DNA of 64,000 nt from Dissulfurispira thermophila (GTDB lineage Bacteria; Nitrospirota; Thermodesulfovibrionia; Thermodesulfovibrionales; Dissulfurispiraceae). The position numbers and the translations under genes were made by a program. Under the pieces are notes generated by a model that was not told where the DNA came from, searched no databases, and saw nothing but the letters and a program-made list of their open reading frames with translations. This document shows, piece by piece, positions 1-64,000 of the stretch. The DNA lies in contig NZ_AP022873.1 of NCBI RefSeq assembly GCF_014701235.1, positions 1,240,001 to 1,304,000 on the forward strand, written 5' to 3'. The stretch's first letter is position 1; the number at the start of each line of letters is the position of its first letter.

Positions 1-133
1 AGAGAGAGTTTCTAAATGATTCAAACCTACGTATATCCTCGCCAGCATAAAGACATATCATATTTTTAGTTAAATATGGTTTTAATCTTTCAGGTTTTAT
101 AAACGAGGAGGCGATAATAATATGTCGGTTCAT
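1..133 (-). CDS. hypothetical protein, N-terminal part only
   Basis: An open frame starts at ATG 133-131 and runs off the left edge after 44 codons. It begins MNRHIIIASSFIKPERLKPY. The start lies two bases after the stop of the HAD gene, so it is the next gene of the same minus-strand operon. No motif is recognisable in the visible part. Its position in a glycan operon suggests a surface-sugar function, but that is inference from context only. Confidence 0.6.
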   Translation of the reverse strand, partial: MNRHIIIASSFIKPERLKPYLTKNMICLYAGEDIRRFESFRNSL

Positions 134-135
134 TT

Positions 136-855
136 TTATGCCTTAGCTAATTCCTTGATAACTTCTGCAAGTCTGCATAAATCTTTTACCTTTATACAAT
201 CTATATTAGCAAAAATAGATTCATTATCATTAATTCTTGCTATAAAATTTACAAGATTATCTTTTGTAGCCTCATAATCACTCAAGGCATCCCCTACATA
301 AACAAAGGATTGAGGGCTGAGAGGTGAGGACTGAGTGGGAAGGATTGAGGGATAAGGGGAAAGGACTGAGGACTGAGGACTGAGGGATGAAGTATTAACA
401 GTAAGTATCTCACGGACAATGTCTACCTTTTTTTTAGGAGAACCGTAAATCCCTTTGAAATATCTCATCATATTTCTTCTTTTGATAATCTCCTCTATCT
501 CTTCCTGTGGAGTAGCAGAGGCAATATAACAATCATAAACAACGGAGTATGCATCCAAGAATTCTTTTGCACCTTTTACATATGGCGCATTCACCACTTC
601 ATCTACTACCAATTCAGAAAATCTCTTGCACAAGGCTTTGAAAATCTCATCTGTAAGTTCTCTCTCAAGTATCTCTTTATATATATATCTGAATTTCTCA
701 AACCTTGATACCCCTGCATTTTTGAGATGATAATCAACGATCTTTTCAACAATCTCTTTCCTTTCAGATTCAAATAATTTAGCAAAGGCTTTTGTTTTTA
801 TATCCACAGACTCTACTAACACACCATCAAAATCAAAAATAATAGCCTTAATCAT
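136..855 (-). CDS. HAD-superfamily hydrolase (probable sugar phosphatase) with a heptapeptide-repeat insert
   Basis: This is a HAD phosphatase of the beta-phosphoglucomutase/Gph type. Motif I is DFDGV at residues 8-12, motif II lies in IASATPQ near 113, motif III is a Lys near 142 and motif IV is GDALSD at 188-193. An alpha-helical cap fills the gap between motifs I and II. Residues about 153-183 are a low-complexity stretch of SPQSS-type heptapeptides, encoded by tandem copies of a 7-base repeat. It replaces the short segment that normally leads into the motif IV strand. The catalytic motifs stay in frame on both sides. In this operon it probably dephosphorylates a sugar or sugar-acid intermediate (inference). 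Confidence 0.85.
   Translation of the reverse strand: MIKAIIFDFDGVLVESVDIKTKAFAKLFESERKEIVEKIVDYHLKNAGVSRFEKFRYIYKEILERELTDEIFKALCKRFSELVVDEVVNAPYVKGAKEFLDAYSVVYDCYIASATPQEEIEEIIKRRNMMRYFKGIYGSPKKKVDIVREILTVNTSSLSPQSSVLSPYPSILPTQSSPLSPQSFVYVGDALSDYEATKDNLVNFIARINDNESIFANIDCIKVKDLCRLAEVIKELAKA
304..390. repeat. heptanucleotide tandem repeat inside the HAD gene
   Basis: Degenerate copies of GGACTGA follow each other at 7-base spacing, with three near-perfect copies around 364-384. On the coding (minus) strand the unit reads TCAGTCC. Similar arrays lie at 861-892, 2801-2832, 2866-2896, 3209-3242, 8244-8276 and 9472-9494. Confidence 0.85.
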
Positions 856-879
856 TGTTCAGTCCTCAATCCTTATCAC

Positions 880-1542
880 TCAGTCCTTTATAACCCCTAT
901 TACTGTGCATGGAGCACTGTCTATTGTCTCTACTCTTAAAGGCATAACCCAGACTTCTTTTATGCCCATTAAATTACTTGATAAGTTCATATCTTCAATA
1001 AGCAAGATTGGTTTATTCATGCCATTAGGATTAAGAAATGCCCTATGAGCCTCTCTGCCAATGTCTCTATTTTGAAATGGTGATATCGATATCCAATCAA
1101 TACCTATTGCCCTTATTTGAGGATAATTTTTCCTAAGAAAATAACCAACCTCAGGATGAATGCCGGGATTTTCTTTATAATATTGCTTGTTATCCCTAAG
1201 TTTATACCAACCCGAGCGTAAAATCAGAATGTCTGTACTACAATCTATTTGCTTTATCCATGTATTACAGTAAAGCAATTCTGATGGCTTTAGAGAAATC
1301 TCTACAACTTGAGGATTTTTAAAAAACCAAAATTCAGGAGAATAATCTGTAACATTTTTGCCATTTTCAAAAAAATGAGCAGGACAGTCTACATGTGTCC
1401 CCCAGTGATTTTGCATAGTAAAACTATATACATTGGCTAAATCACCATAAGAGATTGACTTGACAGCATCTATATTAAGCGATGTCATACCTCCATAAAC
1501 AGGTAGTTCATTAGTTAAAATGTAGGATAAATAGATATACAT
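880..1542 (-). CDS. cyclase family protein (kynurenine formamidase-like hydrolase)
   Basis: The protein matches the cyclase/KynB-like metal-dependent hydrolase family (PF04199). The hallmark motif HWGTHVDCPAHF lies about residues 45-57, followed by a GIDWISISPF segment and a C-terminal VWVMPLRVETIDSAPCTV block typical of the fold. I place the start at the second ATG (1542), because MYIYLSY fits the family N-terminus better than the four-residue-longer form starting at 1554. Members hydrolyse N-formyl amides or cyclic substrates. A formamide-directed role would suit a locus with two formyltransferases, but this is speculation. The substrate cannot be read from the sequence. Confidence 0.8.
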   Translation of the reverse strand: MYIYLSYILTNELPVYGGMTSLNIDAVKSISYGDLANVYSFTMQNHWGTHVDCPAHFFENGKNVTDYSPEFWFFKNPQVVEISLKPSELLYCNTWIKQIDCSTDILILRSGWYKLRDNKQYYKENPGIHPEVGYFLRKNYPQIRAIGIDWISISPFQNRDIGREAHRAFLNPNGMNKPILLIEDMNLSSNLMGIKEVWVMPLRVETIDSAPCTVIGVIKD

Positions 1543-1570
1543 TTTACTCCTCAACTCTCAGAGCCCTTTC

Positions 1571-2449
1571 CTATGGCTTGGGATTAATTTGCTTATAAAT
1601 GTCATAAATACAATCAAGTATCCCCTGCCCAAGGTCAAGATATGTTCTGCTGGTCAATCTTTTACCTACTCGTGGTGCAAAGGAATAAGGAGTAATTTCA
1701 TAATGCAAGCTATCTGTAGTTGGTATAAACTCTATTTCAATTTTATTATCAAGCATTTCCTTTATCATAATAAGAAGATCTTTAATGCGCATCTGTTGAT
1801 TACCTACAAGGATCACATGTTGATTTGCAAATTCATCTGCAAGGATTTCTACACTCCCTCTTGCTGCATCCATTACATGAATATAGTCTCTGAGTTCTTC
1901 ACCATCACCTTCTCTTGTTATTTTCCCCTCTATTAATGCTTGTTTCAGAATTTTGTGAATAAAGTTTCTCTCATCTGCCCTTGGCCCATAGAGTGAACCA
2001 TATCTTAAAATAGTATAATTAAGCCCAAAGACCTCATGATAATTTTCAATCAAAAGTTCACACGCCTGTTTAGTGCTTCTATAAAAAGACCCTGCCTTGC
2101 TGTAAACATAAAGTGAACTGGCAAAAACAAATCTCTTAATATTTTCCTTACGACAAGCTTCAAGAATAATTGAATTTCCAACAATATTATATTTAATGCT
2201 CTCTAAAGGCTTCTTGCTTGCCTCATCTATATCTGCTATACCCGCAAAGTTATAAACAATATCAGCATTTTTAACTGCTTCTTCCACACGGTCAACATCT
2301 AATATGTCGCCTACAATCATTTCCTGGGTATCCATCAGGTATGGAGATTTTTTCAAATCATAAATAGTAACATTATGACCAGCATTTGTAAGAACATCGG
2401 CAACATGACTGCCGAGAAAGCCGGAACCTCCGAAAATAATCACCTTCAT
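1571..2449 (-). CDS. NAD-dependent sugar-nucleotide epimerase/dehydratase
   Basis: This is an extended short-chain dehydrogenase of 292 residues. The nucleotide-binding GGSGFLGSH is at residues 7-15, and the Tyr-Lys pair is in YRSTK (Y123, K127) after the SS strand at 111-112. These are the features of UDP- or dTDP-sugar 4-epimerases and 4,6-dehydratases. It is shorter than classical GalE and ends with a family-typical LTSRTYLDLGQGI segment. One base separates its start from the stop of the upstream dehydrogenase, so the two are translationally coupled. The sugar substrate is unknown. Confidence 0.85.
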   Translation of the reverse strand: MKVIIFGGSGFLGSHVADVLTNAGHNVTIYDLKKSPYLMDTQEMIVGDILDVDRVEEAVKNADIVYNFAGIADIDEASKKPLESIKYNIVGNSIILEACRKENIKRFVFASSLYVYSKAGSFYRSTKQACELLIENYHEVFGLNYTILRYGSLYGPRADERNFIHKILKQALIEGKITREGDGEELRDYIHVMDAARGSVEILADEFANQHVILVGNQQMRIKDLLIMIKEMLDNKIEIEFIPTTDSLHYEITPYSFAPRVGKRLTSRTYLDLGQGILDCIYDIYKQINPKP

Positions 2450-2450
2450 C

Positions 2451-3491
2451 TTACATTACCCCCAATCCCTTAAGAAGATTTTCCGATGCTTGTAATTCCA
2501 TCTTTATCCTTGCCTCCTTTGCATATGAACCTATATGTGGAGTCAAGATAACATTATCCAACTCTTTCAATTGCCCGTTATATGGTTCCTGCTCGAAAAC
2601 ATCCAGAGCCGCACCAGATAAATGACCCTCTTTAAGTGCCTGATACAACGCACCTTCATCCACCACCTCGCCCCTTGATACATTCACCAGCCACGAGGCT
2701 TTTTTCATCATTCTGATTTCACGTTCTCCTATTATTTGCTCCTTGGTAGAAACATGGATTGATATAATATCACTTGTTTTTAAAAGTTCATCCAATGATG
2801 AGGACTGAGGACCGAGCAATGAGGACTGAGTCATTGTTTTAAGCAACTGATTTCTTTCTATTCCATCCTCAGTCCTTTCCTCCCCCTCGGTCCTTGTATC
2901 ATAATATTTTATCTCGCATCCAAATGGCTTTAACAACTCTGCCACCTTCTTGCCTATTCTGCCAAAGCCTATTATTCCAACTTTTTTTTCAGATAAAAGA
3001 TTGCCCATCAATTTCTCCCATTTGCCATTTCTAATAGAGGCATCCATCTGATTAACTTTTCTTAAGAGATTTAAGATTAGTCCGACAGTCAGTTCTGCCA
3101 CTGCAAATGTCGGTGCATCAGGAGTATTGAATACCTTTATTCCTAATTTCTCTGTAGCATCAATATCAATATTATCCATTCCTGTGCCGCAGCGAGAAAT
3201 AACCTTTAGGGAGGACTGAGGACTGAGTGCTGAGGACTGAGTTAAAATGCTTAAAACTTCAGCATCATAATTTTCAGTGCCTGCAATAATGCCATCAGCA
3301 CCTTTGCAAAATTCAATAATTTCGTCTTTTTTAAGTTTTCTGCCATAAGGGTTCAATATAATTTCATATTTATTCTTCTCTAAAAGTTCCAGAGGGGATT
3401 TGTCATATATGGCAAATGATGTTGTCATTATCGAGATTTTAGGAGTTTTAACTTTATCGCTCGATAAATTTAACATTTCTCTTTTTTTCAT
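2451..3491 (-). CDS. D-isomer specific 2-hydroxyacid dehydrogenase (phosphoglycerate dehydrogenase-like) with repeat inserts
   Basis: The NAD-binding Rossmann domain carries GFGRIGKKVAELL near residues 174-186. The catalytic Arg is in NVSRGEVVDE, the Glu follows in DVFEQEP, and the His is in LTPHIGS, all in the order known for SerA-like dehydrogenases. Two SPQSS-type inserts (around 3209-3242 and 2801-2832) and one insert in the opposite repeat orientation (2866-2896) interrupt surface loops without breaking the frame. ATG 3491 has a GGGAAGG ribosome-binding sequence. The frame overlaps the tail of a decayed nucleotidyltransferase gene, and family similarity really begins near residue 17, so a later start is possible. 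It probably oxidises or reduces a sugar-acid precursor (inference). Confidence 0.85.
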   Translation of the reverse strand: MKKREMLNLSSDKVKTPKISIMTTSFAIYDKSPLELLEKNKYEIILNPYGRKLKKDEIIEFCKGADGIIAGTENYDAEVLSILTQSSALSPQSSLKVISRCGTGMDNIDIDATEKLGIKVFNTPDAPTFAVAELTVGLILNLLRKVNQMDASIRNGKWEKLMGNLLSEKKVGIIGFGRIGKKVAELLKPFGCEIKYYDTRTEGEERTEDGIERNQLLKTMTQSSLLGPQSSSLDELLKTSDIISIHVSTKEQIIGEREIRMMKKASWLVNVSRGEVVDEGALYQALKEGHLSGAALDVFEQEPYNGQLKELDNVILTPHIGSYAKEARIKMELQASENLLKGLGVM

Positions 3492-3824
3492 AAATGACCT
3501 TCCCGCGTAGAATTCTTTCTTTCATTGCAGGTGTTGCATTCTCAAGAGGAATTATATTAACATCAAAATCATCTGCTTCCTGTAAAAGCTCTCCCGCTGC
3601 CTCGAAATACAGACTATCTGGAAGCCCCTCCACACACAGGTCAATACCTGAGTGAAATCCGAAGTGATGTTTATCTGCACATGTGCCTTTAAAAATCTGT
3701 GACGGCGTGAAGCTGCTATATTTAGAGATGTATCTTTTACTGTAACCATATACTATTACTAAAAAACCAAGCGGTGTTCGTCGTATTTTCCAAATGAGGT
3801 TGTTATTTCTGCAATCCTGTTCAT
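3454..3824 (-). pseudogene. decayed minimal nucleotidyltransferase (MNT-type) gene
   Basis: Read from about 3749 on the minus strand, one frame encodes GIDLCVEGLPDSLYFEAAGE, then DVNIIPLENATP and RGKVIYEK, and stops at 3454. This matches the C-terminal two thirds of MNT-family nucleotidyltransferases (compare IDLAVEGLPKDAYF in the intact gene near 31.1 kb). The N-terminal GS active-site loop is not recognisable, and the possible start at 3824 lies in another frame that stops after 21 codons. I read it as a frameshifted remnant of a toxin-antitoxin or similar module. Its last 38 bases overlap the start of the hydroxyacid dehydrogenase. Confidence 0.7.
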
Positions 3825-3850
3825 ATAATCTACTGCCTAAATCTTATTTA

Positions 3851-4672
3851 TTATCTCCATACTTTCCATGCATCAAATCTATGATCAAGGTCATCAGTTT
3901 TTTCCATATCAAGCCCTGACATAACCTCTCTGTCTGTTTTGTAATAAGTCCAGAATATATCAGTCTGATAGGTCTGCTTATATGTGTCTTTAATATACTC
4001 TACATTTTTAAAGTTCTTTTTCAGATATTCACTTACTTCTTCCCAGAAGTGCCTGCCTATATTGTCAGGTGATTCATTAATAGGTGGAAGATTGTGTTTT
4101 GCGCGTATCATATTTATATAGGCTGTATTATATGATTTATAAAAGTAGTTGCCATCATCTATGGCTACCACTGCCTCATTAGCAAGAATCTCTGTAACAC
4201 CTTTTAGCTCTGCCATCAGCACATCCAGTGTATGCTCGCTATCAAAGAAACAGGCATTAACCTTTTTACCCATCTCCTTAAGCATGCCTACACCTGCAAA
4301 TTCTGATATGCTACTGAAGGCAACATACTTCCAGTGATTGGTGATATTCTTATCCACAAAGTGCCTCATAAGTGTGTCATTTATTATAGACCTCAAATAG
4401 GCAAGCTTGCTTCCGTTTATATCCCATGTATAAAGCTCACCACCTGTCTTAAGTGCAAAATAACATAGCACTATTGTACTTGCTCCGCTGCCAGTTTCAA
4501 CAAGCACTGATTTGTCAAGTAGTTTCAGATCATCAAGCACATCATAAAGTGCAAGGTATTCTGAATCAGGAATTGAGTTACACCATCTGGGGAGCATCCT
4601 TTTGATTGCCAGTAAAAACCTCTTGGGATCTTTTTCTATATCTTCTCTTTTGCCAAAATAAAAATCATACAT
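3851..4672 (-). CDS. class I SAM-dependent methyltransferase
   Basis: The protein has a Rossmann-type SAM-binding motif (VLVETGSGASTIVL, about residues 56-69), an acidic strand end in LYTWDING and the later FFDSEHTLDVLM and VVAIDDGNYF segments. These resemble the Methyltransf_24/cephalosporin-hydroxylase-like group. It is 273 residues long and complete. Position inside the glycan operon suggests O- or N-methylation of a sugar or its lipid carrier. The acceptor is unknown. Confidence 0.7.
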   Translation of the reverse strand: MYDFYFGKREDIEKDPKRFLLAIKRMLPRWCNSIPDSEYLALYDVLDDLKLLDKSVLVETGSGASTIVLCYFALKTGGELYTWDINGSKLAYLRSIINDTLMRHFVDKNITNHWKYVAFSSISEFAGVGMLKEMGKKVNACFFDSEHTLDVLMAELKGVTEILANEAVVAIDDGNYFYKSYNTAYINMIRAKHNLPPINESPDNIGRHFWEEVSEYLKKNFKNVEYIKDTYKQTYQTDIFWTYYKTDREVMSGLDMEKTDDLDHRFDAWKVWR

Positions 4673-4707
4673 GTATCTTTCACCTCTTTGGAATTATTTG
4701 TCCCTTA

Positions 4708-5475
4708 CTAAAGCCAGTCTCCTCCGCTTACAGCAATTGTCTGCCCTGTGATATATGAAGAGTGATCTGAAAGCAAAAACAGTATTGCCCCGGCAATCTC
4801 CTCAGTTGTGCCTGGCCTTTTAAGTGGGATCAGTTCTGCTCTTTTCCTGAGCTGTTCATCAGTTCTTTTCATCTTTTCTGTATGGAATTTTGTTTTGATA
4901 AACCCGGGAGCTATCGCATTCACCAGTATATTGTATCTGGCACAATCCCTTGCAAGACCTTTGACCATACATTCAATACCTGCCTTAGCAACACCATAAG
5001 GCATAGATGTAGCACCTCCACCGTGTGTGGCAGACGCTGTGCTCATAAGTATTACTCGCCCGCCTTTTTCTTTCATATGACTTATTGCTCTTTGGGCAAG
5101 AAAAAATGGCATTATAAGATTAGAGTTTAAGTCATACCACCAGTGTTTCTCTTTCAGTTTTTCCCAGTGAATCGGCTCTTTTATATCCCCTGAAAGTTGA
5201 ACAAGACAGTCTATTCCGTTAGCCCATTCTACAAACTGATCCACAAGCTCGTAACACGCATTGGAGAAACTGAGGTTTTTTTGAAAAAATCTCACATTCT
5301 TGCTTTCTTTATATTTCCTAAGAGCAGATTTGTTGCTATAAAAATGAAACCCTATTATTGCATCAGCCTCAACCAACATTTTATTTAAAGAGGTTGCAAT
5401 ATCACTACTTGCGCCTACTATCAGAATCCTTTTGCCTTTTAAGTCCATATTAGGAATATTTTTAATCCTCTTCAA
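4708..5475 (-). CDS. SDR-family oxidoreductase (FabG-like)
   Basis: This is a classical short-chain dehydrogenase of 255 residues. The TGxxxGxG-like site is VGASSDIATSL (about 20-30), the Ser is in LMSTASATHGG, and the YxxxK pair is in PYGVAKAGIE. The tail SSYITGQTIAVSGGDWL is typical of FabG-like enzymes. It overlaps the upstream radical SAM gene by 14 bases, so the two are probably co-translated. In this setting it likely reduces or oxidises a sugar hydroxyl or keto group rather than serving fatty-acid synthesis (inference). Confidence 0.85.
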   Translation of the reverse strand: MKRIKNIPNMDLKGKRILIVGASSDIATSLNKMLVEADAIIGFHFYSNKSALRKYKESKNVRFFQKNLSFSNACYELVDQFVEWANGIDCLVQLSGDIKEPIHWEKLKEKHWWYDLNSNLIMPFFLAQRAISHMKEKGGRVILMSTASATHGGGATSMPYGVAKAGIECMVKGLARDCARYNILVNAIAPGFIKTKFHTEKMKRTDEQLRKRAELIPLKRPGTTEEIAGAILFLLSDHSSYITGQTIAVSGGDWL

Positions 5476-6985
5476 ATTCCTTTGAAAAATATGTCCTTAT
5501 AAACTCCTGTCTTAATCTCTCATACAACTCATTGCCCTCAGTGGTATCCTTTTCTGCCTGCTCAATCTCCTGCCATCTTGACACAGGGAACCTTACATAT
5601 AAAGAGAATGTCTTCATTATTCCCTTAATCTTTTCTTTTGGAAATTGAGGCATATTAAGCACAGGCTCTCCTGTAAGACAGCCTGTGAATGTGTCCTCTT
5701 CTATATATCCTAATTTTACTGACAGTTCTCGCAGCGGTGTGCCGTGAAATGGCGTAAATGCATAGCAATTCATGGTATCAACCTTGTCGGCAATTTTTCT
5801 ATTAAGTTTTATCGTATCCATTGCCAGTTCAGGAGTTTCTGTGGGAAATCCAACAATATTATTTACACTGACACCCGCCGGCAGACTGTGATGAGATATA
5901 ATATCAAGAGCGTTGACAATTACTTCATTTTTTACTCGCCTGTTTATGATTTCTCTCCTGAATTTCTCATTGCCATGCTCAATTCCCAAAGCCATCCTGT
6001 GAAGACCAACCTCTCTCAGCCTCTTAATTCTCTCCTCTGTAATTGTTTCAGGCCGTGTCTGGCACCAGAATGGAATCTTTATATCCTTATACATTTCAAT
6101 AAATGCATTAAACTCTTTATCAGTATAAGCAAAAAAAGTATCTGCCCAAAAATAAAAATACTCGACTTTATACTGAGAAATATAATACTTTAATTCTTCG
6201 CGCACTTTATCTATCGATTTTTTCCTTAAAAAAACACCGGCACCTTCTGATTTGTATAACCTGCTTTGCGCAGGTGAATTGCAATACGAACATTGGAAGG
6301 GGCAACCCCTGTGTGTCTCAACAGGCAACATTCTATATATCTGACCTGCCATTGGACGGTAAAATCTTGCATCCTCAAATATAGTGAAATCAGGAATCGG
6401 ATTTTTATTTATATCCGCAACTTTCCGCAGAGGATTTTTTATTATTTCACCACCCTTGTCTTTTACCCAAAGATTATTGATGTCATAATAATTCTTGCCG
6501 GCTCTGAGGCGCCTGCAAAGCTCAAGCAGAGCGTCCTCGCCCTCCCCAACACAGACAATATCTATTTCCTTGTTCCGCATAACCTTATGCGGAGCAAAGG
6601 TCGGAAAAACACCCCCGACAATAGTCAGGATGTTATACTTGTCAATATGTTTCAGTAGTTTCATGCCTAAAGGAAATATATCCTCGGTTGCAGACATGGC
6701 TATTAAGTCAGGCTGGAACGAGTTTACCGTTTTATCCAGATCTTCAAAAGGATCGGTAGTCTTTAAAGAAACATGTCTGGATATATCAAAAGGCCTGACA
6801 GACAGTTTTTTCTCTTTCTCTTTATCGGAATCAAAATCTTCACCAATTTTATAGTATGTCGTGTCAAATAAAGCTACTTTAAAACCATCGTCTTTGAGTA
6901 TCCTTGAGAACAGTGCAATTGCCGGAGGCAGCATATTCATCCCCCGCAGGTTTGGATATATAAAGAGAACATTAAAATCCCGCAT
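5462..6985 (-). CDS. cobalamin-binding-domain radical SAM protein
   Basis: The N-terminal half is a B12-binding-like Rossmann domain (MRDFNVLFIYPNLRG at the start, then VGGVFPTFAPH). The radical SAM core follows with the cluster motif CPFQCSYC (CxxxCxxC) in ETHRGCPFQCSYCN, and a TIM-barrel segment with MALGIEHGNEKFRR. I use the internal ATG at 6985 because family similarity starts there. The longer form begins at 7000. The overall plan is that of class B radical SAM methylases, which transfer methyl groups to unactivated carbon or phosphorus. It overlaps both neighbours by a few bases, so it is part of the operon. C-methylation of a glycan precursor is possible but not shown. Confidence 0.85.
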   Translation of the reverse strand: MRDFNVLFIYPNLRGMNMLPPAIALFSRILKDDGFKVALFDTTYYKIGEDFDSDKEKEKKLSVRPFDISRHVSLKTTDPFEDLDKTVNSFQPDLIAMSATEDIFPLGMKLLKHIDKYNILTIVGGVFPTFAPHKVMRNKEIDIVCVGEGEDALLELCRRLRAGKNYYDINNLWVKDKGGEIIKNPLRKVADINKNPIPDFTIFEDARFYRPMAGQIYRMLPVETHRGCPFQCSYCNSPAQSRLYKSEGAGVFLRKKSIDKVREELKYYISQYKVEYFYFWADTFFAYTDKEFNAFIEMYKDIKIPFWCQTRPETITEERIKRLREVGLHRMALGIEHGNEKFRREIINRRVKNEVIVNALDIISHHSLPAGVSVNNIVGFPTETPELAMDTIKLNRKIADKVDTMNCYAFTPFHGTPLRELSVKLGYIEEDTFTGCLTGEPVLNMPQFPKEKIKGIMKTFSLYVRFPVSRWQEIEQAEKDTTEGNELYERLRQEFIRTYFSKEFEED

Positions 6986-7811
6986 TACCCGTATCCCCAC
7001 TCAAAAAATATTTCTCGCGGACATATTTCACTGCATTTTTTACTACTTCTTTTGAATTGCCAAATCCCCTTCTCATCTCTATTGAAACATATCCATTGTA
7101 ATTTGAATTTATAAGAGCATTGCCAATAAGTGAATGGTCTATCCTGCCTGTATAGCCGGGCGGGGAGAGTTCAGGGTCTCCAACATGAAAGTGTTTTATA
7201 ATAGAACCATACCTCTGAAATACAGATTGGAAATTTTCTTTTAATTCACACATTGCCCTTGCATCAAGGTGAAGCCCGAAATTTGGATGCCCCACATCTT
7301 GAATTAATCTATATCCTTCATCTGATGTATTTATGAAATCACTCATTGAGTGTTCAAGAGGTTCTATACAAAATATAGTATCATATTTTTCTGCCTCAGC
7401 AGCAAGCTCTCTAAAGACCTCAATTGCAATCTGATAGCATTCGTTATAAGGCTTGTCCCCGACTTTTCTACTGCTTGGAGACCCATATATTAATGTTCTG
7501 ACTGAAAGCCTTCCTGCAAGCCCAATAAGCATCTTAAGATATCGTACAGTGTCCTGTCTTTTTTCATTATCACCGAAGATATATAAGTCTGGTCTTGTAA
7601 AGAGCAGTGCCTGAAATGCAGGGATTTGAAGGTTGTATTTCGATATGAGGTTTTTTAATTTTTCTACATCTTCATCTGCCGCATTGACTGGTTCTTTCCA
7701 GATACAACTCGGTGCGATCTCCACGCCATCACACCCTAAATCTTTTAAAAGCTTTAAATGGTCTTCCAGTTCAGCATTATCCCATGCAATATTTGATACG
7801 GAAAGCTTCAT
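6972..7811 (-). CDS. sugar phosphate isomerase/epimerase (xylose isomerase-like TIM barrel)
   Basis: The protein belongs to the AP_endonuc_2 TIM-barrel family (PF01261). The N-terminus MKLSVSNIAWDNAELEDHL leads into GVEIAPSCIW. Metal-ligand strands follow in order: FCIEPLEH, FGLHLDARAM, IKHFHVGDPELSPPG and GYVSIEMRRG. These supply the usual Glu, Asp, His and Glu ligands. It is 279 residues long and complete. Four bases overlap the CMP-sugar synthetase-like gene upstream. It probably isomerises a ketose or epimerises a sugar phosphate or inosose (family knowledge). The true substrate is not readable. Confidence 0.85.
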   Translation of the reverse strand: MKLSVSNIAWDNAELEDHLKLLKDLGCDGVEIAPSCIWKEPVNAADEDVEKLKNLISKYNLQIPAFQALLFTRPDLYIFGDNEKRQDTVRYLKMLIGLAGRLSVRTLIYGSPSSRKVGDKPYNECYQIAIEVFRELAAEAEKYDTIFCIEPLEHSMSDFINTSDEGYRLIQDVGHPNFGLHLDARAMCELKENFQSVFQRYGSIIKHFHVGDPELSPPGYTGRIDHSLIGNALINSNYNGYVSIEMRRGFGNSKEVVKNAVKYVREKYFLSGDTGNAGF

Positions 7812-8548
7812 TTAAGATTTTTCTTTAACCAATACTCCACCTGCGGGATTTGCCACTCATAATCCACATCCAATCCTCCCCATTGCTTCAGGGGATATAT
7901 CTTCTGTCCCATCCATTTCTGAGGCAACAACCCATCTTCAAGCCGTTCGAGACATCGTGGTCGCACGATGGATGCGCCCATATCGGCAAACCAGACATCT
8001 CCTTGAGAATCTCTATCACAACTCAGTTTTTTAGGATCGCCAAATGTTTCAAATGGTACAAATGGATGTAGGAGCCCGTCATAGCCAATTTTCCTTGCTC
8101 TTAGAGGACTCCACATATTATACCGTGAAACTGTCACTGCTGAATCATACTCAGGATTATCTCTTAGAACTTTTATCCCTTCGGAAATTGTTGCTGGCGT
8201 AATCGTCGGAGCATTACACATGAGCAGGACGACAAGTTCAATCTCTGTCCTCGGTCCTTGTTGCTCAATCCTCTCCTTCACTACCTTATACGCATGCACA
8301 AACACATGCTCTCCGAGCGCTTCATCAGTGCATAGCTCTGGAGGTCTTTTTATAATTTCTATATCATTTTCCTGTGCGAGTTTCATCAATCTCTCATCAT
8401 CGGTAGATATATATATTTTATCAATCTCAGGACAATCCTTTGCTGCTTTCATAGGATAATATGCAAGAGGCTTACCAAGAACCATATGCAGATTTTTGCC
8501 AGGAAAACCTTTGCTGCCCTTTCTGCCCATTAAAATTGCTACTATCAT
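7808..8548 (-). CDS. acylneuraminate cytidylyltransferase family protein (CMP-sugar synthetase-like)
   Basis: The N-terminus AILMGRKGSKGFPGKN corresponds to the CTP-binding loop of NeuA/KdsB-like enzymes, usually ARxGSKGxPxKN. Here GR replaces AR. Further family features are PLAYYPMKAA, YISTDDERL and the LLMCNAPT segment, in which family members usually have QPTSP. That suggests an altered substrate. Residues encoded near 8244-8276 (ERIEQQGPRTEIE) come from a degenerate heptanucleotide repeat. It is a second, divergent synthetase beside the one at 17.2 kb. It may activate an unusual acid or polyol with CMP (inference). Confidence 0.8.
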   Translation of the reverse strand: MIVAILMGRKGSKGFPGKNLHMVLGKPLAYYPMKAAKDCPEIDKIYISTDDERLMKLAQENDIEIIKRPPELCTDEALGEHVFVHAYKVVKERIEQQGPRTEIELVVLLMCNAPTITPATISEGIKVLRDNPEYDSAVTVSRYNMWSPLRARKIGYDGLLHPFVPFETFGDPKKLSCDRDSQGDVWFADMGASIVRPRCLERLEDGLLPQKWMGQKIYPLKQWGGLDVDYEWQIPQVEYWLKKNLK

Positions 8549-8565
8549 TACTTAATCATCACCTC

Positions 8566-9558
8566 TTAATCCTTAAATCCCAATTTAACTATTTCACTAT
8601 CCCTCAAATAACACCCATCGCATGCAGCAATCTCATGAGCCATGCCTTTTTTATGTGCATCTCTCACAGCATTTAACTGCTCTGAGTGCCATGCCTCTTT
8701 TATTGTGGTATCAAGAATATTGCCTAAATTAAGCAGCCCGTCATCATCATGATTACACGGCAGTATAGTACCATCCCACCATATAGCCATCCTTTGCCAT
8801 AGTTGAGGACATGCCCATGGATATTGAATGCCTTTTTTCTTATCCTTCATCACTTTGTAATCAAGATAAGCCACTTCGTCTACTTTATCAGCCCAAAATT
8901 TCTTATATTCTTCAAAACCATCTGCTATCTCAGGAAGCATCACTGTCTGAATCCTAAGTTTTGGATGCTCCACACCAAGCCTTTTCTTTAATTCCTGCAT
9001 CTTCTCTATATTTAAAAGCACAGTCTCATAAACTGCACCGTGTCTGTGTCTCTCATAAACCTCTTTTGTATGACCTTCAAATGATATAGATAGTCTGTCT
9101 AAACCAGCATCTATTAGCTTTTTAGCGATTTCTTCAGTCAAAAGCATTGCATTAGTATTAAAATAGACATCTATCAATCCTCTGTCTTTTGCATATTTTA
9201 CAAATTCATATATCTGCGGATGAAGCAAAGGCTCACCTCTGATATTGAATTTTACACCATATAGATTATTCTCAGCACCCTCATCAATAATCCTTTTTAA
9301 AATATCAAATGACATAAACCCTTTTTTAATCTTATTGCCTCTGAATGTCGTTGCACAAAAAGGACATTTTAGATTACATGCACTGGTAACTTCTACATCA
9401 ATAAAAAGAGGAAATCCACCAACATAAAAAGTCTCAGGCCACTCTTTCCACTTCTTTCTGTATTCTTTAAAGAGGACTGAGGACTGAGGACTAAGGATAT
9501 CCTCTCCTGCTATATGGTGAAAATTGGCATTTGGTTGGATAATCACATTATCTGACAT
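8566..9558 (-). CDS. radical SAM/SPASM domain protein
   Basis: The N-terminal region carries CNLKCPFC (CxxxCxxC) in EVTSACNLKCPFCATTFRG, followed by the barrel segments VKFNIRGEPLLHP and LDRLSISFEGH. The C-terminus is a SPASM-type region: CPQLW, then ILPCNHDDDG with GNILDTTIKEAW, then CDGC. These Cys would hold auxiliary clusters. About residues 18-30 hold an ILSPQSSVLF insert from the heptanucleotide repeat at 9472-9494. SPASM enzymes in sugar clusters include dehydrogenases, epimerases and dehydratases acting by hydrogen abstraction. The reaction here is unknown. Confidence 0.85.
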   Translation of the reverse strand: MSDNVIIQPNANFHHIAGEDILSPQSSVLFKEYRKKWKEWPETFYVGGFPLFIDVEVTSACNLKCPFCATTFRGNKIKKGFMSFDILKRIIDEGAENNLYGVKFNIRGEPLLHPQIYEFVKYAKDRGLIDVYFNTNAMLLTEEIAKKLIDAGLDRLSISFEGHTKEVYERHRHGAVYETVLLNIEKMQELKKRLGVEHPKLRIQTVMLPEIADGFEEYKKFWADKVDEVAYLDYKVMKDKKKGIQYPWACPQLWQRMAIWWDGTILPCNHDDDGLLNLGNILDTTIKEAWHSEQLNAVRDAHKKGMAHEIAACDGCYLRDSEIVKLGFKD

Positions 9559-11082
9559 CTAAAACCCCTTTAATTTATTAACAAAAGACTTAATATCCTC
9601 TTTTTTAAGTCCAAAAATAACAGGTTTATAATAAGCCATAGCTGCTACTGTTAGTGTATATAAAAATCCTGCTGATAGAAAACTTACTAAAATATTTTTA
9701 TTAATAGCCTGTAAATTATTTACAATAAAAACAGCAACGGTTGATAGTATTAAAAAACAACCAGTACTTGCTATCTGATGTCCCAAATATCTCCCAAAAG
9801 AAAGTTTAAGCAATCTTGCATTAAAATAAAGCTGCACATTGACCCCAATAAACTGCAGCACCACCATCTTAACTGCTAACCCTGTTGCACCCATGTTTAA
9901 TCCCATATTATCCGGCGGAGCAATTAAAAAGTATGTAACCGGTAGTCCGAGTAGCATAAATATAACTCCGATATTTCGATATAAGGCAGTTTGTCCTGTA
10001 GCATAAAACACGGAGCCGCTTAACTGTCCATATGTTTGATGGATTGGATAAAAAGCCATAATTGTTAAAACACCAGCAGATTCTTTAAACTTATCGCCTC
10101 CAAATATGTAAACTACTTTATCAGACTGCACTGCAATAAAACATGAGAAATATGCAGCAATTGAATATAACAAAGGGATATATCTCCTGAAAAGCCTTGC
10201 CATTTCAGATAAATCCTGTTGCCCATATGCTATAGAAAACTCCCTTATCAGCAAAGGCGTCATAGCACTGGTGAATAAAAAGCAGATAGCCCCTATCTGA
10301 TAAGAGAGGCTGTAAAAACCCTGTTGAATGCTTCCACTATAGACCTGTAATAACCACCTGTCAAAAATGCCTACCACCAGCCCTACTACAGCATAGCTGA
10401 AAAGTGGATGGCTGTATTGATAGAATTCCTTTAGATATCTCTTTATTTGTTCCCAAGACAATCTCCATACATCCTTTATAAGGTATCCGTTGTGCTGCAT
10501 GATCCAGATAAATGCCCCAGCCAGCACGAGTAAAATAATATAGTTATAGTAAAAAAAATTGATCAGATTTAACTGGTGAAAACCATAGAGCAAAAGGATA
10601 AGAATCAAACCCAATGCTTTCTGAAGTATCTTTGTTTTTTCTCCAGAAACCGTTAGTCCGTAACCATCTATCATTTGATTGAGAATCTGGCTAAACCACA
10701 TTAAAATACCCCAGATAGCTGCCATATAAATATATAGTACTTCTTGCTCTATCCATATGCTGGTGTTAATCGAGGTAACAACTGTAATAGCTACAAATCC
10801 CAATACCCCCGCAGAAACAATTCCCATAAAATAAAAATAAAAAGAAACAAGCCCAAGCTCTTTTGGTCTCTGGGAAAGCTTTGTATAAAAACCGATCGAG
10901 GTTCCCATGTCTAAAAAAGCAATAACCTGGTTAAAAAAATTGGTAAGAAAATTAAAGTCACCGTATGCCTTTGGACCGAGCCCTCTTGGAATAATTGCCT
11001 GAGTAGCCATGTTAATAACAAGACCAAATAAATTTGTTGAAAGTTTGTAAAAATACCTTTTTTTGAGGGAATCTTCCGGCAT
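9559..11082 (-). CDS. oligosaccharide flippase (Wzx-like polysaccharide transporter)
   Basis: The 507-residue protein is almost entirely hydrophobic helices of the MATE/MVF fold, with about 12-14 segments. The N-terminus KRYFYKLSTNLFGLVINMATQAIIPRGLGPKAYGDFNFLTNF is typical of polysaccharide_synt exporters, shown here only as its general pattern: an amphipathic start and a GPKAYGDF turn. It would flip lipid-linked glycan units across the inner membrane. One base separates its stop from the radical SAM gene downstream, and its start follows the LIC12162 gene by four bases. No Wzy polymerase is visible in the window. Confidence 0.88.
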   Translation of the reverse strand: MPEDSLKKRYFYKLSTNLFGLVINMATQAIIPRGLGPKAYGDFNFLTNFFNQVIAFLDMGTSIGFYTKLSQRPKELGLVSFYFYFMGIVSAGVLGFVAITVVTSINTSIWIEQEVLYIYMAAIWGILMWFSQILNQMIDGYGLTVSGEKTKILQKALGLILILLLYGFHQLNLINFFYYNYIILLVLAGAFIWIMQHNGYLIKDVWRLSWEQIKRYLKEFYQYSHPLFSYAVVGLVVGIFDRWLLQVYSGSIQQGFYSLSYQIGAICFLFTSAMTPLLIREFSIAYGQQDLSEMARLFRRYIPLLYSIAAYFSCFIAVQSDKVVYIFGGDKFKESAGVLTIMAFYPIHQTYGQLSGSVFYATGQTALYRNIGVIFMLLGLPVTYFLIAPPDNMGLNMGATGLAVKMVVLQFIGVNVQLYFNARLLKLSFGRYLGHQIASTGCFLILSTVAVFIVNNLQAINKNILVSFLSAGFLYTLTVAAMAYYKPVIFGLKKEDIKSFVNKLKGF

Positions 11083-11086
11083 AAGG

Positions 11087-12844
11087 TTATTTTAAAGTCT
11101 TTAAAAAATCCAGCCATTCTTTACGCCAATTTCTACTAGAACGGGCAAACTGATAGCAGAACTCATTTTTAGTCTCTTGCACCTCTTTTTGATTCCACCA
11201 GCCCTGAACATCATGCCAGATTTCGTTAACCTTACTGGCAGCATCTTCTGGTGTGTCAAATAAAATGCCCGCAGACCGTAATCTGTCAAAATATGGAAAT
11301 GTTTCATTGCAAACAACAAAATGTTCTGGATTCCAAAAAAGGATAGTAGGGGCATTCATTGCAAATGCTTCTAACATACTTGTTGAAAGATAATCAATTA
11401 CAACAAGGCGGGTTTTTTGCATCACTCTACTTAATTTTACCCGTTTTAATATCTGTCTGTTAGTTAATACTTGAGTAATAAACTCTATCTCATCTGTTCC
11501 ATAATCATGAACATAAGGTTTGTATTTTATATGCGACCGAATTTCTTCTGTTATTGAAGTTAAAAACTTTCTCTTATTATCCATATATTCTAATTGTTGC
11601 TCAGGTAACAATGCGGAATGAAAACGGTAATGATAAGCTGGATGCATTGTGCCAACAAAAACTAATTGTACCTTTTTCTCTCTATGTTTAGGTAATTTAC
11701 TTAGCATAGGAGATGGCAAAGAGTAATAATTTGAATTATATATATGTTTATACTTCCATCCCCATGTAATAAATCCATTAGATGTTTCATACTCTATTTT
11801 GCCTAATGGACTAGAAAACCACTGCCCATATCCCCCTCCATGTTGCGCAGAAATCCATTGCCCACCATATTCACAAATTTCAGCTATTCTATAAGCATCT
11901 TTTTCAGATTTATATATATCATTTCCTATCCAGATCTTTATTTTTGGCTTATAATATCTCTCTCTTACATAAATGGTAAGCAAAGCTTCCGGTATATGCT
12001 GTAAGAGTATTTTTTCGATTACTTTTTCAAAACTATTTTTTGCATTAAACTCGAATGTTTGATTAATTAGATATGAACGTTCACCTTTTAGGGTAATAAA
12101 ATTGTTATTTTCCTTGTTAAAAAGAAAAAAAGGATCGTATAAAAATTCAAGATAAAACTTATCAATTATTGAAATACCATAAACAGTGCCTAAATGTATA
12201 GATGAACTTAAATGGCTTGAAATACTTGAAATAGCTGATTTCGTAAAAGCTCTGATATTGCTGAATTTTTTGTTTATTCCAAGATTAGAAGTGTTTTTAA
12301 TCTGCTGGAAATTTTTTGACATATCAAGTAATTCTGGGATGAGAAAATCAAACTGCGCGAATTGAATTATTTCTGACATTAGCAGATTATTATAATAGTG
12401 TTCTTCTGTCACTTTTTTTATATAATCCCAAAAATCTTTTACAGAAAATGCTCTATTGCTCAAAACTTTTACAGTTAGCTTCTCTCTAATACCTTGCTGA
12501 AGATAGTTCAAACGCTGATAGCGGTCATAACAAACCCCTAACCAGTGCACTAACCATACAATAAAATATCTTTTCCAGAATTGGCTGCTATAATTAGTTT
12601 TATGAAAATTGTTCATTAAGTCTGATAATGGCGGGATTATTCTATCAATCAATGAATCAATATATAAAGATGCATCTAAAATATCCTGTGGCTTTTCCCA
12701 TGGAGATGGAGCAAGAGTAAACTTTTTCTGGTCCCAGAATTTATATTTATGATTATAAGCAAAACACCAGGGGCCGAGAAAAATAGCATTTTTTTCATCT
12801 TCAGGCCACAACTCTTTAATGCCAGTTAAGACAAGCTCTTTCAT
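11087..12844 (-). CDS. LIC12162-family putative transferase (O-antigen biosynthesis)
   Basis: The protein begins MKELVLTGIKELWPE and contains GPWCFAY, a WLVHWLGVCYDRY segment and a C-terminal RLVVIDYLSTSMLEAFAMN block. This matches my memory of the LIC12162 family named after a Leptospira O-antigen gene. The C-terminal part (SAQHGGGYGQ, then FNAPT-like pocket AMNAPTILFWNP) resembles a GT-B nucleotide-sugar site, so it is probably a glycosyltransferase. It is full length at 585 residues. The surrounding bases are clearly AT-rich. The IS256-family element lies directly upstream and may separate it from its former promoter. Confidence 0.7.
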   Translation of the reverse strand: MKELVLTGIKELWPEDEKNAIFLGPWCFAYNHKYKFWDQKKFTLAPSPWEKPQDILDASLYIDSLIDRIIPPLSDLMNNFHKTNYSSQFWKRYFIVWLVHWLGVCYDRYQRLNYLQQGIREKLTVKVLSNRAFSVKDFWDYIKKVTEEHYYNNLLMSEIIQFAQFDFLIPELLDMSKNFQQIKNTSNLGINKKFSNIRAFTKSAISSISSHLSSSIHLGTVYGISIIDKFYLEFLYDPFFLFNKENNNFITLKGERSYLINQTFEFNAKNSFEKVIEKILLQHIPEALLTIYVRERYYKPKIKIWIGNDIYKSEKDAYRIAEICEYGGQWISAQHGGGYGQWFSSPLGKIEYETSNGFITWGWKYKHIYNSNYYSLPSPMLSKLPKHREKKVQLVFVGTMHPAYHYRFHSALLPEQQLEYMDNKRKFLTSITEEIRSHIKYKPYVHDYGTDEIEFITQVLTNRQILKRVKLSRVMQKTRLVVIDYLSTSMLEAFAMNAPTILFWNPEHFVVCNETFPYFDRLRSAGILFDTPEDAASKVNEIWHDVQGWWNQKEVQETKNEFCYQFARSSRNWRKEWLDFLKTLK

Positions 12845-12897
12845 ATACTCAGTGTTTTTTGTTCTTTTTTATAAGTTCTTTAGCCGAGCTTGTCAAG

Positions 12898-14293
12898 TTT
12901 TTAGTTGAAATTTTCTGAATGGCTCTCATTAATTTTTCCTCCTATGCTGCTACTTTTACAGTTTCACCTGTTTCCTCTAATGCCTCAATATTCCTGATGA
13001 CATCAGGAATTGAGGTATACCCATTAACCCTTTTGAATCTCTTTTCGCAATACAGTAATACAGAGGCAAGCCATCTCTGTTTCATCCTGCTATTACGATA
13101 CCTCTTAATATTACCCTCTGCATCCCTTACCATTGAAAACATGCTCTCTATTGGATTCGTTGAGCATAGCGTCTTCCTTAGTAATTCAGGGACTTTCAGC
13201 CGATGCAGCGTAAGTATTTCCTCTATCGCCTCTAAAAGTGAATCTGCTGCTGATTCATTGATTCCCCTGAGCCATTTCTCCATTTCAAGTAGCATCTCTT
13301 TTGCATCTTCATAGCTTTTCTGTTCCAATGCTGTTTTAAACCTCCGATGTGCCTCTTTTCTATATCTCTTGGCAAGATGCTTCTGTATGTTCTTGTCTTT
13401 ATGTATGGTGCAACGCTGATGTAGAAGTTTCTTGCCAAACTTGTCCCTTAATGCCTTGATTATTCCCTTGCCCCCATCTGTTACCCAAATTGTTCTCTTT
13501 GTTAGTTTTAATCCCCTCCTTTCTATGTCCGCAAGCAGTTCTTCGCATAGTTCATAGTTCTCTGTCGCCCCCTGCCAGGATCCCAATGGCATCTTCTTAC
13601 CTTCTGTGTCTATTCCTAATGCAATTATAAATGCCTCACCTGCTCGATGTATTGTGTCAAGATATATGGCAAAGGCTCTAAGATCAGACAACGACCTCTC
13701 CTTGAATTCTTTGAGTTGTTTCCCTGTTGCCTCTATAATATGCCTCGATACTGTACTCGGTGATACTCCAAATGCCTGCGCTGCCTCTATTACTATCTCA
13801 GCATACTTCTGACACGATATGCCCCTTAATACCTTTGCCAAAAGCTCTTCAGAAAATCCATCAGGTTCTTTCATTCTCTTATAACTCTTTAATTGTATCT
13901 CTCCCTGCCTGCCACGAAGTCGAGGTCTCTCTACACGCACCTTTTGATCTGCTATATATACTGAGCCAGGCTGACTTGCCCATTTATATATGTTAGGGCA
14001 AAATGGTTTATACTCAGGCCCTGCTGTCTCTTCCCTGTCTATATACATTATTGCCTCTGCTACCATCCTTCCCATCTCCATCATAAGTGAGTCAACTCCT
14101 TGCTTACCCCTTGCTAATATCCGATACATCTGCTCTACTACCCATTGCCTGCCGTATGCCTCCTCTATACCTCTGATTACTTTTTCCTCTGTCTTGTGCT
14201 ATCCTTCATATGTGGCTCCTTTCTTTAAAATGTTTTTTGCTTGCCGTGGATTATGCCACGGTAGGAGCCACTCTTTCAAGTTTCAACTAAAAA
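12898..14293 (-). mobile_element. IS256-family insertion sequence
   Basis: Imperfect terminal inverted repeats of about 28 bases bound the element. The left end reads TTTTTAGTTGAAA then TGGCTC, and the right end is its complement, GAGCCA then TTTCAACTAAAAA. The whole is about 1.4 kb with one transposase frame. A CCGTGG/CCACGG hairpin lies at 14244-14262 near the right end. No matching target duplication is visible in the bases directly outside. The element sits between two glycan genes in an AT-rich block and is itself less AT-rich. Confidence 0.75.
12942..14129 (-). CDS. IS256-family (mutator-type) transposase, N-terminus probably frameshifted
   Basis: Recognisable mutator-type signatures are AIYLDTIHRAGEAF (first catalytic Asp), WVTDGGKGI with the second Asp, the LHQRCTIHKDKNIQ block and STNPIESMFSMVRDAEGN with the catalytic Glu. 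The visible frame starts at ATG 14129. The same frame continues upstream for about 23 codons (ending GRQWVVEQ) to a TAG. A better ATG (MKD) near 14207 lies in the neighbouring frame, so one base seems to have been gained. The element may therefore be inactive or need frameshifting. Confidence 0.85.
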   Translation of the reverse strand: MYRILARGKQGVDSLMMEMGRMVAEAIMYIDREETAGPEYKPFCPNIYKWASQPGSVYIADQKVRVERPRLRGRQGEIQLKSYKRMKEPDGFSEELLAKVLRGISCQKYAEIVIEAAQAFGVSPSTVSRHIIEATGKQLKEFKERSLSDLRAFAIYLDTIHRAGEAFIIALGIDTEGKKMPLGSWQGATENYELCEELLADIERRGLKLTKRTIWVTDGGKGIIKALRDKFGKKLLHQRCTIHKDKNIQKHLAKRYRKEAHRRFKTALEQKSYEDAKEMLLEMEKWLRGINESAADSLLEAIEEILTLHRLKVPELLRKTLCSTNPIESMFSMVRDAEGNIKRYRNSRMKQRWLASVLLYCEKRFKRVNGYTSIPDVIRNIEALEETGETVKVAA

Positions 14294-14329
14294 TAGTATA
14301 ATCTCGAAGAATTGTTTTTATCATAATTG

Positions 14330-15073
14330 TTACAAACTATATCCATCATCTACAATTATATTCTGTCCATTGATATATTTACTAATGTCACCGAGAAGGA
14401 AAATAACAGTCCCGATTATATCATCTTTATCTAACATACCTTTATTTAAACAAAGTGAATTATAATTTTTAATAAAATTTATAGGTTGTTTATCCATAAT
14501 CCCACCAGGACTAATACAATTTACTCTTATATTTTTTCCTTTTAAAAATTTAGCCATGTATCTTGTCAAATGTATAATCGCAGACTTAATAGCTGCATAT
14601 TCAACCGGCATTGTCATGGTTGTTTCTGCATAAATTTCAAAACTTGGAGCAATAACGCCATATATAGATGAGAAATTTATTATATTTCCAAAACCTTGCT
14701 TTAGAAAGAATTTTATAAATTGTTGAGATGTTAAAAAATATCCACCTAAATGAATGTTTAAATTTTCACAGAAATCCTCAAACTCCACCTCTAAAAAATT
14801 TCTCCCGTAGTTTTTATTTCTCGGGTATGCTGTATTTACCAAAGCATCAATTTTACCGTATTTTTTATAGACAATTTCAATGCAATCATTTATTGACTTT
14901 TTGGAAGTAATATCAACCATAATATAATCAATATCATTGTTAGAATCTTTTATTGGCTTTATATCAGCACTTATTGGTACTCCGCCTTCATGTAAAATTC
15001 CATTCACAATAGCTTTACCTAACAAACCTTCGCCACCAATAACTACAATAATTTTATCTTTTAAAAGCATCAC
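14330..15073 (-). CDS. SDR-family oxidoreductase, PtmA-like
   Basis: This is a short-chain dehydrogenase of 247 residues. The cofactor loop is VVIGGEGLLGKAIV (about 9-22), the Asp of the NAD site is in ADIKP, the NTAYP segment stands for NNAG, and the active site combines FSSIYG with YAAIK. The NINFSS and SPGGI elements fit the group that includes Campylobacter PtmA, a legionaminate-pathway dehydrogenase. The neighbouring CMP-synthetase and CBS-nucleotidyltransferase genes support that reading, but assignment below family level is inference. It overlaps the upstream hydrolase by 20 bases. Confidence 0.75.
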   Translation of the reverse strand: MMLLKDKIIVVIGGEGLLGKAIVNGILHEGGVPISADIKPIKDSNNDIDYIMVDITSKKSINDCIEIVYKKYGKIDALVNTAYPRNKNYGRNFLEVEFEDFCENLNIHLGGYFLTSQQFIKFFLKQGFGNIINFSSIYGVIAPSFEIYAETTMTMPVEYAAIKSAIIHLTRYMAKFLKGKNIRVNCISPGGIMDKQPINFIKNYNSLCLNKGMLDKDDIIGTVIFLLGDISKYINGQNIIVDDGYSL

Positions 15074-15878
15074 AAACTCCTCTTTTATAGAATTTATAGT
15101 AAAGTTCCCATCTTTTATCTTGATAAGTAGGAAAAGAATTCCTATAGTTTGAAAAAATCTCCTTTTCTATTTCATAGATTTCTATTTCTCCTTCATTAAT
15201 GATAGGTTTAGCAATTTGGCCTGACGGGTAAATCAACATAGAAGATTTTTTATATTCATTAGAATAATCTTTGCCAATTCTATTAACTCCTATCATAAAA
15301 ACTTGATTTTCTATAGCTCTACTTTTTAGCAATATTTTCCGATGTTCTAATCTTTTAGCTGGCCAGTTTGCAATATTAATTATTAACTCTGAATTTTGGC
15401 TTAAAATTGAATATATTTCAGGAAATCTCAAGTCATAGCAAATTGTTAAAGCAAGATTAAAATCTTCATAATTAGTAAATTTTAGCTCATGTCCACCTTT
15501 AAAATATTTATCTTCTCCAACATAAGAAAAGGGATGAATTTTATCATAAGTAAGTAAAACATCTCCCTTGTTATTTATAAAACAAGCTCTATTTTTATAT
15601 GAATTATTTTCCTTGACAGAAATACCAAAGATAATAGATTTATTGTAAGTTATACTGCATTCTATAAAAAACTTTAAACTATTGGAATTTTTCCATTCTT
15701 CACTCAAATTTGTATTCATTGTGTAACCTGTTAATGTCATTTCTGGGAAAATTGCCAAATCGTATTCATAATTTTTCGTATTTTTAAGTATGCCCAATAT
15801 CTTATTTTTATTTTTTTCTTTATCTTCAAATTCCTGATTCAGAGATACTAAGCAAACTCTTAATTTATTTTTTTCCAT
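15054..15878 (-). CDS. carbon-nitrogen hydrolase (nitrilase superfamily)
   Basis: The catalytic triad of the nitrilase fold is visible in order: Glu in LAIFPEMTLTGY (about residue 45), Lys in LLTYDKIHPF (about 114) and Cys in LALTICYDLRFPEIY (about 149). The 274-residue length is typical of omega-amidase/NitB-like enzymes that hydrolyse amides. In this operon it may deamidate a small acid or release an N-acyl group, but the substrate cannot be inferred. Codon use is strongly AT-rich, like that of its neighbours. Confidence 0.85.
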   Translation of the reverse strand: MEKNKLRVCLVSLNQEFEDKEKNKNKILGILKNTKNYEYDLAIFPEMTLTGYTMNTNLSEEWKNSNSLKFFIECSITYNKSIIFGISVKENNSYKNRACFINNKGDVLLTYDKIHPFSYVGEDKYFKGGHELKFTNYEDFNLALTICYDLRFPEIYSILSQNSELIINIANWPAKRLEHRKILLKSRAIENQVFMIGVNRIGKDYSNEYKKSSMLIYPSGQIAKPIINEGEIEIYEIEKEIFSNYRNSFPTYQDKRWELYYKFYKRGVCDAFKR

Positions 15879-15908
15879 ACGAAAAACCCCAATTCATACT
15901 ATTTAAAA

Positions 15909-17207
15909 CTAATTATACTTCCTAAAAACCGGCTTAATAATATGTCCTTCTAAATATTTTTCCCAACCATCCTCAAGAGCTAAAGCATAAACTTTTAATG
16001 CATGTTTTAATGCTTCTGCTGTTTTTTCTAATTCAGATTCTTTGTGAGACATAGATAGAGCAATCCACGGCATAAATACGCCTTTTTTAATCATCTCTTG
16101 GTTAAATAGTGTTCTTAAAGGATAAGAGTTTTCTTTATTTTTATCTAAGGTTGTGTAGTAAGGTGAGCATTCAACACCTTCCGCTTTAAAATAATCGCTT
16201 ATTCCATATTCTTTAGCAATATCATTCATGGTTTTAATAAGATTTTTACCATAATTCCATATATGGTTTATAACATCTTTTTCTTCCATTATTTTAAGTG
16301 TCGCTATAAAAGCTGCCAACGCTGACATTTCCGCACCGTGTGTAGTTGATAAAAGAAAAACCCTTTCCTGTCCCTCAAATTCTATTGAGCCGAGCTTCAT
16401 AATTTCTCTTTTACCTCCGAGAGCAGCCAGAGAAAAACCGTTTGCCATTGCTTTGCCAAACGTGCATAAATCAGGCTCAACATTATAATAAAACTGCGCA
16501 CCTTTTAAATGCCATCTGAAACCTGTTACCATTTCGTCAAGGATAAATAAGGCTCCATTTTTGTGACATAGCTCTTTAACTTTTTGTAAATAATTTTGTG
16601 GAGGATGGTGGGTAGTAGCTGGCTCCATAATTACACACGCTATTTGATTAGGATACTCATCAAATAGTCTTTCCAAATCTTTTAAGTCCCCATATTTAAA
16701 AGTTTTTGTTAATTCTTTTATAGCCTTAGGAACACCTTTATCCATCACAGTAGAGCCTATAAACCAATCGTCAAAACTAAAAAAAGGATGATCTACGCAC
16801 CTTGCAACTAAATCTCTTCCTGTATAGGCTCTTGCTAATTTTACAGCAGCAGTGGTTACATTTGAACCGTTTTTGGCAAATTTAACCATCTCAACAGAGG
16901 GAATAAGATTAACAAAAAGCTCAGCTGCTTGTAGTTCTATTATTGATGGTCTTGTTAAGTTATTACCCATTTTAATCGCATTTTCTATAACAAACTTATT
17001 AACATACTCGTCCGCATATCCTAATATAACCGACCTTAAAGCCATTCCATAATCTAAATACTCTCTATCTTCTACATCATATATGTACGCTCCTTTACCT
17101 CTTTTTAAGATAGCTGGTGCGTTTGAAGGAAATTGGTCATAACCTCTTGAGTAAGTATGAGCTCCTCCGGGTATTAATGTTAAAAGTTTTTTGGTATACT
17201 CATTCAT
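15909..17207 (-). CDS. class III PLP aminotransferase (glutamate-1-semialdehyde aminomutase-like)
   Basis: The N-terminus PGGAHTYSRGYDQFP and the GKGAYIYDVEDREYLDYG block are those of HemL-like class III aminotransferases. The Asp pair is in LFILDEMVTGFRW, and the PLP lysine is in CTFGKAMANG. At 432 residues it is full length. HemL-like homologues in surface-glycan clusters are usually not for heme but for transamination or amino-mutation of sugar or acid precursors (family knowledge). It overlaps the CMP-sugar synthetase start by four bases. Confidence 0.85.
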   Translation of the reverse strand: MNEYTKKLLTLIPGGAHTYSRGYDQFPSNAPAILKRGKGAYIYDVEDREYLDYGMALRSVILGYADEYVNKFVIENAIKMGNNLTRPSIIELQAAELFVNLIPSVEMVKFAKNGSNVTTAAVKLARAYTGRDLVARCVDHPFFSFDDWFIGSTVMDKGVPKAIKELTKTFKYGDLKDLERLFDEYPNQIACVIMEPATTHHPPQNYLQKVKELCHKNGALFILDEMVTGFRWHLKGAQFYYNVEPDLCTFGKAMANGFSLAALGGKREIMKLGSIEFEGQERVFLLSTTHGAEMSALAAFIATLKIMEEKDVINHIWNYGKNLIKTMNDIAKEYGISDYFKAEGVECSPYYTTLDKNKENSYPLRTLFNQEMIKKGVFMPWIALSMSHKESELEKTAEALKHALKVYALALEDGWEKYLEGHIIKPVFRKYN

Positions 17208-17923
17208 ATTAAACCCTCACTAATAGCATATTCTAATATTTTTTCTACACATAAAAAATCGTAAATATAATCTATTTCAAACGCTTGCCACTTATCTAAA
17301 ACATAAGGTAATGTTCTCTTTTGGTAAAAAGTTTTGTAAGTTAGTAGTTTATCTGTTTTTGATATATACATTCCACCAAAAATCCCATATACATCTGGCA
17401 GTTGTTGTCTTTGATAAAAATCTGGTGTATTGTCTAAAAATTTTTCTAAATAACCATTTACTATTTTTTTTATACCGTAAGGATGATGCGTATCTGATTC
17501 AATTTTACATACACCAACTACACTATCTGCAATATGAAAATTTTCTATCAATTTGTCTATAAGCACATCTATATCATTCTTTTTCCTAAGAGGTGATGTA
17601 GGTTCTAAAAGTAAAATACAATCATAACTTTTATTTAAATTATTTATTAAATGTATTAAAACATCTATTGTTGGAGTATCATCCTTAGCTAATTCTTTTG
17701 GTCTTAAAAAGGGTATTTCTGCTCCAAATTTTATAGATATTTCCGCTATCTCTTCATCTTCAGTAGAGACTATCAGCCTGTCTATATACCTTGAGTTTAA
17801 AGCTTGTTCTATAGTCCAAGCAATTAGTGGTTTGCCTAACAAAGGCTTTATGTTTTTTCTGGGAAGTCCTTTGCTTCCACCTCTGGCTGGTATTATGGCT
17901 AAAATTGTTTTGTCTTTATACAT
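17204..17923 (-). CDS. CMP-nonulosonate synthetase (acylneuraminate cytidylyltransferase, LegF/NeuA-like)
   Basis: The CTP-binding signature IIPARGGSKGLPRKN is intact near residue 10, followed by KPLIAWTIEQAL, LIVSTEDEEIAE and the LLLEPTSPLR motif (about 102-111). These are canonical for CMP-sialic, CMP-legionaminic and CMP-pseudaminic acid synthetases. It would activate the nine-carbon acid made by the NeuB at 21.8 kb. Eight bases overlap the CBS-nucleotidyltransferase gene upstream, an arrangement like ptmB-ptmE of Campylobacter. Confidence 0.88.
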   Translation of the reverse strand: MYKDKTILAIIPARGGSKGLPRKNIKPLLGKPLIAWTIEQALNSRYIDRLIVSTEDEEIAEISIKFGAEIPFLRPKELAKDDTPTIDVLIHLINNLNKSYDCILLLEPTSPLRKKNDIDVLIDKLIENFHIADSVVGVCKIESDTHHPYGIKKIVNGYLEKFLDNTPDFYQRQQLPDVYGIFGGMYISKTDKLLTYKTFYQKRTLPYVLDKWQAFEIDYIYDFLCVEKILEYAISEGLI

Positions 17924-18989
17924 TGTCTAAATCCTCTAATATTTTAATTGCTTTTTTATATTCGTCCCATTGACCTAAATCTATATAATCTTTTTCTTTT
18001 ATGGGATATGCTAAAACTGTTTCTTTGTTTTCTATAAGTTTGCTTATAAGTTGTGGCATATCTATGTATTTATTCAGAGTTATATAATCAAGTGCTTCTT
18101 TGTTTAAAAGGTAAACCCCGGTATTTATCTGGAATGTATGTTCCGGCTTTTCTTCTATTTTTTCAATAAATCCACCTTGCCTGGTATATACAACACCGTA
18201 GGGTACTTTGTAGTGTTGTATTGATGTTATTGTCGTAAATGATGCATTCATCTTTTTATGGTATTCGTACACATCGTTATAATTAGTATTTAGCATTATA
18301 TCGCAATTTGACACAAACAAGTCTGTATCTATGAAGTCTTTTAATAAATGTAAGCTTCCGGCTGTTCCTAAAAATTCTTCTTCCCATATAAACTCAATTT
18401 CATAATCTTTCTCTATGCTATTGAAATAAGATTCTATTACTTTTCCTTTGTAATTTAGAGTAAGATAAAATTTTTTCACACCGAATTTTTTAAATAAATC
18501 TATTATCATTTCTGTAATTGTTTTATCTTTGACCGGTAATAATGGTTTTGGTAAAACTCTGGTAAACGGATCAAGTCTTGTTCCTTTACCTCCTGCCATT
18601 ATAACTACAGGAATATCTTTTAACTTCTTCTCTAATATTTCTTTTTTATTGCTATCATAAAAGTCTGTCCATCTATAATATCCAACTACCTTTTTTTCTC
18701 TATCTAATATCGGAAGAAGTTCTACCCGGTTTTCAAAAATCAACTTTTTTATTTCTTCTTTTGATAGATTTTCTGTAGCGTAAATCGGTTTTCTATGGTA
18801 TATACTCTCTATTGTTCCTTCTATCGTTCCTGTCTTTAATATGTATCTACGGATATCCCCGTCTGTTATAGTTCCAAGAAGGATATTATTTTCATCTACT
18901 ACAAAAAGCACCTTCTCGGAAGTTTCATCTAATTTTTTTAGGGCTTCCTTTATTGAAGCTGTAAGGTTAATAATTAGATTTTTATCCAT
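17916..18989 (-). CDS. CBS-domain sugar nucleotidyltransferase (PtmE/GlmE-like)
   Basis: Residues 1-120 form two CBS motifs (VLFVVDENNILLGTITDGDI, then VELLPILDREKKVVGYY). Residues about 125-355 are a nucleotidyltransferase with VVIMAGGKGTRLDPFT and LPKPLLPV, the hallmark NTP loop. Further segments are VSNCDIML and GVYLLN. Proteins of this layout make the GDP-amino-sugar that feeds legionaminic acid synthesis in Campylobacter (PtmE). The same role is likely here. The CBS pair may bind adenosyl ligands and regulate activity. Confidence 0.85.
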   Translation of the reverse strand: MDKNLIINLTASIKEALKKLDETSEKVLFVVDENNILLGTITDGDIRRYILKTGTIEGTIESIYHRKPIYATENLSKEEIKKLIFENRVELLPILDREKKVVGYYRWTDFYDSNKKEILEKKLKDIPVVIMAGGKGTRLDPFTRVLPKPLLPVKDKTITEMIIDLFKKFGVKKFYLTLNYKGKVIESYFNSIEKDYEIEFIWEEEFLGTAGSLHLLKDFIDTDLFVSNCDIMLNTNYNDVYEYHKKMNASFTTITSIQHYKVPYGVVYTRQGGFIEKIEEKPEHTFQINTGVYLLNKEALDYITLNKYIDMPQLISKLIENKETVLAYPIKEKDYIDLGQWDEYKKAIKILEDLDNV

Positions 18990-18995
18990 TTTCTC

Positions 18996-19670
18996 CTACC
19001 ATATCTCTTTCAACAGCATAAAACTTTCAGCATATTTGCAATTACATTGAGATCCCCTATAAGCTGCTAAGTTTTTTATATTCTCTAAACTTCTTGGAAA
19101 AGGATGTATGCCTAATTCGCTTTTATATATGCTTATTATTTGAAGTTTTTTTTCTATATAATCTGATATATCTACAAAAACATTAGGTTTAAATGGATTT
19201 GTAAACTGATTATCTGTTTCGCTTATAATTTCCATCATTAAGATTTTTTTTATAAACGGATATCTAAAAGATTTAAAGAATGGGTACAAAGCTTTAAAAA
19301 CAACTCTATGATCAGAATGGGGATCATTAAAAAAAGGAATATACAAAATATTTGGCTTTACTTTATTTATTACTTTACTAAAATTTTCTATAAGAATTGG
19401 GATTTCATTATCTGTTAGAGAAGATGGCTTTAATTCAAAATTAAAAAAACCATTAAAACCATACATACTTATGACCTGTTTTATTTCTTCATTTCTTCTT
19501 TTTACATCTTCTTCACTAAATCCATATTCTACCTTTACATTCGTAATGTTACACCAGTATATACGTGTTGCATCACTGGTTCCTTCTTCTTTATGCTTTA
19601 TAATAATTCCACCTGCCCCCAAAGTTTCATCATCCGGATGAGGTGAAACTATTAGGATATTTTTTGTCAT
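18996..19670 (-). CDS. PIG-L/LmbE-family de-N-acetylase
   Basis: The zinc-binding motif SPHPDDETLGAGG is at about residues 9-21, and the second motif, PHSDHRVV, follows near residue 110. Both are intact. Family members remove acetyl groups from N-acetyl-hexosamine glycolipids, mycothiol precursors and nucleotide-linked sugars. The gene overlaps a formyltransferase by four bases, so deacetylation followed by N-formylation of the same nitrogen is a plausible two-step job (inference). Confidence 0.85.
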   Translation of the reverse strand: MTKNILIVSPHPDDETLGAGGIIIKHKEEGTSDATRIYWCNITNVKVEYGFSEEDVKRRNEEIKQVISMYGFNGFFNFELKPSSLTDNEIPILIENFSKVINKVKPNILYIPFFNDPHSDHRVVFKALYPFFKSFRYPFIKKILMMEIISETDNQFTNPFKPNVFVDISDYIEKKLQIISIYKSELGIHPFPRSLENIKNLAAYRGSQCNCKYAESFMLLKEIW

Positions 19671-20551
19671 ATTAAATATTCTCCCTCTTTTATTGTGTCT
19701 GGAAGCTCATGCTCTATTAACCAAACAGCGTTTTCATAACACTTAACTAATATATTTTTACCTTCTACTTTTAAAACCTGTCCATGCTCTATATTAGCAA
19801 AATTTGTCTTATATTCTCTTATTTTCCAAACTTTATAGAGTTTACTTCTATATCTAACATCAGCACCTATATATGGATGAGTCAAAGCTCTTACTAAATT
19901 ATATATGGCTCTACTTGACATTCTGAAATCAATAATTCCATCAGTATAATTTCTTTTTCGCCAATAATTTGCCTTCATATTATTTTGCGGAACTCTTTGG
20001 CAATCTCCATTCATTAATTGATGAGTAAACTCTTCTATTTGCACTAAAGCTGTTTCGGTTATTTTGTTGTAAAGAGAATTTGCATCATCTTCATAATCTA
20101 CGGCTATTATTTTTTGAGAAATTATATCTCCAGAATCTGCTCCTTCATCCATAAAAAAGAAGGTCGAAGCAGTTTCATCAAGTCCTAAAAATAGTGTCCA
20201 TATAATTGGGTGTCTACCTCTATTTTTAGGCAATGGAGCCGGATGAAATCCAATAACTCCTAATTTAGGTATTTCCAAAATTTCATTTTTTATTATTTGT
20301 GACCAGCCAAAACAATAGATAACATCAGGATTAAGTTCCTTAATAAAATTCACAGTTTGAATATCATTAACATTTTCTGTATAAAAATAGGGAATATTAT
20401 GCATTTTTGCCAAATATGATATATCAACAAAGTCTGCATTAAAAGAGGATTCTTTTTTTGTTATCACTCCGCATATATTAGCTTTCATATCTATTAATTT
20501 TTTTAAAGAAGCTTCAGAAAACTTAACACATCCTATAAACAATATATTCAT
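19667..20551 (-). CDS. formyltransferase family protein (methionyl-tRNA formyltransferase-like)
   Basis: The N-terminal domain shows GFHPAPLPKNRGRHPIIW, with the catalytic His, and a later DEGADSGDIIS holding the catalytic Asp. These fit the N10-formyltetrahydrofolate-dependent Fmt/ArnA family. The Asn normally two residues before the His is Gly here, a variant I recall from surface-sugar homologues. The protein is 294 residues with an Fmt-like C-terminal part. It most likely formylates an amino sugar rather than tRNA. It sits between a deacetylase and a neuC remnant. Confidence 0.8.
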   Translation of the reverse strand: MNILFIGCVKFSEASLKKLIDMKANICGVITKKESSFNADFVDISYLAKMHNIPYFYTENVNDIQTVNFIKELNPDVIYCFGWSQIIKNEILEIPKLGVIGFHPAPLPKNRGRHPIIWTLFLGLDETASTFFFMDEGADSGDIISQKIIAVDYEDDANSLYNKITETALVQIEEFTHQLMNGDCQRVPQNNMKANYWRKRNYTDGIIDFRMSSRAIYNLVRALTHPYIGADVRYRSKLYKVWKIREYKTNFANIEHGQVLKVEGKNILVKCYENAVWLIEHELPDTIKEGEYLI

Positions 20552-20940
20552 TTTCCATCATCCTCTGTTATGTCTATATAATAGAATACTTTCTTTAAAT
20601 CATTTAATCTAACTTTTTTTAAAACATCTATAATCTTTTCAGATGCTTGTCCATCTCCATAAGGATTTTTTATATTTTCAAGAATTTCCTTAAATTCTCG
20701 TGAATATAACTTTTTTATTGCTTCTTTGATTGAATAATAATCCGGCTGACAATCTATTACGCTTTTTGCTTTTATTCTTCCTTTCTGTCTATCTCCTATG
20801 TCTATAGTTCCGATTTTAAATGAGGGGGCTTCTATTATTCCACTTGAAGAATTTCCAACTACCGCATCAACATATTGCATAGTGGATAAATAAAGGAGTT
20901 GTCCCATATTAGTAATGTCATGTTTAGAATTACAAACCAC
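20548..20940 (-). pseudogene. 3' remnant of a hydrolysing UDP-GlcNAc 2-epimerase (NeuC/LegG-like)
   Basis: The frame encodes only the C-terminal third of a NeuC/LegG-type epimerase: LLYLSTMQYVDAVVGNSSSG, then EAPSF, GDRQKGRIKA and the closing helices. Normal length is about 370-390 residues, and only 130 codons are open, from a GTG at 20940. The first ten residues do not resemble the family. The break lies at the junction with the Gfo/Idh gene, whose stop overlaps it. It cannot form the substrate pocket. If no other copy exists, the pathway lacks this step. Confidence 0.85.
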
Positions 20941-21820
20941 ATCGTTTCATGCCTTCAGATAAAATTCTCATAAGCTCAACAGTCTGATTTGTTTCAATTG
21001 GCTGAATCGAGTTCTCAATCATAAATATAAAATTTTGTAGTGTCCTTTTGAATGCCACAAATGAATCCATACAATCAGCCCTAAAATAGCTTGTATCGCT
21101 GTAAAACTCTATTCTCATAGTTAATGGTGATTTATCTCCTAAGCAGTCTATCTCAACAACAAAACCTTCTGCTGTTTCTATAGTGAATGAATCATGACTA
21201 CAAATGTTTCTTCTTATATTTCTAAATGTAAACGGGCAAACACTGAATATACCTTCTAACATGTGGATTCCATATTTTTCCCAGCTTTTTATAGTAGTAC
21301 CCCTTATAAGCTTAATTTTTCCAAATTCATTGATATCACGCTTGATAATATCTAACTCAGGGGAGTATCTAATAGCTGAACAACTCATTAGTTTTGCTCT
21401 TTTAAGATATGTTTCAAAACATAAAACATCATTCATATTTAAAGAAAGTGGTTTATCTATAAAAACATATTTATCTGCTTCTAAAAATATAGAAGCTATT
21501 TCTCTATGACACTGCCAATCATCTCTAGCAATAATGACTGCATCCACATAATCAATCATATCCTCATACTTCTCAACCACATTCTCAATTTTTGTAGCCT
21601 TTGCGATTTTTATACTCTCATTAATATTTTGAGTCCAAATATGCGTAACCTTTGCTCCACAGATTCCAAAATCAACTTTTTCTTTAGCTCGTAGATATGC
21701 ATAAATATTTGACCATTCTGATTGTTTCATGCTCTCATCATCATAGCCATTAAAAATGGCTGAAAATGAATACGGATGCCCATTACCTTCGCTAATTCCT
21801 ATCATGCCTATTCTTATCAT
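20930..21820 (-). CDS. Gfo/Idh/MocA-family oxidoreductase
   Basis: The N-terminal Rossmann region (RIGMIGISEGNGHPYSFS) is followed by VDAVIIARDDWQCHREIA and then YVFIDKPLSLN, which contains the family EKP-like motif as DKP. This layout is typical of NAD(P)-dependent sugar dehydrogenases. At 296 residues it is shorter than most members but has no visible break. Homologues accompany nonulosonate genes in other bacteria. Here it probably oxidises or reduces a sugar nucleotide or nonulosonate (inference). It lies two bases after the NeuB gene. Confidence 0.8.
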   Translation of the reverse strand: MIRIGMIGISEGNGHPYSFSAIFNGYDDESMKQSEWSNIYAYLRAKEKVDFGICGAKVTHIWTQNINESIKIAKATKIENVVEKYEDMIDYVDAVIIARDDWQCHREIASIFLEADKYVFIDKPLSLNMNDVLCFETYLKRAKLMSCSAIRYSPELDIIKRDINEFGKIKLIRGTTIKSWEKYGIHMLEGIFSVCPFTFRNIRRNICSHDSFTIETAEGFVVEIDCLGDKSPLTMRIEFYSDTSYFRADCMDSFVAFKRTLQNFIFMIENSIQPIETNQTVELMRILSEGMKRCGL

Positions 21821-21822
21821 AA

Positions 21823-22884
21823 TTATATGATGTCTTCCTTTTTTAAGATGTGATCATATTTCAAGTCTTTATTGACCTTGTGCCCAACAACAAAATCGGT
21901 CAACTCAGGAGCAAGCCCATTGCCCGGTCTTTTGTAGTCAATATCATCGTAGGTAATTATCTCTCCCTTCTTCATATCCCTTCTCAGAACTATGCTTCTT
22001 CTAAACTCTACTATTCTTTCTGGCGTCTCTGTAACCACTATCCTATATGAGCCCATCGCTTTATATATACGATTTGCATTTTCTACGATGGCTTTCAACT
22101 CATCTGGGGTAGCAGAAACTTTATGGTCCCAGCCTTCCATGTTTTTATCAAGTGTGAAATGCTTTTCAATAACACATGCGCCAAGTGCTACAGCAGCTAA
22201 GGGGATAGCAATCCCAATAGTATGGTCTGAAAAGCCTATTGGATATTCGGGGTAGATATTCATAAGTGTTTTAATGTTATTGAGATGGACGTCCTCATCT
22301 CTTGGAGGATATGTTGATACACAATGTAAAATGACTATCTGATTATTGCCAGCTTTTTCTATTGTTTTTATGGCTTTATCAATTTCGTAAAACTCACTAA
22401 GGCCAGTTGATATAACCATAGGTTTTCCCTTTTTGGCTAAATACTCCAAGAACGGGTAGTTGTTTAAGTCCATTGATGCCACTTTTATAAAAGGTGCTTG
22501 CATCATATCCACCAAAAAATCAGCCTCTTTTTTACTAAAAGGTGTAGATATACAATCAATACCAATTTTATCAGCAAAAGCCTTTAACTCCAAAAGCTTT
22601 TCTTCTGAAAGCGAATATTTATCTACGATTTCTTCTAAAGTATAATCGGTTCTATTTCTGTAATCATCGTTTAGAAAAAAGTTATCTTCGTATTTCTTCC
22701 TTGAAAATATACTATCTTTAGTCCAGCTCTGGAATTTCACACAATCTGAGCCAGCTTCTTTTGCAGCAACTATAAGTTTTTTTGCTAAATCCATATCGCC
22801 GTTATGATTTGCACCAATTTCAGCGATTATATACGGCTTGCAGAAGTTAAATACTTCTTTTTTTTCAGTCAATTTTACTTTCAT
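21823..22884 (-). CDS. neuB: nonulosonic acid synthase (N-acetylneuraminate synthase family, LegI/NeuB)
   Basis: The NeuB barrel starts PYIIAEIGANHNGDMDLA with the conserved Glu and Asn-His. It continues through DCVKFQSWTKDSIFS, CISTPFSKKEAD, VISTGLSEF, LHCVSTYPP and IGFSDHTIG to VIEKHFTLDKNMEGWDHK. A C-terminal SAF/antifreeze-like domain (RRDMKKGEIITYDDI) is present. At 353 residues it is complete. It condenses a ManNAc-type sugar with phosphoenolpyruvate to the C9 acid. It is a different and more AT-rich gene than the truncated neuB start at 23.8-23.96 kb. Confidence 0.9.
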   Translation of the reverse strand: MKVKLTEKKEVFNFCKPYIIAEIGANHNGDMDLAKKLIVAAKEAGSDCVKFQSWTKDSIFSRKKYEDNFFLNDDYRNRTDYTLEEIVDKYSLSEEKLLELKAFADKIGIDCISTPFSKKEADFLVDMMQAPFIKVASMDLNNYPFLEYLAKKGKPMVISTGLSEFYEIDKAIKTIEKAGNNQIVILHCVSTYPPRDEDVHLNNIKTLMNIYPEYPIGFSDHTIGIAIPLAAVALGACVIEKHFTLDKNMEGWDHKVSATPDELKAIVENANRIYKAMGSYRIVVTETPERIVEFRRSIVLRRDMKKGEIITYDDIDYKRPGNGLAPELTDFVVGHKVNKDLKYDHILKKEDII

Positions 22885-22897
22885 ATATATGCCTCCT

Positions 22898-23719
22898 TTA
22901 AATTAGTTCCCACCATAATAATTTATCCCTATTAGCATCGGACAATAACTTAGCTATATCAAAATCAGATAAACCATACAAATAACTTATTTCAGACTCG
23001 TATCCACCGAAAAGTCTATTCAAAGTGAGAAAGTGTCTTTTTTTAACATCTATGCACTTCATATAGGTTTGAACATTAATTTGCCCTAATCCTGCCGTGT
23101 TTTGCGGATGTTGTCTGTAGTAGGTCACGGTATCGTTAGTAAAGATAACACTCTTTCCCTCAAGTAATAAAATAGAAAATAAATACCAATCTATCGCAAT
23201 CAAATCTTCTGGAATATTTACACTTTTAACATCTATTAACCTCAGCGCTGTATTTGTAAATCCAAATATATTTTTATTCCTTATAAAACTGTAGTCAAGT
23301 AATGATAAATTGTTTAGTCTATAGGATATATAATTTTCTTCGTAAACTCCATTATCGTTGAAAAGACTTAAATCGTTAACAACGATATCGTATCTTTCCA
23401 AAAGCTCTATTGATTTTTCAACTCTATTATTTGCGAAATAATCATCGCTATCCCCAAAAATTATTATATCGTATCCATTGGATATACAATAATTAATACC
23501 GTACTCTCTATTTTTTGCAATTGTATCGGAATATTTAAGCTCTATAATATTCAGATCTGAATCATATAACCTTTTAATTTCCTCAAAATCTTCATAATTG
23601 TCATTGACAACAATTATATCAAAATTTTTATATGTCTGCTGTTTTAAAGATTCAATGAATGTATGCAAATAGTCTTTATTTTGTGGGAAAATAGTTGTCA
23701 AAAATGCTATCTTTTTCAT
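22898..23719 (-). CDS. family 2-type glycosyltransferase
   Basis: This is a GT-A fold enzyme. The N-terminus KIAFLTTIFPQNKDYLHTF leads into QQTYKNFDIIVVNDNYEDF, and the metal-binding DxD is in IIIFGDSDDYF (about residues 90-100). The WYLF...YYRQHPQNTAG segment near 195-225 is typical of the C-terminal half. It is the only clear GT2 enzyme in the locus. Its start overlaps the end of the truncated neuB frame by one base, and it lies in the AT-rich block. Confidence 0.85.
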   Translation of the reverse strand: MKKIAFLTTIFPQNKDYLHTFIESLKQQTYKNFDIIVVNDNYEDFEEIKRLYDSDLNIIELKYSDTIAKNREYGINYCISNGYDIIIFGDSDDYFANNRVEKSIELLERYDIVVNDLSLFNDNGVYEENYISYRLNNLSLLDYSFIRNKNIFGFTNTALRLIDVKSVNIPEDLIAIDWYLFSILLLEGKSVIFTNDTVTYYRQHPQNTAGLGQINVQTYMKCIDVKKRHFLTLNRLFGGYESEISYLYGLSDFDIAKLLSDANRDKLLWWELI

Positions 23720-23961
23720 TATGTTGGCAATTCTCCAGTATTTAAGAAAATAATTTTTGATGAATAATTCTTTGTCACAGCGATATTATCAAGCATAAGA
23801 TTTTCCCCAATTAAAACTTCACTTATAACCTCTTCTGCCTTAAAAGTTTGAAACTTCACTGCATCTGCCCCTGCTTCTACCGCAATGTCTACAAGCTTTT
23901 TGGCTAAGCCTATATCCCTATTGTGATTAACTCCTGCTTCGGCTATTATAAAAGTCTTCAT
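23719..23961 (-). pseudogene. 5' remnant of a second neuB gene
   Basis: The first 48 residues (FIIAEAGVNHNRDIGLAKKL, then EAGADAVKFQTFKAEEV) are a canonical NeuB N-terminus. From about position 23820 the frame continues with 30 unrelated residues ending FLNTGELPT and stops. The PEP- and metal-binding barrel and the SAF domain are missing. Base composition changes at the same point: 25 of 60 bases are G/C at 23821-23880, against 18 of 60 at 23761-23820. It marks a recombination junction. Confidence 0.85.
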
Positions 23962-24585
23962 TTTGCAGGAACTCCTTTTACTGCTGCCCCGTCAGGCACA
24001 TTAGTAATTACTACCGAGCCTGCCCCTATTAATGCACCCTTCCCTATTTTAATGCCGTGTATAACCGTAGCCCCCGCACCTATAAAAGTGCCTTCACCGA
24101 TAATGCAGCCACCTGACATAACAGCACCGGAACATATGTGGACATGGCTGCTTATAATGCAGTCATGCTCAACAATAGCTCTTGTGTTTACAATTGTGTT
24201 TTCGCCTATTAATGCATTTGTCTGAACAATAGCACCTGCCATAACCTGAACTCCTTCCAGAATCTGTGACTTGTCTGAAATAATTGCGGACGGATGGATG
24301 AGGGTGGGTATTGAAAATCCAGCATGCTTAACTTTTTCATACATGGCTTTTCTTTTGCTATTGTCTTTCACGCTTCCAATGGCAATGCATGCGTGCTTAA
24401 TCCCCTTTCCATAGAGTTCCAACAGGACACTATCATCACCAAGCACAGTGACTCCAGACACCTCAGAATCAACATCAAGCTGCGCGTCTAATATGCCAAC
24501 AATTTCGTATTGGCAAGAGGTTTTTATTAAGTCTATCAAGACCCTTGCGTGCCCCCCCCCCGCCTAATATTACAATCTTCTGCAT
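23958..24585 (-). CDS. sugar O/N-acyltransferase (NeuD/LegH/PglD-like), out of frame at a poly-G tract
   Basis: ATG 24585 begins MQKIVILGG, then a run of ten G, then HARVLIDLIK in the next frame. With nine G the frame would be continuous, giving the usual NeuD/PglD start (GGGGHARVLID). The remainder, from 24539, is a complete left-handed beta-helix acyltransferase with the catalytic His in TRAIVEHDCII and hexapeptide repeats to VKGVPAK. In the legionaminate pathway this place is held by LegH, which acetylates the amino sugar made by LegC. As sequenced, the full protein cannot be made without slippage. See the poly-G finding. Confidence 0.8.
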
Positions 24586-25264
24586 TGGTTCTTTCACTCT
24601 CTTTGACAGTAGATGCATCTACTGAAAATTTAATTCCTGCAAATTCAATAAAAGCACCTGGCATTTTAGGATAAGTAGTTGCCCTTACCCTTCTTTTGAT
24701 TTCTTCCTCTGACATATTACTGGTAATTCTACACAAATCATTAAGTTCTTTTCTCGTAAACGGTTTTCTTTTCCATTGTTCCTCACTCTTTGGCAACGGC
24801 TTGTTAGATAAAATTAAAGAAAATATCTCCACAAAAGCCATATAAATATAGGCATAACATCTCTGGGTAAGTGAATAGACTGTATCACCATCAAAGATTG
24901 GGAATCGCTTCACGGTAATGATATTTCCTGAATCCACTCTTTCTGTCATATGATGAACCGTAATACCAAATTCCTTCTCATTATTGTATATAGCAAAATT
25001 TGTACAGCCTATTCCGGGATATTCAGGAGGTCCCGGGTGAAAATTTATTGCTGCTACTTTCGTATTTCCAAGTACCTGCTCGGGAACTATCCATGGAGAG
25101 ATATATGAGATTACATAATCAAAATGGTTGGTCAGCAATTGAGCAGGAAACGGCTCGCCTACACTTCCAAATATTATTTTAGATGAGGAGAAAAAATTGG
25201 ACTTAATGATTTCTGCTGCCTCTTGAGAAAAAGGTTTTTGTTTTGCTAAAAATAATATCTTCAT
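24536..25264 (-). CDS. formyltransferase family protein (sugar N-formyltransferase-like)
   Basis: The Fmt-type catalytic triad is visible: Asn and His in AAINFHPGPPEYPGIG (about residues 71-86) and Asp in ERVDSGNII (about 110). The N-terminal Rossmann segment is KILFLAKQKPFSQEA. The C-terminal part carries KMPGAFIEF, seen in the dTDP/UDP-sugar formyltransferase group. It would use N10-formyltetrahydrofolate to formylate the 4-amino sugar from LegC, competing with the acetyltransferase next door (inference). The last nine residues read through the poly-G run (RRGGGTQGS), so the true C-terminus depends on tract length. Confidence 0.85.
   Translation of the reverse strand: MKILFLAKQKPFSQEAAEIIKSNFFSSSKIIFGSVGEPFPAQLLTNHFDYVISYISPWIVPEQVLGNTKVAAINFHPGPPEYPGIGCTNFAIYNNEKEFGITVHHMTERVDSGNIITVKRFPIFDGDTVYSLTQRCYAYIYMAFVEIFSLILSNKPLPKSEEQWKRKPFTRKELNDLCRITSNMSEEEIKRRVRATTYPKMPGAFIEFAGIKFSVDASTVKESERTNAEDCNIRRGGGTQGS
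24552..24561. repeat. homopolymer of ten C (G on the coding strand), possible phase-variation tract
   Basis: Ten consecutive C on the plus strand lie inside the overlap of the formyltransferase 3' end and the acyltransferase 5' end. I see no other G/C homopolymer of similar length in the window. Length changes here alter the reading frame of both genes. Confidence 0.85.
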
Positions 25265-25267
25265 TTG

Positions 25268-26428
25268 TCAGTTCCTATTAAAATAATTTTTAATATTTTC
25301 CACAACTATTACAATATCTCTGGAAGTCAAATTAACACTACAAGGGAGATTTATGCAGGTCTCATAAGCTTTAACTGCATTCTCAATCCTATAAGTCTGA
25401 GAGTTTTTATACATTGGCAAAGTGTGTATCAGCTTCCAGACAGGTCTAACCTGAATATTCCTTGACAGGAGATATTTAATCAATTTCTTCTTATGTCTTT
25501 TTGCAACTTTTATTGTATAGAACCAGAAATTGCTTTTAACCTGCTTATTTTCCCATAAGAATTTTACATCTTTTATCTCTGACAGTAAGTCTGAATATAT
25601 TGAAGCGTTCTTCCTCTTAGTATTAACGAATTCCTGAATACGCTCCAGCTGTGCTACCCCCATAGCTGCCTGTATGTTTGTCAGTCTGTAGTTATAGCCT
25701 ATTTCATTGTGATAATATTCTAAGGGGTCTTTTTTGGCCTGTGTGCATAAATGCCTTATCCTCTCCGAAAGCCTTTTATCATTAGTTACAACCATTCCAC
25801 CGCCGCCTGTTGTTATTATCTTGTTGCCGTTGAAAGAGAAGCAGCCTATCCTGCCAAAAGAACCTGTCCTTTTTCCTTTATACTCAGAGCCAAGGCTCTC
25901 TGTAGCATCTTCTATTACATGGATATTATATTTTTTTGAAACCTCAAGCAAAGGATCCATGTCCGCAGGATGTCCGAATATATGGACAGGTATGATTGCC
26001 TTTACTTTCCTGCCGCTCTTTCTGTTATAAGTAAAACCATCCTTGCCCTGCTTGCATTCATTTTTTATAAACTCAGATATCTTCTTAACATCAATACACA
26101 ATGTATCCTTATCACAATCCATGAAGACCGGATAAGCGCCGCAATATCTAACTGCATTTACTGGAGCAATAAATGTCAAGGCAGGGACAATAACCTCGTC
26201 CCCGGGACTGATGCCACAGGCCACAAGACTTATATGCAAGGCAGATGTACCATTAACTGTTGCAACTGCATATCCTGTCCCTGAGTAAGAGGCAAGCATT
26301 TTCTCGAATTTTTCAACATAATCGCCTACAGAAGAGACCCATCCTGTATCAAGACACTCTTTGATATATTTCCATTCATTGCCGGATATCTCTGGTTCCG
26401 AGAGCGGGATTTTCCAATTTTTAGACAT
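25268..26428 (-). CDS. legC: LegC-family sugar-nucleotide aminotransferase (DegT/DnrJ/EryC1/StrS fold)
   Basis: The protein begins WKIPLSEPEISGNEWKYI, with TGWVSSVGDYVEKFE and the cofactor-binding TVNGTSALHISL typical of LegC. The Asp pocket is in VHIFGHPADM and VIEDATESLGS, and the PLP lysine is in CFSFNGNKIITTGGGG. At 386 residues it is complete. It transaminates the 4-keto sugar made by LegB. Its start overlaps the end of legB by eight bases, and its stop is followed within three bases by the formyltransferase. Confidence 0.9.
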   Translation of the reverse strand: MSKNWKIPLSEPEISGNEWKYIKECLDTGWVSSVGDYVEKFEKMLASYSGTGYAVATVNGTSALHISLVACGISPGDEVIVPALTFIAPVNAVRYCGAYPVFMDCDKDTLCIDVKKISEFIKNECKQGKDGFTYNRKSGRKVKAIIPVHIFGHPADMDPLLEVSKKYNIHVIEDATESLGSEYKGKRTGSFGRIGCFSFNGNKIITTGGGGMVVTNDKRLSERIRHLCTQAKKDPLEYYHNEIGYNYRLTNIQAAMGVAQLERIQEFVNTKRKNASIYSDLLSEIKDVKFLWENKQVKSNFWFYTIKVAKRHKKKLIKYLLSRNIQVRPVWKLIHTLPMYKNSQTYRIENAVKAYETCINLPCSVNLTSRDIVIVVENIKNYFNRN

Positions 26429-27419
26429 TATAAATATCCCATTTATATCTGCTAAGATTATTCTTATCCCTTAACCATGCAATTGTCTTTTCAAGCCCTT
26501 CCTTTAAAGAAACCGTAGGTTTCCATCCGGTAAGATTTCGAATTAATCTGTTATCGCAGACTAACCGTTCAACTTCACTTTTTTCAGGCCTTTTCCTCTG
26601 CTCATCGAAAACTATTCTTGCATCCGAACCTGTGAGTTTTATCAACAGTTCCGCAAGATCACCTATAGATATTTCGGCACCGGAACCTATATTTATTTCC
26701 TTACCAACAGCCTCATCACATCTGGCAAGAGATATAAACCCCCTACATATATCGCTTACGTAATTTAAATCTCTTGTAGGATGCAATGCCCCAAGATGAA
26801 TCTCCTTTTTATTGTTCAGCAATTGGGTTATTATTGTCGGTATAACAGCACGGGCAGACTGCCTGGGGCCGTAAGTGTTAAAAGGCCTTGCTATTACAAC
26901 CGGGCTTCCAAAAGAACGGTAGAAAGATTCTGCAATCTTGTCTGCCCCTATCTTTGATGCAGAGTAAGGAGATTGCCCATGCAACGGATGTTTTTCATCT
27001 ATAGGTACATATTGGGCTGTCCCATAAACTTCAGAGGTGGATGTAACAACCACACGTTCAATAGAATAATCCTTGCACGCCTGTAATACATTTAATGTGC
27101 CTTTTATATTCGTATCAATATACGAATCAGGAGAATGATATGAAAAAGGAATCCCGATTAATGCCGCAAGATGAAAAACCATATCAACATCCTTTACTGC
27201 TTCTCTTACGCCATTCGGGTCCCTGATATCCCCTGCAAAAATTTCAATTTTGTCTAACTTTTCCTTCGGAAAGCTATCAAGCCATCCCCAGTGATTAAAA
27301 GAGTTATAAAAAACAAAAGCCCTTACATTACATCCTTCCTCTAATAACCTCTCTACCAAATGACTGCCTATAAATCCACAAGCTCCTGTAACCAATACTT
27401 TTTTGTTTTTTAATTCCAT
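26421..27419 (-). CDS. legB: LegB-type NAD-dependent nucleotide-sugar 4,6-dehydratase
   Basis: This is an extended SDR with KVLVTGACGFIGSHLVERL at the N-terminus, TSTSEVYGTAQY (Thr-Glu of dehydratases), the catalytic YSASK in SPYSASKIGADK and the RPFNTYGPRQSARAVIPT substrate loop. These are characteristic of LegB, the first committed enzyme of legionaminic acid synthesis. I use the internal ATG at 27419 (MELKNKK). An in-frame form seven residues longer starts at 27440. It is the first intact gene of the sugar pathway downstream of the IS1182-like element. Confidence 0.9.
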   Translation of the reverse strand: MELKNKKVLVTGACGFIGSHLVERLLEEGCNVRAFVFYNSFNHWGWLDSFPKEKLDKIEIFAGDIRDPNGVREAVKDVDMVFHLAALIGIPFSYHSPDSYIDTNIKGTLNVLQACKDYSIERVVVTSTSEVYGTAQYVPIDEKHPLHGQSPYSASKIGADKIAESFYRSFGSPVVIARPFNTYGPRQSARAVIPTIITQLLNNKKEIHLGALHPTRDLNYVSDICRGFISLARCDEAVGKEINIGSGAEISIGDLAELLIKLTGSDARIVFDEQRKRPEKSEVERLVCDNRLIRNLTGWKPTVSLKEGLEKTIAWLRDKNNLSRYKWDIYNV

Positions 27420-27421
27420 TT

Positions 27422-27619
27422 TTACTTCCTTAAAAGACATTTACATATCTTATCTACTTCCCTTTCCTTGAACACCGGCTCAATTGGTAAGATGAGAATA
27501 CTTTGGGATGCCATTTCACTGTTTTCCAAGCTTCCGTATATTTCAATCCCATTATTTACAAACACCCTCATTTTATGCAATGGCACAGGGTAGTAAATCA
27601 TAAAATCTATCCCGTTTTC
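27422..27619 (-). pseudogene. 3' remnant of a DegT/DnrJ/EryC1/StrS aminotransferase
   Basis: After an in-frame TAA at 27622-27620 the frame reads ENGIDFMIYYPVPLHKMRVF, then LENSEMASQSILILPIEP and ends at 27422. This is the last 65 residues of a DegT-family aminotransferase of the WbpE or perosamine type. Nothing of the N-terminal 300 residues remains. The remnant sits between legB and the IS1182-like element, so the rest was probably lost when that element or an earlier rearrangement entered. Confidence 0.85.
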
Positions 27620-27774
27620 TTATAGACACACCTTTACATACATGTGTGGTGCTTTCCTAAATTTCAAGTTCAGCTTATCCTGTGTCTTCCTTGCCTTGCA
27701 TTTTTATGTATTTCATCATAGTTATATCAATGCACGGAAGCCACAGGAACTTGCTCTCATCCCCGTCTTTACCT

Positions 27775-29351
27775 GGCTGTCCGACAATTACTCGAAATCT
27801 AACGATAATAATGCGATTTTGCTTTATGTTGCTGACAATAGCAATTCTTATCGCTAAATTTAGGGCATTTTCTTCTGACAAATATGCATCTAATCCCGCC
27901 TTTTCATGCTGATTGCCAGAGTATTGGACTATTTCCCTTTGTTGTCTCCTGCAAAGCAAGCCATATCCGTTTTATATTCACCGCCGCACATACAATATTG
28001 AACTCTGCCCTGACTGCTCTTATTCCTCTTGTTAGAAAGCCCCTCAATCCTTTGTTTTCTTTTATGTCTCCAATCACCGGCTCTACTATCTGTTGACGCA
28101 ATCGATACATTCCCTTTGCTTGTGGAGTTTTCATTTTAGCTGCCATTGCATTGCGCTCTGCTTCATAAGGAAACATTTTAATTAGCCTCTTGTTCTCTGG
28201 GCATATATATTCATTGCTTGCTTCATTATAAATAAAGTTTTTCTTGTCATACTCATTCGTTGCTTTACCAGCATTATTGTCAGGTATGTATCCGTCTATC
28301 TTGTTTTCTGTTAGAAAGTTGATGTTGCTGCCTTCAAAATAACCACTATCAAAACTCCATGCCGTTTCTTCAAAAAGTTCTCCTATATTGTCTTTTGTCT
28401 CTAATACTTGCGGCTGTAACTGCCTATTATCTACCGCATCCTGACATACATCGTTTGCCAAGATAAAGCCTGCCTTGTCTACTATAACTTGTGAATTATA
28501 TGAAAACTCTATCCTGCCACTCTTGTTTTTCATAAACCGACTGCCAGGATCAGTGGTGTTTACTTTCTTTAACCCTTCATTTTCTATTTCCTCCTGCGCT
28601 TTCTGAAGCGTTTCTATTATTTCTGCTTTGAACCTTTCCCCTTTTTCTTTCTGCCTCTTGATGTAATATAATGCAGCTTTCTGTATGGTCTTTTTGCTCT
28701 GTTTCGGCAGTTGATCAAATCCACGCATCTCTGCAAATTTCTTGTCCTCTATTGTGTCTTGTTTTGTCCATTCCTGAAGCTCTTCCTCTACAAACCTTAA
28801 TAATGCTTCCAGTTCTTCTTTTGTCATTACTCTTCTGTTTGAGGCATTTGCTTTGACTTTGCTGCCGTCTGTTGCAAGGTGTGATAGGTCAAGCAATCCC
28901 TCTTGTTTTGCAAATCCTACTGTGTGCTTGAAAACCTCTTTTATAAGTTCGGGGTTGTTTTTCCTAAAGTCGCTGATTGTTCTGAAGTCAGGCGTCAGTT
29001 TCTCCGAAAGATATATATACACTATGTTCTCTCTCGCACTGCGGGCAAGCATGCAGGACGACCTTACTTTGTCCAATACCCCCATTATGAGTAGTTTTAA
29101 CAGTATCCGTGGATGATATGCAGGATGCCCAGCCCCAGCATACTTCATGTCAAATTCTCTGTAGTCTAATGATTCCACAAGACTCTCTACCAAAAAACAT
29201 ATGTGGTCTTCAGGTATCATGTCTTCTATGCTCGGCGGCAGTAACCATGTTTGACCTCGATAAGATTGTATATATGCCATACCATTATCTCCTTATGTTC
29301 TTTCTGTTTTTGTATTTTAACATTAAGCACTATCATAATTGTCGGACAGCC
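27775..29351 (-). mobile_element. IS1182-family insertion sequence
   Basis: A perfect 16-base inverted repeat (GGCTGTCCGACAATTA and its complement) lies at both ends, enclosing one full-length transposase gene. The element is 1577 bases. No target duplication is evident in the adjoining bases. It splits the glycan locus between the wzz/regulator side and legB, so legB and the genes after it may depend on readthrough or on a promoter in or beyond the element. Confidence 0.85.
27904..29280 (-). CDS. IS1182-family transposase
   Basis: The 458-residue protein begins MAYIQSYRGQTWLLPPSIED, with the family block AYHPRILLKLLIMGVLDKVR. The first catalytic Asp lies in LSHLATDGSKVKANAS. The second lies in AWSFDSGYFEGSNI. 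The C-terminus has RLRQQIVEPVIGDIKENKGL with the catalytic Glu, and FNIVCAAVNIKR at the end. The gene is intact, so the element may be active. Its start ATG is at 29280. Confidence 0.9.
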   Translation of the reverse strand: MAYIQSYRGQTWLLPPSIEDMIPEDHICFLVESLVESLDYREFDMKYAGAGHPAYHPRILLKLLIMGVLDKVRSSCMLARSARENIVYIYLSEKLTPDFRTISDFRKNNPELIKEVFKHTVGFAKQEGLLDLSHLATDGSKVKANASNRRVMTKEELEALLRFVEEELQEWTKQDTIEDKKFAEMRGFDQLPKQSKKTIQKAALYYIKRQKEKGERFKAEIIETLQKAQEEIENEGLKKVNTTDPGSRFMKNKSGRIEFSYNSQVIVDKAGFILANDVCQDAVDNRQLQPQVLETKDNIGELFEETAWSFDSGYFEGSNINFLTENKIDGYIPDNNAGKATNEYDKKNFIYNEASNEYICPENKRLIKMFPYEAERNAMAAKMKTPQAKGMYRLRQQIVEPVIGDIKENKGLRGFLTRGIRAVRAEFNIVCAAVNIKRIWLALQETTKGNSPILWQSA

Positions 29352-29491
29352 TGCCATCTTTGAGGGAAATATTGTCAAAAGTTTTTAAGCTAAAAGCCTA
29401 ATTAAGCCTATTTTTCTTGAGCTTACTTCCCATTCTCTCTCATCAAAAGGGAAATTAAAGGAGATTGTTTTTTTTCATGAAACTTTTGATA

Positions 29492-30269
29492 TTACCGCTC
29501 CCTCATTTTTTCAACATACTCCATCAAAAATGCTAAAAATATTCCTGCAAAAAGGCTTGTGATACCTGCAAGGGCTATGTTCATTTTTATCCTTGGTTTT
29601 ACTGGATTTTTTAGAATATAGGGTTTGTCTATCATCTCAATACCTTTAAGTCTATTAAGAGCTTGCTCTATTGTAAGCCTTTCAATCTTTAAATCCGATG
29701 ACCTCTTTTCAAGTTCAATTGGATTAAATCCCACAAGAATAAGTCTGCCGCTCTCAAGTAGTTTTTTATATGTCCTCGTTAGCTCATCTGAGCCTTTTAT
29801 CACTTTGTTAATTTCCTCTGACTGTATAAGAAGTCTTTGTCTTTCTTCTTCAACAAATTGCTTTATAATAGGGATGTCATTTAAGTATGTGACAAATTCT
29901 GCTATCGCAGAAGGTATGGCATCTGTGTTTTTTGCCTCAATGATTAAACTGGAGTTTGTCTGCAGAATCTTTCAGGGCATTTAATTTTACATCTGCTATC
30001 AAATGGTGTGTAGTTGGCAGGATATTTTTTACTTTTTCTGCATCAATTTTGCCAATAACACTGAGTAGTTCTTTTGATGTTATTGCTGGCAGTTTCAGCA
30101 CAACCTCTCCACGGTATATCTTGGGCATTAGAAGACTTATTATCGATGATGCAACGGTAACAACAAGGAATAATCCTATGATGAGGGATTTTCTTTTTAC
30201 GATTACCTTCCAGTAATCATAAAGATTTATCTCATCTTCATATGTTTCAGGTCTTTCTTGCTGGCTCAT
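29492..30269 (-). pseudogene. wzz: wzz chain-length determinant gene broken by one frameshift
   Basis: The N-terminal frame (30269-29937) encodes INLYDYWKVIVKRKSLIIGL, the first membrane segment and a periplasmic part ending KDSADKLQFNH-stop. From about 29955 a second frame carries on as SSLIIEAKNTDAIPSAIAEF and continues to the second membrane segment with the proline-rich NPVKPRIKMNIAL, ending at 29492. Joined, they would give about 259 residues, a plausible short Wzz. One base gained or lost near 29950-29965 separates the halves. A sequencing error is possible. Wzz sets O-antigen or capsule chain length in the inner membrane. Confidence 0.85.
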
Positions 30270-30396
30270 ATTGTTCTCCTATACTTATAATTTTTTTCAG
30301 CTTTCTGAATATATCCATCCATGAGAAACATTTTGACTCAAATTGCGAAAGGGTGTAGCCGTAATCTTTAGATTTAGATAATTCTCTATGAACATT
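30247..30396 (-). other. short open fragment, possible gene tail
   Basis: A frame with no start codon, flanked by stops, reads KDYGYTLSQFESKCFSWMDI and closes inside the wzz start region. It looks protein-like and could be the tail of a glycosyltransferase or deacetylase lost by deletion, but I do not recognise the family. The 30270-30492 interval otherwise holds only the palindrome below. Confidence 0.3.
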
Positions 30397-30412
30397 TTAG
30401 ATGCATTCAAAT

Positions 30413-30428
30413 GCAGGCTAAAGCCTGC
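30413..30428. repeat. 16-base palindromic repeat
   Basis: GCAGGCTAAAGCCTGC is a perfect hairpin with a four-base loop, preceded by AAT and followed by TGCTACAAG. The GCAGGCTAAAGCCTGC-type motif resembles REP-like repeats known in several environmental bacteria. It lies between the MNT-HEPN pair and wzz. Confidence 0.6.
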
Positions 30429-30492
30429 TGCTACAAGGGTTTATGATGACCCTTTCATAATTTCTATTAAAGTAGTATTGAAAAAATATGAA

Positions 30493-30978
30493 TCACTCAG
30501 ATAACTCTCTTAAAAAATCAACAAAAGCATCAATTTCTTTTTTCATCATCTTATATGTACCGTCTAACTTCTCTATGAGCCTATGCAGCCTTTCGCTATC
30601 TATCTCGAATCCATAAATATTTCTTACTACATGTCTGAATGCAAGATATTCTTCGAGTGCCTTTGCAGTCTCTTTTGATATAACTGAGGGCCTTATTTTT
30701 TCTATCTCAAGTGACATGCTTTTTAACAGTCTTTTATGCCAGTCTATGGAATGTGGAACTCCGCCGTTAATATCATCTGCTATCTTCTGAAATATCCTTT
30801 CACATCCTGTATAAAAATTATGCAATTTAAGGGCAAGGCTTTCTTCATATATTCGTTTCTTTTTTTGAGATTTTGGCAATTCGTTGCTTGTTTCTTTAAT
30901 ATCTGAAACTAAGATCCCAATAATATTAAACTCGTCCTTTATCTCTGAGATTAAATCAGGAATTCTCTGCCTTTTCAT
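30493..30978 (-). CDS. HEPN-family putative ribonuclease toxin (HepT-like)
   Basis: The 161-residue all-helical protein contains LHNFYTGCERIFQKIADDIN and a C-terminal FRHVVRNIYGFEIDSERL block. The latter is the Rx4-6H-type HEPN region, with RHVVRNIYG here instead of the canonical RxxxxH-Y. Together with the overlapping nucleotidyltransferase gene (23 bases) it forms an MNT-HEPN two-gene module. Known pairs act by adenylation of the HEPN toxin by its MNT partner. The missing canonical His may make this copy a divergent subtype. Confidence 0.8.
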   Translation of the reverse strand: MKRQRIPDLISEIKDEFNIIGILVSDIKETSNELPKSQKKKRIYEESLALKLHNFYTGCERIFQKIADDINGGVPHSIDWHKRLLKSMSLEIEKIRPSVISKETAKALEEYLAFRHVVRNIYGFEIDSERLHRLIEKLDGTYKMMKKEIDAFVDFLRELSE

Positions 30979-31333
30979 ATAAAACCTTTCCTTTTGCTAT
31001 TCTCTGTTTAAGCAAATCACTTACGTCTTCTACAGGCTTTAAATCTATATCAAAGGGGCTTTCCATTATAAGTCGGGCAATTGCGGTAAAATAAGCGTCT
31101 TTTGGGAGACCTTCGACTGCGAGGTCAATATCTGAATCTTCGTCAAAACATCCTTTTTCCAAAATAGAACCAAATAAAACAACCTTTTTTACTGGAAATT
31201 CTTTTATAAGAATCTCCTTTAATCTTTCAGTAAATTTTATGGCGTCGTGGCGCAACTTCTCTCTCGAGATCTCATCTCTCATAGCTTTCTCTTGCCAGTA
31301 TTTTTTATATCTCTCTAAAGTGGTCATGTTCAT
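30956..31333 (-). CDS. MNT-type nucleotidyltransferase antitoxin
   Basis: The Pol-beta nucleotidyltransferase core is visible: VVLFGSILEKGCFDEDSDIDLAVEG, shown here by its key parts GS at the loop and D-x-D in DIDLA (about residues 52-72). The fold continues through DAYFTAIA and FDIDLKPVEDV to GKVLYEK. An extra 30-residue helical N-terminus (YKKYWQEKAMRDEISREK) precedes the core. Its start overlaps the stop of the coiled-coil gene by three bases (TGA/ATG), and its end overlaps the HEPN gene, so the three genes form one transcript. Confidence 0.85.
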   Translation of the reverse strand: MNMTTLERYKKYWQEKAMRDEISREKLRHDAIKFTERLKEILIKEFPVKKVVLFGSILEKGCFDEDSDIDLAVEGLPKDAYFTAIARLIMESPFDIDLKPVEDVSDLLKQRIAKGKVLYEKAENS

Positions 31334-31887
31334 AATATGAATTCATCTATGTCTTTCTTTTTGAGTTGAGATTTTGCCTCACCAACAACCACATATTCTT
31401 TTCCATTCTGACCTGCCTTACCCCATATATTTACTTCTATATACCTATCCCTGCCAATATCTATATAATCCCTCTTTAGTCTGCCCTTTATCTCAACTCC
31501 AAAGTCCTGTCTCAGAAGTGAAGGAAGGGCTTTATAAGATTCATCTTCGAGTCTGTATCCCACGGTATGAGCAATTCCACCAACCTGCTCCTTTAGCTCC
31601 TTATGACTCCTCGCAAGAGACCTAAGTTCTTCCTCTGTCTTCTTCTGAGCCTCTGCAAGCTCTTCTACCCTCTGTTCAGTCCTTTTCTGTGCCTCTGCAA
31701 GCTCTTCTACCCTCTGTTCAGTCCTTTTCTGTGCCTCTGCAAGCTCTCTTACCACTGACTTCAGTTCTTCGAAATCAGACCTCTTAACAGTCTCTGCTAT
31801 CTCCTCCCTGAAGAGTTCAAGAACCCTCATAAGTGGAAGCTTGATTTCACCGGGGAGTTCTTCTATTGCCTCTAAATATCTTCTCAT
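31330..31887 (-). CDS. coiled-coil protein with PD-(D/E)XK nuclease-like end
   Basis: The N-terminal helix is followed by three tandem 14-residue repeats (ELAEAQKRTEQRVE) forming a coiled coil at about residues 49-90. The C-terminal region has RDYIDIGRDRYIEVNIWG and VVVGEAKSQLKKKDID, an E-x-K with the pattern of PD-(D/E)XK folds in DUF3782-like proteins. The protein stops right after the core (DEFIL) and looks 30-50 residues shorter than relatives I know, so the C-terminus may be lost. It precedes the MNT-HEPN pair and may be a third component (inference). Confidence 0.6.
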   Translation of the reverse strand: MRRYLEAIEELPGEIKLPLMRVLELFREEIAETVKRSDFEELKSVVRELAEAQKRTEQRVEELAEAQKRTEQRVEELAEAQKKTEEELRSLARSHKELKEQVGGIAHTVGYRLEDESYKALPSLLRQDFGVEIKGRLKRDYIDIGRDRYIEVNIWGKAGQNGKEYVVVGEAKSQLKKKDIDEFIL

Positions 31888-31966
31888 AACTCAATTATAT
31901 CATAATAGAGTTTTTCACGCTATTTGTCCCACCACCGATGATAAATGGGAACTTGAGGTAAATATA

Positions 31967-32141
31967 TCACGCATAAGTCTCTCTTATCCTATTCCTCAAG
32001 AGATGTTTTTGCTGCTCATCCCAAATCTTTTAACTTACTTATATTAATATTAAGTAGTTTCTTAGACCTTCTATCGGGTTCTGATCTACTATAAACTATC
32101 TCCCCTTTAAAAATAGAACTTAATCTTCTAATCTCTTTCAT
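31967..32141 (-). pseudogene. 3' remnant of a GDP-fucose synthase-like epimerase
   Basis: From ATG 32141 the frame reads SSIFKGEIVYSRSEPDRRSK, then KLLNINISKLKDLG and a TGA where the family has Trp (LGW). It continues AAKTSLEE, then after a one-base shift RIRETYA and another TGA at a Trp position (YAWY). This matches the last 55 residues of GDP-L-fucose synthase-type epimerases. Two Trp-to-stop changes and a shift show it is dead. It records another lost glycan gene at the operon head. Confidence 0.7.
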
Positions 32142-32179
32142 AATGAACCTTAATTGTTAGGCATTGAAATATCAACTTG

Positions 32180-32698
32180 TTATGCCTTTTCAACATCTGA
32201 TGCGTCTATTTTTATCGATACTCCTTGCCTGAGTATATCAACTGAAAGAACAAGAATATGCTGCCCCGGCCTTTTAACAAGAATCCCTTCTACTCCTTTT
32301 AACGGCCCTCTTTTTATTCTGACCCGCTGTCCCTCTTTTAGATATGGATAAGGGTCAATGGATTCTTTACTCTCAACAAGTTTTTTTAGTGAGATTATCT
32401 GCTCTTCAGGGACAGGTTCGGGATCTCCAGGAATAATACCTATGAATCTTACAACACCAGGGGTTTTCAAAATAGTAAGCATGGTGTCGTAAATTTTATG
32501 AATATGAACAAACAAATAGCCAGGAAAAAGAGGAAAGCTTATGAGTTTTTTTCTGTCTTTCCATTTGCTTAGTCTTTCTACTACGGGCAAAAATGTGTCT
32601 ATGCCTGCATTTGTTAATCTATCAAGCACCTTGAATTCATGTCTTGATCTGACATGAATTGCATACCAGTAAAGCTCTGAGGTCTCCGTCAGTTCCAT
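32180..32698 (-). CDS. NusG-family antiterminator (UpxY/RfaH-like)
   Basis: The NGN domain is clear: YWYAIHVRSRHEFKVLDRL, then FLPVVERLSKWKDRKK and SFPLFPGYLFVHI. The KOW motif follows as GQRVRIKRGPLKGVEGILVK near the C-terminus. I use ATG 32698, because family similarity starts at ELYWYAI and the longer form begins with TTG at 32776. UpxY/RfaH proteins ride RNA polymerase and let it read through long capsule or O-antigen operons. Its place at the head of a 32-kb minus-strand glycan locus fits. Confidence 0.88.
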   Translation of the reverse strand: MELTETSELYWYAIHVRSRHEFKVLDRLTNAGIDTFLPVVERLSKWKDRKKLISFPLFPGYLFVHIHKIYDTMLTILKTPGVVRFIGIIPGDPEPVPEEQIISLKKLVESKESIDPYPYLKEGQRVRIKRGPLKGVEGILVKRPGQHILVLSVDILRQGVSIKIDASDVEKA

Positions 32699-32801
32699 AG
32701 TATTTTTGCTGTTATTCTGGCACTGCTCCGCCCTCTCAGTTACATATCCCTGTTTTTCACAGAAACTATGCACCAAGAAGTTATCTAAAATTATTAATTT
32801 G

Positions 32802-33383
32802 CTATAAAGAATAAACCCTGTCTGGATTTATCCCTGATTGCTTTATTGATGAAACTACTTTATCCTCTATTGATGCAATGAGTATTGCATCGTAATCTAT
32901 ATCTTTTATGTCCTCTATCGTATAAATATGATGCCCAAAAAATCCATTCTCTATTCTTTTATCACCAACAACACCAACAATTTTTAGTGGAAGTCCCCTT
33001 GTTGATATATAACATAATTCAGCAATCTCACCATCTCCCCATAAAAGAATATTTTTTACGCCTGATGAAAGCATGGTTACATATGTATTTTCAATCCTGC
33101 AACGAATTTCTTTGAAATAGCTCACTGACCTGTGCATATAGTTGTATGTAAGCCTTGCCTTTTCTGTGAAGCCTTTTGGTGTGATTATATATTTGATCCT
33201 GTTTTTAGGAAGGTTTTTTATCTTTATATAGCCCTTTTTATATAGCCTCTTTACATATGCATTGACCAGTCCAAGAGCAATGCCAAGTCTGTCAGACAAT
33301 GCCCTCTGAGTAATCAAAGGCTCTTTTGTGAGTTCATCGAGCAGTCTAAGTGATATCTCTTCAGAGATATTAGTATTGTTCAT
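32802..33383 (-). CDS. winged-helix regulator with a C-terminal Rossmann-like sensor domain
   Basis: Residues 1-75 form a winged helix-turn-helix (ISLRLLDELTKEPLITQRAL, then RLGIALGLVNAYVKRLYKKG). Residues about 107-193 look like a nucleotide-sugar-binding Rossmann domain of the PglD N-terminal or CoA-binding kind (VKNILLWGDGEIAELCY, then IVGVVGDKR and YDAILIAS). It probably senses a sugar-related ligand and controls the glycan operon. A palindrome over its own start codon suggests autoregulation. Confidence 0.8.
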   Translation of the reverse strand: MNNTNISEEISLRLLDELTKEPLITQRALSDRLGIALGLVNAYVKRLYKKGYIKIKNLPKNRIKYIITPKGFTEKARLTYNYMHRSVSYFKEIRCRIENTYVTMLSSGVKNILLWGDGEIAELCYISTRGLPLKIVGVVGDKRIENGFFGHHIYTIEDIKDIDYDAILIASIEDKVVSSIKQSGINPDRVYSL

Positions 33384-33420
33384 GGATTGAACAATAACAT
33401 AAGGTAGAAATATATGTCAA
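33374..33420 (-). promoter_or_regulatory. promoter with overlapping palindromic operator for the glycan operon
   Basis: On the minus strand, TTGACA (33420-33415) and TATTGT (33396-33391) are spaced by 18 bases. The palindrome TATTGTTC-7-GAACAATA (33374-33396) covers the -10 box and the start codon of the winged-helix gene. Transcription from this promoter would begin within a base or two of the ATG, and no Shine-Dalgarno sequence is visible, so the mRNA may be leaderless. Confidence 0.55.
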
Positions 33421-33430
33421 CAACACAAAG

Positions 33431-33512
33431 GTCATGACTTTATTGTAAGATACATATCAGGTTGTGCCAGTCCTGATGGCAATACTCTAGTCATGACTTT
33501 ATTGTAAGATAC
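33431..33512. repeat. 23-base exact direct repeat
   Basis: The sequence GTCATGACTTTATTGTAAGA plus TAC occurs at 33431-33453 and again at 33490-33512, 59 bases apart. The second copy contains the last codons and stop of the EamA gene, so the first is a duplicated gene end. An ATCAGG/CCTGAT hairpin lies between. Confidence 0.85.
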
Positions 33513-34351
33513 CCAGAAAATAATATCATTAAACCACCGATTATTGTCTTAGTCATCACCACCTCGCCAAGAAATATTACTCCCAAAATGATTGCACATA
33601 CAGGCTCCAGATAGCCGAGTATAGCTGTTCTATTTGCAGTTACATCTCTCATACCCCTGAAATAGAGAATAGGGGCTATTGTTGAATGCACAATCCCCAT
33701 TATGCCAAATGCCCACCATGAAGATGGTGAGAGCAAGATGTTAGAAAATTGTGATGTAAGGAAAACAACAGGCATTAAGAAAATGGCAATAAAAAAGTTT
33801 TGAAAGAATGTCATAATAAGCGGATTAAAATTCTGTGCAAGTATTCTTATCAATATTATTAATACTGCATATGCAAATCCAGAAAAAAGCCCTGCAAGAA
33901 TACCTCCTGTGTTTTTATCACCTGCAATTACAAGACCAAAAAATTGACTAACAGAAATACCGAGCATAATCCACAAGCCTGCAGTGGCAATAGTAACAGA
34001 TACTAATACTTTAATAGTCAGCTTTTCTCTTAGAAATATCGGCGCAAGAAATGCAACCATTACAGGAGCAGTATAATGTGTCAAAACAGCATTTGCAACA
34101 GATGTGTTTTTATATGCAAAGAAAAATGAGAATGTATTTATAAGGCTGATAAAAGCAAGCACAAAGAGATGCAAGATGCCCTTTCTCTTTGGTATATATT
34201 GCCTGAATTCTTTTTTTGTGAACATCAAACCAATCAGCAACACAGATGTAACACATGAAAAGAACATGAGCATATGCACCGGCATGTTTGAAACCTTTAT
34301 TACAATGCCAAGTGAACTCCATAGAAATATGGCAGTGAGTATGTAAAGCAT
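33491..34351 (-). CDS. EamA-family (DMT superfamily) transporter
   Basis: The 286-residue protein has about ten hydrophobic segments in two EamA halves. The first starts MLYILTAIFLWSSLGIVIKV. The second carries GGILAGLFSGFAYAVLIIL, and the last two helices follow the RTAILGYLEPVCAIILGVIF signature typical of this family. Such carriers export amino acids, metabolites or nucleotide sugars. The substrate is unknown. Its end lies next to the glycan-operon promoter, on the same strand. Confidence 0.85.
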   Translation of the reverse strand: MLYILTAIFLWSSLGIVIKVSNMPVHMLMFFSCVTSVLLIGLMFTKKEFRQYIPKRKGILHLFVLAFISLINTFSFFFAYKNTSVANAVLTHYTAPVMVAFLAPIFLREKLTIKVLVSVTIATAGLWIMLGISVSQFFGLVIAGDKNTGGILAGLFSGFAYAVLIILIRILAQNFNPLIMTFFQNFFIAIFLMPVVFLTSQFSNILLSPSSWWAFGIMGIVHSTIAPILYFRGMRDVTANRTAILGYLEPVCAIILGVIFLGEVVMTKTIIGGLMILFSGYLTIKS

Positions 34352-34361
34352 AGGCTATAAG

Positions 34362-35546
34362 CTACAACCTCTGGCCTATTGCTTTCAATTGTTTTAAAAC
34401 AAAGTTCCTTATCTCCTTATGCGAAGGCATATCTATGAGATATTTTCCATTATCCAGCACGGTGATAAGTATATCCTCGAAAATCCTGCCGCATTCACAC
34501 CTTATCTCCTGCGTTTGGACCGCGGATTCATGGCATTTCAGAGGGGCTATGATTCTTCTGCTGCATGCAGGGCACCTCAATACCCTCTTACTCCCCGACC
34601 ATTTACCCCTTTTCGCAAGTGGTTTGCCTTCGACCTCCATAATATCCATAGCATAATCAATAACAGGTGCATTGCTTATTGATGTGCCAATACCATAGCC
34701 ATCAACAACAGGATTTAAGACTGTAATATCTTCTTCCCTTATGCCACCACTTACATAAAACTTTATATGTTTATATCCTCTGATGTCCAATTCCCATCTG
34801 CATTCTTCAAGAATTCTATAAAAATTGCCTCTTCTTGAACCCGGGGTATCAAATCTCACAGCAAAAAGCCTATCACCCACTGCCTCTGCAACATTGAGGC
34901 ATTCGAATTTTTCATCGAGAAATGTATCAATAAGCGCTACCCTCTTAAATTTTGGTTCTAAAACTTCGTCATACGCCTTAATAGCATCAACAGTCGATCC
35001 CATACATATTATGAGCGCATGTGGCATTGTGCCCATAGGGTCTTCTCCGATAATTTCGCCTGATTTAACTACAGCAACGCCGTCACATCCGCCAATGTAC
35101 GCATTCCTTTCAATCATGGGTGCAAGCACAGGATGCATCCTCCTCGCACCAAAACTAATTACAGGTCTATCACCTGCTAATTTTTTAAATCTTGCTGCCT
35201 TAGTTGCAATACCAGATGCCTGACATATCAGACCTAAAATTGCTGTCTCATATACACAAAAGTCCTGATATTTACCTTCTATTTCCATCACTGGTTCATA
35301 TGGATAAAAGATTGTACCCTCTTCCATTGCCCTTACTTTTACTGGCAGATTTTTCAATAGATATAGTGCCTCTTCAAGCCCGGCAAATACTGCCCATTGA
35401 TATTCACCAGGAAAAGCCTTTGCAATAAATTCAGCCTTTACTGTCGGATTGATCCCCTTTGCCTTGAGAATTCTCAATGTCCTTTCAAAATATACATCTG
35501 CAATCTTGCCGCTTAATATGTCATTGTGATCTGCTGTATGAAACAC
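34362..35546 (-). CDS. pncB: nicotinate phosphoribosyltransferase
   Basis: The enzyme converts nicotinate and PRPP to nicotinate mononucleotide for NAD synthesis. Seen are YQDFCVYETAILGLICQASG, FGARRMHP with the active-site region, GGCDGVAVV, a GTMPHALI motif and IKFYVSGGIREEDI near the phosphate site. The C-terminus adds a zinc-ribbon-like CPAC/CECG pair (about residues 320-356), a known variant of this subfamily. A GGAGG ribosome-binding sequence precedes ATG 35546. A nicotinamidase-like gene at 38.3 kb would supply nicotinate. Confidence 0.9.
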   Translation of the reverse strand: MFHTADHNDILSGKIADVYFERTLRILKAKGINPTVKAEFIAKAFPGEYQWAVFAGLEEALYLLKNLPVKVRAMEEGTIFYPYEPVMEIEGKYQDFCVYETAILGLICQASGIATKAARFKKLAGDRPVISFGARRMHPVLAPMIERNAYIGGCDGVAVVKSGEIIGEDPMGTMPHALIICMGSTVDAIKAYDEVLEPKFKRVALIDTFLDEKFECLNVAEAVGDRLFAVRFDTPGSRRGNFYRILEECRWELDIRGYKHIKFYVSGGIREEDITVLNPVVDGYGIGTSISNAPVIDYAMDIMEVEGKPLAKRGKWSGSKRVLRCPACSRRIIAPLKCHESAVQTQEIRCECGRIFEDILITVLDNGKYLIDMPSHKEIRNFVLKQLKAIGQRL

Positions 35547-35617
35547 GAGACCTCCTCTCTATAGATAAAAAATATCATAAAATATTGTATAATAAATCAA
35601 AAAGAAAATTCTTACTT

Positions 35618-36859
35618 ATGGTTACAAAATATAGAGAAATAGATGCAGACTCCCGCATCGCAATAGATGCAGATAGACTAATTGTAGGCGAACGACTTCC
35701 ATTTGATGTCTTTACAAAAGACAAGGGAATCATTAAACCCCTCTTTGATAAAGGCATGGTATTTACTAATATCTCAAAAGAGATTTTAAAAGAAAAAGGC
35801 ATTTCAGAAGTTTATATATCGAAAGAGGAAGACACTACTATCAATAATTATCTCTCTAAAACTGCTGATAAAAAAACATCGCCGTATGATGATCCTGTGC
35901 TTTTCAAGCAGTATTCATTCCATAAAGAAGAACACCACCAGATAGACAAATCTCTTTTACTTCCTAATACAACGATAAACTTCAGTCTTTTTGCACTGGA
36001 TAAATTTGATATTAAAACCATTGTTGAGGCATTAGAAAAATCGCCTGCCACAATAAATAAATCTGTGCTAAATATAACAGGAGATATTTTAATAAAAAAA
36101 TCAGATATTCCACTCTATCATGACTATCTGAATTCTCTATTGAAGGAGACCACCTTGCCTGATGAAAACAGAACAAAAATAAAGGCTTTAGCAATAAAAG
36201 AAAATTCCAAAATAGTGATTAAGGACCTGCTCGATGATCCAAGGAGCGGTGAAAAAATAAAAGAGTCAAATGTCCTTGTTAATAATATGATAGATTGTCT
36301 GCTTGAAAACAGAGATGCCATATACAGTTTGCTTACTCTCAGGGGCTATGATTACTATACATATACACATTCTGTAAATGTGGGTGCATTATCCATAAGT
36401 CTTGGCATTGCTATAGACTTAAAAAGAGATGATATAGAAAAGCTTGGTATGGGAGCTATCCTGCATGATATTGGCAAAAGTACCATTAGTCATGAAATCT
36501 TAAACAAACAGGGTAAACTCAATGAGACTGAATATAGAATAATGAAAAATCATGTCATTGAGGGTGAGAAGCTCCTGCATGATCATAAAGAAATACCTGA
36601 TGAATCTTTTGATGCGGTCTTACAGCATCATGAAAAACTTACAGGAAAAGGTTATCCTTTTCAGTTAGCGGGAAACAACATAAAACTATTTGGCAGGATA
36701 ACAGCAATTGCAGATTGTTATGATGCCCTCACAACACAGCGGCCTTACAAACCTGCGTTCACGCCATTTTATGCATTATCTATCATCTCAAAAGAAACAG
36801 GAGATTATGACGCAGATCTCCTGAAGACATTTATAAAAATGCTCGGAAAGATAAGATAA
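35618..36859 (+). CDS. HD-GYP domain protein (probable c-di-GMP phosphodiesterase)
   Basis: The C-terminal half is an HD-GYP domain: HSVNVGALSISLG, ILHDIGKSTIS with the HD pair, LQHHEKLTGKGYPF with the GYP signature, and the IADCYDALTTQRPYK block. The N-terminal part is an unassigned sensor region with two short DVFTKDKGI-type motifs. I start at ATG 35618, just after a TATAAT-like box (about 35587). An in-frame ATG at 35477 would run into the divergent pncB gene. It likely degrades cyclic di-GMP and so affects motility or biofilm switching (family knowledge). Confidence 0.85.
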   Translation: MVTKYREIDADSRIAIDADRLIVGERLPFDVFTKDKGIIKPLFDKGMVFTNISKEILKEKGISEVYISKEEDTTINNYLSKTADKKTSPYDDPVLFKQYSFHKEEHHQIDKSLLLPNTTINFSLFALDKFDIKTIVEALEKSPATINKSVLNITGDILIKKSDIPLYHDYLNSLLKETTLPDENRTKIKALAIKENSKIVIKDLLDDPRSGEKIKESNVLVNNMIDCLLENRDAIYSLLTLRGYDYYTYTHSVNVGALSISLGIAIDLKRDDIEKLGMGAILHDIGKSTISHEILNKQGKLNETEYRIMKNHVIEGEKLLHDHKEIPDESFDAVLQHHEKLTGKGYPFQLAGNNIKLFGRITAIADCYDALTTQRPYKPAFTPFYALSIISKETGDYDADLLKTFIKMLGKIR

Positions 36860-36946
36860 CAGATTATTGCCTTAATTTTATGATATACTGCTAAAAATCA
36901 GGGAATTTATGCGGCATGCAGAATTAAAAAAATTAAAATCGATATA

Positions 36947-38191
36947 ATGAATTTATTTGATGATATTAATGAAAACTTATCCTCTAATGCTCCTCTCGCC
37001 TTTCGCATGTGCCCGCGAACAATAGATGAATATATAGGACAGGAACACATACTTGGTGAGGGCAGGCTCTTAAAAAGGGCAATCGAGGCAGACAGGATTA
37101 CATCATTGATTCTATATGGTCCTCCAGGCACAGGCAAAACAGCATTGGCAAGGGTAATTGCAGCAAAGACAAAATCGCATTTTGAATGGTTAAATGCAGC
37201 CACTGCAGGACTTGAAGACTTGAGAAAGGTCATCCAGAATGCAAAGATAAGAAAAGCAAAAGGCATCCGCACAATTCTATTCCTTGATGAAATACACAGG
37301 TTTAATAAACTCCAGCAGGACGCACTCCTTCCTGATGTTGAAGAAGGCAATATCATATTAATCGCCGCCACTGTGGAAAACCCATTCTTTTATGTAAACT
37401 CAGCACTGCTTTCAAGAAGTCAGGTATTTGAACTTAAACCACTCGCAGAGGAAGATATTTTGAAGGTGCTAAATAATGCCATACTGGATAAAGAGAGAGG
37501 GCTTGGCAATTTAAAAATAGTGATAGAGGAAGATGCATTAAAACATATTGCAAAGATGTCAGATGGAGACGCGAGAAAGGCATTATCAGCACTTGAAATA
37601 GCTGTCTTAACAACTCCGCCCGACGAAAAAGGCAATATAAACATAACAATCCAGATAGCAGAAGAGTCCATCCAGAAGAAAGTCATAGTCTATGACAAAA
37701 AGGGAGACCAGCACTACGACACAATGTCAGCCTTTATAAAAAGCATGAGGGGTTCAGACCCTGACGCAGCTATTTATTATCTCGCAAGGATGCTGTATGC
37801 AGGCGAGGACCCTCGGTTCATAGCGAGAAGAATCGTAATATGCGCATCAGAGGATGTGGGAGATGCAGACCCTATGGCGCTCGTCATTGCAACAGCCGCA
37901 TTAAAGGCAGTTGAATTTATCGGTATGCCAGAGGCAAGGATACCTCTCGCTCAGGCGGCAATCTACATTGCAAAGGCACCAAAAAGCAATGCTTGCTATA
38001 GGGCTATTGAGGCTGCAATGCAAGACATCAAAAATGAACAAACAATGGAAGTACCCGACCATCTCAAAGATAGCCATTATCCGGGCGCTAAGAAATTAGG
38101 ACATGGAAAGGGCTATAAATATCCCCATGACTATGGTGGATATGTGGAACAGGATTACCTGTCAAAGAAGAAGAAATACTACAACCCTTGA
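36947..38191 (+). CDS. rarA: replication-associated recombination protein A (RarA/MgsA AAA ATPase)
   Basis: The N-terminus PLAFRMCPRTIDEYIGQEHI is followed by Walker A LYGPPGTGKTALA (about residues 58-70), Walker B ILFLDEIHRFN and the VENPFFYVNSALLSRSQVFEL sensor region, given here only by its key parts. The C-terminal tetramer domain holds RGSDPDAAIYYLARML, and the PDHLKDSHYPGAK ending is typical. It acts at stalled replication forks. At 414 residues it is full length. Confidence 0.92.
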   Translation: MNLFDDINENLSSNAPLAFRMCPRTIDEYIGQEHILGEGRLLKRAIEADRITSLILYGPPGTGKTALARVIAAKTKSHFEWLNAATAGLEDLRKVIQNAKIRKAKGIRTILFLDEIHRFNKLQQDALLPDVEEGNIILIAATVENPFFYVNSALLSRSQVFELKPLAEEDILKVLNNAILDKERGLGNLKIVIEEDALKHIAKMSDGDARKALSALEIAVLTTPPDEKGNINITIQIAEESIQKKVIVYDKKGDQHYDTMSAFIKSMRGSDPDAAIYYLARMLYAGEDPRFIARRIVICASEDVGDADPMALVIATAALKAVEFIGMPEARIPLAQAAIYIAKAPKSNACYRAIEAAMQDIKNEQTMEVPDHLKDSHYPGAKKLGHGKGYKYPHDYGGYVEQDYLSKKKKYYNP

Positions 38192-38252
38192 ATCAAGGTA
38201 TTCTTGATAGATGCAATATGTTTTCTATGATTTCTTTTTGTTGTAGGCAGAT

Positions 38253-38777
38253 TCAAACCACCTTCACTCCAAGCACATTCTTCATGATCCTCAATGCTGC
38301 TTCGTGGTCTTCTCTTGAAAGCCCTGCAACAGCGTCCTTCACAACCATAACCTTATAATCCCTTAATACTGCATCAGATGCAGTGAACATAATGCATATA
38401 TGAGTAACGCATCCAGTCAGCCTGAGAGTATCAACACCAAGATTTTTTAATATTTCATTTAACTTTGTATTATAAAAACCTGAATATGTGGTCTTTTCGA
38501 TTATAATGTCATTGACTTGCGGTTTTAATTCATTCACAACCTGAGCCCCCTCTGTCCCTTTAAGTGCATGTGCAGGCCATCCAAATTTGGAGAATTCTTT
38601 ATCATCTATCTCATGGGCGTCGCAGAGGTATATAACCGGCTTACCATCTTTCCTTGCTGTCTCGATTTCCTTTTTTATTGCATGGATAACTTTCCTTGTT
38701 TCAGGCACCTCAAGTGGAGCACCTTCAAGGACAAAATCATTAAGCATGTCGATAATCAAGAGTGCTTCTTTTCGCAT
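38253..38777 (-). CDS. isochorismatase-family cysteine hydrolase, nicotinamidase-like
   Basis: The Asp-Lys-Cys triad is visible: Asp in LLIIDMLNDF (D9), Lys in IIEKTTYSGFYNT (about 94) and Cys in LTGCVTHICIMF (about 127). The DAHEIDDKEF metal site and WPAHALKGTEGAQVV loop are typical of nicotinamidases. It would turn nicotinamide to nicotinate for the pncB product. It could also be another amide hydrolase of the family. It ends in the plus-strand rarA region, convergent with it. Confidence 0.8.
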   Translation of the reverse strand: MRKEALLIIDMLNDFVLEGAPLEVPETRKVIHAIKKEIETARKDGKPVIYLCDAHEIDDKEFSKFGWPAHALKGTEGAQVVNELKPQVNDIIIEKTTYSGFYNTKLNEILKNLGVDTLRLTGCVTHICIMFTASDAVLRDYKVMVVKDAVAGLSREDHEAALRIMKNVLGVKVV

Positions 38778-38786
38778 ATGATAGCT

Positions 38787-39284
38787 CTACTCCACAATAT
38801 CTTCGATTACCTTAAACTTCTCCTTCAGTGCCTTCTCAACAACATCAGGCACAAGGCCTCTCACAGAGCCGCCAAAAGATGCAACTTCCTTGACAATAGT
38901 AGATGTAAGAAATGAGAATTCTTCTGAAGGCATCATGAAAACAGTCTCTATATTCATATCAAGCCTTCTGTTCATTAGCGCCATCTGAAGCTCATATTCA
39001 AAATCAGATACAGCCCTCAATCCCCTGATAATAGCAACACCTTTCCTATTTTTGACATAATCAACAAGGAGTCCATTAAATGCCTCTATTCGTACATTTT
39101 TACAATCCTTGACAGCTTCTCTTATAAGATTCAACCTTTCTTCAAGAGTAAAAAAGGGTTGTTTTTTAGGATTTGGAGCAACTGCAATGATTATTTCATC
39201 AAATATTCTCAAGCCCCTCTCGATAAGATCGAGATGTCCGTTTGTTATTGGGTCAAATGTTCCAGGATAAATACCTAATCTCAT
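38787..39284 (-). CDS. coaD: phosphopantetheine adenylyltransferase
   Basis: The nucleotidyltransferase signature YPGTFDPITNGHLDL is at residues 6-20, and the second motif is SEEFSFLTSTIVKEVASFGG. RGLRAVSDFEYELQMALMNR is the CoaD substrate block, here as key residues RGLRAVSDFEYE. At 165 residues it is full length. It makes dephospho-CoA. It follows rsmD on the same strand, the usual rsmD-coaD pairing. Confidence 0.93.
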   Translation of the reverse strand: MRLGIYPGTFDPITNGHLDLIERGLRIFDEIIIAVAPNPKKQPFFTLEERLNLIREAVKDCKNVRIEAFNGLLVDYVKNRKGVAIIRGLRAVSDFEYELQMALMNRRLDMNIETVFMMPSEEFSFLTSTIVKEVASFGGSVRGLVPDVVEKALKEKFKVIEDIVE

Positions 39285-39290
39285 ATTGAC

Positions 39291-39367
39291 AACAGGTTAA
39301 GTTAAGGATGAGGTTAAGATATAAAAAACTTTATTTATTCCCTCAACCTTAACCTAAACCTTAACCT
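39291..39367. repeat. inverted repeat of GGTTAAG-type units
   Basis: The left arm GGTTAAGTTAAGGATGAGGT and the right arm (CTTAACC, TAAACC, TTAACC) are complementary and would fold as a hairpin. The right arm supplies the last codons and stop of rsmD. It belongs to the same class of 6-7-base periodic repeats seen elsewhere. Confidence 0.6.
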
Positions 39368-39950
39368 CCTTTTTATAGAGTGTTAAAGATGTATCTCCAT
39401 ACTTATAGGTTTTTTTTAGCTTTAGACTCCCTGCAGCCAAAGGCATCGACCTCTTAGAAGAATGCTCCGCAATAACAATTCCATTATCCCTTAAAATTCC
39501 TTTTTCGTCAAGAAGTGCTAAAACTATATCAAGCTCTCCAGATGCATAGGGAGGGTCAGCAAAAATAATGTCAAAGAAGTCTTGAGTCTTGAGTCTTGAG
39601 TTTTGAGTTATCTTTCTCAAAAAATCTTTGGCATCATCTTTAATAACAACTGCCCTGTCCTTAAATCCGAACTTCTCCAGAAGATCTTTTATGACATTAA
39701 CCCTCAATGAGTTATTATCAACGAAAATCGTCTTCTCAGCACCCCTGCTCAATGCCTCGATTCCAACAACCCCTGTGCCTGCATAAAGGTCGAGAAATTT
39801 AGCACCTATTATCTTATCTCCAAGAATATTAAAAATTGCCTGTCTTACTTTAGCAGAGGTAGGTCTTAATTTATCATCTTCATACTTTTTTACAAATACC
39901 TTTCTAGGTCCAACCTTTCTTCCCTTTGCAATGCCGCCTGATATTCTCAT
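39354..39950 (-). CDS. rsmD: 16S rRNA (guanine(966)-N2)-methyltransferase
   Basis: The RsmD signatures are MRISGGIAKGRKV, LRPTSAKVRQAIFNIL, LDLYAGTGVVGIEALSRGA (SAM site, about residues 60-78) and the catalytic FADPPYASGELD. A short NSRLKTQDF insert just before the DPPY strand comes from three copies of a TCTTGAG-like heptamer at 39583-39604. The enzyme modifies the small-subunit rRNA. The protein end is encoded by a repeat. Confidence 0.9.
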   Translation of the reverse strand: MRISGGIAKGRKVGPRKVFVKKYEDDKLRPTSAKVRQAIFNILGDKIIGAKFLDLYAGTGVVGIEALSRGAEKTIFVDNNSLRVNVIKDLLEKFGFKDRAVVIKDDAKDFLRKITQNSRLKTQDFFDIIFADPPYASGELDIVLALLDEKGILRDNGIVIAEHSSKRSMPLAAGSLKLKKTYKYGDTSLTLYKKEVKV

Positions 39951-39965
39951 CTGTAAACACCATAA

Positions 39966-40034
39966 ATTGTCATTTCAAGTGTAGCGAGGAATCTTGTCTT
40001 TTAAGATTACTTCGTTGCTTCGCTCCTCACAATG
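39966..40034. repeat. dispersed inverted repeat (GCGAGGAATC-type)
   Basis: GTGTAGCGAGGAATCTTG and the facing TTGCTTCGCTCCTCAC arm form a hairpin. The sequence resembles the common TCATTGCGAGGAGCGAAGC repeats of many environmental genomes. It lies between rsmD and the DUF2301 gene. Confidence 0.6.
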
Positions 40035-40040
40035 ATATCT

Positions 40041-40643
40041 TTATCTTTGTTTCGTTTCTGGTAATCCGCACACATTGCCCTCACATTTTTTCAAGAGGGG
40101 CTGAGACAGTTTTCTTCTCAAAAATGAGATCTGTAGAACAGCTATAACAGCAGAAACTATAAGATTATAGCTATAGCTTGCAAATCCAAATAGATTCGGA
40201 ATCACTGCCAATGGGTATATCATTAAAAGAAGCCATCCTTCATTAAATCTGAAGCAATAAGCCTCTTTGCCCACAAGCCCTGCACCGCCAACAAGGGCAA
40301 ATCCGAGTCCTAATAAAAACATCTTCTCAGCATAAAAGCCATTTATGGAATTAATAAAAATACTGCTGATTTGAAGGGCTATGCCTACAAAGGTCATACG
40401 GAGTATGAATCTCTTTATTTCAGCTTTCCAGACAAGGAGAAACACTGAAGAAAGTGCTATCCCTGATTCAAAAATTATAAGTGGAATTGTCTGCAATCTT
40501 GATTCTAATGCATAAAGAATAACAAAACCAAGAGCGCCAATACTCTGAAGAATATACCCTACCCTGTAGGTTATATCATACTTTCTCGGATAATATATAC
40601 CTGCCTGCTCTATCTGCTCTTCTAATGTTGGCCATTGTTCCAT
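40041..40643 (-). CDS. DUF2301-family integral membrane protein
   Basis: The 200-residue protein has a short cytoplasmic N-terminus (MEQWPTLEEQIEQAGIYYPR) and about six membrane segments. The GLVGKEAYCFRFNEGWLLLM motif (about residues 123-142) is the signature I recall for DUF2301. The function is unknown. It ends with KKCEGNVCGLPETKQR. It follows purN by 16 bases. Confidence 0.75.
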   Translation of the reverse strand: MEQWPTLEEQIEQAGIYYPRKYDITYRVGYILQSIGALGFVILYALESRLQTIPLIIFESGIALSSVFLLVWKAEIKRFILRMTFVGIALQISSIFINSINGFYAEKMFLLGLGFALVGGAGLVGKEAYCFRFNEGWLLLMIYPLAVIPNLFGFASYSYNLIVSAVIAVLQISFLRRKLSQPLLKKCEGNVCGLPETKQR

Positions 40644-40659
40644 TTTAAGCTCCTATAAT

Positions 40660-41307
40660 TCACCTTAATGATGGATTCACTATAAATTCATCCTTTAACT
40701 CATAGCCTTTTATCTTCACAACCCTTCCCTCAACACTCAACCTTCCCTCTGCATATAGTCTTATCGCCTCCGGAAATATCTTATGCTCCAGTTTGAGAAT
40801 CCTCGCTGAAAGACTGTCTTCTGTATCATCAGGAGATACAGGCACTGCTGCCTGTATAATTACAGGACCTGTATCCATACCCTCATCAACAAAATGCACG
40901 GTACAGCCGCTTATCCTAATGCCGTAATCCACTGCCTGTTTCTGACCGTGAAGACCTGGGAAAGAGGGCAAAAGGGCAGGATGAATATTCATAATCCTAT
41001 TTGGAAAGGCATCTATCAGGAATTTCCTGACAATTCTCATAAAACCTGCAAGTATTACAAGTTCAACATCTCTTGACTTTAGCTCATCTGCTATCTTGAT
41101 AAAAAAGTCGTCCTTTGATGGGAATTCCTTTGGGTTGATATAGAGGTATTCTATAGAGTGCCTCTTTGCCCTCTCAATGGCATAGGCATTGGGATTATCC
41201 ACTATGAGAATCTTGATTTCAGCGTCGAGCCTGCCTGCCTCTATCTCATCAATGATAGCCTGAAAATTCGAGCCTCTGCCTGATGCAAGGACACCAAGAT
41301 TAAGCAT
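40660..41307 (-). CDS. purN: phosphoribosylglycinamide formyltransferase
   Basis: PurN motifs are visible: VLASGRGSNFQAIIDEIEAG at the N-terminus, LAGFMRIV and NIHPALLPSFPGLHGQKQA with the catalytic Asn-His, and DEGMDTGPVI with the Asp. It carries out the first formylation of purine synthesis with N10-formyltetrahydrofolate. Its start overlaps the end of hemE by eight bases, so the two are one transcript. Confidence 0.93.
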   Translation of the reverse strand: MLNLGVLASGRGSNFQAIIDEIEAGRLDAEIKILIVDNPNAYAIERAKRHSIEYLYINPKEFPSKDDFFIKIADELKSRDVELVILAGFMRIVRKFLIDAFPNRIMNIHPALLPSFPGLHGQKQAVDYGIRISGCTVHFVDEGMDTGPVIIQAAVPVSPDDTEDSLSARILKLEHKIFPEAIRLYAEGRLSVEGRVVKIKGYELKDEFIVNPSLR

Positions 41308-42334
41308 ATGCTAACCTACCATTGCTCAACTCATGCACTGCTTCGACCATTGCAATAGCATTTTCTACTGGGGTTTCAGGCAGTATGCCATGGCCTAAGT
41401 TGAATATATGTCCTTTTGCGTTTTTTGCTCCTTGAAGTATTCCTGTTACCCTATCCCGAATCAAATCTTTTGTTCCAAAGAGAGTGCATGGGTCAAGATT
41501 GCCCTGAACAGCCACATCATTGCCGACTGCATTTACAGCATCTGAAATATCAACTCTCCAGTCAATACCAAGAACATCAGCCCCTGACTGTTTTACAAGT
41601 TTCAGCATTGCACTTGAGTTAAAGGCAAAATAGATTATTGGCACCTTACCTTTAAATGCCAAAACTATTCTCTGGACATAAGGAAGTGCATATTTCTCAA
41701 AATCAATAGGACAAAGAATGCCTGCCCATGAGTCAAATACCTGTATTGCATGCACACCTGCATCAATCTGAGCCTGCAGATAATTTATGACAGTATCTGT
41801 AATTTTCTCCATGAGACTTGTATAAAGTTCTGGAGACTGATACATCATTTTTTTTGTATTCACATAATTCTTTGAACTCCCACCTTCTATCATGTAAGTG
41901 GCAAGGGTAAAAGGAGCGCCTGAAAATCCTATCAATGGCACATTTAAGTCTTTAACAAGTATTTTTATCGTCTCTATAACAAAGGGCACATCATCGTTTG
42001 CCTTTATCCTACGAAGTTTTGAGACAGCAATATCACTTCTTATTGGATCATATAGAATCGGACCTTTTGATTCAGAAAATTCAAGCTTCATACCCATTGG
42101 TTCTATTGGAATAAGAATGTCAGAAAAAAGTATTGCAGCATCGACCTTTAAAATATCTACAGGTTGTTTTGTCACTTCAGCAGCAAGCTCAGGCGTCTTG
42201 CAAAGAGTAAGGAAATCAACATTTGAACGCACCTTTTGATATTCTGGAAGGTATCTCCCTGCCTGCCTCATGAGCCACACAGGGGTATATTCGGTTTTTT
42301 CACCACGACATGCCTTAAGAAATGTATCGTTCAT
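41300..42334 (-). CDS. hemE: uroporphyrinogen decarboxylase
   Basis: The N-terminal PVWLMRQAGRYLPEYQKVR carries the invariant Arg residues. The family Asp is in ILFSDILIPIEPMG, and FSGAPFTLATYMIEGG, FDSWAGIL and the NLGHGILPETP ending are present. At 344 residues it is full length. It makes coproporphyrinogen III from uroporphyrinogen III. It lies between a putative heme synthase and purN. Confidence 0.93.
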   Translation of the reverse strand: MNDTFLKACRGEKTEYTPVWLMRQAGRYLPEYQKVRSNVDFLTLCKTPELAAEVTKQPVDILKVDAAILFSDILIPIEPMGMKLEFSESKGPILYDPIRSDIAVSKLRRIKANDDVPFVIETIKILVKDLNVPLIGFSGAPFTLATYMIEGGSSKNYVNTKKMMYQSPELYTSLMEKITDTVINYLQAQIDAGVHAIQVFDSWAGILCPIDFEKYALPYVQRIVLAFKGKVPIIYFAFNSSAMLKLVKQSGADVLGIDWRVDISDAVNAVGNDVAVQGNLDPCTLFGTKDLIRDRVTGILQGAKNAKGHIFNLGHGILPETPVENAIAMVEAVHELSNGRLAYA

Positions 42335-42360
42335 TTAGCCTCCGCATGTCCCAAAAAATG

Positions 42361-43443
42361 TTATGATTTTCCGGGGACCCCAATTTCTTTAAATTTTAAA
42401 GGAACATATCCACAGAACGGCTCTTCTGCAAGATAATCTCCATATACAGAATATGCCCTTGCCCTGCATCCTCCGCATACATTTACAAATTCGCAGGAGC
42501 CACATCTTCCCTTGTATTTTTTAAAATTGCGTAAATCTTTAAAAAGTTCTGAATTTTCCCATATATCCTTGAATGTTTGTTTTTTGATATTGCCTGCTGA
42601 CATAGGGAAATAGCTGCACGGAAGCACATCGCCATCAACATTTATAAGACAAATGAGCTGTCCTGCTATGCAGCCCTTTGAGCCTCCTGTAGAAAACTTT
42701 AGGGTTCTTCTTTCAAACCTTGCACCTTCCTCTTTTGATTTCTGAAGCACTATTCTATAATAATGTGGTGCACATGTTGGCCTCACAAGCATATCACGTT
42801 CATCCTTTTCCATGTGGTAATGCCACTCTAATATCTTTTCATAATCTTCTTTTGAAATAAGTTCATTCATTATATCCTCGCCTCTGCCTGTTGGCACTAT
42901 CATGAACATATACCATGCAGTAGCACCAAGTTCCTTTGCAAGTTTGTAGACCTTTGGTATCTCCTCCTGGTTCCTCTTTGTGAAAGATGAATTAATGATA
43001 AATTCAATGTCGTGTTTTTTAAAGAGTCTTGCAGCATTGACTGTGCCATCAAACGCACCATTTTCATTCCTAAAATCATCGTGTACTTCTTTAGTTGAAC
43101 CGTCAAGGCTGAGAGAAACTATTCTTATGCCTGATGCCTTAATATTTTGACATATCTCATCTGTAACAAGCGTTCCATTCGTAGCAAGACACATCCTGAG
43201 ACCTTTTTCTGTGCCGTATCTTGCAATGTCAAAGACATCCTTTCTCATGAGTGGTTCTCCGCCAGAAAGGACAATTACAGGCTTTGCATAACTCGATATG
43301 TCATCCAGTATTCTAAAAGCTTCTTCTGTTGAAAAGTCAGGATGCCCTTTTACCTCCATCTCTGATGACGAACGGCAATGCACACACTTAAGGTTGCATC
43401 TCCTCGTTATCTCCCACGCTATCCATTTCGGTGCAAATTCCAT
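42361..43443 (-). CDS. radical SAM/SPASM protein, probable AhbD-type heme b synthase
   Basis: The cluster motif is CNLKCVHC in [18 protein letters not shown], followed by [15 protein letters not shown] and [17 protein letters not shown]. The SPASM region has [20 protein letters not shown] and ends [20 protein letters not shown]. This last block is very close to AhbD sequences I know ([16 protein letters not shown]). AhbD converts iron-coproporphyrin III to heme. I start at ATG 43443, since the upstream 14 residues are not family-like. The MITE-like repeat begins 36 bases upstream and may carry or disrupt its promoter. Confidence 0.75.
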
Positions 43444-43479
43444 AGCTGTTATTATAACAGAAATCAGACTTTCAAATTC

Positions 43480-44019
43480 CCACAATCCGTAATAAAAATT
43501 TCTAATACTGGATAGCAGGGGTTCCCAAAAAAAAGTTTAACATTGTTAAACATAGTTCAAATAGTTCAATATTGAATAAGTTATCAATTAGATGACAGAA
43601 AATAGGCTGAAGGCTATAGGCTGAAGGCTTAAGAATAGGTTACCGCCTTTGGCGATTCAAAATTCAAAATTTAAAATTCAAATATAAGTGCCAGAGTAGA
43701 TGACAGATGCTGCGAAAAGGCTTTAAACTTGGCACTTGTAGCTACATCTATCTTGAATCCGTCACCACCTATTATGTCTTACTACTTCCTCTCCTCTCAC
43801 CCTATCCCTCTCCCCAAAAGGGAGAGGGAATTTTTTAATTTTGTGAAACCATATACACTTACAACCAACACTTTTTAAAGACTTTGAGCAGTGTCTGTCA
43901 TATAACAACCTCACATTGATAAAGGCTTTGAGAGCATACCTGAATAATACCCCTGAATAATACCCCAAAAAATCTGCGATTTTTTGGGGACCCCTGCTAT
44001 CTATGATTACAGATTATGG
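43480..44019. repeat. MITE-like dispersed element, copy 1
   Basis: The left end (CACAATCCGTAAT, then GATAGCAGGGGTTCCC) and the right end (GGGGACCCCTGCTATC, then ATTACAGATTATGG) are inverted copies. The right arm includes a strong hairpin (CCCCAAAAAATC-4-GATTTTTTGGGG type) and an AATAATACC direct duplication. The core holds heptamer runs (GGCTGAA, then ATTCAAA) and a segment, 43815-43853, shared with the region near 61.7 kb. No transposase is encoded. It fills the gap between the AhbD-like gene and hflX. Confidence 0.75.
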
Positions 44020-44042
44020 AAAGATTATGGAAATTCATCTAT

Positions 44043-45722
44043 TCACCTATCCACCAAATAAAAGTCTGCCTTCTGTTCCCTGTCTTCTGGCGATCTGTCT
44101 TCTGCTTTTTGTGTTTCCCATATTCTATGCTCAATAGCCTTCAATAACGGACCAAGGGATTCAGGCCTTACAGCAGATATTGCAACAGCATTGTATCTCA
44201 AAGCTATATTCTCAACCACATCCTTTGATACCTTATCAATTTTGTTAAAAACAAGGAGTTTAGGTTTATCTTTGATATTAAGCTCTTCGAGTATATTTTC
44301 GACTGAGTTTATTTGCTGCTCGAATCTTGGATTTGAGATGTCAACAAGATGGAGCAACAGATCAGCATCTTCCAGTTCTTCAAGAGTTGCTTTAAATGCT
44401 GTCATCAAATCCTTTGGGAGGTCCTTTATAAATCCGACAGTGTCCGTTATTATTATCTCTCTCTCCCTTGGAAATCTCAATCTTCTGCTCGCTGTATCAA
44501 GTGTTGCAAACATCCTGTCTTCAACAAATGTTGCACTGTTGGTAAGTGCATTTAAGAGTGTTGACTTACCTGCATTTGTATAACCAATTATTGAGACAAT
44601 AGGGATACCTGTCTCAACTCTTCTTTGTTTTCTTTGACGCCGTGCCTCACTGAGGATTTCGAGCTCTTTTTCAAGTCTCGTTATCCTATCACGGATGCGC
44701 CTTCTATCTATTTCAAGCTTCATTTCTCCGGGTCCCCTTCCCCCGATACCTCCCATCAATCTTGACATTGCAGTTCCCTTACCTGTAAGTCTTGGAAGCA
44801 TATATCTCAACTGTGCAAGTTCCACCTGTACTTTGCCATCACGGCTATGAGCCCTTCTGGCAAATATATCGAGTATCAACTGAGAACGGTCTATGACCTT
44901 TAACTCTGTAGTCTCGGCAATTGCTCTAATCTGCGAAGGACTAAGGTCCTGATCAAATATCAATAGTGTTGCACCCTTATTCATGGCATTGATTACTATT
45001 TCCTTAAGTTTTCCTTCTCCTAAAATGTATCGAGGATTTATTTCTTTGAGTCTCTGTATAACCTCATCTATTACTATTACATCGCTGGACACAGCAAGCT
45101 CTTTCAGTTCGTCCATGGATTCTTCAAGTTCATATTTAGGTCTTGTGGAAGCACTCACAAGTATCGCCCTTTCTCTGAGGTCTCGCTGATCAATAAACCT
45201 GTGCCTGTCCATCTCTTCCTCGAGGTTGTAAATGAAATTATCATAATCCAATTCAAATCTGTAAAAGTCAGAGGTCAGGATTTCATATTTTTTGTCTGAA
45301 CCATATGGCATTAGATAAGCTACATAGATGTTATACGGTAAGCCGTCCCTGATGCTTATAGCTGCAATCATATCAAATCTTAAAAGTGAAAGGTCTGTAA
45401 TATCCTCTCTGTTAAGCGGCTCATCTGAAAGATGAGTATGAATAAATCTCAGTCCCCTTAATGCCTTTCTGCCAATAGGATAATCATTAAGGTCTGGAAT
45501 AAAAACACCCTTTGCATCTCCAACAATCACATGTGTTATGGATCCGCTCCTGTCAATAATGATTCCTATTTGTTTACCAATTTCAAAGGAAAGCCCTGTA
45601 ATATATCTGGCAAGCTCCTGAGTTATAAGTTTATCTGCAGGAACTTTTCTACGATAAATCTTTTGGAGTGCATAAATGAGGCCTTTTTTCAGACCTGATG
45701 TATTTCCGTAAATAGATGCTAT
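44043..45722 (-). CDS. hflX: ribosome-associated GTPase HflX, start codon unclear
   Basis: The GTP-binding domain has GYTNAGKSTLLNALT (P-loop), ITDTVGFIKDLP (G3) and LVFNKIDK (G4). The HflX-specific RLMGGIGGRGPGEMKLEIDR linker is intact. HflX splits stalled or hibernating ribosomes. The first ATG is at 45530, but the frame continues upstream with clear HflX sequence (YGNTSGLKKGLIYAL, RKVPADKLITQELARY, GKQIGIIIDR) to about 45722. There I find only ATA or ATT as possible start, behind a GGAGG at 45737-45733, and a TGA follows in frame upstream. I extend the gene to 45722 on similarity. Confidence 0.8.
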   Translation of the reverse strand: MASIYGNTSGLKKGLIYALQKIYRRKVPADKLITQELARYITGLSFEIGKQIGIIIDRSGSITHVIVGDAKGVFIPDLNDYPIGRKALRGLRFIHTHLSDEPLNREDITDLSLLRFDMIAAISIRDGLPYNIYVAYLMPYGSDKKYEILTSDFYRFELDYDNFIYNLEEEMDRHRFIDQRDLRERAILVSASTRPKYELEESMDELKELAVSSDVIVIDEVIQRLKEINPRYILGEGKLKEIVINAMNKGATLLIFDQDLSPSQIRAIAETTELKVIDRSQLILDIFARRAHSRDGKVQVELAQLRYMLPRLTGKGTAMSRLMGGIGGRGPGEMKLEIDRRRIRDRITRLEKELEILSEARRQRKQRRVETGIPIVSIIGYTNAGKSTLLNALTNSATFVEDRMFATLDTASRRLRFPREREIIITDTVGFIKDLPKDLMTAFKATLEELEDADLLLHLVDISNPRFEQQINSVENILEELNIKDKPKLLVFNKIDKVSKDVVENIALRYNAVAISAVRPESLGPLLKAIEHRIWETQKAEDRSPEDREQKADFYLVDR

Positions 45723-45757
45723 ATTCTTTCAAACCTCCATGATTATTTTATCAAATC

Positions 45758-48739
45758 TTACAATATCACATCAAATTCCATCTCTTTATCACCAAAAAGA
45801 AATCTCTTTCTCAGCACCTTTACCCTTACTGTATCTCCCTTCTTTTTATAAAAAAGATGTATTCTCACATCATCCACACTTTTTATGGCAACATTGTCAA
45901 GGGAAATAATAATATCTCCCTTTTTAAGTCCTGCCTTTTCAGAAACACTGTTTTCAGAAAAATCATCTATACTGACCACCCCATGCACTTCCTTTAATAA
46001 GACCATTAGTTTCGGAGATATTACACCATCCAAATGTTTAGGAAATACGATATAATGAGCAATATCTTTCTCAATATCTACATCATTGAGAATAATCGAA
46101 TAATCATATCTGTTTCTTCGGAATGTCCTTTTGGGAATACCTGATCCATACTGGATATGACCACCTCCAGCAAGAACAACCATCTGATAGTCAGGATTCT
46201 TTCTTATAAACTCATCAATAGACATTGACATTGTTTCATCCCATAGTATCTGTGATTGATAGAAGAAATCAAAATTTTTTCCTCCTGAATTGTCATGTCT
46301 GAGAAAGACCTCTCTAATCCTGTCTCTATATTCACCATCAGAGAAATCCATCTCCATAGGTATCTCCTTTTTTTCTGCCTCTGAAAGTGAATCAATTCCA
46401 CTCCGTGATACCTTATCAACTATCTCTCGTTGAATATTAAGGGCGACTACAGGTATCTTTTCCTGCACCGCAAAATCCAATATAGGCTTGTAAAGATTGT
46501 AATCAAATCCCCATCTTTTGAAATATTCTGATTTTTTGAGGAATTCCTTTTCATTAATCATGCCTGCTATGTAATCATCCAGAACCTTCTGAAATGGTCT
46601 TTGAAACATCTCCATGCCAATTGCGATTTTTTTATTTTTCTTGTGGAGACCTTTTATAACTTCAAGCTGCACATTATGATGAGCAAATCTATCATGATAT
46701 TCTCCAATATATACAATCTTTTTCGATGATACAGCCTCTATAATTTCAGACAATGTCTTTATAGTAGATACATCAATAGCCAACGCCTGCTCTTTATTCT
46801 CCACCTTTATACCCCTATCAGAGTCATCAATCTTTTTATATATATTTCTTCCATTATCAAAAGATAGCATAGTGTACTTGCCGTAATGGAATATCTTTCT
46901 GAATGCTGCATCTACTTCTTCTTTGGATTTAGCAGAAAATATTACAACAACCTTCTGATAATTCCATGGATTATTTTTTACAATCAGATTGAATTTAGCA
47001 TCAATTCTATCACTGCTTCCATAAAGCCTGTTGATTATAGGATTATCATTGCCAAGTATAATAATAGACGAGGATTTTATATCTGAATCCATTATATCCC
47101 TGATTTCTTTTTCTATAGCACCCCTTCCTTTAAAATAATCGATAATAATCCTGTAAATTTCTTTATTGACAGCAGGGAGAACTATAATACCTTTATCATC
47201 GCCAATAACCCTCGATATTACAGGAGGAAGTTCGCTACTTGAAAGTTTTCTTGCTATCTCGTAATCTTCATCCATAACTATTTTTTCAGGTACGCTATCT
47301 AAAGACAATGTCAGCCCTGTCTTTACCTTATCTATTCTGACCCATATCTTTTTTTTCAAACCGTCTTTATAATGAATCGTCAAAGGGACATCTATTGTAT
47401 AGACCCTACCCTTTTGACCAATATAAAAACTTACCTCATATTTATTACCGTTTTGCTTTATACGAAATCCATCTATATAAAGGTCAGCCATCCCTGAAAT
47501 ATCAACCCATTGCTTAAAAAATTCGCTCAGGTCCTTTCTATATCTCTTTTCAAAAATATTCTTAATATCATCCCACGAGGCTTTTTTAAATTTGTTCTCG
47601 CTTATGAAATCCCTCATAGATTTATAAAACACTTCCTCGCCAACGATATTTTTGAGCATATGGAATATCATGGCCGTCTTTCCATAACCTATTGCCTTTG
47701 ATGAAAAGTCCGCCCTGCTCCTGAAATCCCTTATTGGAAATTCGTTTTTCTCATTTACATAACTCATGTAATCAATAAGTATCTGTTTCCTGTATTCCCA
47801 TCCTTTTCCTTTCTGTTCTTCGTAACGATGGTCTGCAAGATATGTAGTTAGTCCCTCTGCCCAATTACCCTTTTCATAGTCGATATATACAAGATTACCA
47901 AACCATTGATGAAGGACTTCATGACCAAGTGATGTCTCAACAATAAATAGAAGCCTTACAATATCCTGACCGAGTAATGTATATGTGGGCATGGAATATC
48001 CTGTTGGAAGGAAATTTTCAACAATGGAAAATCTTTTATATGGGAATTTTCCCAAAATATCTTCATAAAGCTTGAGATATTTCTTTGTATATTCGATATA
48101 TTTTTTAGCAAGTTCAATATCTTCACGGAAAAAATATGCATATATTTCAATATTGCCATAGCTGTCTTTGATTATTTCATATCTGTTTGCTGCTATCAGA
48201 TTTATTCCATCGGTTGGATATGGAAAATCAAAAATAAACTCTATGTTCCCATCTTTTATATTTTTTGCTATACCTTCCCCTTCAGAAATAGCCTCGTATC
48301 CATCTGGCAATACTGCTTTAAGCCTGTATTTATACAATCCCTCTAACTGCGGATACCATATTCCAGTAAGGGAAATTCCTCTTTCATTAATAATGCTTCC
48401 AACTACTCCATAGTTTGTATCCTCTGTAGTATTATTATCTTTGAAAACACCCTCATATCTTATATCAAGACTACCGCTCTGTAATGGTAATATCCTTAAA
48501 ACTTCATCTTTTATATTAAAATTAATCCCTTGTCCATTCAGTGTTACTTCTTTGATCTTGAGATGTCCTATATACATTACAAGTTCCTTGCCTGCCTGAA
48601 CATCAATCGTGGCAAGTCCGATAATCCTTGAATCAGGTATGTTAAATGAGATGTCTAAATTATATTCAGGCTGTTGCCCTGTGTATGCAATAACAGGTAG
48701 AAAAAGAAATATAATTATTGACATAAAGCGATAGAACAT
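45758..48739 (-). CDS. M1-family metallopeptidase fused to ChaN-like and PDZ domains
   Basis: A signal peptide (FMSIIIFLFLPVIAYTG) precedes an M1 peptidase. The zinc site is HEVLH at residues 273-277, followed 18 residues later by Glu in WAEG (E295), exactly the family HExxH-18-E spacing. From about 665 comes a ChaN/Tiki-like domain (IVYIGEYHDRFAHHNVQLEV, then MEMFQRPFQ and VVLAGGGHIQYGSG). A PDZ domain closes the protein (SVSEKAGLKKGDIIISLDNV). It would act outside the cytoplasm. ChaN binds heme-like ligands, so handling of peptide or iron sources is possible. The three-domain order is uncommon in my experience. Confidence 0.85.
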   Translation of the reverse strand: MFYRFMSIIIFLFLPVIAYTGQQPEYNLDISFNIPDSRIIGLATIDVQAGKELVMYIGHLKIKEVTLNGQGINFNIKDEVLRILPLQSGSLDIRYEGVFKDNNTTEDTNYGVVGSIINERGISLTGIWYPQLEGLYKYRLKAVLPDGYEAISEGEGIAKNIKDGNIEFIFDFPYPTDGINLIAANRYEIIKDSYGNIEIYAYFFREDIELAKKYIEYTKKYLKLYEDILGKFPYKRFSIVENFLPTGYSMPTYTLLGQDIVRLLFIVETSLGHEVLHQWFGNLVYIDYEKGNWAEGLTTYLADHRYEEQKGKGWEYRKQILIDYMSYVNEKNEFPIRDFRSRADFSSKAIGYGKTAMIFHMLKNIVGEEVFYKSMRDFISENKFKKASWDDIKNIFEKRYRKDLSEFFKQWVDISGMADLYIDGFRIKQNGNKYEVSFYIGQKGRVYTIDVPLTIHYKDGLKKKIWVRIDKVKTGLTLSLDSVPEKIVMDEDYEIARKLSSSELPPVISRVIGDDKGIIVLPAVNKEIYRIIIDYFKGRGAIEKEIRDIMDSDIKSSSIIILGNDNPIINRLYGSSDRIDAKFNLIVKNNPWNYQKVVVIFSAKSKEEVDAAFRKIFHYGKYTMLSFDNGRNIYKKIDDSDRGIKVENKEQALAIDVSTIKTLSEIIEAVSSKKIVYIGEYHDRFAHHNVQLEVIKGLHKKNKKIAIGMEMFQRPFQKVLDDYIAGMINEKEFLKKSEYFKRWGFDYNLYKPILDFAVQEKIPVVALNIQREIVDKVSRSGIDSLSEAEKKEIPMEMDFSDGEYRDRIREVFLRHDNSGGKNFDFFYQSQILWDETMSMSIDEFIRKNPDYQMVVLAGGGHIQYGSGIPKRTFRRNRYDYSIILNDVDIEKDIAHYIVFPKHLDGVISPKLMVLLKEVHGVVSIDDFSENSVSEKAGLKKGDIIISLDNVAIKSVDDVRIHLFYKKKGDTVRVKVLRKRFLFGDKEMEFDVIL

Positions 48740-48782
48740 TGTTTATTATACATTATGTAATCAGATTTTAGTAAAATTAAGT

Positions 48783-49052
48783 ATGGAAGAAAGAGATAAA
48801 ATGAAACTTAAACCTCTATCTCTCGGCATTGCACTTGGTCTGGTATGGGGAGGCTCATTATTTATTACTACTTGGCTCTCTTATTATACTGGCTATGGAA
48901 AACTGTTCCTTGAAGTCCTTGCTAAATCTATCTATCCGGAATATACAATTTCACCACTGGGGAGTTTTTTAGGATTATTTTATGGTTTTTTTGACGGATT
49001 TGTAAGCGCATGGCTGATAGCAGTCATATATAATAAGATAAGCATTAAATAA
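48783..49052 (+). CDS. small two-helix membrane protein (holin-like annotation family)
   Basis: The 89-residue protein has a charged start (MEERDKMKLKPLSLG), a first helix (IALGLVWGGSLFITTW), a SIYPEYTISPLGSFLGLFYG segment and a second helix ending AVIYNKISIK. Proteins of this pattern are often labelled bacteriophage holin, but no phage genes are nearby. It is divergent from the M1-ChaN gene, with about 43 bases between starts. MKLKPLS at 48801 is an alternative start. Confidence 0.6.
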   Translation: MEERDKMKLKPLSLGIALGLVWGGSLFITTWLSYYTGYGKLFLEVLAKSIYPEYTISPLGSFLGLFYGFFDGFVSAWLIAVIYNKISIK

Positions 49053-49114
49053 AAAAGGCAGGACACAGTATTTCCGCTTCATCCTCAAATGGCATCAGAT
49101 TTTGCTCATAGCTC

Positions 49115-49166
49115 GAATTGGCTCATGGCTGATAGCTCATAGACGCTAATTAAAAACCATGAGGCA
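49115..49166. repeat. GCTCATA-type heptamer repeats between genes
   Basis: GGCTCAT, GGCTGAT, AGCTCAT and AGACGCT follow at 7-base spacing, facing an ATGAGGCATAAGCTATG arm. Related copies lie at 52356-52417 and 62836-62883. The rest of 49053-49244 shows no gene. Confidence 0.65.
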
Positions 49167-49244
49167 TAAGCTATGAATGTGCTGCGTCTGGGCTGCTAAG
49201 GTTGCTCCAATACAATGTCTTGTCTTAATTAAAGGGGTGAAATT

Positions 49245-50363
49245 ATGTCTAATGTATTCTTTACACCTGCAAGGGTTAAAAAATGGAAATATGACGAAAG
49301 CATGCCGGGAAAACTCGAGAGATTATTAAAGGAAATAAAACTACCAAATTATTTTGAAAAAGACGAATGGGTAGCCATAAAAACACATTTTGGCTCTAAC
49401 GGTGCACACAGAATTATAAGACCTGTATTTATAAGAAAGGTAGTTGATTCATTAAGAGCAATAGGAGCAAAACCTTTTATTACAGATACAGTAAGGATAA
49501 AAGGACTTGATTACCTTGAAATAGCAAATCAAAATGGTATAAATCATCTCTCCGTGGGCGCACCTGTTGTAATAGCTGATGGCCTTTATGGAAACGACAA
49601 TATTATGGTCAAGGCAGGCGATATACTCGGAGAAATAGCAGTGGCATCACTAATATACGATGTACCTGCAATGGTGGTTTGCTCCCATGTAAAAGGGCAC
49701 ATAAATGCAGGATACGCAGGAGCTATAAAAAACATAGCAATGGGTGCAATAAGCGGCAGCCATAGACACTGCGGGTGGAAATGCGGCAGAGGGGCAATGC
49801 ATACAATAGGAGAAGGAAAATTTATATGGGATGAAGAAAAATGTGCCTTTTGCTTTCAGTGTGAAGAAGTGTGTCCTCTTGATTGCATAAATTTCGAAGA
49901 TAATAAATTCAATTATCATGACGAGAGATGCTGGCGTTGCGGAAGATGCACAAGGGTATGTCCTGAAGGCGCACTTACAATGCCGGGAAATGATGAGTTA
50001 TTCATGAGATCTCTATCAGAAGCAGCCAGTGCAGTTTTAAGCACATTCAAACAAAACAAGGTAATTTATATAAACTTTCTTACAGAGATACAACCTGAAT
50101 GCGACTGTATGCCTGCAGCAGAAGTCCCTGTAATTCAAGACATAGGAATACTAATCTCTGATGATATTGTATCCATTGAACAGGCATCAATAGATTTGCT
50201 CCTGAAAGAAGATCCCCTTCCGTCCTCGTTAGCTGAAGATGAAGAAATAAAGGGAGGCGAGGATATACTCTTTAATCTCCACAAGAAACCTTATCTACTA
50301 CAGATTGAAGAGGCTGAAAGACTTGGTCTCGGAAGCAGGCATTACAAGCTGATAGAAGTATAA
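49245..50363 (+). CDS. DUF362-family protein with a 2x[4Fe-4S] ferredoxin domain
   Basis: The DUF362 region starts near EKDEWVAIKTHFGSNGAHRI and carries the VVCSHVKGHINAGYAGAIKN block. Two four-Cys clusters follow: CAFCFQCEEVCPLDC, then CWRCGRCTRVCPEG (about residues 203-242). A C-terminal region after the clusters (NFLTEIQPECDCMPAAEVP) is typical of the family. It is probably a cytoplasmic electron carrier or oxidoreductase of unknown partner. A ribosome-binding AAAGGGG precedes the start. Confidence 0.85.
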   Translation: MSNVFFTPARVKKWKYDESMPGKLERLLKEIKLPNYFEKDEWVAIKTHFGSNGAHRIIRPVFIRKVVDSLRAIGAKPFITDTVRIKGLDYLEIANQNGINHLSVGAPVVIADGLYGNDNIMVKAGDILGEIAVASLIYDVPAMVVCSHVKGHINAGYAGAIKNIAMGAISGSHRHCGWKCGRGAMHTIGEGKFIWDEEKCAFCFQCEEVCPLDCINFEDNKFNYHDERCWRCGRCTRVCPEGALTMPGNDELFMRSLSEAASAVLSTFKQNKVIYINFLTEIQPECDCMPAAEVPVIQDIGILISDDIVSIEQASIDLLLKEDPLPSSLAEDEEIKGGEDILFNLHKKPYLLQIEEAERLGLGSRHYKLIEV

Positions 50364-50372
50364 AATAAAAGT

Positions 50373-50401
50373 GCTGCTGCCCGTGGGAACTGGACAGCAG
50401 C
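50373..50401 (-). terminator. hairpin that could terminate the rlmI transcript
   Basis: GCTGCTG and CAGCAGC form a seven-base stem with a 15-base loop. On the minus strand the stem is followed by ACTTTTATTTT, a T-rich stretch. It lies about 110 bases after the rlmI stop. For the plus-strand gene the following bases are not T-rich. Confidence 0.45.
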
Positions 50402-50514
50402 TTAGGGGAGGTAACGAGGCGCTTCTGATTGTAGAATAGCAAACATAAATCTGCTTGTCAAGAAGAAATTTTAAAGTAAACTATTAATTTTAATTTTAGA
50501 GTAATAACATGGAT

Positions 50515-51675
50515 TTACAGTTCAAGAAATGCACACTTAAGATATTCTGTTTCAGGCACAGACAAAAGAATCGGATGATCGCGGCTTTGAGAACGATACT
50601 CTATAAGGCGTGGGTTTCTTTCAGCATCCTTTGCAGAATCGCGCAATATATCTAAAAACATAGTTTTTTCAACATGATAAGAGCAAGATGATGTGGCAAG
50701 TATTCCACCCCTTTTAATAAGCCTCATAGCCATGGCATTTATCTCTCTGTATCCTTTAACAGCCTCTTTAACCTTTGCCCTTCTCTTAACAAATGCAGGG
50801 GGGTCAAGTACTATAAAGTCATACAGACTGCCAGACTCCACCTCTTTTTTTAAAAATTTAAAAACATCATCCTTCACAAAATCACATCTGTCCTCAAGTC
50901 CATTTAATTGAAAATTCCTTTTTGCATTTGATAAAGCAACTTCTGATTCATCAACACATGTCACAAATGCACCATTTTGGGCGAGTTGGAGTCCCCATGC
51001 ACCAGAATAACAAAAAAGGTCAAGCCCTTCTCCTCCCTTGATATAATTTCTTAATGCAAGTCTATTTTCTCTTTGGTCAAGAAAAAAACCTGTTTTCTGC
51101 CCTAAAAGAGGATTTATTTCTATCAAGATTTCACCCTCATTTATTATGGGAATAGAATCAAGGGAACCCTTTATTATTTTCTTTTCAAGGGGAAGCCCTT
51201 CAAGGACTCTGCCCTGACTGTCATTCCTTAGCACAATTACAGATGGTGACAATATCTCATTCATTACATCTATGATCATATCCTTCATCATTTCCATTCC
51301 GAGAGTCAAAAATTGCATAACAAGACACTCACCATATTTGTCAACAATTAAACCAGGGAGAAAGTCGCCTTCGCTGTAGATAACCCTAAAGGAATTGGTA
51401 TCAAGCAAAAATCTCTTTCTGTAATTGATTGCATTGATTATATGTTTACGGAAAAAATTATGGTTTATATCTTCCATCTTTCTTGTTAAGAGTCTTATTG
51501 TTATGAGAGAATGTGGATTGATATAGCCGATTCCTATAAAGATATTTTTGTTATCATAGACTCTTACAAGAGAACCGGGTTGATAATTCTTTGGACTGCT
51601 CATCAGTTCATTTGAAAATATCCAGAGATGACCTGATAGTATTCGGCTTGTCCGCCTCAAAATAATTTTTTCCAT
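50515..51675 (-). CDS. rlmI: class I SAM-dependent rRNA methyltransferase (RlmI-type, PUA plus Rossmann)
   Basis: The N-terminal PUA-like domain (GHLWIFSNEL, then GSLVRVYDN) precedes the EEHG-type linker and the methyltransferase. Key parts are LLGQKTGFFLDQRENRLAL, the SAM site GLDLFCYSGAWGLQLAQNGA and the catalytic DFIVLDPPAFVK, with SSCSYHVEK near the end, containing the catalytic Cys. The family methylates 23S rRNA cytosine (C1962 in E. coli). At 386 residues it is full length. Confidence 0.88.
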   Translation of the reverse strand: MEKIILRRTSRILSGHLWIFSNELMSSPKNYQPGSLVRVYDNKNIFIGIGYINPHSLITIRLLTRKMEDINHNFFRKHIINAINYRKRFLLDTNSFRVIYSEGDFLPGLIVDKYGECLVMQFLTLGMEMMKDMIIDVMNEILSPSVIVLRNDSQGRVLEGLPLEKKIIKGSLDSIPIINEGEILIEINPLLGQKTGFFLDQRENRLALRNYIKGGEGLDLFCYSGAWGLQLAQNGAFVTCVDESEVALSNAKRNFQLNGLEDRCDFVKDDVFKFLKKEVESGSLYDFIVLDPPAFVKRRAKVKEAVKGYREINAMAMRLIKRGGILATSSCSYHVEKTMFLDILRDSAKDAERNPRLIEYRSQSRDHPILLSVPETEYLKCAFLEL

Positions 51676-51723
51676 TTATAATTATACCATCATATTCCCT
51701 GAAATTGCCGATAGGCAAAATTA

Positions 51724-52065
51724 CCATAATCCGTAATCATGAATAGCAGGGGTCCCCAAAAAATCGCAGATTTTTTTGGGGTATTATTCAGGTATGCACT
51801 CAAAGCCTTTATCAATAGGAGGTTATTAGATGACAGAAAATAGGCTGAAGGCTTAAGAATAGGCTACCGCCTTCGGCGATTCAAAATTCAAACTTTAAAA
51901 TTTAAAATTCAAAAACAAGTAAGCATTAGATAATGCCTTTTAAAGATTGCTTTATGTCCTAAAGCCTAAAGCCTTTTCTACCGCCTAAAGCCTTAAGCCT
52001 AATTACCTCATATACACTTAAACCAACACTTTTTAAAGGCTTTGAGCAGTGTCTGCCATCTAATT
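51724..52065. repeat. MITE-like dispersed element, copy 2 (one-ended)
   Basis: From CCATAATCCGTAATCAT and AATAGCAGGGGTCCCC the left arm matches the inverted right arm of copy 1 for about 110 bases, including the CCCCAAAAAATC hairpin. The core shares the ATGACAGAAAATAGGCTG and CCAACACTTTTTAAAG stretches and heptamer runs. The right arm is missing after CAGTGTCTGCCATC. The flanks carry a separate 14-base inverted repeat (GAAATTGCCGATAG at 51708-51721 and CTATCGGCAATTTC at 52091-52104). Confidence 0.75.
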
Positions 52066-52133
52066 AAAAGTGTTTCCCCCTACCACTTCATGTCTATCGG
52101 CAATTTCGAGAGATAACATTTTAGTTGCTTATA

Positions 52134-52154
52134 TTACCTATTTTCTGGTATAAA
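52134..52154 (+). promoter_or_regulatory. sigma-70-like promoter of 6S RNA
   Basis: A TTGCTT -35 box starts at about 52125, and a TATAAA -10 box follows after 18 bases, just upstream of the RNA. Start of transcription is expected near 52160. Confidence 0.55.
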
Positions 52155-52160
52155 TATTAA

Positions 52161-52352
52161 GGGATAGTTTACCTGCCCTGTTTGTGGTTAGGTGAAAGTG
52201 TTGATCCCGCAAATTAGATCTTTTGGGAGCTAATGTTAGGTACACGGTGTGCAGGCCTCCCCTTACGGGATTGAGGAAGCCTAAGTTACCTTCGCGGCAC
52301 CCACCTGTAGACACAGGGATCTAATTTTTCATCTACACGGCAGGGCGGGTTT
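52161..52352 (+). ncRNA. ssrS: 6S RNA
   Basis: The closing stem pairs CCTGCCCTGTTTGTGG with CTACACGGCAGGGCGG. The inside holds the elements I know from E. coli 6S RNA in the same order: GGTGTGCAGGCCTCC, then TTGAGGAAGCCTAAGTTACC, then GCGGCACCCACCTG. A long, bulged hairpin with an open centre is the expected fold, imitating an open promoter to bind RNA polymerase. The position directly upstream of rny supports the call. Confidence 0.85.
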
Positions 52353-52355
52353 ATT

Positions 52356-52417
52356 AGCTCATAGTTGATAACTCATAAATCAATAAACACTGGATATGAG
52401 CTATGAACTATGAGCTA
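52356..52417. repeat. AGCTCAT/GAGCTAT heptamer repeats
   Basis: AGCTCAT, AGTTGAT, AACTCAT face GAGCTAT, GAACTAT, GAGCTAT, all at 7-base spacing. The arms are complementary, so a hairpin can form just after 6S RNA. Confidence 0.7.
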
Positions 52418-52422
52418 TAATG

Positions 52423-52714
52423 ATGACTGGATAGTTGCAATTAGTTATAAAAATAAAGGAGTTAGGATTTTGAAAGGCATTGCTTTCAAAAACCGCAGTA
52501 TACATGATGTTAAGAAAAATATTCACACGAGATATAAAATGTGCAGCCATATCCTATTCCTTTTAAAATTATAAAGCCTCAACCCTTCTTTATAATTGCC
52601 TATCCTATAGTCATCAATAGCAGAGTAGCTGAGTAACTAAAGGATCAAGAGACTTTCCTCTGATTCTTTTACTATTAATCTATTGGCTACTTAAAACAAA
52701 CAGGAGGATTACCA
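52423..52714 (+). other. spacer before rny with one weak small frame
   Basis: No clear gene is visible. A 34-codon frame (52470-52574) starts with TTG eight bases after AAAGGAG and encodes KGIAFKNRSIHDVKKNIHTR and a hydrophobic tail. I have no support from similarity, so I leave it open. The last 20 bases hold the strong AGGAGG of rny. Confidence 0.3.
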
Positions 52715-54280
52715 ATGGACAATAGCTTAATGTTAATTGTTATTGCAATTGCTGTCGGTGCTGCAACAGGTCTGATCCTCTCGCTGATTTATAAAAATAC
52801 TCTCAAATCCCGTAAAGAGGCATTAGAAAAAGAGCATCAACATCTTCTTGAAGATGCTAAAAGAGAAGCAGATGCCATAAAAAAAGAGGCTCTTATTCAT
52901 GCAAAAGATCTGGCATATCAGGCAAAGATCGAAGCTGAAAAAGAGATAAGAGAAAGGACAAGAGAACTTAATCAGCTTGACAAAAGACTAAGGCAAAAGG
53001 AAGATCAGTTAGAGAAGAGATTAGACCAAATAGAGAAAAAAGAACATGAATTGAACAGGAAAGAGAAAGACCTGCATTCAAAAGAACGTTCACTGCTCGA
53101 AAAGGAGAACCATTATGCTCATCTTATCAAAGAACAGACCCTAATTCTGGAGCGACTATCAGGCATTAATGTTGAAGAGGCAAAACAGGAGCTCTTTAAG
53201 AAAATTGAAGATGAATCAAGATTTGAAGCAGCTAAACTTGCAAAAAAAATAGAAGATGAGGCAAGAGAAAATGCAGAAAAAAAGGCAAAAGAAATCATAA
53301 GCCTTGCCATTCAGAGATATTCAAGTGATTATGTTGCTGATGCCACTGTATCTGCAGTAAGCCTACCGGGCGATGAAATGAAAGGAAGAATTATAGGCAG
53401 GGAAGGAAGAAACATCAGGGCGTTTGAGGCTGCAACAGGTGTTGACCTTGTTGTTGATGATACCCCTGAATTAGTAACGCTGTCAGCCCACGACCCAGTG
53501 AGAAGGGAGATAGCAAGAATAGCCCTCGAAAGACTTGTTGCAGACGGAAGAATACACCCAACAAGGATAGAGGAAGTTGTGGAAAAGGTCAAAAAAGAAG
53601 TGGATACTACCATCAGAGAAGAAGGAGAAAAGGCTGTTTTTGACCTTGGCATCTCAGGAATGCACCCTGAACTCATAAAGATAATAGGAAGACTGAAGTA
53701 TAGGTCATCTTATGGCCAGAACATATTGCAGCACTCAAAAGAGGTTGCATATCTTGCAGGGATGATGGCAGGCGAGTTAGGTGTTGATGTAAAGCTCGCA
53801 AAAAGGGCAGGCCTACTCCATGACATTGGTAAGGCCGTTGATCACGAAATGGAGGGGTCCCACCAAGAAATTGGAGCTACTCTTGCAAAAAAATACGGTG
53901 AAAATGATTATGTAATAAATGCTATTCTTGCCCATCATGGCGAGATAGACCCTTCGTGTGTAGAGTCTGCCCTTGTTGCAGCAGGAGATGCTCTTTCAGC
54001 AGCAAGACCAGGTGTCAGAAGGGAAAGTATAGAGAATTACTTAAAACGGCTTGCAAAACTCGAAGAACTGGCCATGTCATTTAATGGAGTAGATAAGTGT
54101 TATGCGATACAGGCAGGAAGAGAAATAAGAATTATCGTAAGGCCTGAGGATGTCAGTGACGAGATGTGTGCTGTAATATCAAGGGACCTTGCAAAAAAAA
54201 TAGAAGCAGAAATGACATACCCCGGACAGATAAAGGTAGCTGTTATAAGAGAGTCAAGACATATTGATTATGCAAAATAA
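52715..54280 (+). CDS. rny: ribonuclease Y
   Basis: An N-terminal membrane helix ([20 protein letters not shown]) is followed by a long charged coiled coil to about residue 200. The KH domain carries [19 protein letters not shown], and the HD domain has [20 protein letters not shown] and [10 protein letters not shown]. RNase Y starts mRNA decay at the membrane. At 521 residues it is full length. A strong AGGAGG precedes the start, and ymdB follows, the usual pairing. Confidence 0.95.
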
Positions 54281-54361
54281 TGTGATAGGCTATAGGCAAA
54301 AAACAATGGTTCTCCAGTGGAATACCTATTGCCTACAGCCTATTGCCTATTACTTTTTAAT

Positions 54362-55144
54362 ATGAAAATCTTGTTCATAGGTGACATAGTTGGCAAAATT
54401 GGAAGGCAAGCGGTTAAGAATCTCCTGCCAAATCTCATAGATAGATATAAGATAGATATGGTCATTGCCAATGGTGAGAATGCAGCAGGAGGCTTTGGAA
54501 TAACAGAAAAAACTGCAGCAGAGATATTTAGTTTTGGAGTTCATGTCATCACAACAGGTAATCATATATGGGACAAAAAAGAGGCTGTTCCTTATATAGC
54601 AAAAGAAAACAGGATATTGAGACCTATAAATTATCCGCCTGCTACACCAGGTGCTGGAAGCATTATATTTACCTTACCAAACAAAGAAAAGATAGCAGTA
54701 ATAAATGTATCAGGAAGGGTCTTTATGAATACGCTTGATTGCCCATTCAGAACAAGTAAGGCTGAGGTGGAAAAGCTGAGAGAATCTACAAATATAATAA
54801 TCATAGATTTTCATGCTGAAGCCACATCAGAAAAAATAGCCTTTGGTTATTATATGGATGGGCTTGTAAGCGCTGTCATTGGAACTCATACACATGTTCA
54901 GACTGCTGATGAAAAGATATTATCAGGTGGAACAGCTTACATTACAGATGTGGGTATGACAGGACCTCAAACATCTGTAATAGGTATAGAAAAAGAACAA
55001 ATTGTAGAGAGATTTCTTTCACAAATGCCAAGAAAGTATGATGTTGCTGGAGGAAAGGGGTTATTATCTGCTGTAGTAATAGAAATAGATAATAAATGTG
55101 GCAGGGCAACTGCAATACAGAGATTGCAATTAACAAATCCATAG
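54362..55144 (+). CDS. ymdB: YmdB-family metallophosphoesterase (TIGR00282)
   Basis: Metal ligands are visible in MKILFIGDIVGKIGRQAV, ANGENAAGGFGI, TTGNHIWDKKE, IIDFHAEATSEK and VIGTHTHVQTAD. These are the signatures of YmdB, a 2',3'-cyclic nucleotide phosphodiesterase. I start at ATG 54362. The earlier in-frame ATG at 54317 lies in a heptamer repeat (CCTATTG, CCTACAG, CCTATTG, CCTATTA at 54327-54354) and would add unrelated residues. Confidence 0.9.
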   Translation: MKILFIGDIVGKIGRQAVKNLLPNLIDRYKIDMVIANGENAAGGFGITEKTAAEIFSFGVHVITTGNHIWDKKEAVPYIAKENRILRPINYPPATPGAGSIIFTLPNKEKIAVINVSGRVFMNTLDCPFRTSKAEVEKLRESTNIIIIDFHAEATSEKIAFGYYMDGLVSAVIGTHTHVQTADEKILSGGTAYITDVGMTGPQTSVIGIEKEQIVERFLSQMPRKYDVAGGKGLLSAVVIEIDNKCGRATAIQRLQLTNP

Positions 55145-55153
55145 GAGGTATTT

Positions 55154-55573
55154 ATGCTTCAAGCTAAAGTAAAATGGATTGAGGGTCTTCAGTTTGTAGG
55201 TGAGTCAGGGACAGGTCATGCAATTGTGATAGACAGTGATACAGATGTTGGCGGCAAGAATACAGGTATGAGACCAATGGAACTTCTTCTTATAGGACTT
55301 GGAGGGTGCTCAGGCATGGATGTGGCATCTGTTCTACAAAAAAAGAAACAGCAAATAACAGGAATCGATATAAATGTAAAAGGAGAGAAGGCAGATACAT
55401 ATCCTAAAAAATTTACAAATATTGATATAGAATTCATTATCAGCGGTAAGGATATTTCAGAAGATGCAGTTAAAAAGGCAATAGAACTTTCAATGGAGAA
55501 ATACTGTTCTGTAAAGGCAACACTGGAAGGTGTGGCAAAGATAAACTTCAGCTACAAAATCGTTAATGTTTAG
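55154..55573 (+). CDS. OsmC-family protein
   Basis: The protein carries GMRPMELLLIGLGGCSGMDV with the redox Cys (about residue 53), and the second Cys in EKYCSVKATLEG near 117. Both Cys are conserved in OsmC/Ohr-type thiol peroxidases and YhfA-like members. It is 139 residues. It follows ymdB by nine bases and has an AGGAGGT site. Its end overlaps the convergent hypD by 11 bases. Confidence 0.85.
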   Translation: MLQAKVKWIEGLQFVGESGTGHAIVIDSDTDVGGKNTGMRPMELLLIGLGGCSGMDVASVLQKKKQQITGIDINVKGEKADTYPKKFTNIDIEFIISGKDISEDAVKKAIELSMEKYCSVKATLEGVAKINFSYKIVNV

Positions 55574-56621
55574 ATAGAAGGTTATATTTATAATACGCTG
55601 CGCAACTTCCCTCTGTGCTTACCATGCATGCACCGACAGGCTTCTCAGGAGTACATGCCTTTCCAAAGAGGGGGCATTCAGAAGGTATTTTTATGCCTCT
55701 CAAAACCAGACCGCATTGGCATCCTTTTGGCTCTGCAACACCATCAGACAGATCTATATTGAAAACAGCCTCTGCATCCCTGTGCCTGTATTTTTCTCTC
55801 AATTTCAATCCGCTGTTCGGTAGCATTCCGATTCCTCGCCAGTAACTATCACAGGTCTCGAAAAATTCATTTATAAAATCCATAGCCTTTTGATTCCCTA
55901 TTTCTGTAACAACACTTTTATACTGTATTTCTACTGCTGCCCTTCCCTCTGCAATCTGTCTAAGAAGCATTACTATACCTGTTATAATGTCTTCAGCCTT
56001 GAAACCTGTTATCACACCAGATCTTTTATATTTCTCTGCTATAAATTTATATGGATGAATACCTATTATAGTGCTTACATGTCCGGGCAATATAAAGCCG
56101 TCTATATTAATCTCATCAGACTGAAGCAATATTTCAATCGCAGGTGGGACAAGTTTGTTCACAGAATAAATATAGAAATTATCTATCTTCTGTCTCTCTG
56201 CTTCAAATAGAGTGCCAGCAACTGATGGAGTTGTAGTCTCAAATCCAGCAGAGAAGAAAACAACTTTTTTATTAATATTGACCCTTGCGATACTTAAACA
56301 ATCAAGCGGAGAATAAACTATTCTTATATCAGCACCTTCAGCCTTTGCCTCGGATAATGATTTTTTCCCTCCGGGGACGCGCATCATGTCTCCAAATGTA
56401 CATAGTATCACATCGTCTAACATTGAAATGGCAATGACTTTATCAATATCTTCAATCGAAGTCACGCATACAGGACATCCCGGACCACTTAATAGTTTAA
56501 GCCCTTCCGGCAGAAGACTCCTTATCCCATGCTTGAATATAGCAACTGTATGTGTACCGCAAACTTCCATAATATTTATAGGACGCCCAATCTTATTGTA
56601 AATATTTTTTATCAATTCCAT
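55563..56621 (-). CDS. hypD: hydrogenase formation protein HypD
   Basis: The family blocks IMEVCGTHTVAIFKHGIRSL and LLSGPGCPVCVTSIEDID are at residues about 18-37 and 42-60. FSAGFETTTPS, LPGHVSTIIG, an EAVFNIDLSDG segment, CGLVLRGIKIPSECPLFG and GACMVSTEGSCAAYY follow. HypD holds the Fe(CN)2CO precursor for [NiFe] hydrogenase with HypC. Other hyp genes are not in the window. It shares the strand with moeA, separated by four bases. Confidence 0.93.
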   Translation of the reverse strand: MELIKNIYNKIGRPINIMEVCGTHTVAIFKHGIRSLLPEGLKLLSGPGCPVCVTSIEDIDKVIAISMLDDVILCTFGDMMRVPGGKKSLSEAKAEGADIRIVYSPLDCLSIARVNINKKVVFFSAGFETTTPSVAGTLFEAERQKIDNFYIYSVNKLVPPAIEILLQSDEINIDGFILPGHVSTIIGIHPYKFIAEKYKRSGVITGFKAEDIITGIVMLLRQIAEGRAAVEIQYKSVVTEIGNQKAMDFINEFFETCDSYWRGIGMLPNSGLKLREKYRHRDAEAVFNIDLSDGVAEPKGCQCGLVLRGIKIPSECPLFGKACTPEKPVGACMVSTEGSCAAYYKYNLLSKH

Positions 56622-56625
56622 TTTG

Positions 56626-57873
56626 TTAAAATAGTCTTACAATAACTCTTTCACCAGCGTCTAATCCAAGTTTATTCTGAGGAATTATGACTATGCCATC
56701 GGCTTTGACGAGTGTTGTTATCAAGCCTGATTTGCCAAGCACAGGGATAGCTAATATTTCTCCATCTCTTTCTTCAAGATAGACTCGTATATGATCCTCT
56801 CTACCTGCTGCAGATGCTATATTTTTTGCCATTTTAGCAATAATTGACTTGATGAACTTCCTCTCTGAATTAAGTCCACTGAGCTTTTCTATAACAGGTC
56901 TTATAAAAATATCAAAACACACAACTGTAGCAGCCGGATGACCGGGCAGTCCTAAAACAGGTTTATTTTTAATAATACCACCTATCGTTGGTTTCCCGGG
57001 CTTTAAAGACACACCATGAAATAACACACCTGCGCTACCATATATTCCTGCAATATCATTTATAATCTGTGCTGTCATATCCTTTGTTCCTGCTGAAGTG
57101 CCTCCACTTATTAAAACCATATCAGAATCATGTATCGCCTCTTTTATTGCATTTTTTATGGTATCATAGTCATCTTTAAATATTCCCTTTTTCACTGGTA
57201 TGCCGCCGTGCTCGCTTATCAGACCTGCCAATGTAAATGAATTGATGTCCCTTACCTGCCCTAATTTCAAGGGACTGCTTGCAGGCACTATCTCATCCCC
57301 TGTTGAGATTATGGACACTATAGGTTTTTTGAAGACATCTATTTCTGTTATACCAAGACCTGCAAGTGCACCTATATCCTGTGCCATAAGTTTGCGGCCC
57401 TTTGTGAGGATTGTTTCTCCCTTTTTTATATCCTCTCCTTTTTGAATCACATTTTCATTTGGTGAAACAGACCTCATTATCTCAATCATATCTTCAGAAA
57501 TCATTTGAACATGCTCGAGCATTAAGACAGCATCAGCACCTTCTGGAAGCATTCCGCCTGTTGGTATCTTTGCTGCCTCTAAAGCATTCAATTTAAAATC
57601 AGGAGCTATCCCCATGAATATTTCATTCTTGACTGTAATATAAGCAGGTGAATTTTCTTTTGCACCAAATGTGTCTCTTGAATTCAATGCATAGCCGTCA
57701 ACAGTTGAGCGTGAAAATTGGGGAAGGTCTTCTGGTGCTGTAATATCGTTTGCTATAATACGATTGTAACACTCTTCAATCCTCAATCTTTCAATAGTTA
57801 TATCTTTGTCTGTAATTGAAGATAAAAGATATTTAAGTGCCTCGCCGGGTAACAGATAAGTTTTGTTAAACAT
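56626..57873 (-). CDS. moeA: molybdopterin molybdenumtransferase MoeA
   Basis: The N-terminal domain has LPQFSRSTVDGYALNSRDT, the KIPTGGMLPEGADAVLMLEH block and GEDIKKGETILTKGRKL. The MoaB/MogA-like domain carries SIISTGDEIV and LISGGTSAGTKD, with LPGHPAATVVCF. The C-terminal domain ends in RVIVRLF. The enzyme inserts molybdate into adenylated molybdopterin. At 415 residues it is full length. Confidence 0.92.
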   Translation of the reverse strand: MFNKTYLLPGEALKYLLSSITDKDITIERLRIEECYNRIIANDITAPEDLPQFSRSTVDGYALNSRDTFGAKENSPAYITVKNEIFMGIAPDFKLNALEAAKIPTGGMLPEGADAVLMLEHVQMISEDMIEIMRSVSPNENVIQKGEDIKKGETILTKGRKLMAQDIGALAGLGITEIDVFKKPIVSIISTGDEIVPASSPLKLGQVRDINSFTLAGLISEHGGIPVKKGIFKDDYDTIKNAIKEAIHDSDMVLISGGTSAGTKDMTAQIINDIAGIYGSAGVLFHGVSLKPGKPTIGGIIKNKPVLGLPGHPAATVVCFDIFIRPVIEKLSGLNSERKFIKSIIAKMAKNIASAAGREDHIRVYLEERDGEILAIPVLGKSGLITTLVKADGIVIIPQNKLGLDAGERVIVRLF

Positions 57874-57880
57874 ATTTTAT

Positions 57881-58564
57881 TTATAGCGGGCTTTTTTTCA
57901 AGACAGAGGCATTTTCGCCATTTTGCAATAAATCCAGAATATTAAAAATAGATTCTTCATGAAGACTGCGGATATAGTTTTTATCAACCCCTCTCTTCCT
58001 CTGTTTGTTAAATACAGAAAGAAATACCATGCCTTTATAAATCCTTTTGTTTGTATTAAAAGAAAATATAAACCTATCAAGTGAATTTTCCAAAAACCTA
58101 TCATTTCTCCTCTGAACAGCCATATTAATTGTCATAGACTCAAGCCAGTATGTCTTATTTATCAGACTATCTGCTTTCATCTCAATCCATGCGTGCCCAA
58201 TATTCCATTTATCCTCTGTGAGTGCTTCATGTGCAACTGTATCAGCAGCCAGATGGCTCAGATACCCATATACAAATGCCTTTTCTGAGCCTTTTTTTGC
58301 CTGCTCCATGAGCCTTAGCCCCATGTCCCAGCTATGAGAACTCTTGTCATCAGGGAGATATTTCTTTCCAAGTATCATATCAGCCATAAGATTTCCATAA
58401 AGAAAATCCTGTCTGTATTTTCTCAGGAGTGCCATTATTCCTGCAGGGATAAGCGGTGCATAAGAATATATTTCGCTCCCAAGATAAATATGGGTCAAAG
58501 GCCCCCATGCAAATGAAAATGATGGGACAAGTAAAAATCCAACTAAAGACATAAAAAATATCAT
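57881..58564 (-). CDS. zinc-dependent phospholipase C-like protein (PF00882), exported
   Basis: A signal peptide (MIFFMSLVGFLLVPSFSFA) is followed by WGPLTHIYLGSEI, a FLYGNLMADMILGKKYLPD block and YGYLSHLAADTVAHEALTE. The Trp at the mature N-terminus and the His/Asp series fit the metal site of this family. At 227 residues it is typical of the bacterial members of unknown substrate. It lies one base from the pepA stop on the same strand. Confidence 0.8.
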   Translation of the reverse strand: MIFFMSLVGFLLVPSFSFAWGPLTHIYLGSEIYSYAPLIPAGIMALLRKYRQDFLYGNLMADMILGKKYLPDDKSSHSWDMGLRLMEQAKKGSEKAFVYGYLSHLAADTVAHEALTEDKWNIGHAWIEMKADSLINKTYWLESMTINMAVQRRNDRFLENSLDRFIFSFNTNKRIYKGMVFLSVFNKQRKRGVDKNYIRSLHEESIFNILDLLQNGENASVLKKSPL

Positions 58565-58565
58565 T

Positions 58566-60032
58566 CTATAACTCCTTCAGGAAATTAAGTATCAATCTCA
58601 CACCAATGGCTGTAGCACCTTTTGGCATGTATGGCTTGTCCTTGTCATTCCATGCAGTGCCTGCAATATCAAGATGAGCCCATGGTGTATCACCAGCAAA
58701 CTCTCTGAGAAAATAGCCTGCTGTTACAAGTGAACCATTTTTGCCACCACTATTTTTTATATCAGCCACATCGCTTTTTATATAATCCTTATACTCATCA
58801 TAAAGAGGCATCTGCCATACCCTTTCATAAGTATCATCAGATGCTTTTTTCAGTTTTTCCATAAGTGCATTATTATTACCCATCATTGCTATAGCCTCAT
58901 TGCCAAGAGCAATAGAACATGCACCTGTAAGTGTTGCTATATCAATAATAACCTCTGGTTTATAATATTTTATTGCATATCCAATGGCATCTGCAAGGGT
59001 AAGCCTGCCCTCAGCATCTGTATTTATTATTTCTATTGTCTTTCCTGTTATTGTCTTAACAATATCACCTGGTTTCGATGCACTGCCTCCTGGCAGGTTT
59101 TCTGTAGCTGGAAGGATACCTACTATATTTACTGGCAACTCCAGTTCTGAAGCTGCCTTAATTATGGCAAGGACAGATGCACCGCCAGACATGTCGTATT
59201 TCATCTTTTCCATTCCTTCAGCAGGCTTCAAAGATATGCCACCGCTATCAAAGGTTATAGATTTACCAATAATGGCTAAAGGCTTCCTCTTTCCACCCCT
59301 GTACTCAATAACAATCAATTTAGGTGGTTCATTAGAACCTTTAGATACAGATAGATAAGCACCCATGCCCTCTTTTTCTATATCTTTTTTTTCCAGTATC
59401 TTGACCTTTATTTTTTTCCCTGAAAGGGATTCGGCAACTTTACTCAAAATAGTAGGAGTCATATCATTAGAAGGTGTATTTACAAGGTCTTTTGCAAAAT
59501 TCACAGCAGAGACAACTGTCTGAAGCCATTTAACTGGAATATCCTTATCAATACCAAGAATGCTTACTGTCTTTATCTCTTTGTCATTTTCAGATTTTTT
59601 ATATTTTTCGAATCTATAAAGACTTAAAAGTCCGCCCTCAATGAAATAAAAAGCAGGTTTTTCATATGCCTTGAAATCCTTTGGGAGATAACCGAATATG
59701 CCGGTGGATACAGCAATATCCTTTACTCCTATGTCCCTGAGAAAAGAAAATGCCTTACCTCCTGCCTCTCTTATCCTGTTGGTTGTTATATCAGATTGTT
59801 TGCCAAGTCCTATTAATAATATCCTGTCAGAATTTATATCCCTTACATGAAGCAGAGCAGTCTGATTTTGCTTGCCTGTAAATTCCTTTGAATTGATTAA
59901 TCTTTTTATAATGCCACCAACTATAAAATCTATATCTGAATATATATCTATGGAATCGTTCTCAAAGAGGGGAAGGACTAATGCATCTGCTTTTATTTCT
60001 TTTTCAGGTATATTTTTTATGAGGATATTCAT
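58566..60032 (-). CDS. pepA: leucyl aminopeptidase (M17)
   Basis: The N-terminal macro-like domain leads to the catalytic half: IGKSITFDSGGISLKPAEGM, KYDMSGGASVL, GILPATENLPGGSASKPGD and the signature NTDAEGRLTLADA (about residues 338-350). FAGDTPWAHLDIAGTAW closes it. Metal ligands are all present. At 488 residues it is full length. Its start overlaps the pth stop by four bases. Confidence 0.93.
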   Translation of the reverse strand: MNILIKNIPEKEIKADALVLPLFENDSIDIYSDIDFIVGGIIKRLINSKEFTGKQNQTALLHVRDINSDRILLIGLGKQSDITTNRIREAGGKAFSFLRDIGVKDIAVSTGIFGYLPKDFKAYEKPAFYFIEGGLLSLYRFEKYKKSENDKEIKTVSILGIDKDIPVKWLQTVVSAVNFAKDLVNTPSNDMTPTILSKVAESLSGKKIKVKILEKKDIEKEGMGAYLSVSKGSNEPPKLIVIEYRGGKRKPLAIIGKSITFDSGGISLKPAEGMEKMKYDMSGGASVLAIIKAASELELPVNIVGILPATENLPGGSASKPGDIVKTITGKTIEIINTDAEGRLTLADAIGYAIKYYKPEVIIDIATLTGACSIALGNEAIAMMGNNNALMEKLKKASDDTYERVWQMPLYDEYKDYIKSDVADIKNSGGKNGSLVTAGYFLREFAGDTPWAHLDIAGTAWNDKDKPYMPKGATAIGVRLILNFLKEL

Positions 60033-60628
60033 TGCGACTGTGTTTTATCGATCTTTATTTGGGAACGGTTATATTTATTCATTGCTTTATCGATCCCTTC
60101 TGTGACAACTGCTGTAACAGCATGGGATGTAAGTATTATAACATCTTCTACAAGATTTTTCTCATATGATTTAAAGCCCTGAAGAACATATTCTTCAACA
60201 GGAATTGTCTTATCACGGCCTATCCCAATCTTAATACGCACAAAATCTTTTGTCCCGAGTTCCTGTATTATAGATTCGATTCCCCTATGCCCACCGGATG
60301 ATCCTCCCCGTCTAATCTTTATGATCCCTACATCAATATCAAGGTCATCATGAACAACTATCAGTCTGTTCATTAAATTATCTGCAGATATATTGGCCTT
60401 TTTTAGTATCTTTTTCACAGCCAGTCCGCTTCTGTTCATAAAGGTAAGGGGCTTAAGAAGGATAACATTAATCCCTTCCATAACTCCCTTGCCAATCATA
60501 TAGAGATCCTTTTCTTCCAAAGGGATACCATATTTTTCTGAAAGCCGGTCTATTACTCTAAAACCTATATTATGGCGTGTTGTGAAGTATTTTTTTCCGG
60601 GATTGCCCAGACCAACAACAACCCACAT
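60029..60628 (-). CDS. pth: peptidyl-tRNA hydrolase
   Basis: I start at ATG 60628, giving MWVVVGLGNPGKKYFTTRHN with the catalytic His. LLKPLTFMNRSG and VVHDDLDIDVG with the Asp follow, then GGSSGGHRGIESI. The longer frame from 60700 adds 24 residues without similarity. The enzyme recycles peptidyl-tRNA. It sits in the usual rplY-pth order. Confidence 0.92.
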   Translation of the reverse strand: MWVVVGLGNPGKKYFTTRHNIGFRVIDRLSEKYGIPLEEKDLYMIGKGVMEGINVILLKPLTFMNRSGLAVKKILKKANISADNLMNRLIVVHDDLDIDVGIIKIRRGGSSGGHRGIESIIQELGTKDFVRIKIGIGRDKTIPVEEYVLQGFKSYEKNLVEDVIILTSHAVTAVVTEGIDKAMNKYNRSQIKIDKTQSQ

Positions 60629-60708
60629 ACTCGAAGGGGAGACCTTATGTCCCCCCTTCGAAATCTTGTCTAATGCTGTACAGAAATATTTCAGCACCAT
60701 CTACACTT

Positions 60709-61344
60709 TTACTTTTCTTCTTCTTTTTTGCCTTTCTTAATAACCTCTGGCTCAACAGCCTCAGCAGGAACTGCTACAGCAGCCACCTCTTCCTTAACTG
60801 CTATGACTGTTGCCAAAACCTCATCAGGGTCAGTCAACACCTTAATGTCACCCGGCAGTTTTAAATCCCTTACATGAATAGACTGACCAATGCCAAGATT
60901 AGAAACATCCACATCAATATGTCCAGGGATTTTATCAGGCAGGCACTCTATTTCTATCTCCCTCAACCCATATTGGAGAACCCCTTTATCTCTCTTCACA
61001 CCGATTGCCTCACCTTTTATAACTACATGCACTGTAACCCTTATTGCCTCTGTAGCAGACACTTCCTGAAAATCAACATGAAGAAGATTACCCATTACAG
61101 GGTCAACCTGATAGTCTTTTACAATAGCCTGTTTCGTACCATCAGGAAACTGGAGATCGACGATTACTTGTTCTCCTGCAGTTTTACTGATAAACTGCGA
61201 AAGTTCTCTTCCAGAAATTTGTACTGGCAGGGAGCTTCCCCCTTTATATAGAATGGCAGGTATAATACCATTCCTTCTCAATGATCTCGCTCCACCCTTT
61301 CCCAACATCTCCCTTTTTCCTACACTGAGCGTTACTCTTTCCAT
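60709..61344 (-). CDS. rplY: 50S ribosomal protein L25 (CTC form)
   Basis: The N-terminal L25 domain has GKGGARSLRRNGIIPAILYK and VIVDLQFPDGTKQAIVKDYQ with the 5S-binding VDPVMGNLLHVDF. The C-terminal TL5/CTC domain carries GEAIGVKRDKGVLQYGLREI and LGIGQSIHVRDLKLP. A charged tail (EVIKKGKKEEEK) ends the protein. AAGGAGG lies before the start. It follows prs and precedes pth on the minus strand. Confidence 0.93.
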   Translation of the reverse strand: MERVTLSVGKREMLGKGGARSLRRNGIIPAILYKGGSSLPVQISGRELSQFISKTAGEQVIVDLQFPDGTKQAIVKDYQVDPVMGNLLHVDFQEVSATEAIRVTVHVVIKGEAIGVKRDKGVLQYGLREIEIECLPDKIPGHIDVDVSNLGIGQSIHVRDLKLPGDIKVLTDPDEVLATVIAVKEEVAAVAVPAEAVEPEVIKKGKKEEEK

Positions 61345-61370
61345 CTTTCCTCCTTAATTAGTAAATAAGT

Positions 61371-61394
61371 GGGTTTCACGAAATTCGTAACCCC
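61371..61394 (-). promoter_or_regulatory. hairpin in the rplY leader
   Basis: GGGTT, ACGAA and their complements TTCGT, AACCC form a stem with a two-base bulge and one-base loop. It lies about 25 bases upstream of the rplY start. It might regulate rplY translation. No further evidence is visible. Confidence 0.35.
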
Positions 61395-61505
61395 TTGATT
61401 TTATGATTTATTTGACATAGCATTTTTAGACTTGTCCTCCTATCAAGATTTTCATTTATTTTTAATTAGTTATATGTCTAAAGATCTCCCTTTCACCCCA
61501 TTTTT

Positions 61506-61730
61506 ATAGGCTGAAGGCTGAAGGCTTAAGGCTGAAGATTAGGCTGAAGATAAAATCCAATCTTGAATTTTAAATCTTAAATCTTAAACTTTAAACCTTC
61601 ACCCTTGAATCGCCGAAGGTGTTATCCCCTTCATCACTTCACCCTAAAGCCTACCGCCTAAAGCCTTAAGCCTATTTTCCCTCTCCTCAAAAGGGAGAGA
61701 GAATTTTTTAATTTTGTAAAACCCTATAGT
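61506..61730. repeat. heptamer-rich repeat block related to the MITE core
   Basis: GGCTGAA units (61509-61548), TCTTAAA units (61553-61600) and CCTAAAG units (61641-61675) follow with 7-base spacing. The first and last arms are complementary. The end (AAAAGGGAGAG, then GAATTTTTTAATTTTGT) matches 43815-43853 of copy 1. No gene lies in 61345-61790. Confidence 0.75.
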
Positions 61731-61790
61731 AAATAAACAAATGAGTTTATGGAGAGCATTATTTTCACTCACATACTCATTCACATATAT

Positions 61791-62732
61791 TTATACAAAT
61801 AGCGAACTTACTGATGTTTCTTCATGAATCCTTTTTATTGCTTCTGCCAGTAGTGACGATACGCTTAATACCTTTAGTTTTTTACATACACTGATTTTAT
61901 CATCCAAAGAGACTGTATCAGTAGTTATAACTTCTTCAAGTACCGAATTATTTATCCTCTCTATAGCAGGCCCTGAAAGCACAGCATGGCTACATGCTGC
62001 AAATACTCTTTTTGCACCATTGTCCTTCAGGGCTTGAGCTGCCTGTGTTGTAGTCCCCGCAGTATCTATCATGTCATCAAGTATAATCGCATCTTTACCT
62101 TTTACATCACCTATAACATGCATAACCTTTGAGACATTGGCAGCTTCTCGTCTTTTATCTACAATAGCCAATGAGGCATCCAGCCTTTTTGCGAAAGCCC
62201 TTGCCCTTTCAACACCACCAGCATCAGGGGAGACTATAACAAGATTTTCGAAACTGCATTTTTTGATGTAATCCAGTAAAACAGGGGCAGCATACAGGTG
62301 ATCAACAGGGATATTAAAAAAACCCTGTATCTGTGCTGCGTGTAAGTCAATAGTAAGCACCCTGTTTGTTCCTGCCGCGGTAAGCAGATCAGCCACGAGT
62401 TTGGAAGATATTGGAACTCGGGGCTGCACCTTCCTATCTTGTCTTGCATAGCCGTAATAAGGTATTACTGCTGTTATTCTCCTTGCTGATGCTCTTTTCA
62501 GGGCATCAATCAGGAGAAGAAGTTCCATTAAATTATGATTCACAGGAGCACATGTTGGTTGTATAACAAAAACATCATAACCTCTTACATTCTCGTTAAT
62601 CTGCACCATTATCTCACCATCGCTGAATGAGGTCACTGTAGTGTCTGTCAAAGGCATACCAAAGTGCTCACTCACCTTAATAGCAAGAGGTCTATTTGCA
62701 TTTCCTGTAATAAGTTTGACGCCGTTAGTCAT
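61791..62732 (-). CDS. prs: ribose-phosphate pyrophosphokinase
   Basis: The protein has [52 protein letters not shown] with the ATP flexible loop and [20 protein letters not shown]. The PRPP loop is [23 protein letters not shown], shown as key residues DDMIDTAGT. At 313 residues it is full length. It supplies PRPP for purN, pncB and others. Confidence 0.95.
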
Positions 62733-62759
62733 CTTCCCTCCAGAGTTACTTTCATTTTA

Positions 62760-62831
62760 CTGGGGCGCCAGGATTCGAACCTGGGAATGGCAGATCCAAA
62801 ATCTGCTGACTTACCGCTTGTCGACGCCCCA
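62760..62831 (-). tRNA. tRNA-Gln (anticodon TTG)
   Basis: On the minus strand, acceptor arms TGGGGCG and CGCCCCA pair. The anticodon stem is CAGAT/ATCTG around TTTTGGA with anticodon TTG, and the T-arm is CCAGGTTCGAATCCTGG. The CCA end is not encoded. It lies between ispE and prs. Confidence 0.95.
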
Positions 62832-62874
62832 ATTTTAGCTCATAGATGCTAATTTAAAAGCCTTAAACCATGAG

Positions 62875-63750
62875 CTATGAGCTAATATATGTTTCTACAA
62901 CTCTATTCCAATGTGATGAAAACTGCCTTGCTGCATTAGTAGCCTTTTCCCTGTCCTCGAAAAGACCGAATACAGTCGAGCCGCTACCGCTCATAATAGC
63001 CATTGATGCCCCTGCATTTAGCAATTTTCTTCTCAAGTCCTTAATAATAGGATATTTCTCCATCACAACTTCTTCAAAATCATTATGTGCACTGGACTTA
63101 AGAAGAGAAACATCTCCTGTCTTAAGGGCTTTATAAATTAACTGGATATTATTAAATTTATCCATAGTTTTTGTCAATTCTGTCTTTGTTTCTTGCGCCT
63201 TGCCCTTTGCCCCTAATCTTTCGTATGCCCATACTGTAGATATAGGTATCGCAGGCTTTACAAGCAGCAATGGATAAGATATATCCATCTCAAGCGGAGT
63301 CAAAATATCTCCCCTGCCTTCAACAATAGCCATTGGACAGTTGAAGAAAAAAGGCACATCAGACCCTATACTGCTTCCTATCTCCTTTAATTCATCTTTA
63401 TCCAAACCAAGTCCCCAGAGCTTATTTAATCCTATTAATGCATACGCTGCATCACTGCTGCCCCCACCAAGTCCCGCACCTGATGGAATATCTTTTTTCA
63501 GGACAATCCTTGCCCCATCTTTTATTTCAGCATAAGACTGCAGACTTTTAGCAGCCTTATAAACAAGATTATGCTCAGGCAGGATATTCATATTGGTAAT
63601 AAGTTCGATGGTATCAGAATGCTCAAAAGTCAGGGTATCATAAAGCCCTATACAATGCATCAATGAAAGGATATTATGATAGCCGTCTTCTCTTTTATCC
63701 AGTACATAGAGGGACCAATTTACCTTGGCTGGGGCCATCAGTTCAAACAT
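62875..63750 (-). CDS. ispE: 4-diphosphocytidyl-2-C-methyl-D-erythritol kinase
   Basis: This is a GHMP kinase. The N-terminus is MFELMAPAKVNWSLYVLDKR, with KDIPSGAGLGGGSSDAAYAL as the ATP loop (about residues 83-102) and the Asp in SDVPFFF. AIMSGSGSTVFGLF lies near the end. It carries out the fourth step of the MEP isoprenoid pathway. At 291 residues it is full length. It lies beside tRNA-Gln and prs, the order seen in several deep-branching groups. Confidence 0.93.
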   Translation of the reverse strand: MFELMAPAKVNWSLYVLDKREDGYHNILSLMHCIGLYDTLTFEHSDTIELITNMNILPEHNLVYKAAKSLQSYAEIKDGARIVLKKDIPSGAGLGGGSSDAAYALIGLNKLWGLGLDKDELKEIGSSIGSDVPFFFNCPMAIVEGRGDILTPLEMDISYPLLLVKPAIPISTVWAYERLGAKGKAQETKTELTKTMDKFNNIQLIYKALKTGDVSLLKSSAHNDFEEVVMEKYPIIKDLRRKLLNAGASMAIMSGSGSTVFGLFEDREKATNAARQFSSHWNRVVETYISS

Positions 63751-63763
63751 ATAAATTAAATCT

Positions 63764-64000
63764 TCACTGCATTTTCTTGATTTTCTGTTTTACTGATTCT
63801 ATCTTTTTCTCAACCCTTTCTTTTAGACCTTCTTCCTTTTCGTGAAATTTCAGTGCCTCTGTCCATGCATCAATAGCTGCCTCATGATTGTCCATTGATT
63901 CATAAACATCACCGATATGTTCATGTAAAACAGGGTCATCCTTAACAATACCAACCGCCTTTTGGAGTGTCTTTAATGCCTCTTCCAGTCTGCCGAGTTT
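63764..64000 (-). CDS. TPR-containing protein, C-terminal part only
   Basis: The frame enters at 64000 and encodes 78 residues: LGRLEEALKTLQKAVGIV, then DDPVLHEHIGDVYESMDNHE and AAIDAWTEALKFHEKEE, with a Lys-rich coiled end (VEKKIESVKQKIKKMQ). These are two tetratricopeptide units. It stops 13 bases before ispE. The N-terminal part is outside the window. Confidence 0.85.
   Translation of the reverse strand, partial: KLGRLEEALKTLQKAVGIVKDDPVLHEHIGDVYESMDNHEAAIDAWTEALKFHEKEEGLKERVEKKIESVKQKIKKMQ

Follow-up and report, generated by a model that had tools for sequence, protein, structure and literature searches.

To our knowledge, the CMP-sugars described so far are 3-deoxy-2-ulosonic acids that derive from phosphoenolpyruvate (PEP) aldol reactions. 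In the Kdo8N pathway, a keto sugar acid is oxidised and then transaminated, with KdnA and KdnB working alongside a specialised KdsB. BtrS is the partner of BtrN in the butirosin pathway, and CMP activation is also found in phosphonate pathways (PhpF/FrbH, PhpK).

Here, we analysed a window of 64,000 nucleotides (bases 1240001-1304000 of the complete 2.37-Mb genome of Dissulfurispira thermophila; positions below are those of the window), which carries a cassette of ten genes. In an NCBIfam profile search none of the ten reached an equivalog cut-off, and literature searches for a matching pathway returned nothing fitting. The original prediction is upheld in large part. The ten genes likely form a genuine and previously undescribed CMP-sugar-acid cassette. 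Our main reading, to which we assign a probability of roughly 0.42 for the scheme as a whole, is that the cassette builds a CMP-activated 2-keto sugar acid and modifies it for use in the surface glycan.

Organisation of the locus

All ten open reading frames are present at 136-9558 on the minus strand, and Pfam supported every one of the gene classes that had been predicted to lie in one block. The cassette is transcribed from its high-coordinate end downwards, in the order SPA, CMP, TIM, B12, SDR and MT24, then SERA, EPI, CYC and HAD.

136-855, minus strand: HAD, HAD-family phosphatase, core module (HAD_2 PF13419, E 2.5e-13)
880-1554, minus strand: CYC, cyclase/kynurenine-formamidase-like metal hydrolase, core module (Cyclase PF04199, E 1.6e-19)
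1571-2449, minus strand: EPI, extended SDR of a distinct subfamily, core module (Epimerase PF01370)
2451-3491, minus strand: SERA, D-2-hydroxyacid dehydrogenase, core module (2-Hacid_dh PF02826, E 1e-54)
3492-3850, minus strand: scar between the two modules (three-frame translation and tblastn)
3851-4672, minus strand: MT24, SAM methyltransferase, tailoring (Methyltransf_24 PF13578, E 4.5e-8)
4708-5475, minus strand: SDR, classical short-chain dehydrogenase, probable keto reductase, tailoring (adh_short_C2 PF13561, E 6.1e-43)
5462-7000, minus strand: B12, cobalamin-binding radical SAM enzyme, tailoring (PF04055, E 2.2e-25; B12-binding PF02310, E 4.1e-13)
6972-7811, minus strand: TIM, xylose-isomerase-like barrel, probable epimerase, tailoring (AP_endonuc_2 PF01261, E 3.2e-32)
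7808-8548, minus strand: CMP, cytidylyltransferase of a distinct, highly conserved subfamily (CTP_transf_3 PF02348, E 1.5e-16)
8566-9558, minus strand: SPA, SPASM radical SAM enzyme, probable radical alcohol dehydrogenase (Radical_SAM PF04055 and SPASM PF13186)
9559-11082, minus strand: FLIP, Wzx-like flippase by visual inspection of the sequence (no Pfam match)
11087-12844, minus strand: LIC12162-family transferase (TIGR04331, 412.7 bits against a cut-off of 225)

FLIP and the LIC12162-family transferase lie upstream of the cassette; past HAD, immediately outside the window, are two ORFs with a weak relationship to LIC13510 transferases. FLIP homologues adjoin CMP or SPA in many loci, and the LIC12162-family enzyme is a candidate transferase for the cassette product. 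In-frame tandem repeats of a heptamer (GAGGACT) occur within HAD, SERA and SPA (325-385, 2799-2830, 3211-3242 and 9472-9497), where they add seven-residue units (SVLSPQS) that are absent from most orthologues; further heptamer arrays are located at 39578, 43655, 51879 and 61508-61674.

A transposase-like ORF (12942-14129, by inspection) separates the cassette from a legionaminate-type operon at 14330-27440, which comprises LegB/C-like genes, NeuB, formyltransferases, PIG-L, a class III aminotransferase, a nitrilase-like gene and a CTP_transf_3 gene. The Epimerase_2 gene of this operon is maybe broken, since it encodes only 130 residues, which match the final third of the profile. A stretch of about 107 kb (G000:C1:1199987-1306643, which includes 5462-43485 of the window and extends beyond it) holds 9 of the 32 radical SAM genes in the genome.

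Two modules joined at a scar

The block had been described as tightly packed, which is true inside each half (gaps of -29 to +35 bp), whereas the halves, a core at 136-3491 (HAD, CYC, EPI, SERA) and an activation and tailoring module at 3851-9558 (MT24, SDR, B12, TIM, CMP, SPA), are 359 bp apart. The intervening segment contains a truncated second SERA-like N-terminus (MNRIAEITTSFGKYDEHRL; 18 residues, 67% to the SERA of L130, tblastn E 7e-5) and a nucleotidyltransferase-like remnant. The first 17 residues of SERA are without counterpart in its homologues, where homology begins at about residue 18, and they overlap the end of the remnant in a different frame; SERA apparently acquired its present N-terminal end at the scar. 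Because of this content and the overlap with the start of SERA, the halves look like two modules joined by recombination. The gene set had been predicted to make a CMP-linked acid or polyol for the surface glycan; a CMP-linked acid is indeed the best reading, but the genes make up two modules with interchangeable components rather than a single fixed pathway.

Distribution and co-occurrence

The related locus L028 has the identical ten genes in identical order, with 49-77% protein identity and SERA directly after MT24. Orthologues of CMP at 60-82% identity were found in about 17 phyla, including archaea (methanogens and Methanoperedens), and were absent from the genus mates examined. Phylum labels on the CMP tree require 32 changes, consistent with horizontal transfer and possibly including binning errors in metagenome-assembled genomes (MAGs). 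A plasmid search with CMP and a phage search with EPI gave no match. Carriers in culture include Methanolobus psychrotolerans YSF-03, a species whose locus (L068) is a compact set of seven genes, and Planktothricoides sp. SR001.

Of 295 Nitrospirota genomes, 10 had CMP and 13 had EPI; of 237 Omnitrophota genomes, 15 had CMP and 27 had EPI. All but one of the genomes with CMP in each phylum also carried EPI (9/10 and 14/15), as did all nine genomes with CYC. The hypergeometric p-values for co-occurrence were 1e-10 to 1e-14, uncorrected for shared ancestry, in a sample that contains many MAGs and with thresholds set by eye; together with the gene order of L028, they place the grouping beyond chance. 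In L130 and L134 the whole core of four genes sits by itself on a different contig, apart from CMP, and the association is thus not only one of linkage. The genes do travel together, across phyla and into archaea, and the neighbourhood search that the original prediction had named as its refutation test came out in its favour. The ORFs in the related loci were called mechanically, and the family profiles were built from those same loci.

In genomes with EPI and no CMP, we found a pyruvate-type aldolase of the HpaI type that mostly adjoins a KdsB-like cytidylyltransferase, SERA, HAD and often CYC. Among the Omnitrophota genomes with EPI, 14 had CMP, 11 had HpaI, none had both and 2 had neither (Fisher p 6e-6); in Nitrospirota there was likewise no overlap at the thresholds used. 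An Acuticoccus plasmid carries a five-gene operon, HpaI-cytidylyltransferase-SERA-HAD-EPI, with a cytidylyltransferase of a third kind; a cultured carrier of the aldolase version is Acuticoccus sp. I52.16.1. Whatever its identity, the core product appears to end in CMP activation. SPA was considered as a functional stand-in for HpaI, with no evidence in favour. Two loci (L170, 2935-8051, and L174, 7823-12976) have HpaI-KdsB-SDR followed by an ORF of 663-670 residues and a glycyl-radical activase look-alike, by its look another radical route adjoining a CMP-type synthetase.

A divergent cytidylyltransferase without a NeuB-type synthase

CMP is a PF02348 cytidylyltransferase by the curated Pfam score (61.3, cut-off 22.6) and falls under the equivalog cut-offs for PseF (70.6, cut-off 205.7) and for the best KdsB-type model (48.5, cut-off 234). 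Its predicted divergent CTP loop (GR for AR) and LLMCNAPT motif are real features and not decay: among 30 orthologues spread over many phyla, no variation was seen at G8-R9, at L108 and N112 within LLMCNAPT, at C177-G183 (CDRDSQG) or at F187-D189. Pfam detected no NeuB-type (PEP-dependent) synthase among the ten genes. NeuB was found somewhere in 28 of 30 carrier genomes, and within 10 kb of the cassette in only 14 of 80 loci; the two carriers with no match, one of which (L053) has a near-full set, may reflect gaps in MAGs.

Proposed core chemistry

SERA has the Pfam domains and the conserved catalytic R/E/H of D-2-hydroxyacid dehydrogenases and is of the NAD type. Its closest relatives are phosphoglycerate dehydrogenase (PGDH) and glyoxylate reductase; it scored below the PGDH equivalog cut-off (224.4, NCBIfam cut-off 454) and departs from PGDH at the VRSxT and WxRKxFMG motifs of the latter. 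CMP-like and SERA domains are fused in three genomes (G284, G286 and L071), and in L085 and L102, where SERA is missing from the locus, there is an LDH2-type 2-hydroxyacid dehydrogenase unrelated to SERA. Both findings suggest that a 2-hydroxy acid is oxidised to a 2-keto acid in a step adjoining CMP activation. The LDH2 gene of L060 was not accepted as a replacement, since that genome also carries SERA.

At the possible position of CYC in L085, a 6-phosphogluconolactonase equivalog (212.6, cut-off 124.45) overlaps the CMP gene; it is the sole copy found in that genome, in which a search for G6PD found none, and represents one locus in one MAG. A lactonase in L090 was not counted as a further case because it is on the opposite strand, and CYC genes in G172 and G152 were set aside as belonging to other contexts. 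The only Omnitrophota genome with CMP and no EPI (L126) has an operon with a GAPDH-like and a fumarylacetoacetase-like ORF. Taken together, the SERA fusions and replacements, the lactonase of L085 and the GAPDH-like ORF of L126 suggest a series from aldose via lactone and aldonate to 2-keto-aldonate, with HAD removing a phosphate. CYC keeps the HxGTHxDxPxHF motif in 21 homologues (its start is uncertain; codon 5 is the first ATG), and HAD, whose nearest solved structure is the TM_1254 phosphatase/beta-PGM, keeps DxD in 47.

The AF2 model of EPI (pLDDT 89.7) has the fold of an NDP-sugar 4-epimerase, the nearest structure being UDP-glucose 4-epimerase 4zrm (Z 34.5, rmsd 2.0, 280 aligned), and such a fold would disfavour a role as a C1 dehydrogenase. 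In 30 EPI sequences the active-site loop between SSxxVY and YxxxK is about 12 residues shorter than in NDP-sugar 4-epimerases and the Asn of RYxNxYGPR is Ser or Thr; judged from these sequences, EPI may differ from those enzymes in function.

Proposed tailoring chemistry

SPA has the CxxxCxxC motif, SPASM domain and auxiliary cysteines of SPASM radical SAM enzymes (invariant C61, C65, C68, C250, C268, C313 and C316), and was present in 59 of 79 related loci. Its AF2 model (pLDDT 93.1) is nearest to BtrN (4m7t; Z 22.7, rmsd 2.6, 229 aligned), which is also among its closest relatives by sequence. Given this likeness in fold, SPA probably makes a ketone for SDR to reduce or for a HisC-like aminotransferase to aminate. 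No locus had both of these genes, 28 having SDR, 30 having HisC and 21 neither (p 2e-8), and at least 14 switches between the two states were placed on the CMP tree. Most simply, a single ketone would be either reduced or aminated.

The best NCBIfam match of TIM was IolO, at 99 bits against a cut-off of 300, with TM_0416 as the nearest solved structure; it resembles keto-sugar epimerases. MT24 follows TIM-SDR in L059, L082 and L100 and is also present in L028. B12 combines the B12-binding and radical SAM domains of class B radical SAM methyltransferases and may methylate. The gene occurs in 28 of 79 related loci and is the one hint at the C-methylation raised in the original prediction.

Proposed pathway and alternatives

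From the genes, their classes, their joint travel and the exclusivity of the modules, we infer the following reactions. EPI and CYC would convert an aldose or aldose phosphate to an aldonic acid, SERA would oxidise its C2 hydroxyl to a ketone, HAD would take the phosphate off and the CMP synthetase would join the keto acid to CMP. SPA would turn one hydroxyl into a ketone by radical chemistry, which SDR would reduce again with a net change of configuration, or at which HisC would install an amine in other loci; TIM would epimerise, and MT24 and B12 would attach methyl or other groups. We are most confident that a 2-keto acid is coupled to CMP with no NeuB-type synthase among the cassette genes, and least confident that EPI acts at C1 and about the identity of the sugar; the specific aldose-oxidation route is tentative, at somewhat under even odds. 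The hexulosonic acid of E. coli K3 was a lead from the literature, in passages that name no genes for it.

The main rival is a hydroxypyruvate route: 3-phosphoglycerate would be converted to hydroxypyruvate by SERA and HAD and then joined to an aldehyde by an aldolase or transketolase, with EPI setting the stereochemistry and CMP activation to follow. HpaI and a KdsB-like enzyme adjoin SERA, EPI and HAD in many Omnitrophota and two Nitrospirota loci, a tie to the core that aldose oxidation leaves unexplained, and the Acuticoccus operon, a split transketolase next to SERA-EPI in G152 and the relatives of SERA agree with it. Nevertheless, this route is rather unlikely, since the set has no aldolase or transketolase, CYC is left without a role, SERA is unlike PGDH at both motifs, and no genome with CMP in the two phyla had HpaI at the thresholds used.

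The adjoining legionaminate-type operon and the near-universal NeuB of carrier genomes also speak against our scheme, and would suit a cassette that modifies an ordinary nonulosonate or Kdo made elsewhere, for example by that operon. We judge this unlikely: the operon carries its own CTP_transf_3, NeuB is seldom near the cassette, and two carriers had no NeuB match, MAG gaps aside. It is less likely still that the core makes one building block and CMP, SPA and SDR another, with only the glycan island in common. The scar could mark such a joint, and the core forms a separate operon in L130 and L134, at a distance from CMP, and occupies the opposite strand in L029 and L033, yet it has no nucleotidyltransferase of its own, is linked to either CMP or HpaI, and is tied to activation by the CMP-like/SERA fusions.

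The aldose-oxidation reading extends to a doubtful proposal, a new class of CMP-sugars. Such a sugar would be a 2-ulosonic acid with its 3-OH retained, arising by stepwise aldose oxidation and not by a PEP or pyruvate aldol reaction, with a dedicated synthetase across bacteria and archaea and a radical SAM dehydrogenase that supplies either a reductase or an aminotransferase. If a synthetase family this widespread works without a PEP-dependent synthase and with exchangeable upstream and tailoring modules, microbial glycans would gain both a biosynthetic route and a set of monomers, and BtrN-like radical chemistry would have a place in the making of surface glycans. The mutually exclusive gene patterns open the individual steps to direct tests.

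Comparison with known systems

As in CMP-nonulosonate (sialic, legionaminic and pseudaminic acid) systems, a PF02348 cytidylyltransferase activates an acid for surface glycans from within mobile islands. Unlike these, the cassette lacks a NeuB-type synthase, its CMP enzyme is below the PseF cut-off, and it adds a 2-hydroxyacid dehydrogenase, a hydrolase and radical SAM enzymes. A PF02348 enzyme, a B12 radical SAM enzyme and a SerA-like enzyme are shared with phosphonate CMP activation, and a phosphonate pathway was rejected as the PEP mutase motif was absent from 1150 ORFs of 80 loci. The Kdo8N pathway likewise oxidises a keto sugar acid before transaminating it and has its own synthetase, but uses an Fe-alcohol dehydrogenase and a DegT enzyme where the cassette has radical SAM and HisC-like enzymes, and the cassette extends to archaea. 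The BtrN/BtrS pair resembles it in a SPASM/Twitch radical SAM dehydrogenase, the nearest in fold, with an aminotransferase next to it in HisC-type loci, whereas the cassette has a surface glycan setting, an SDR in place of the aminotransferase in the window, and only about 20% identity.
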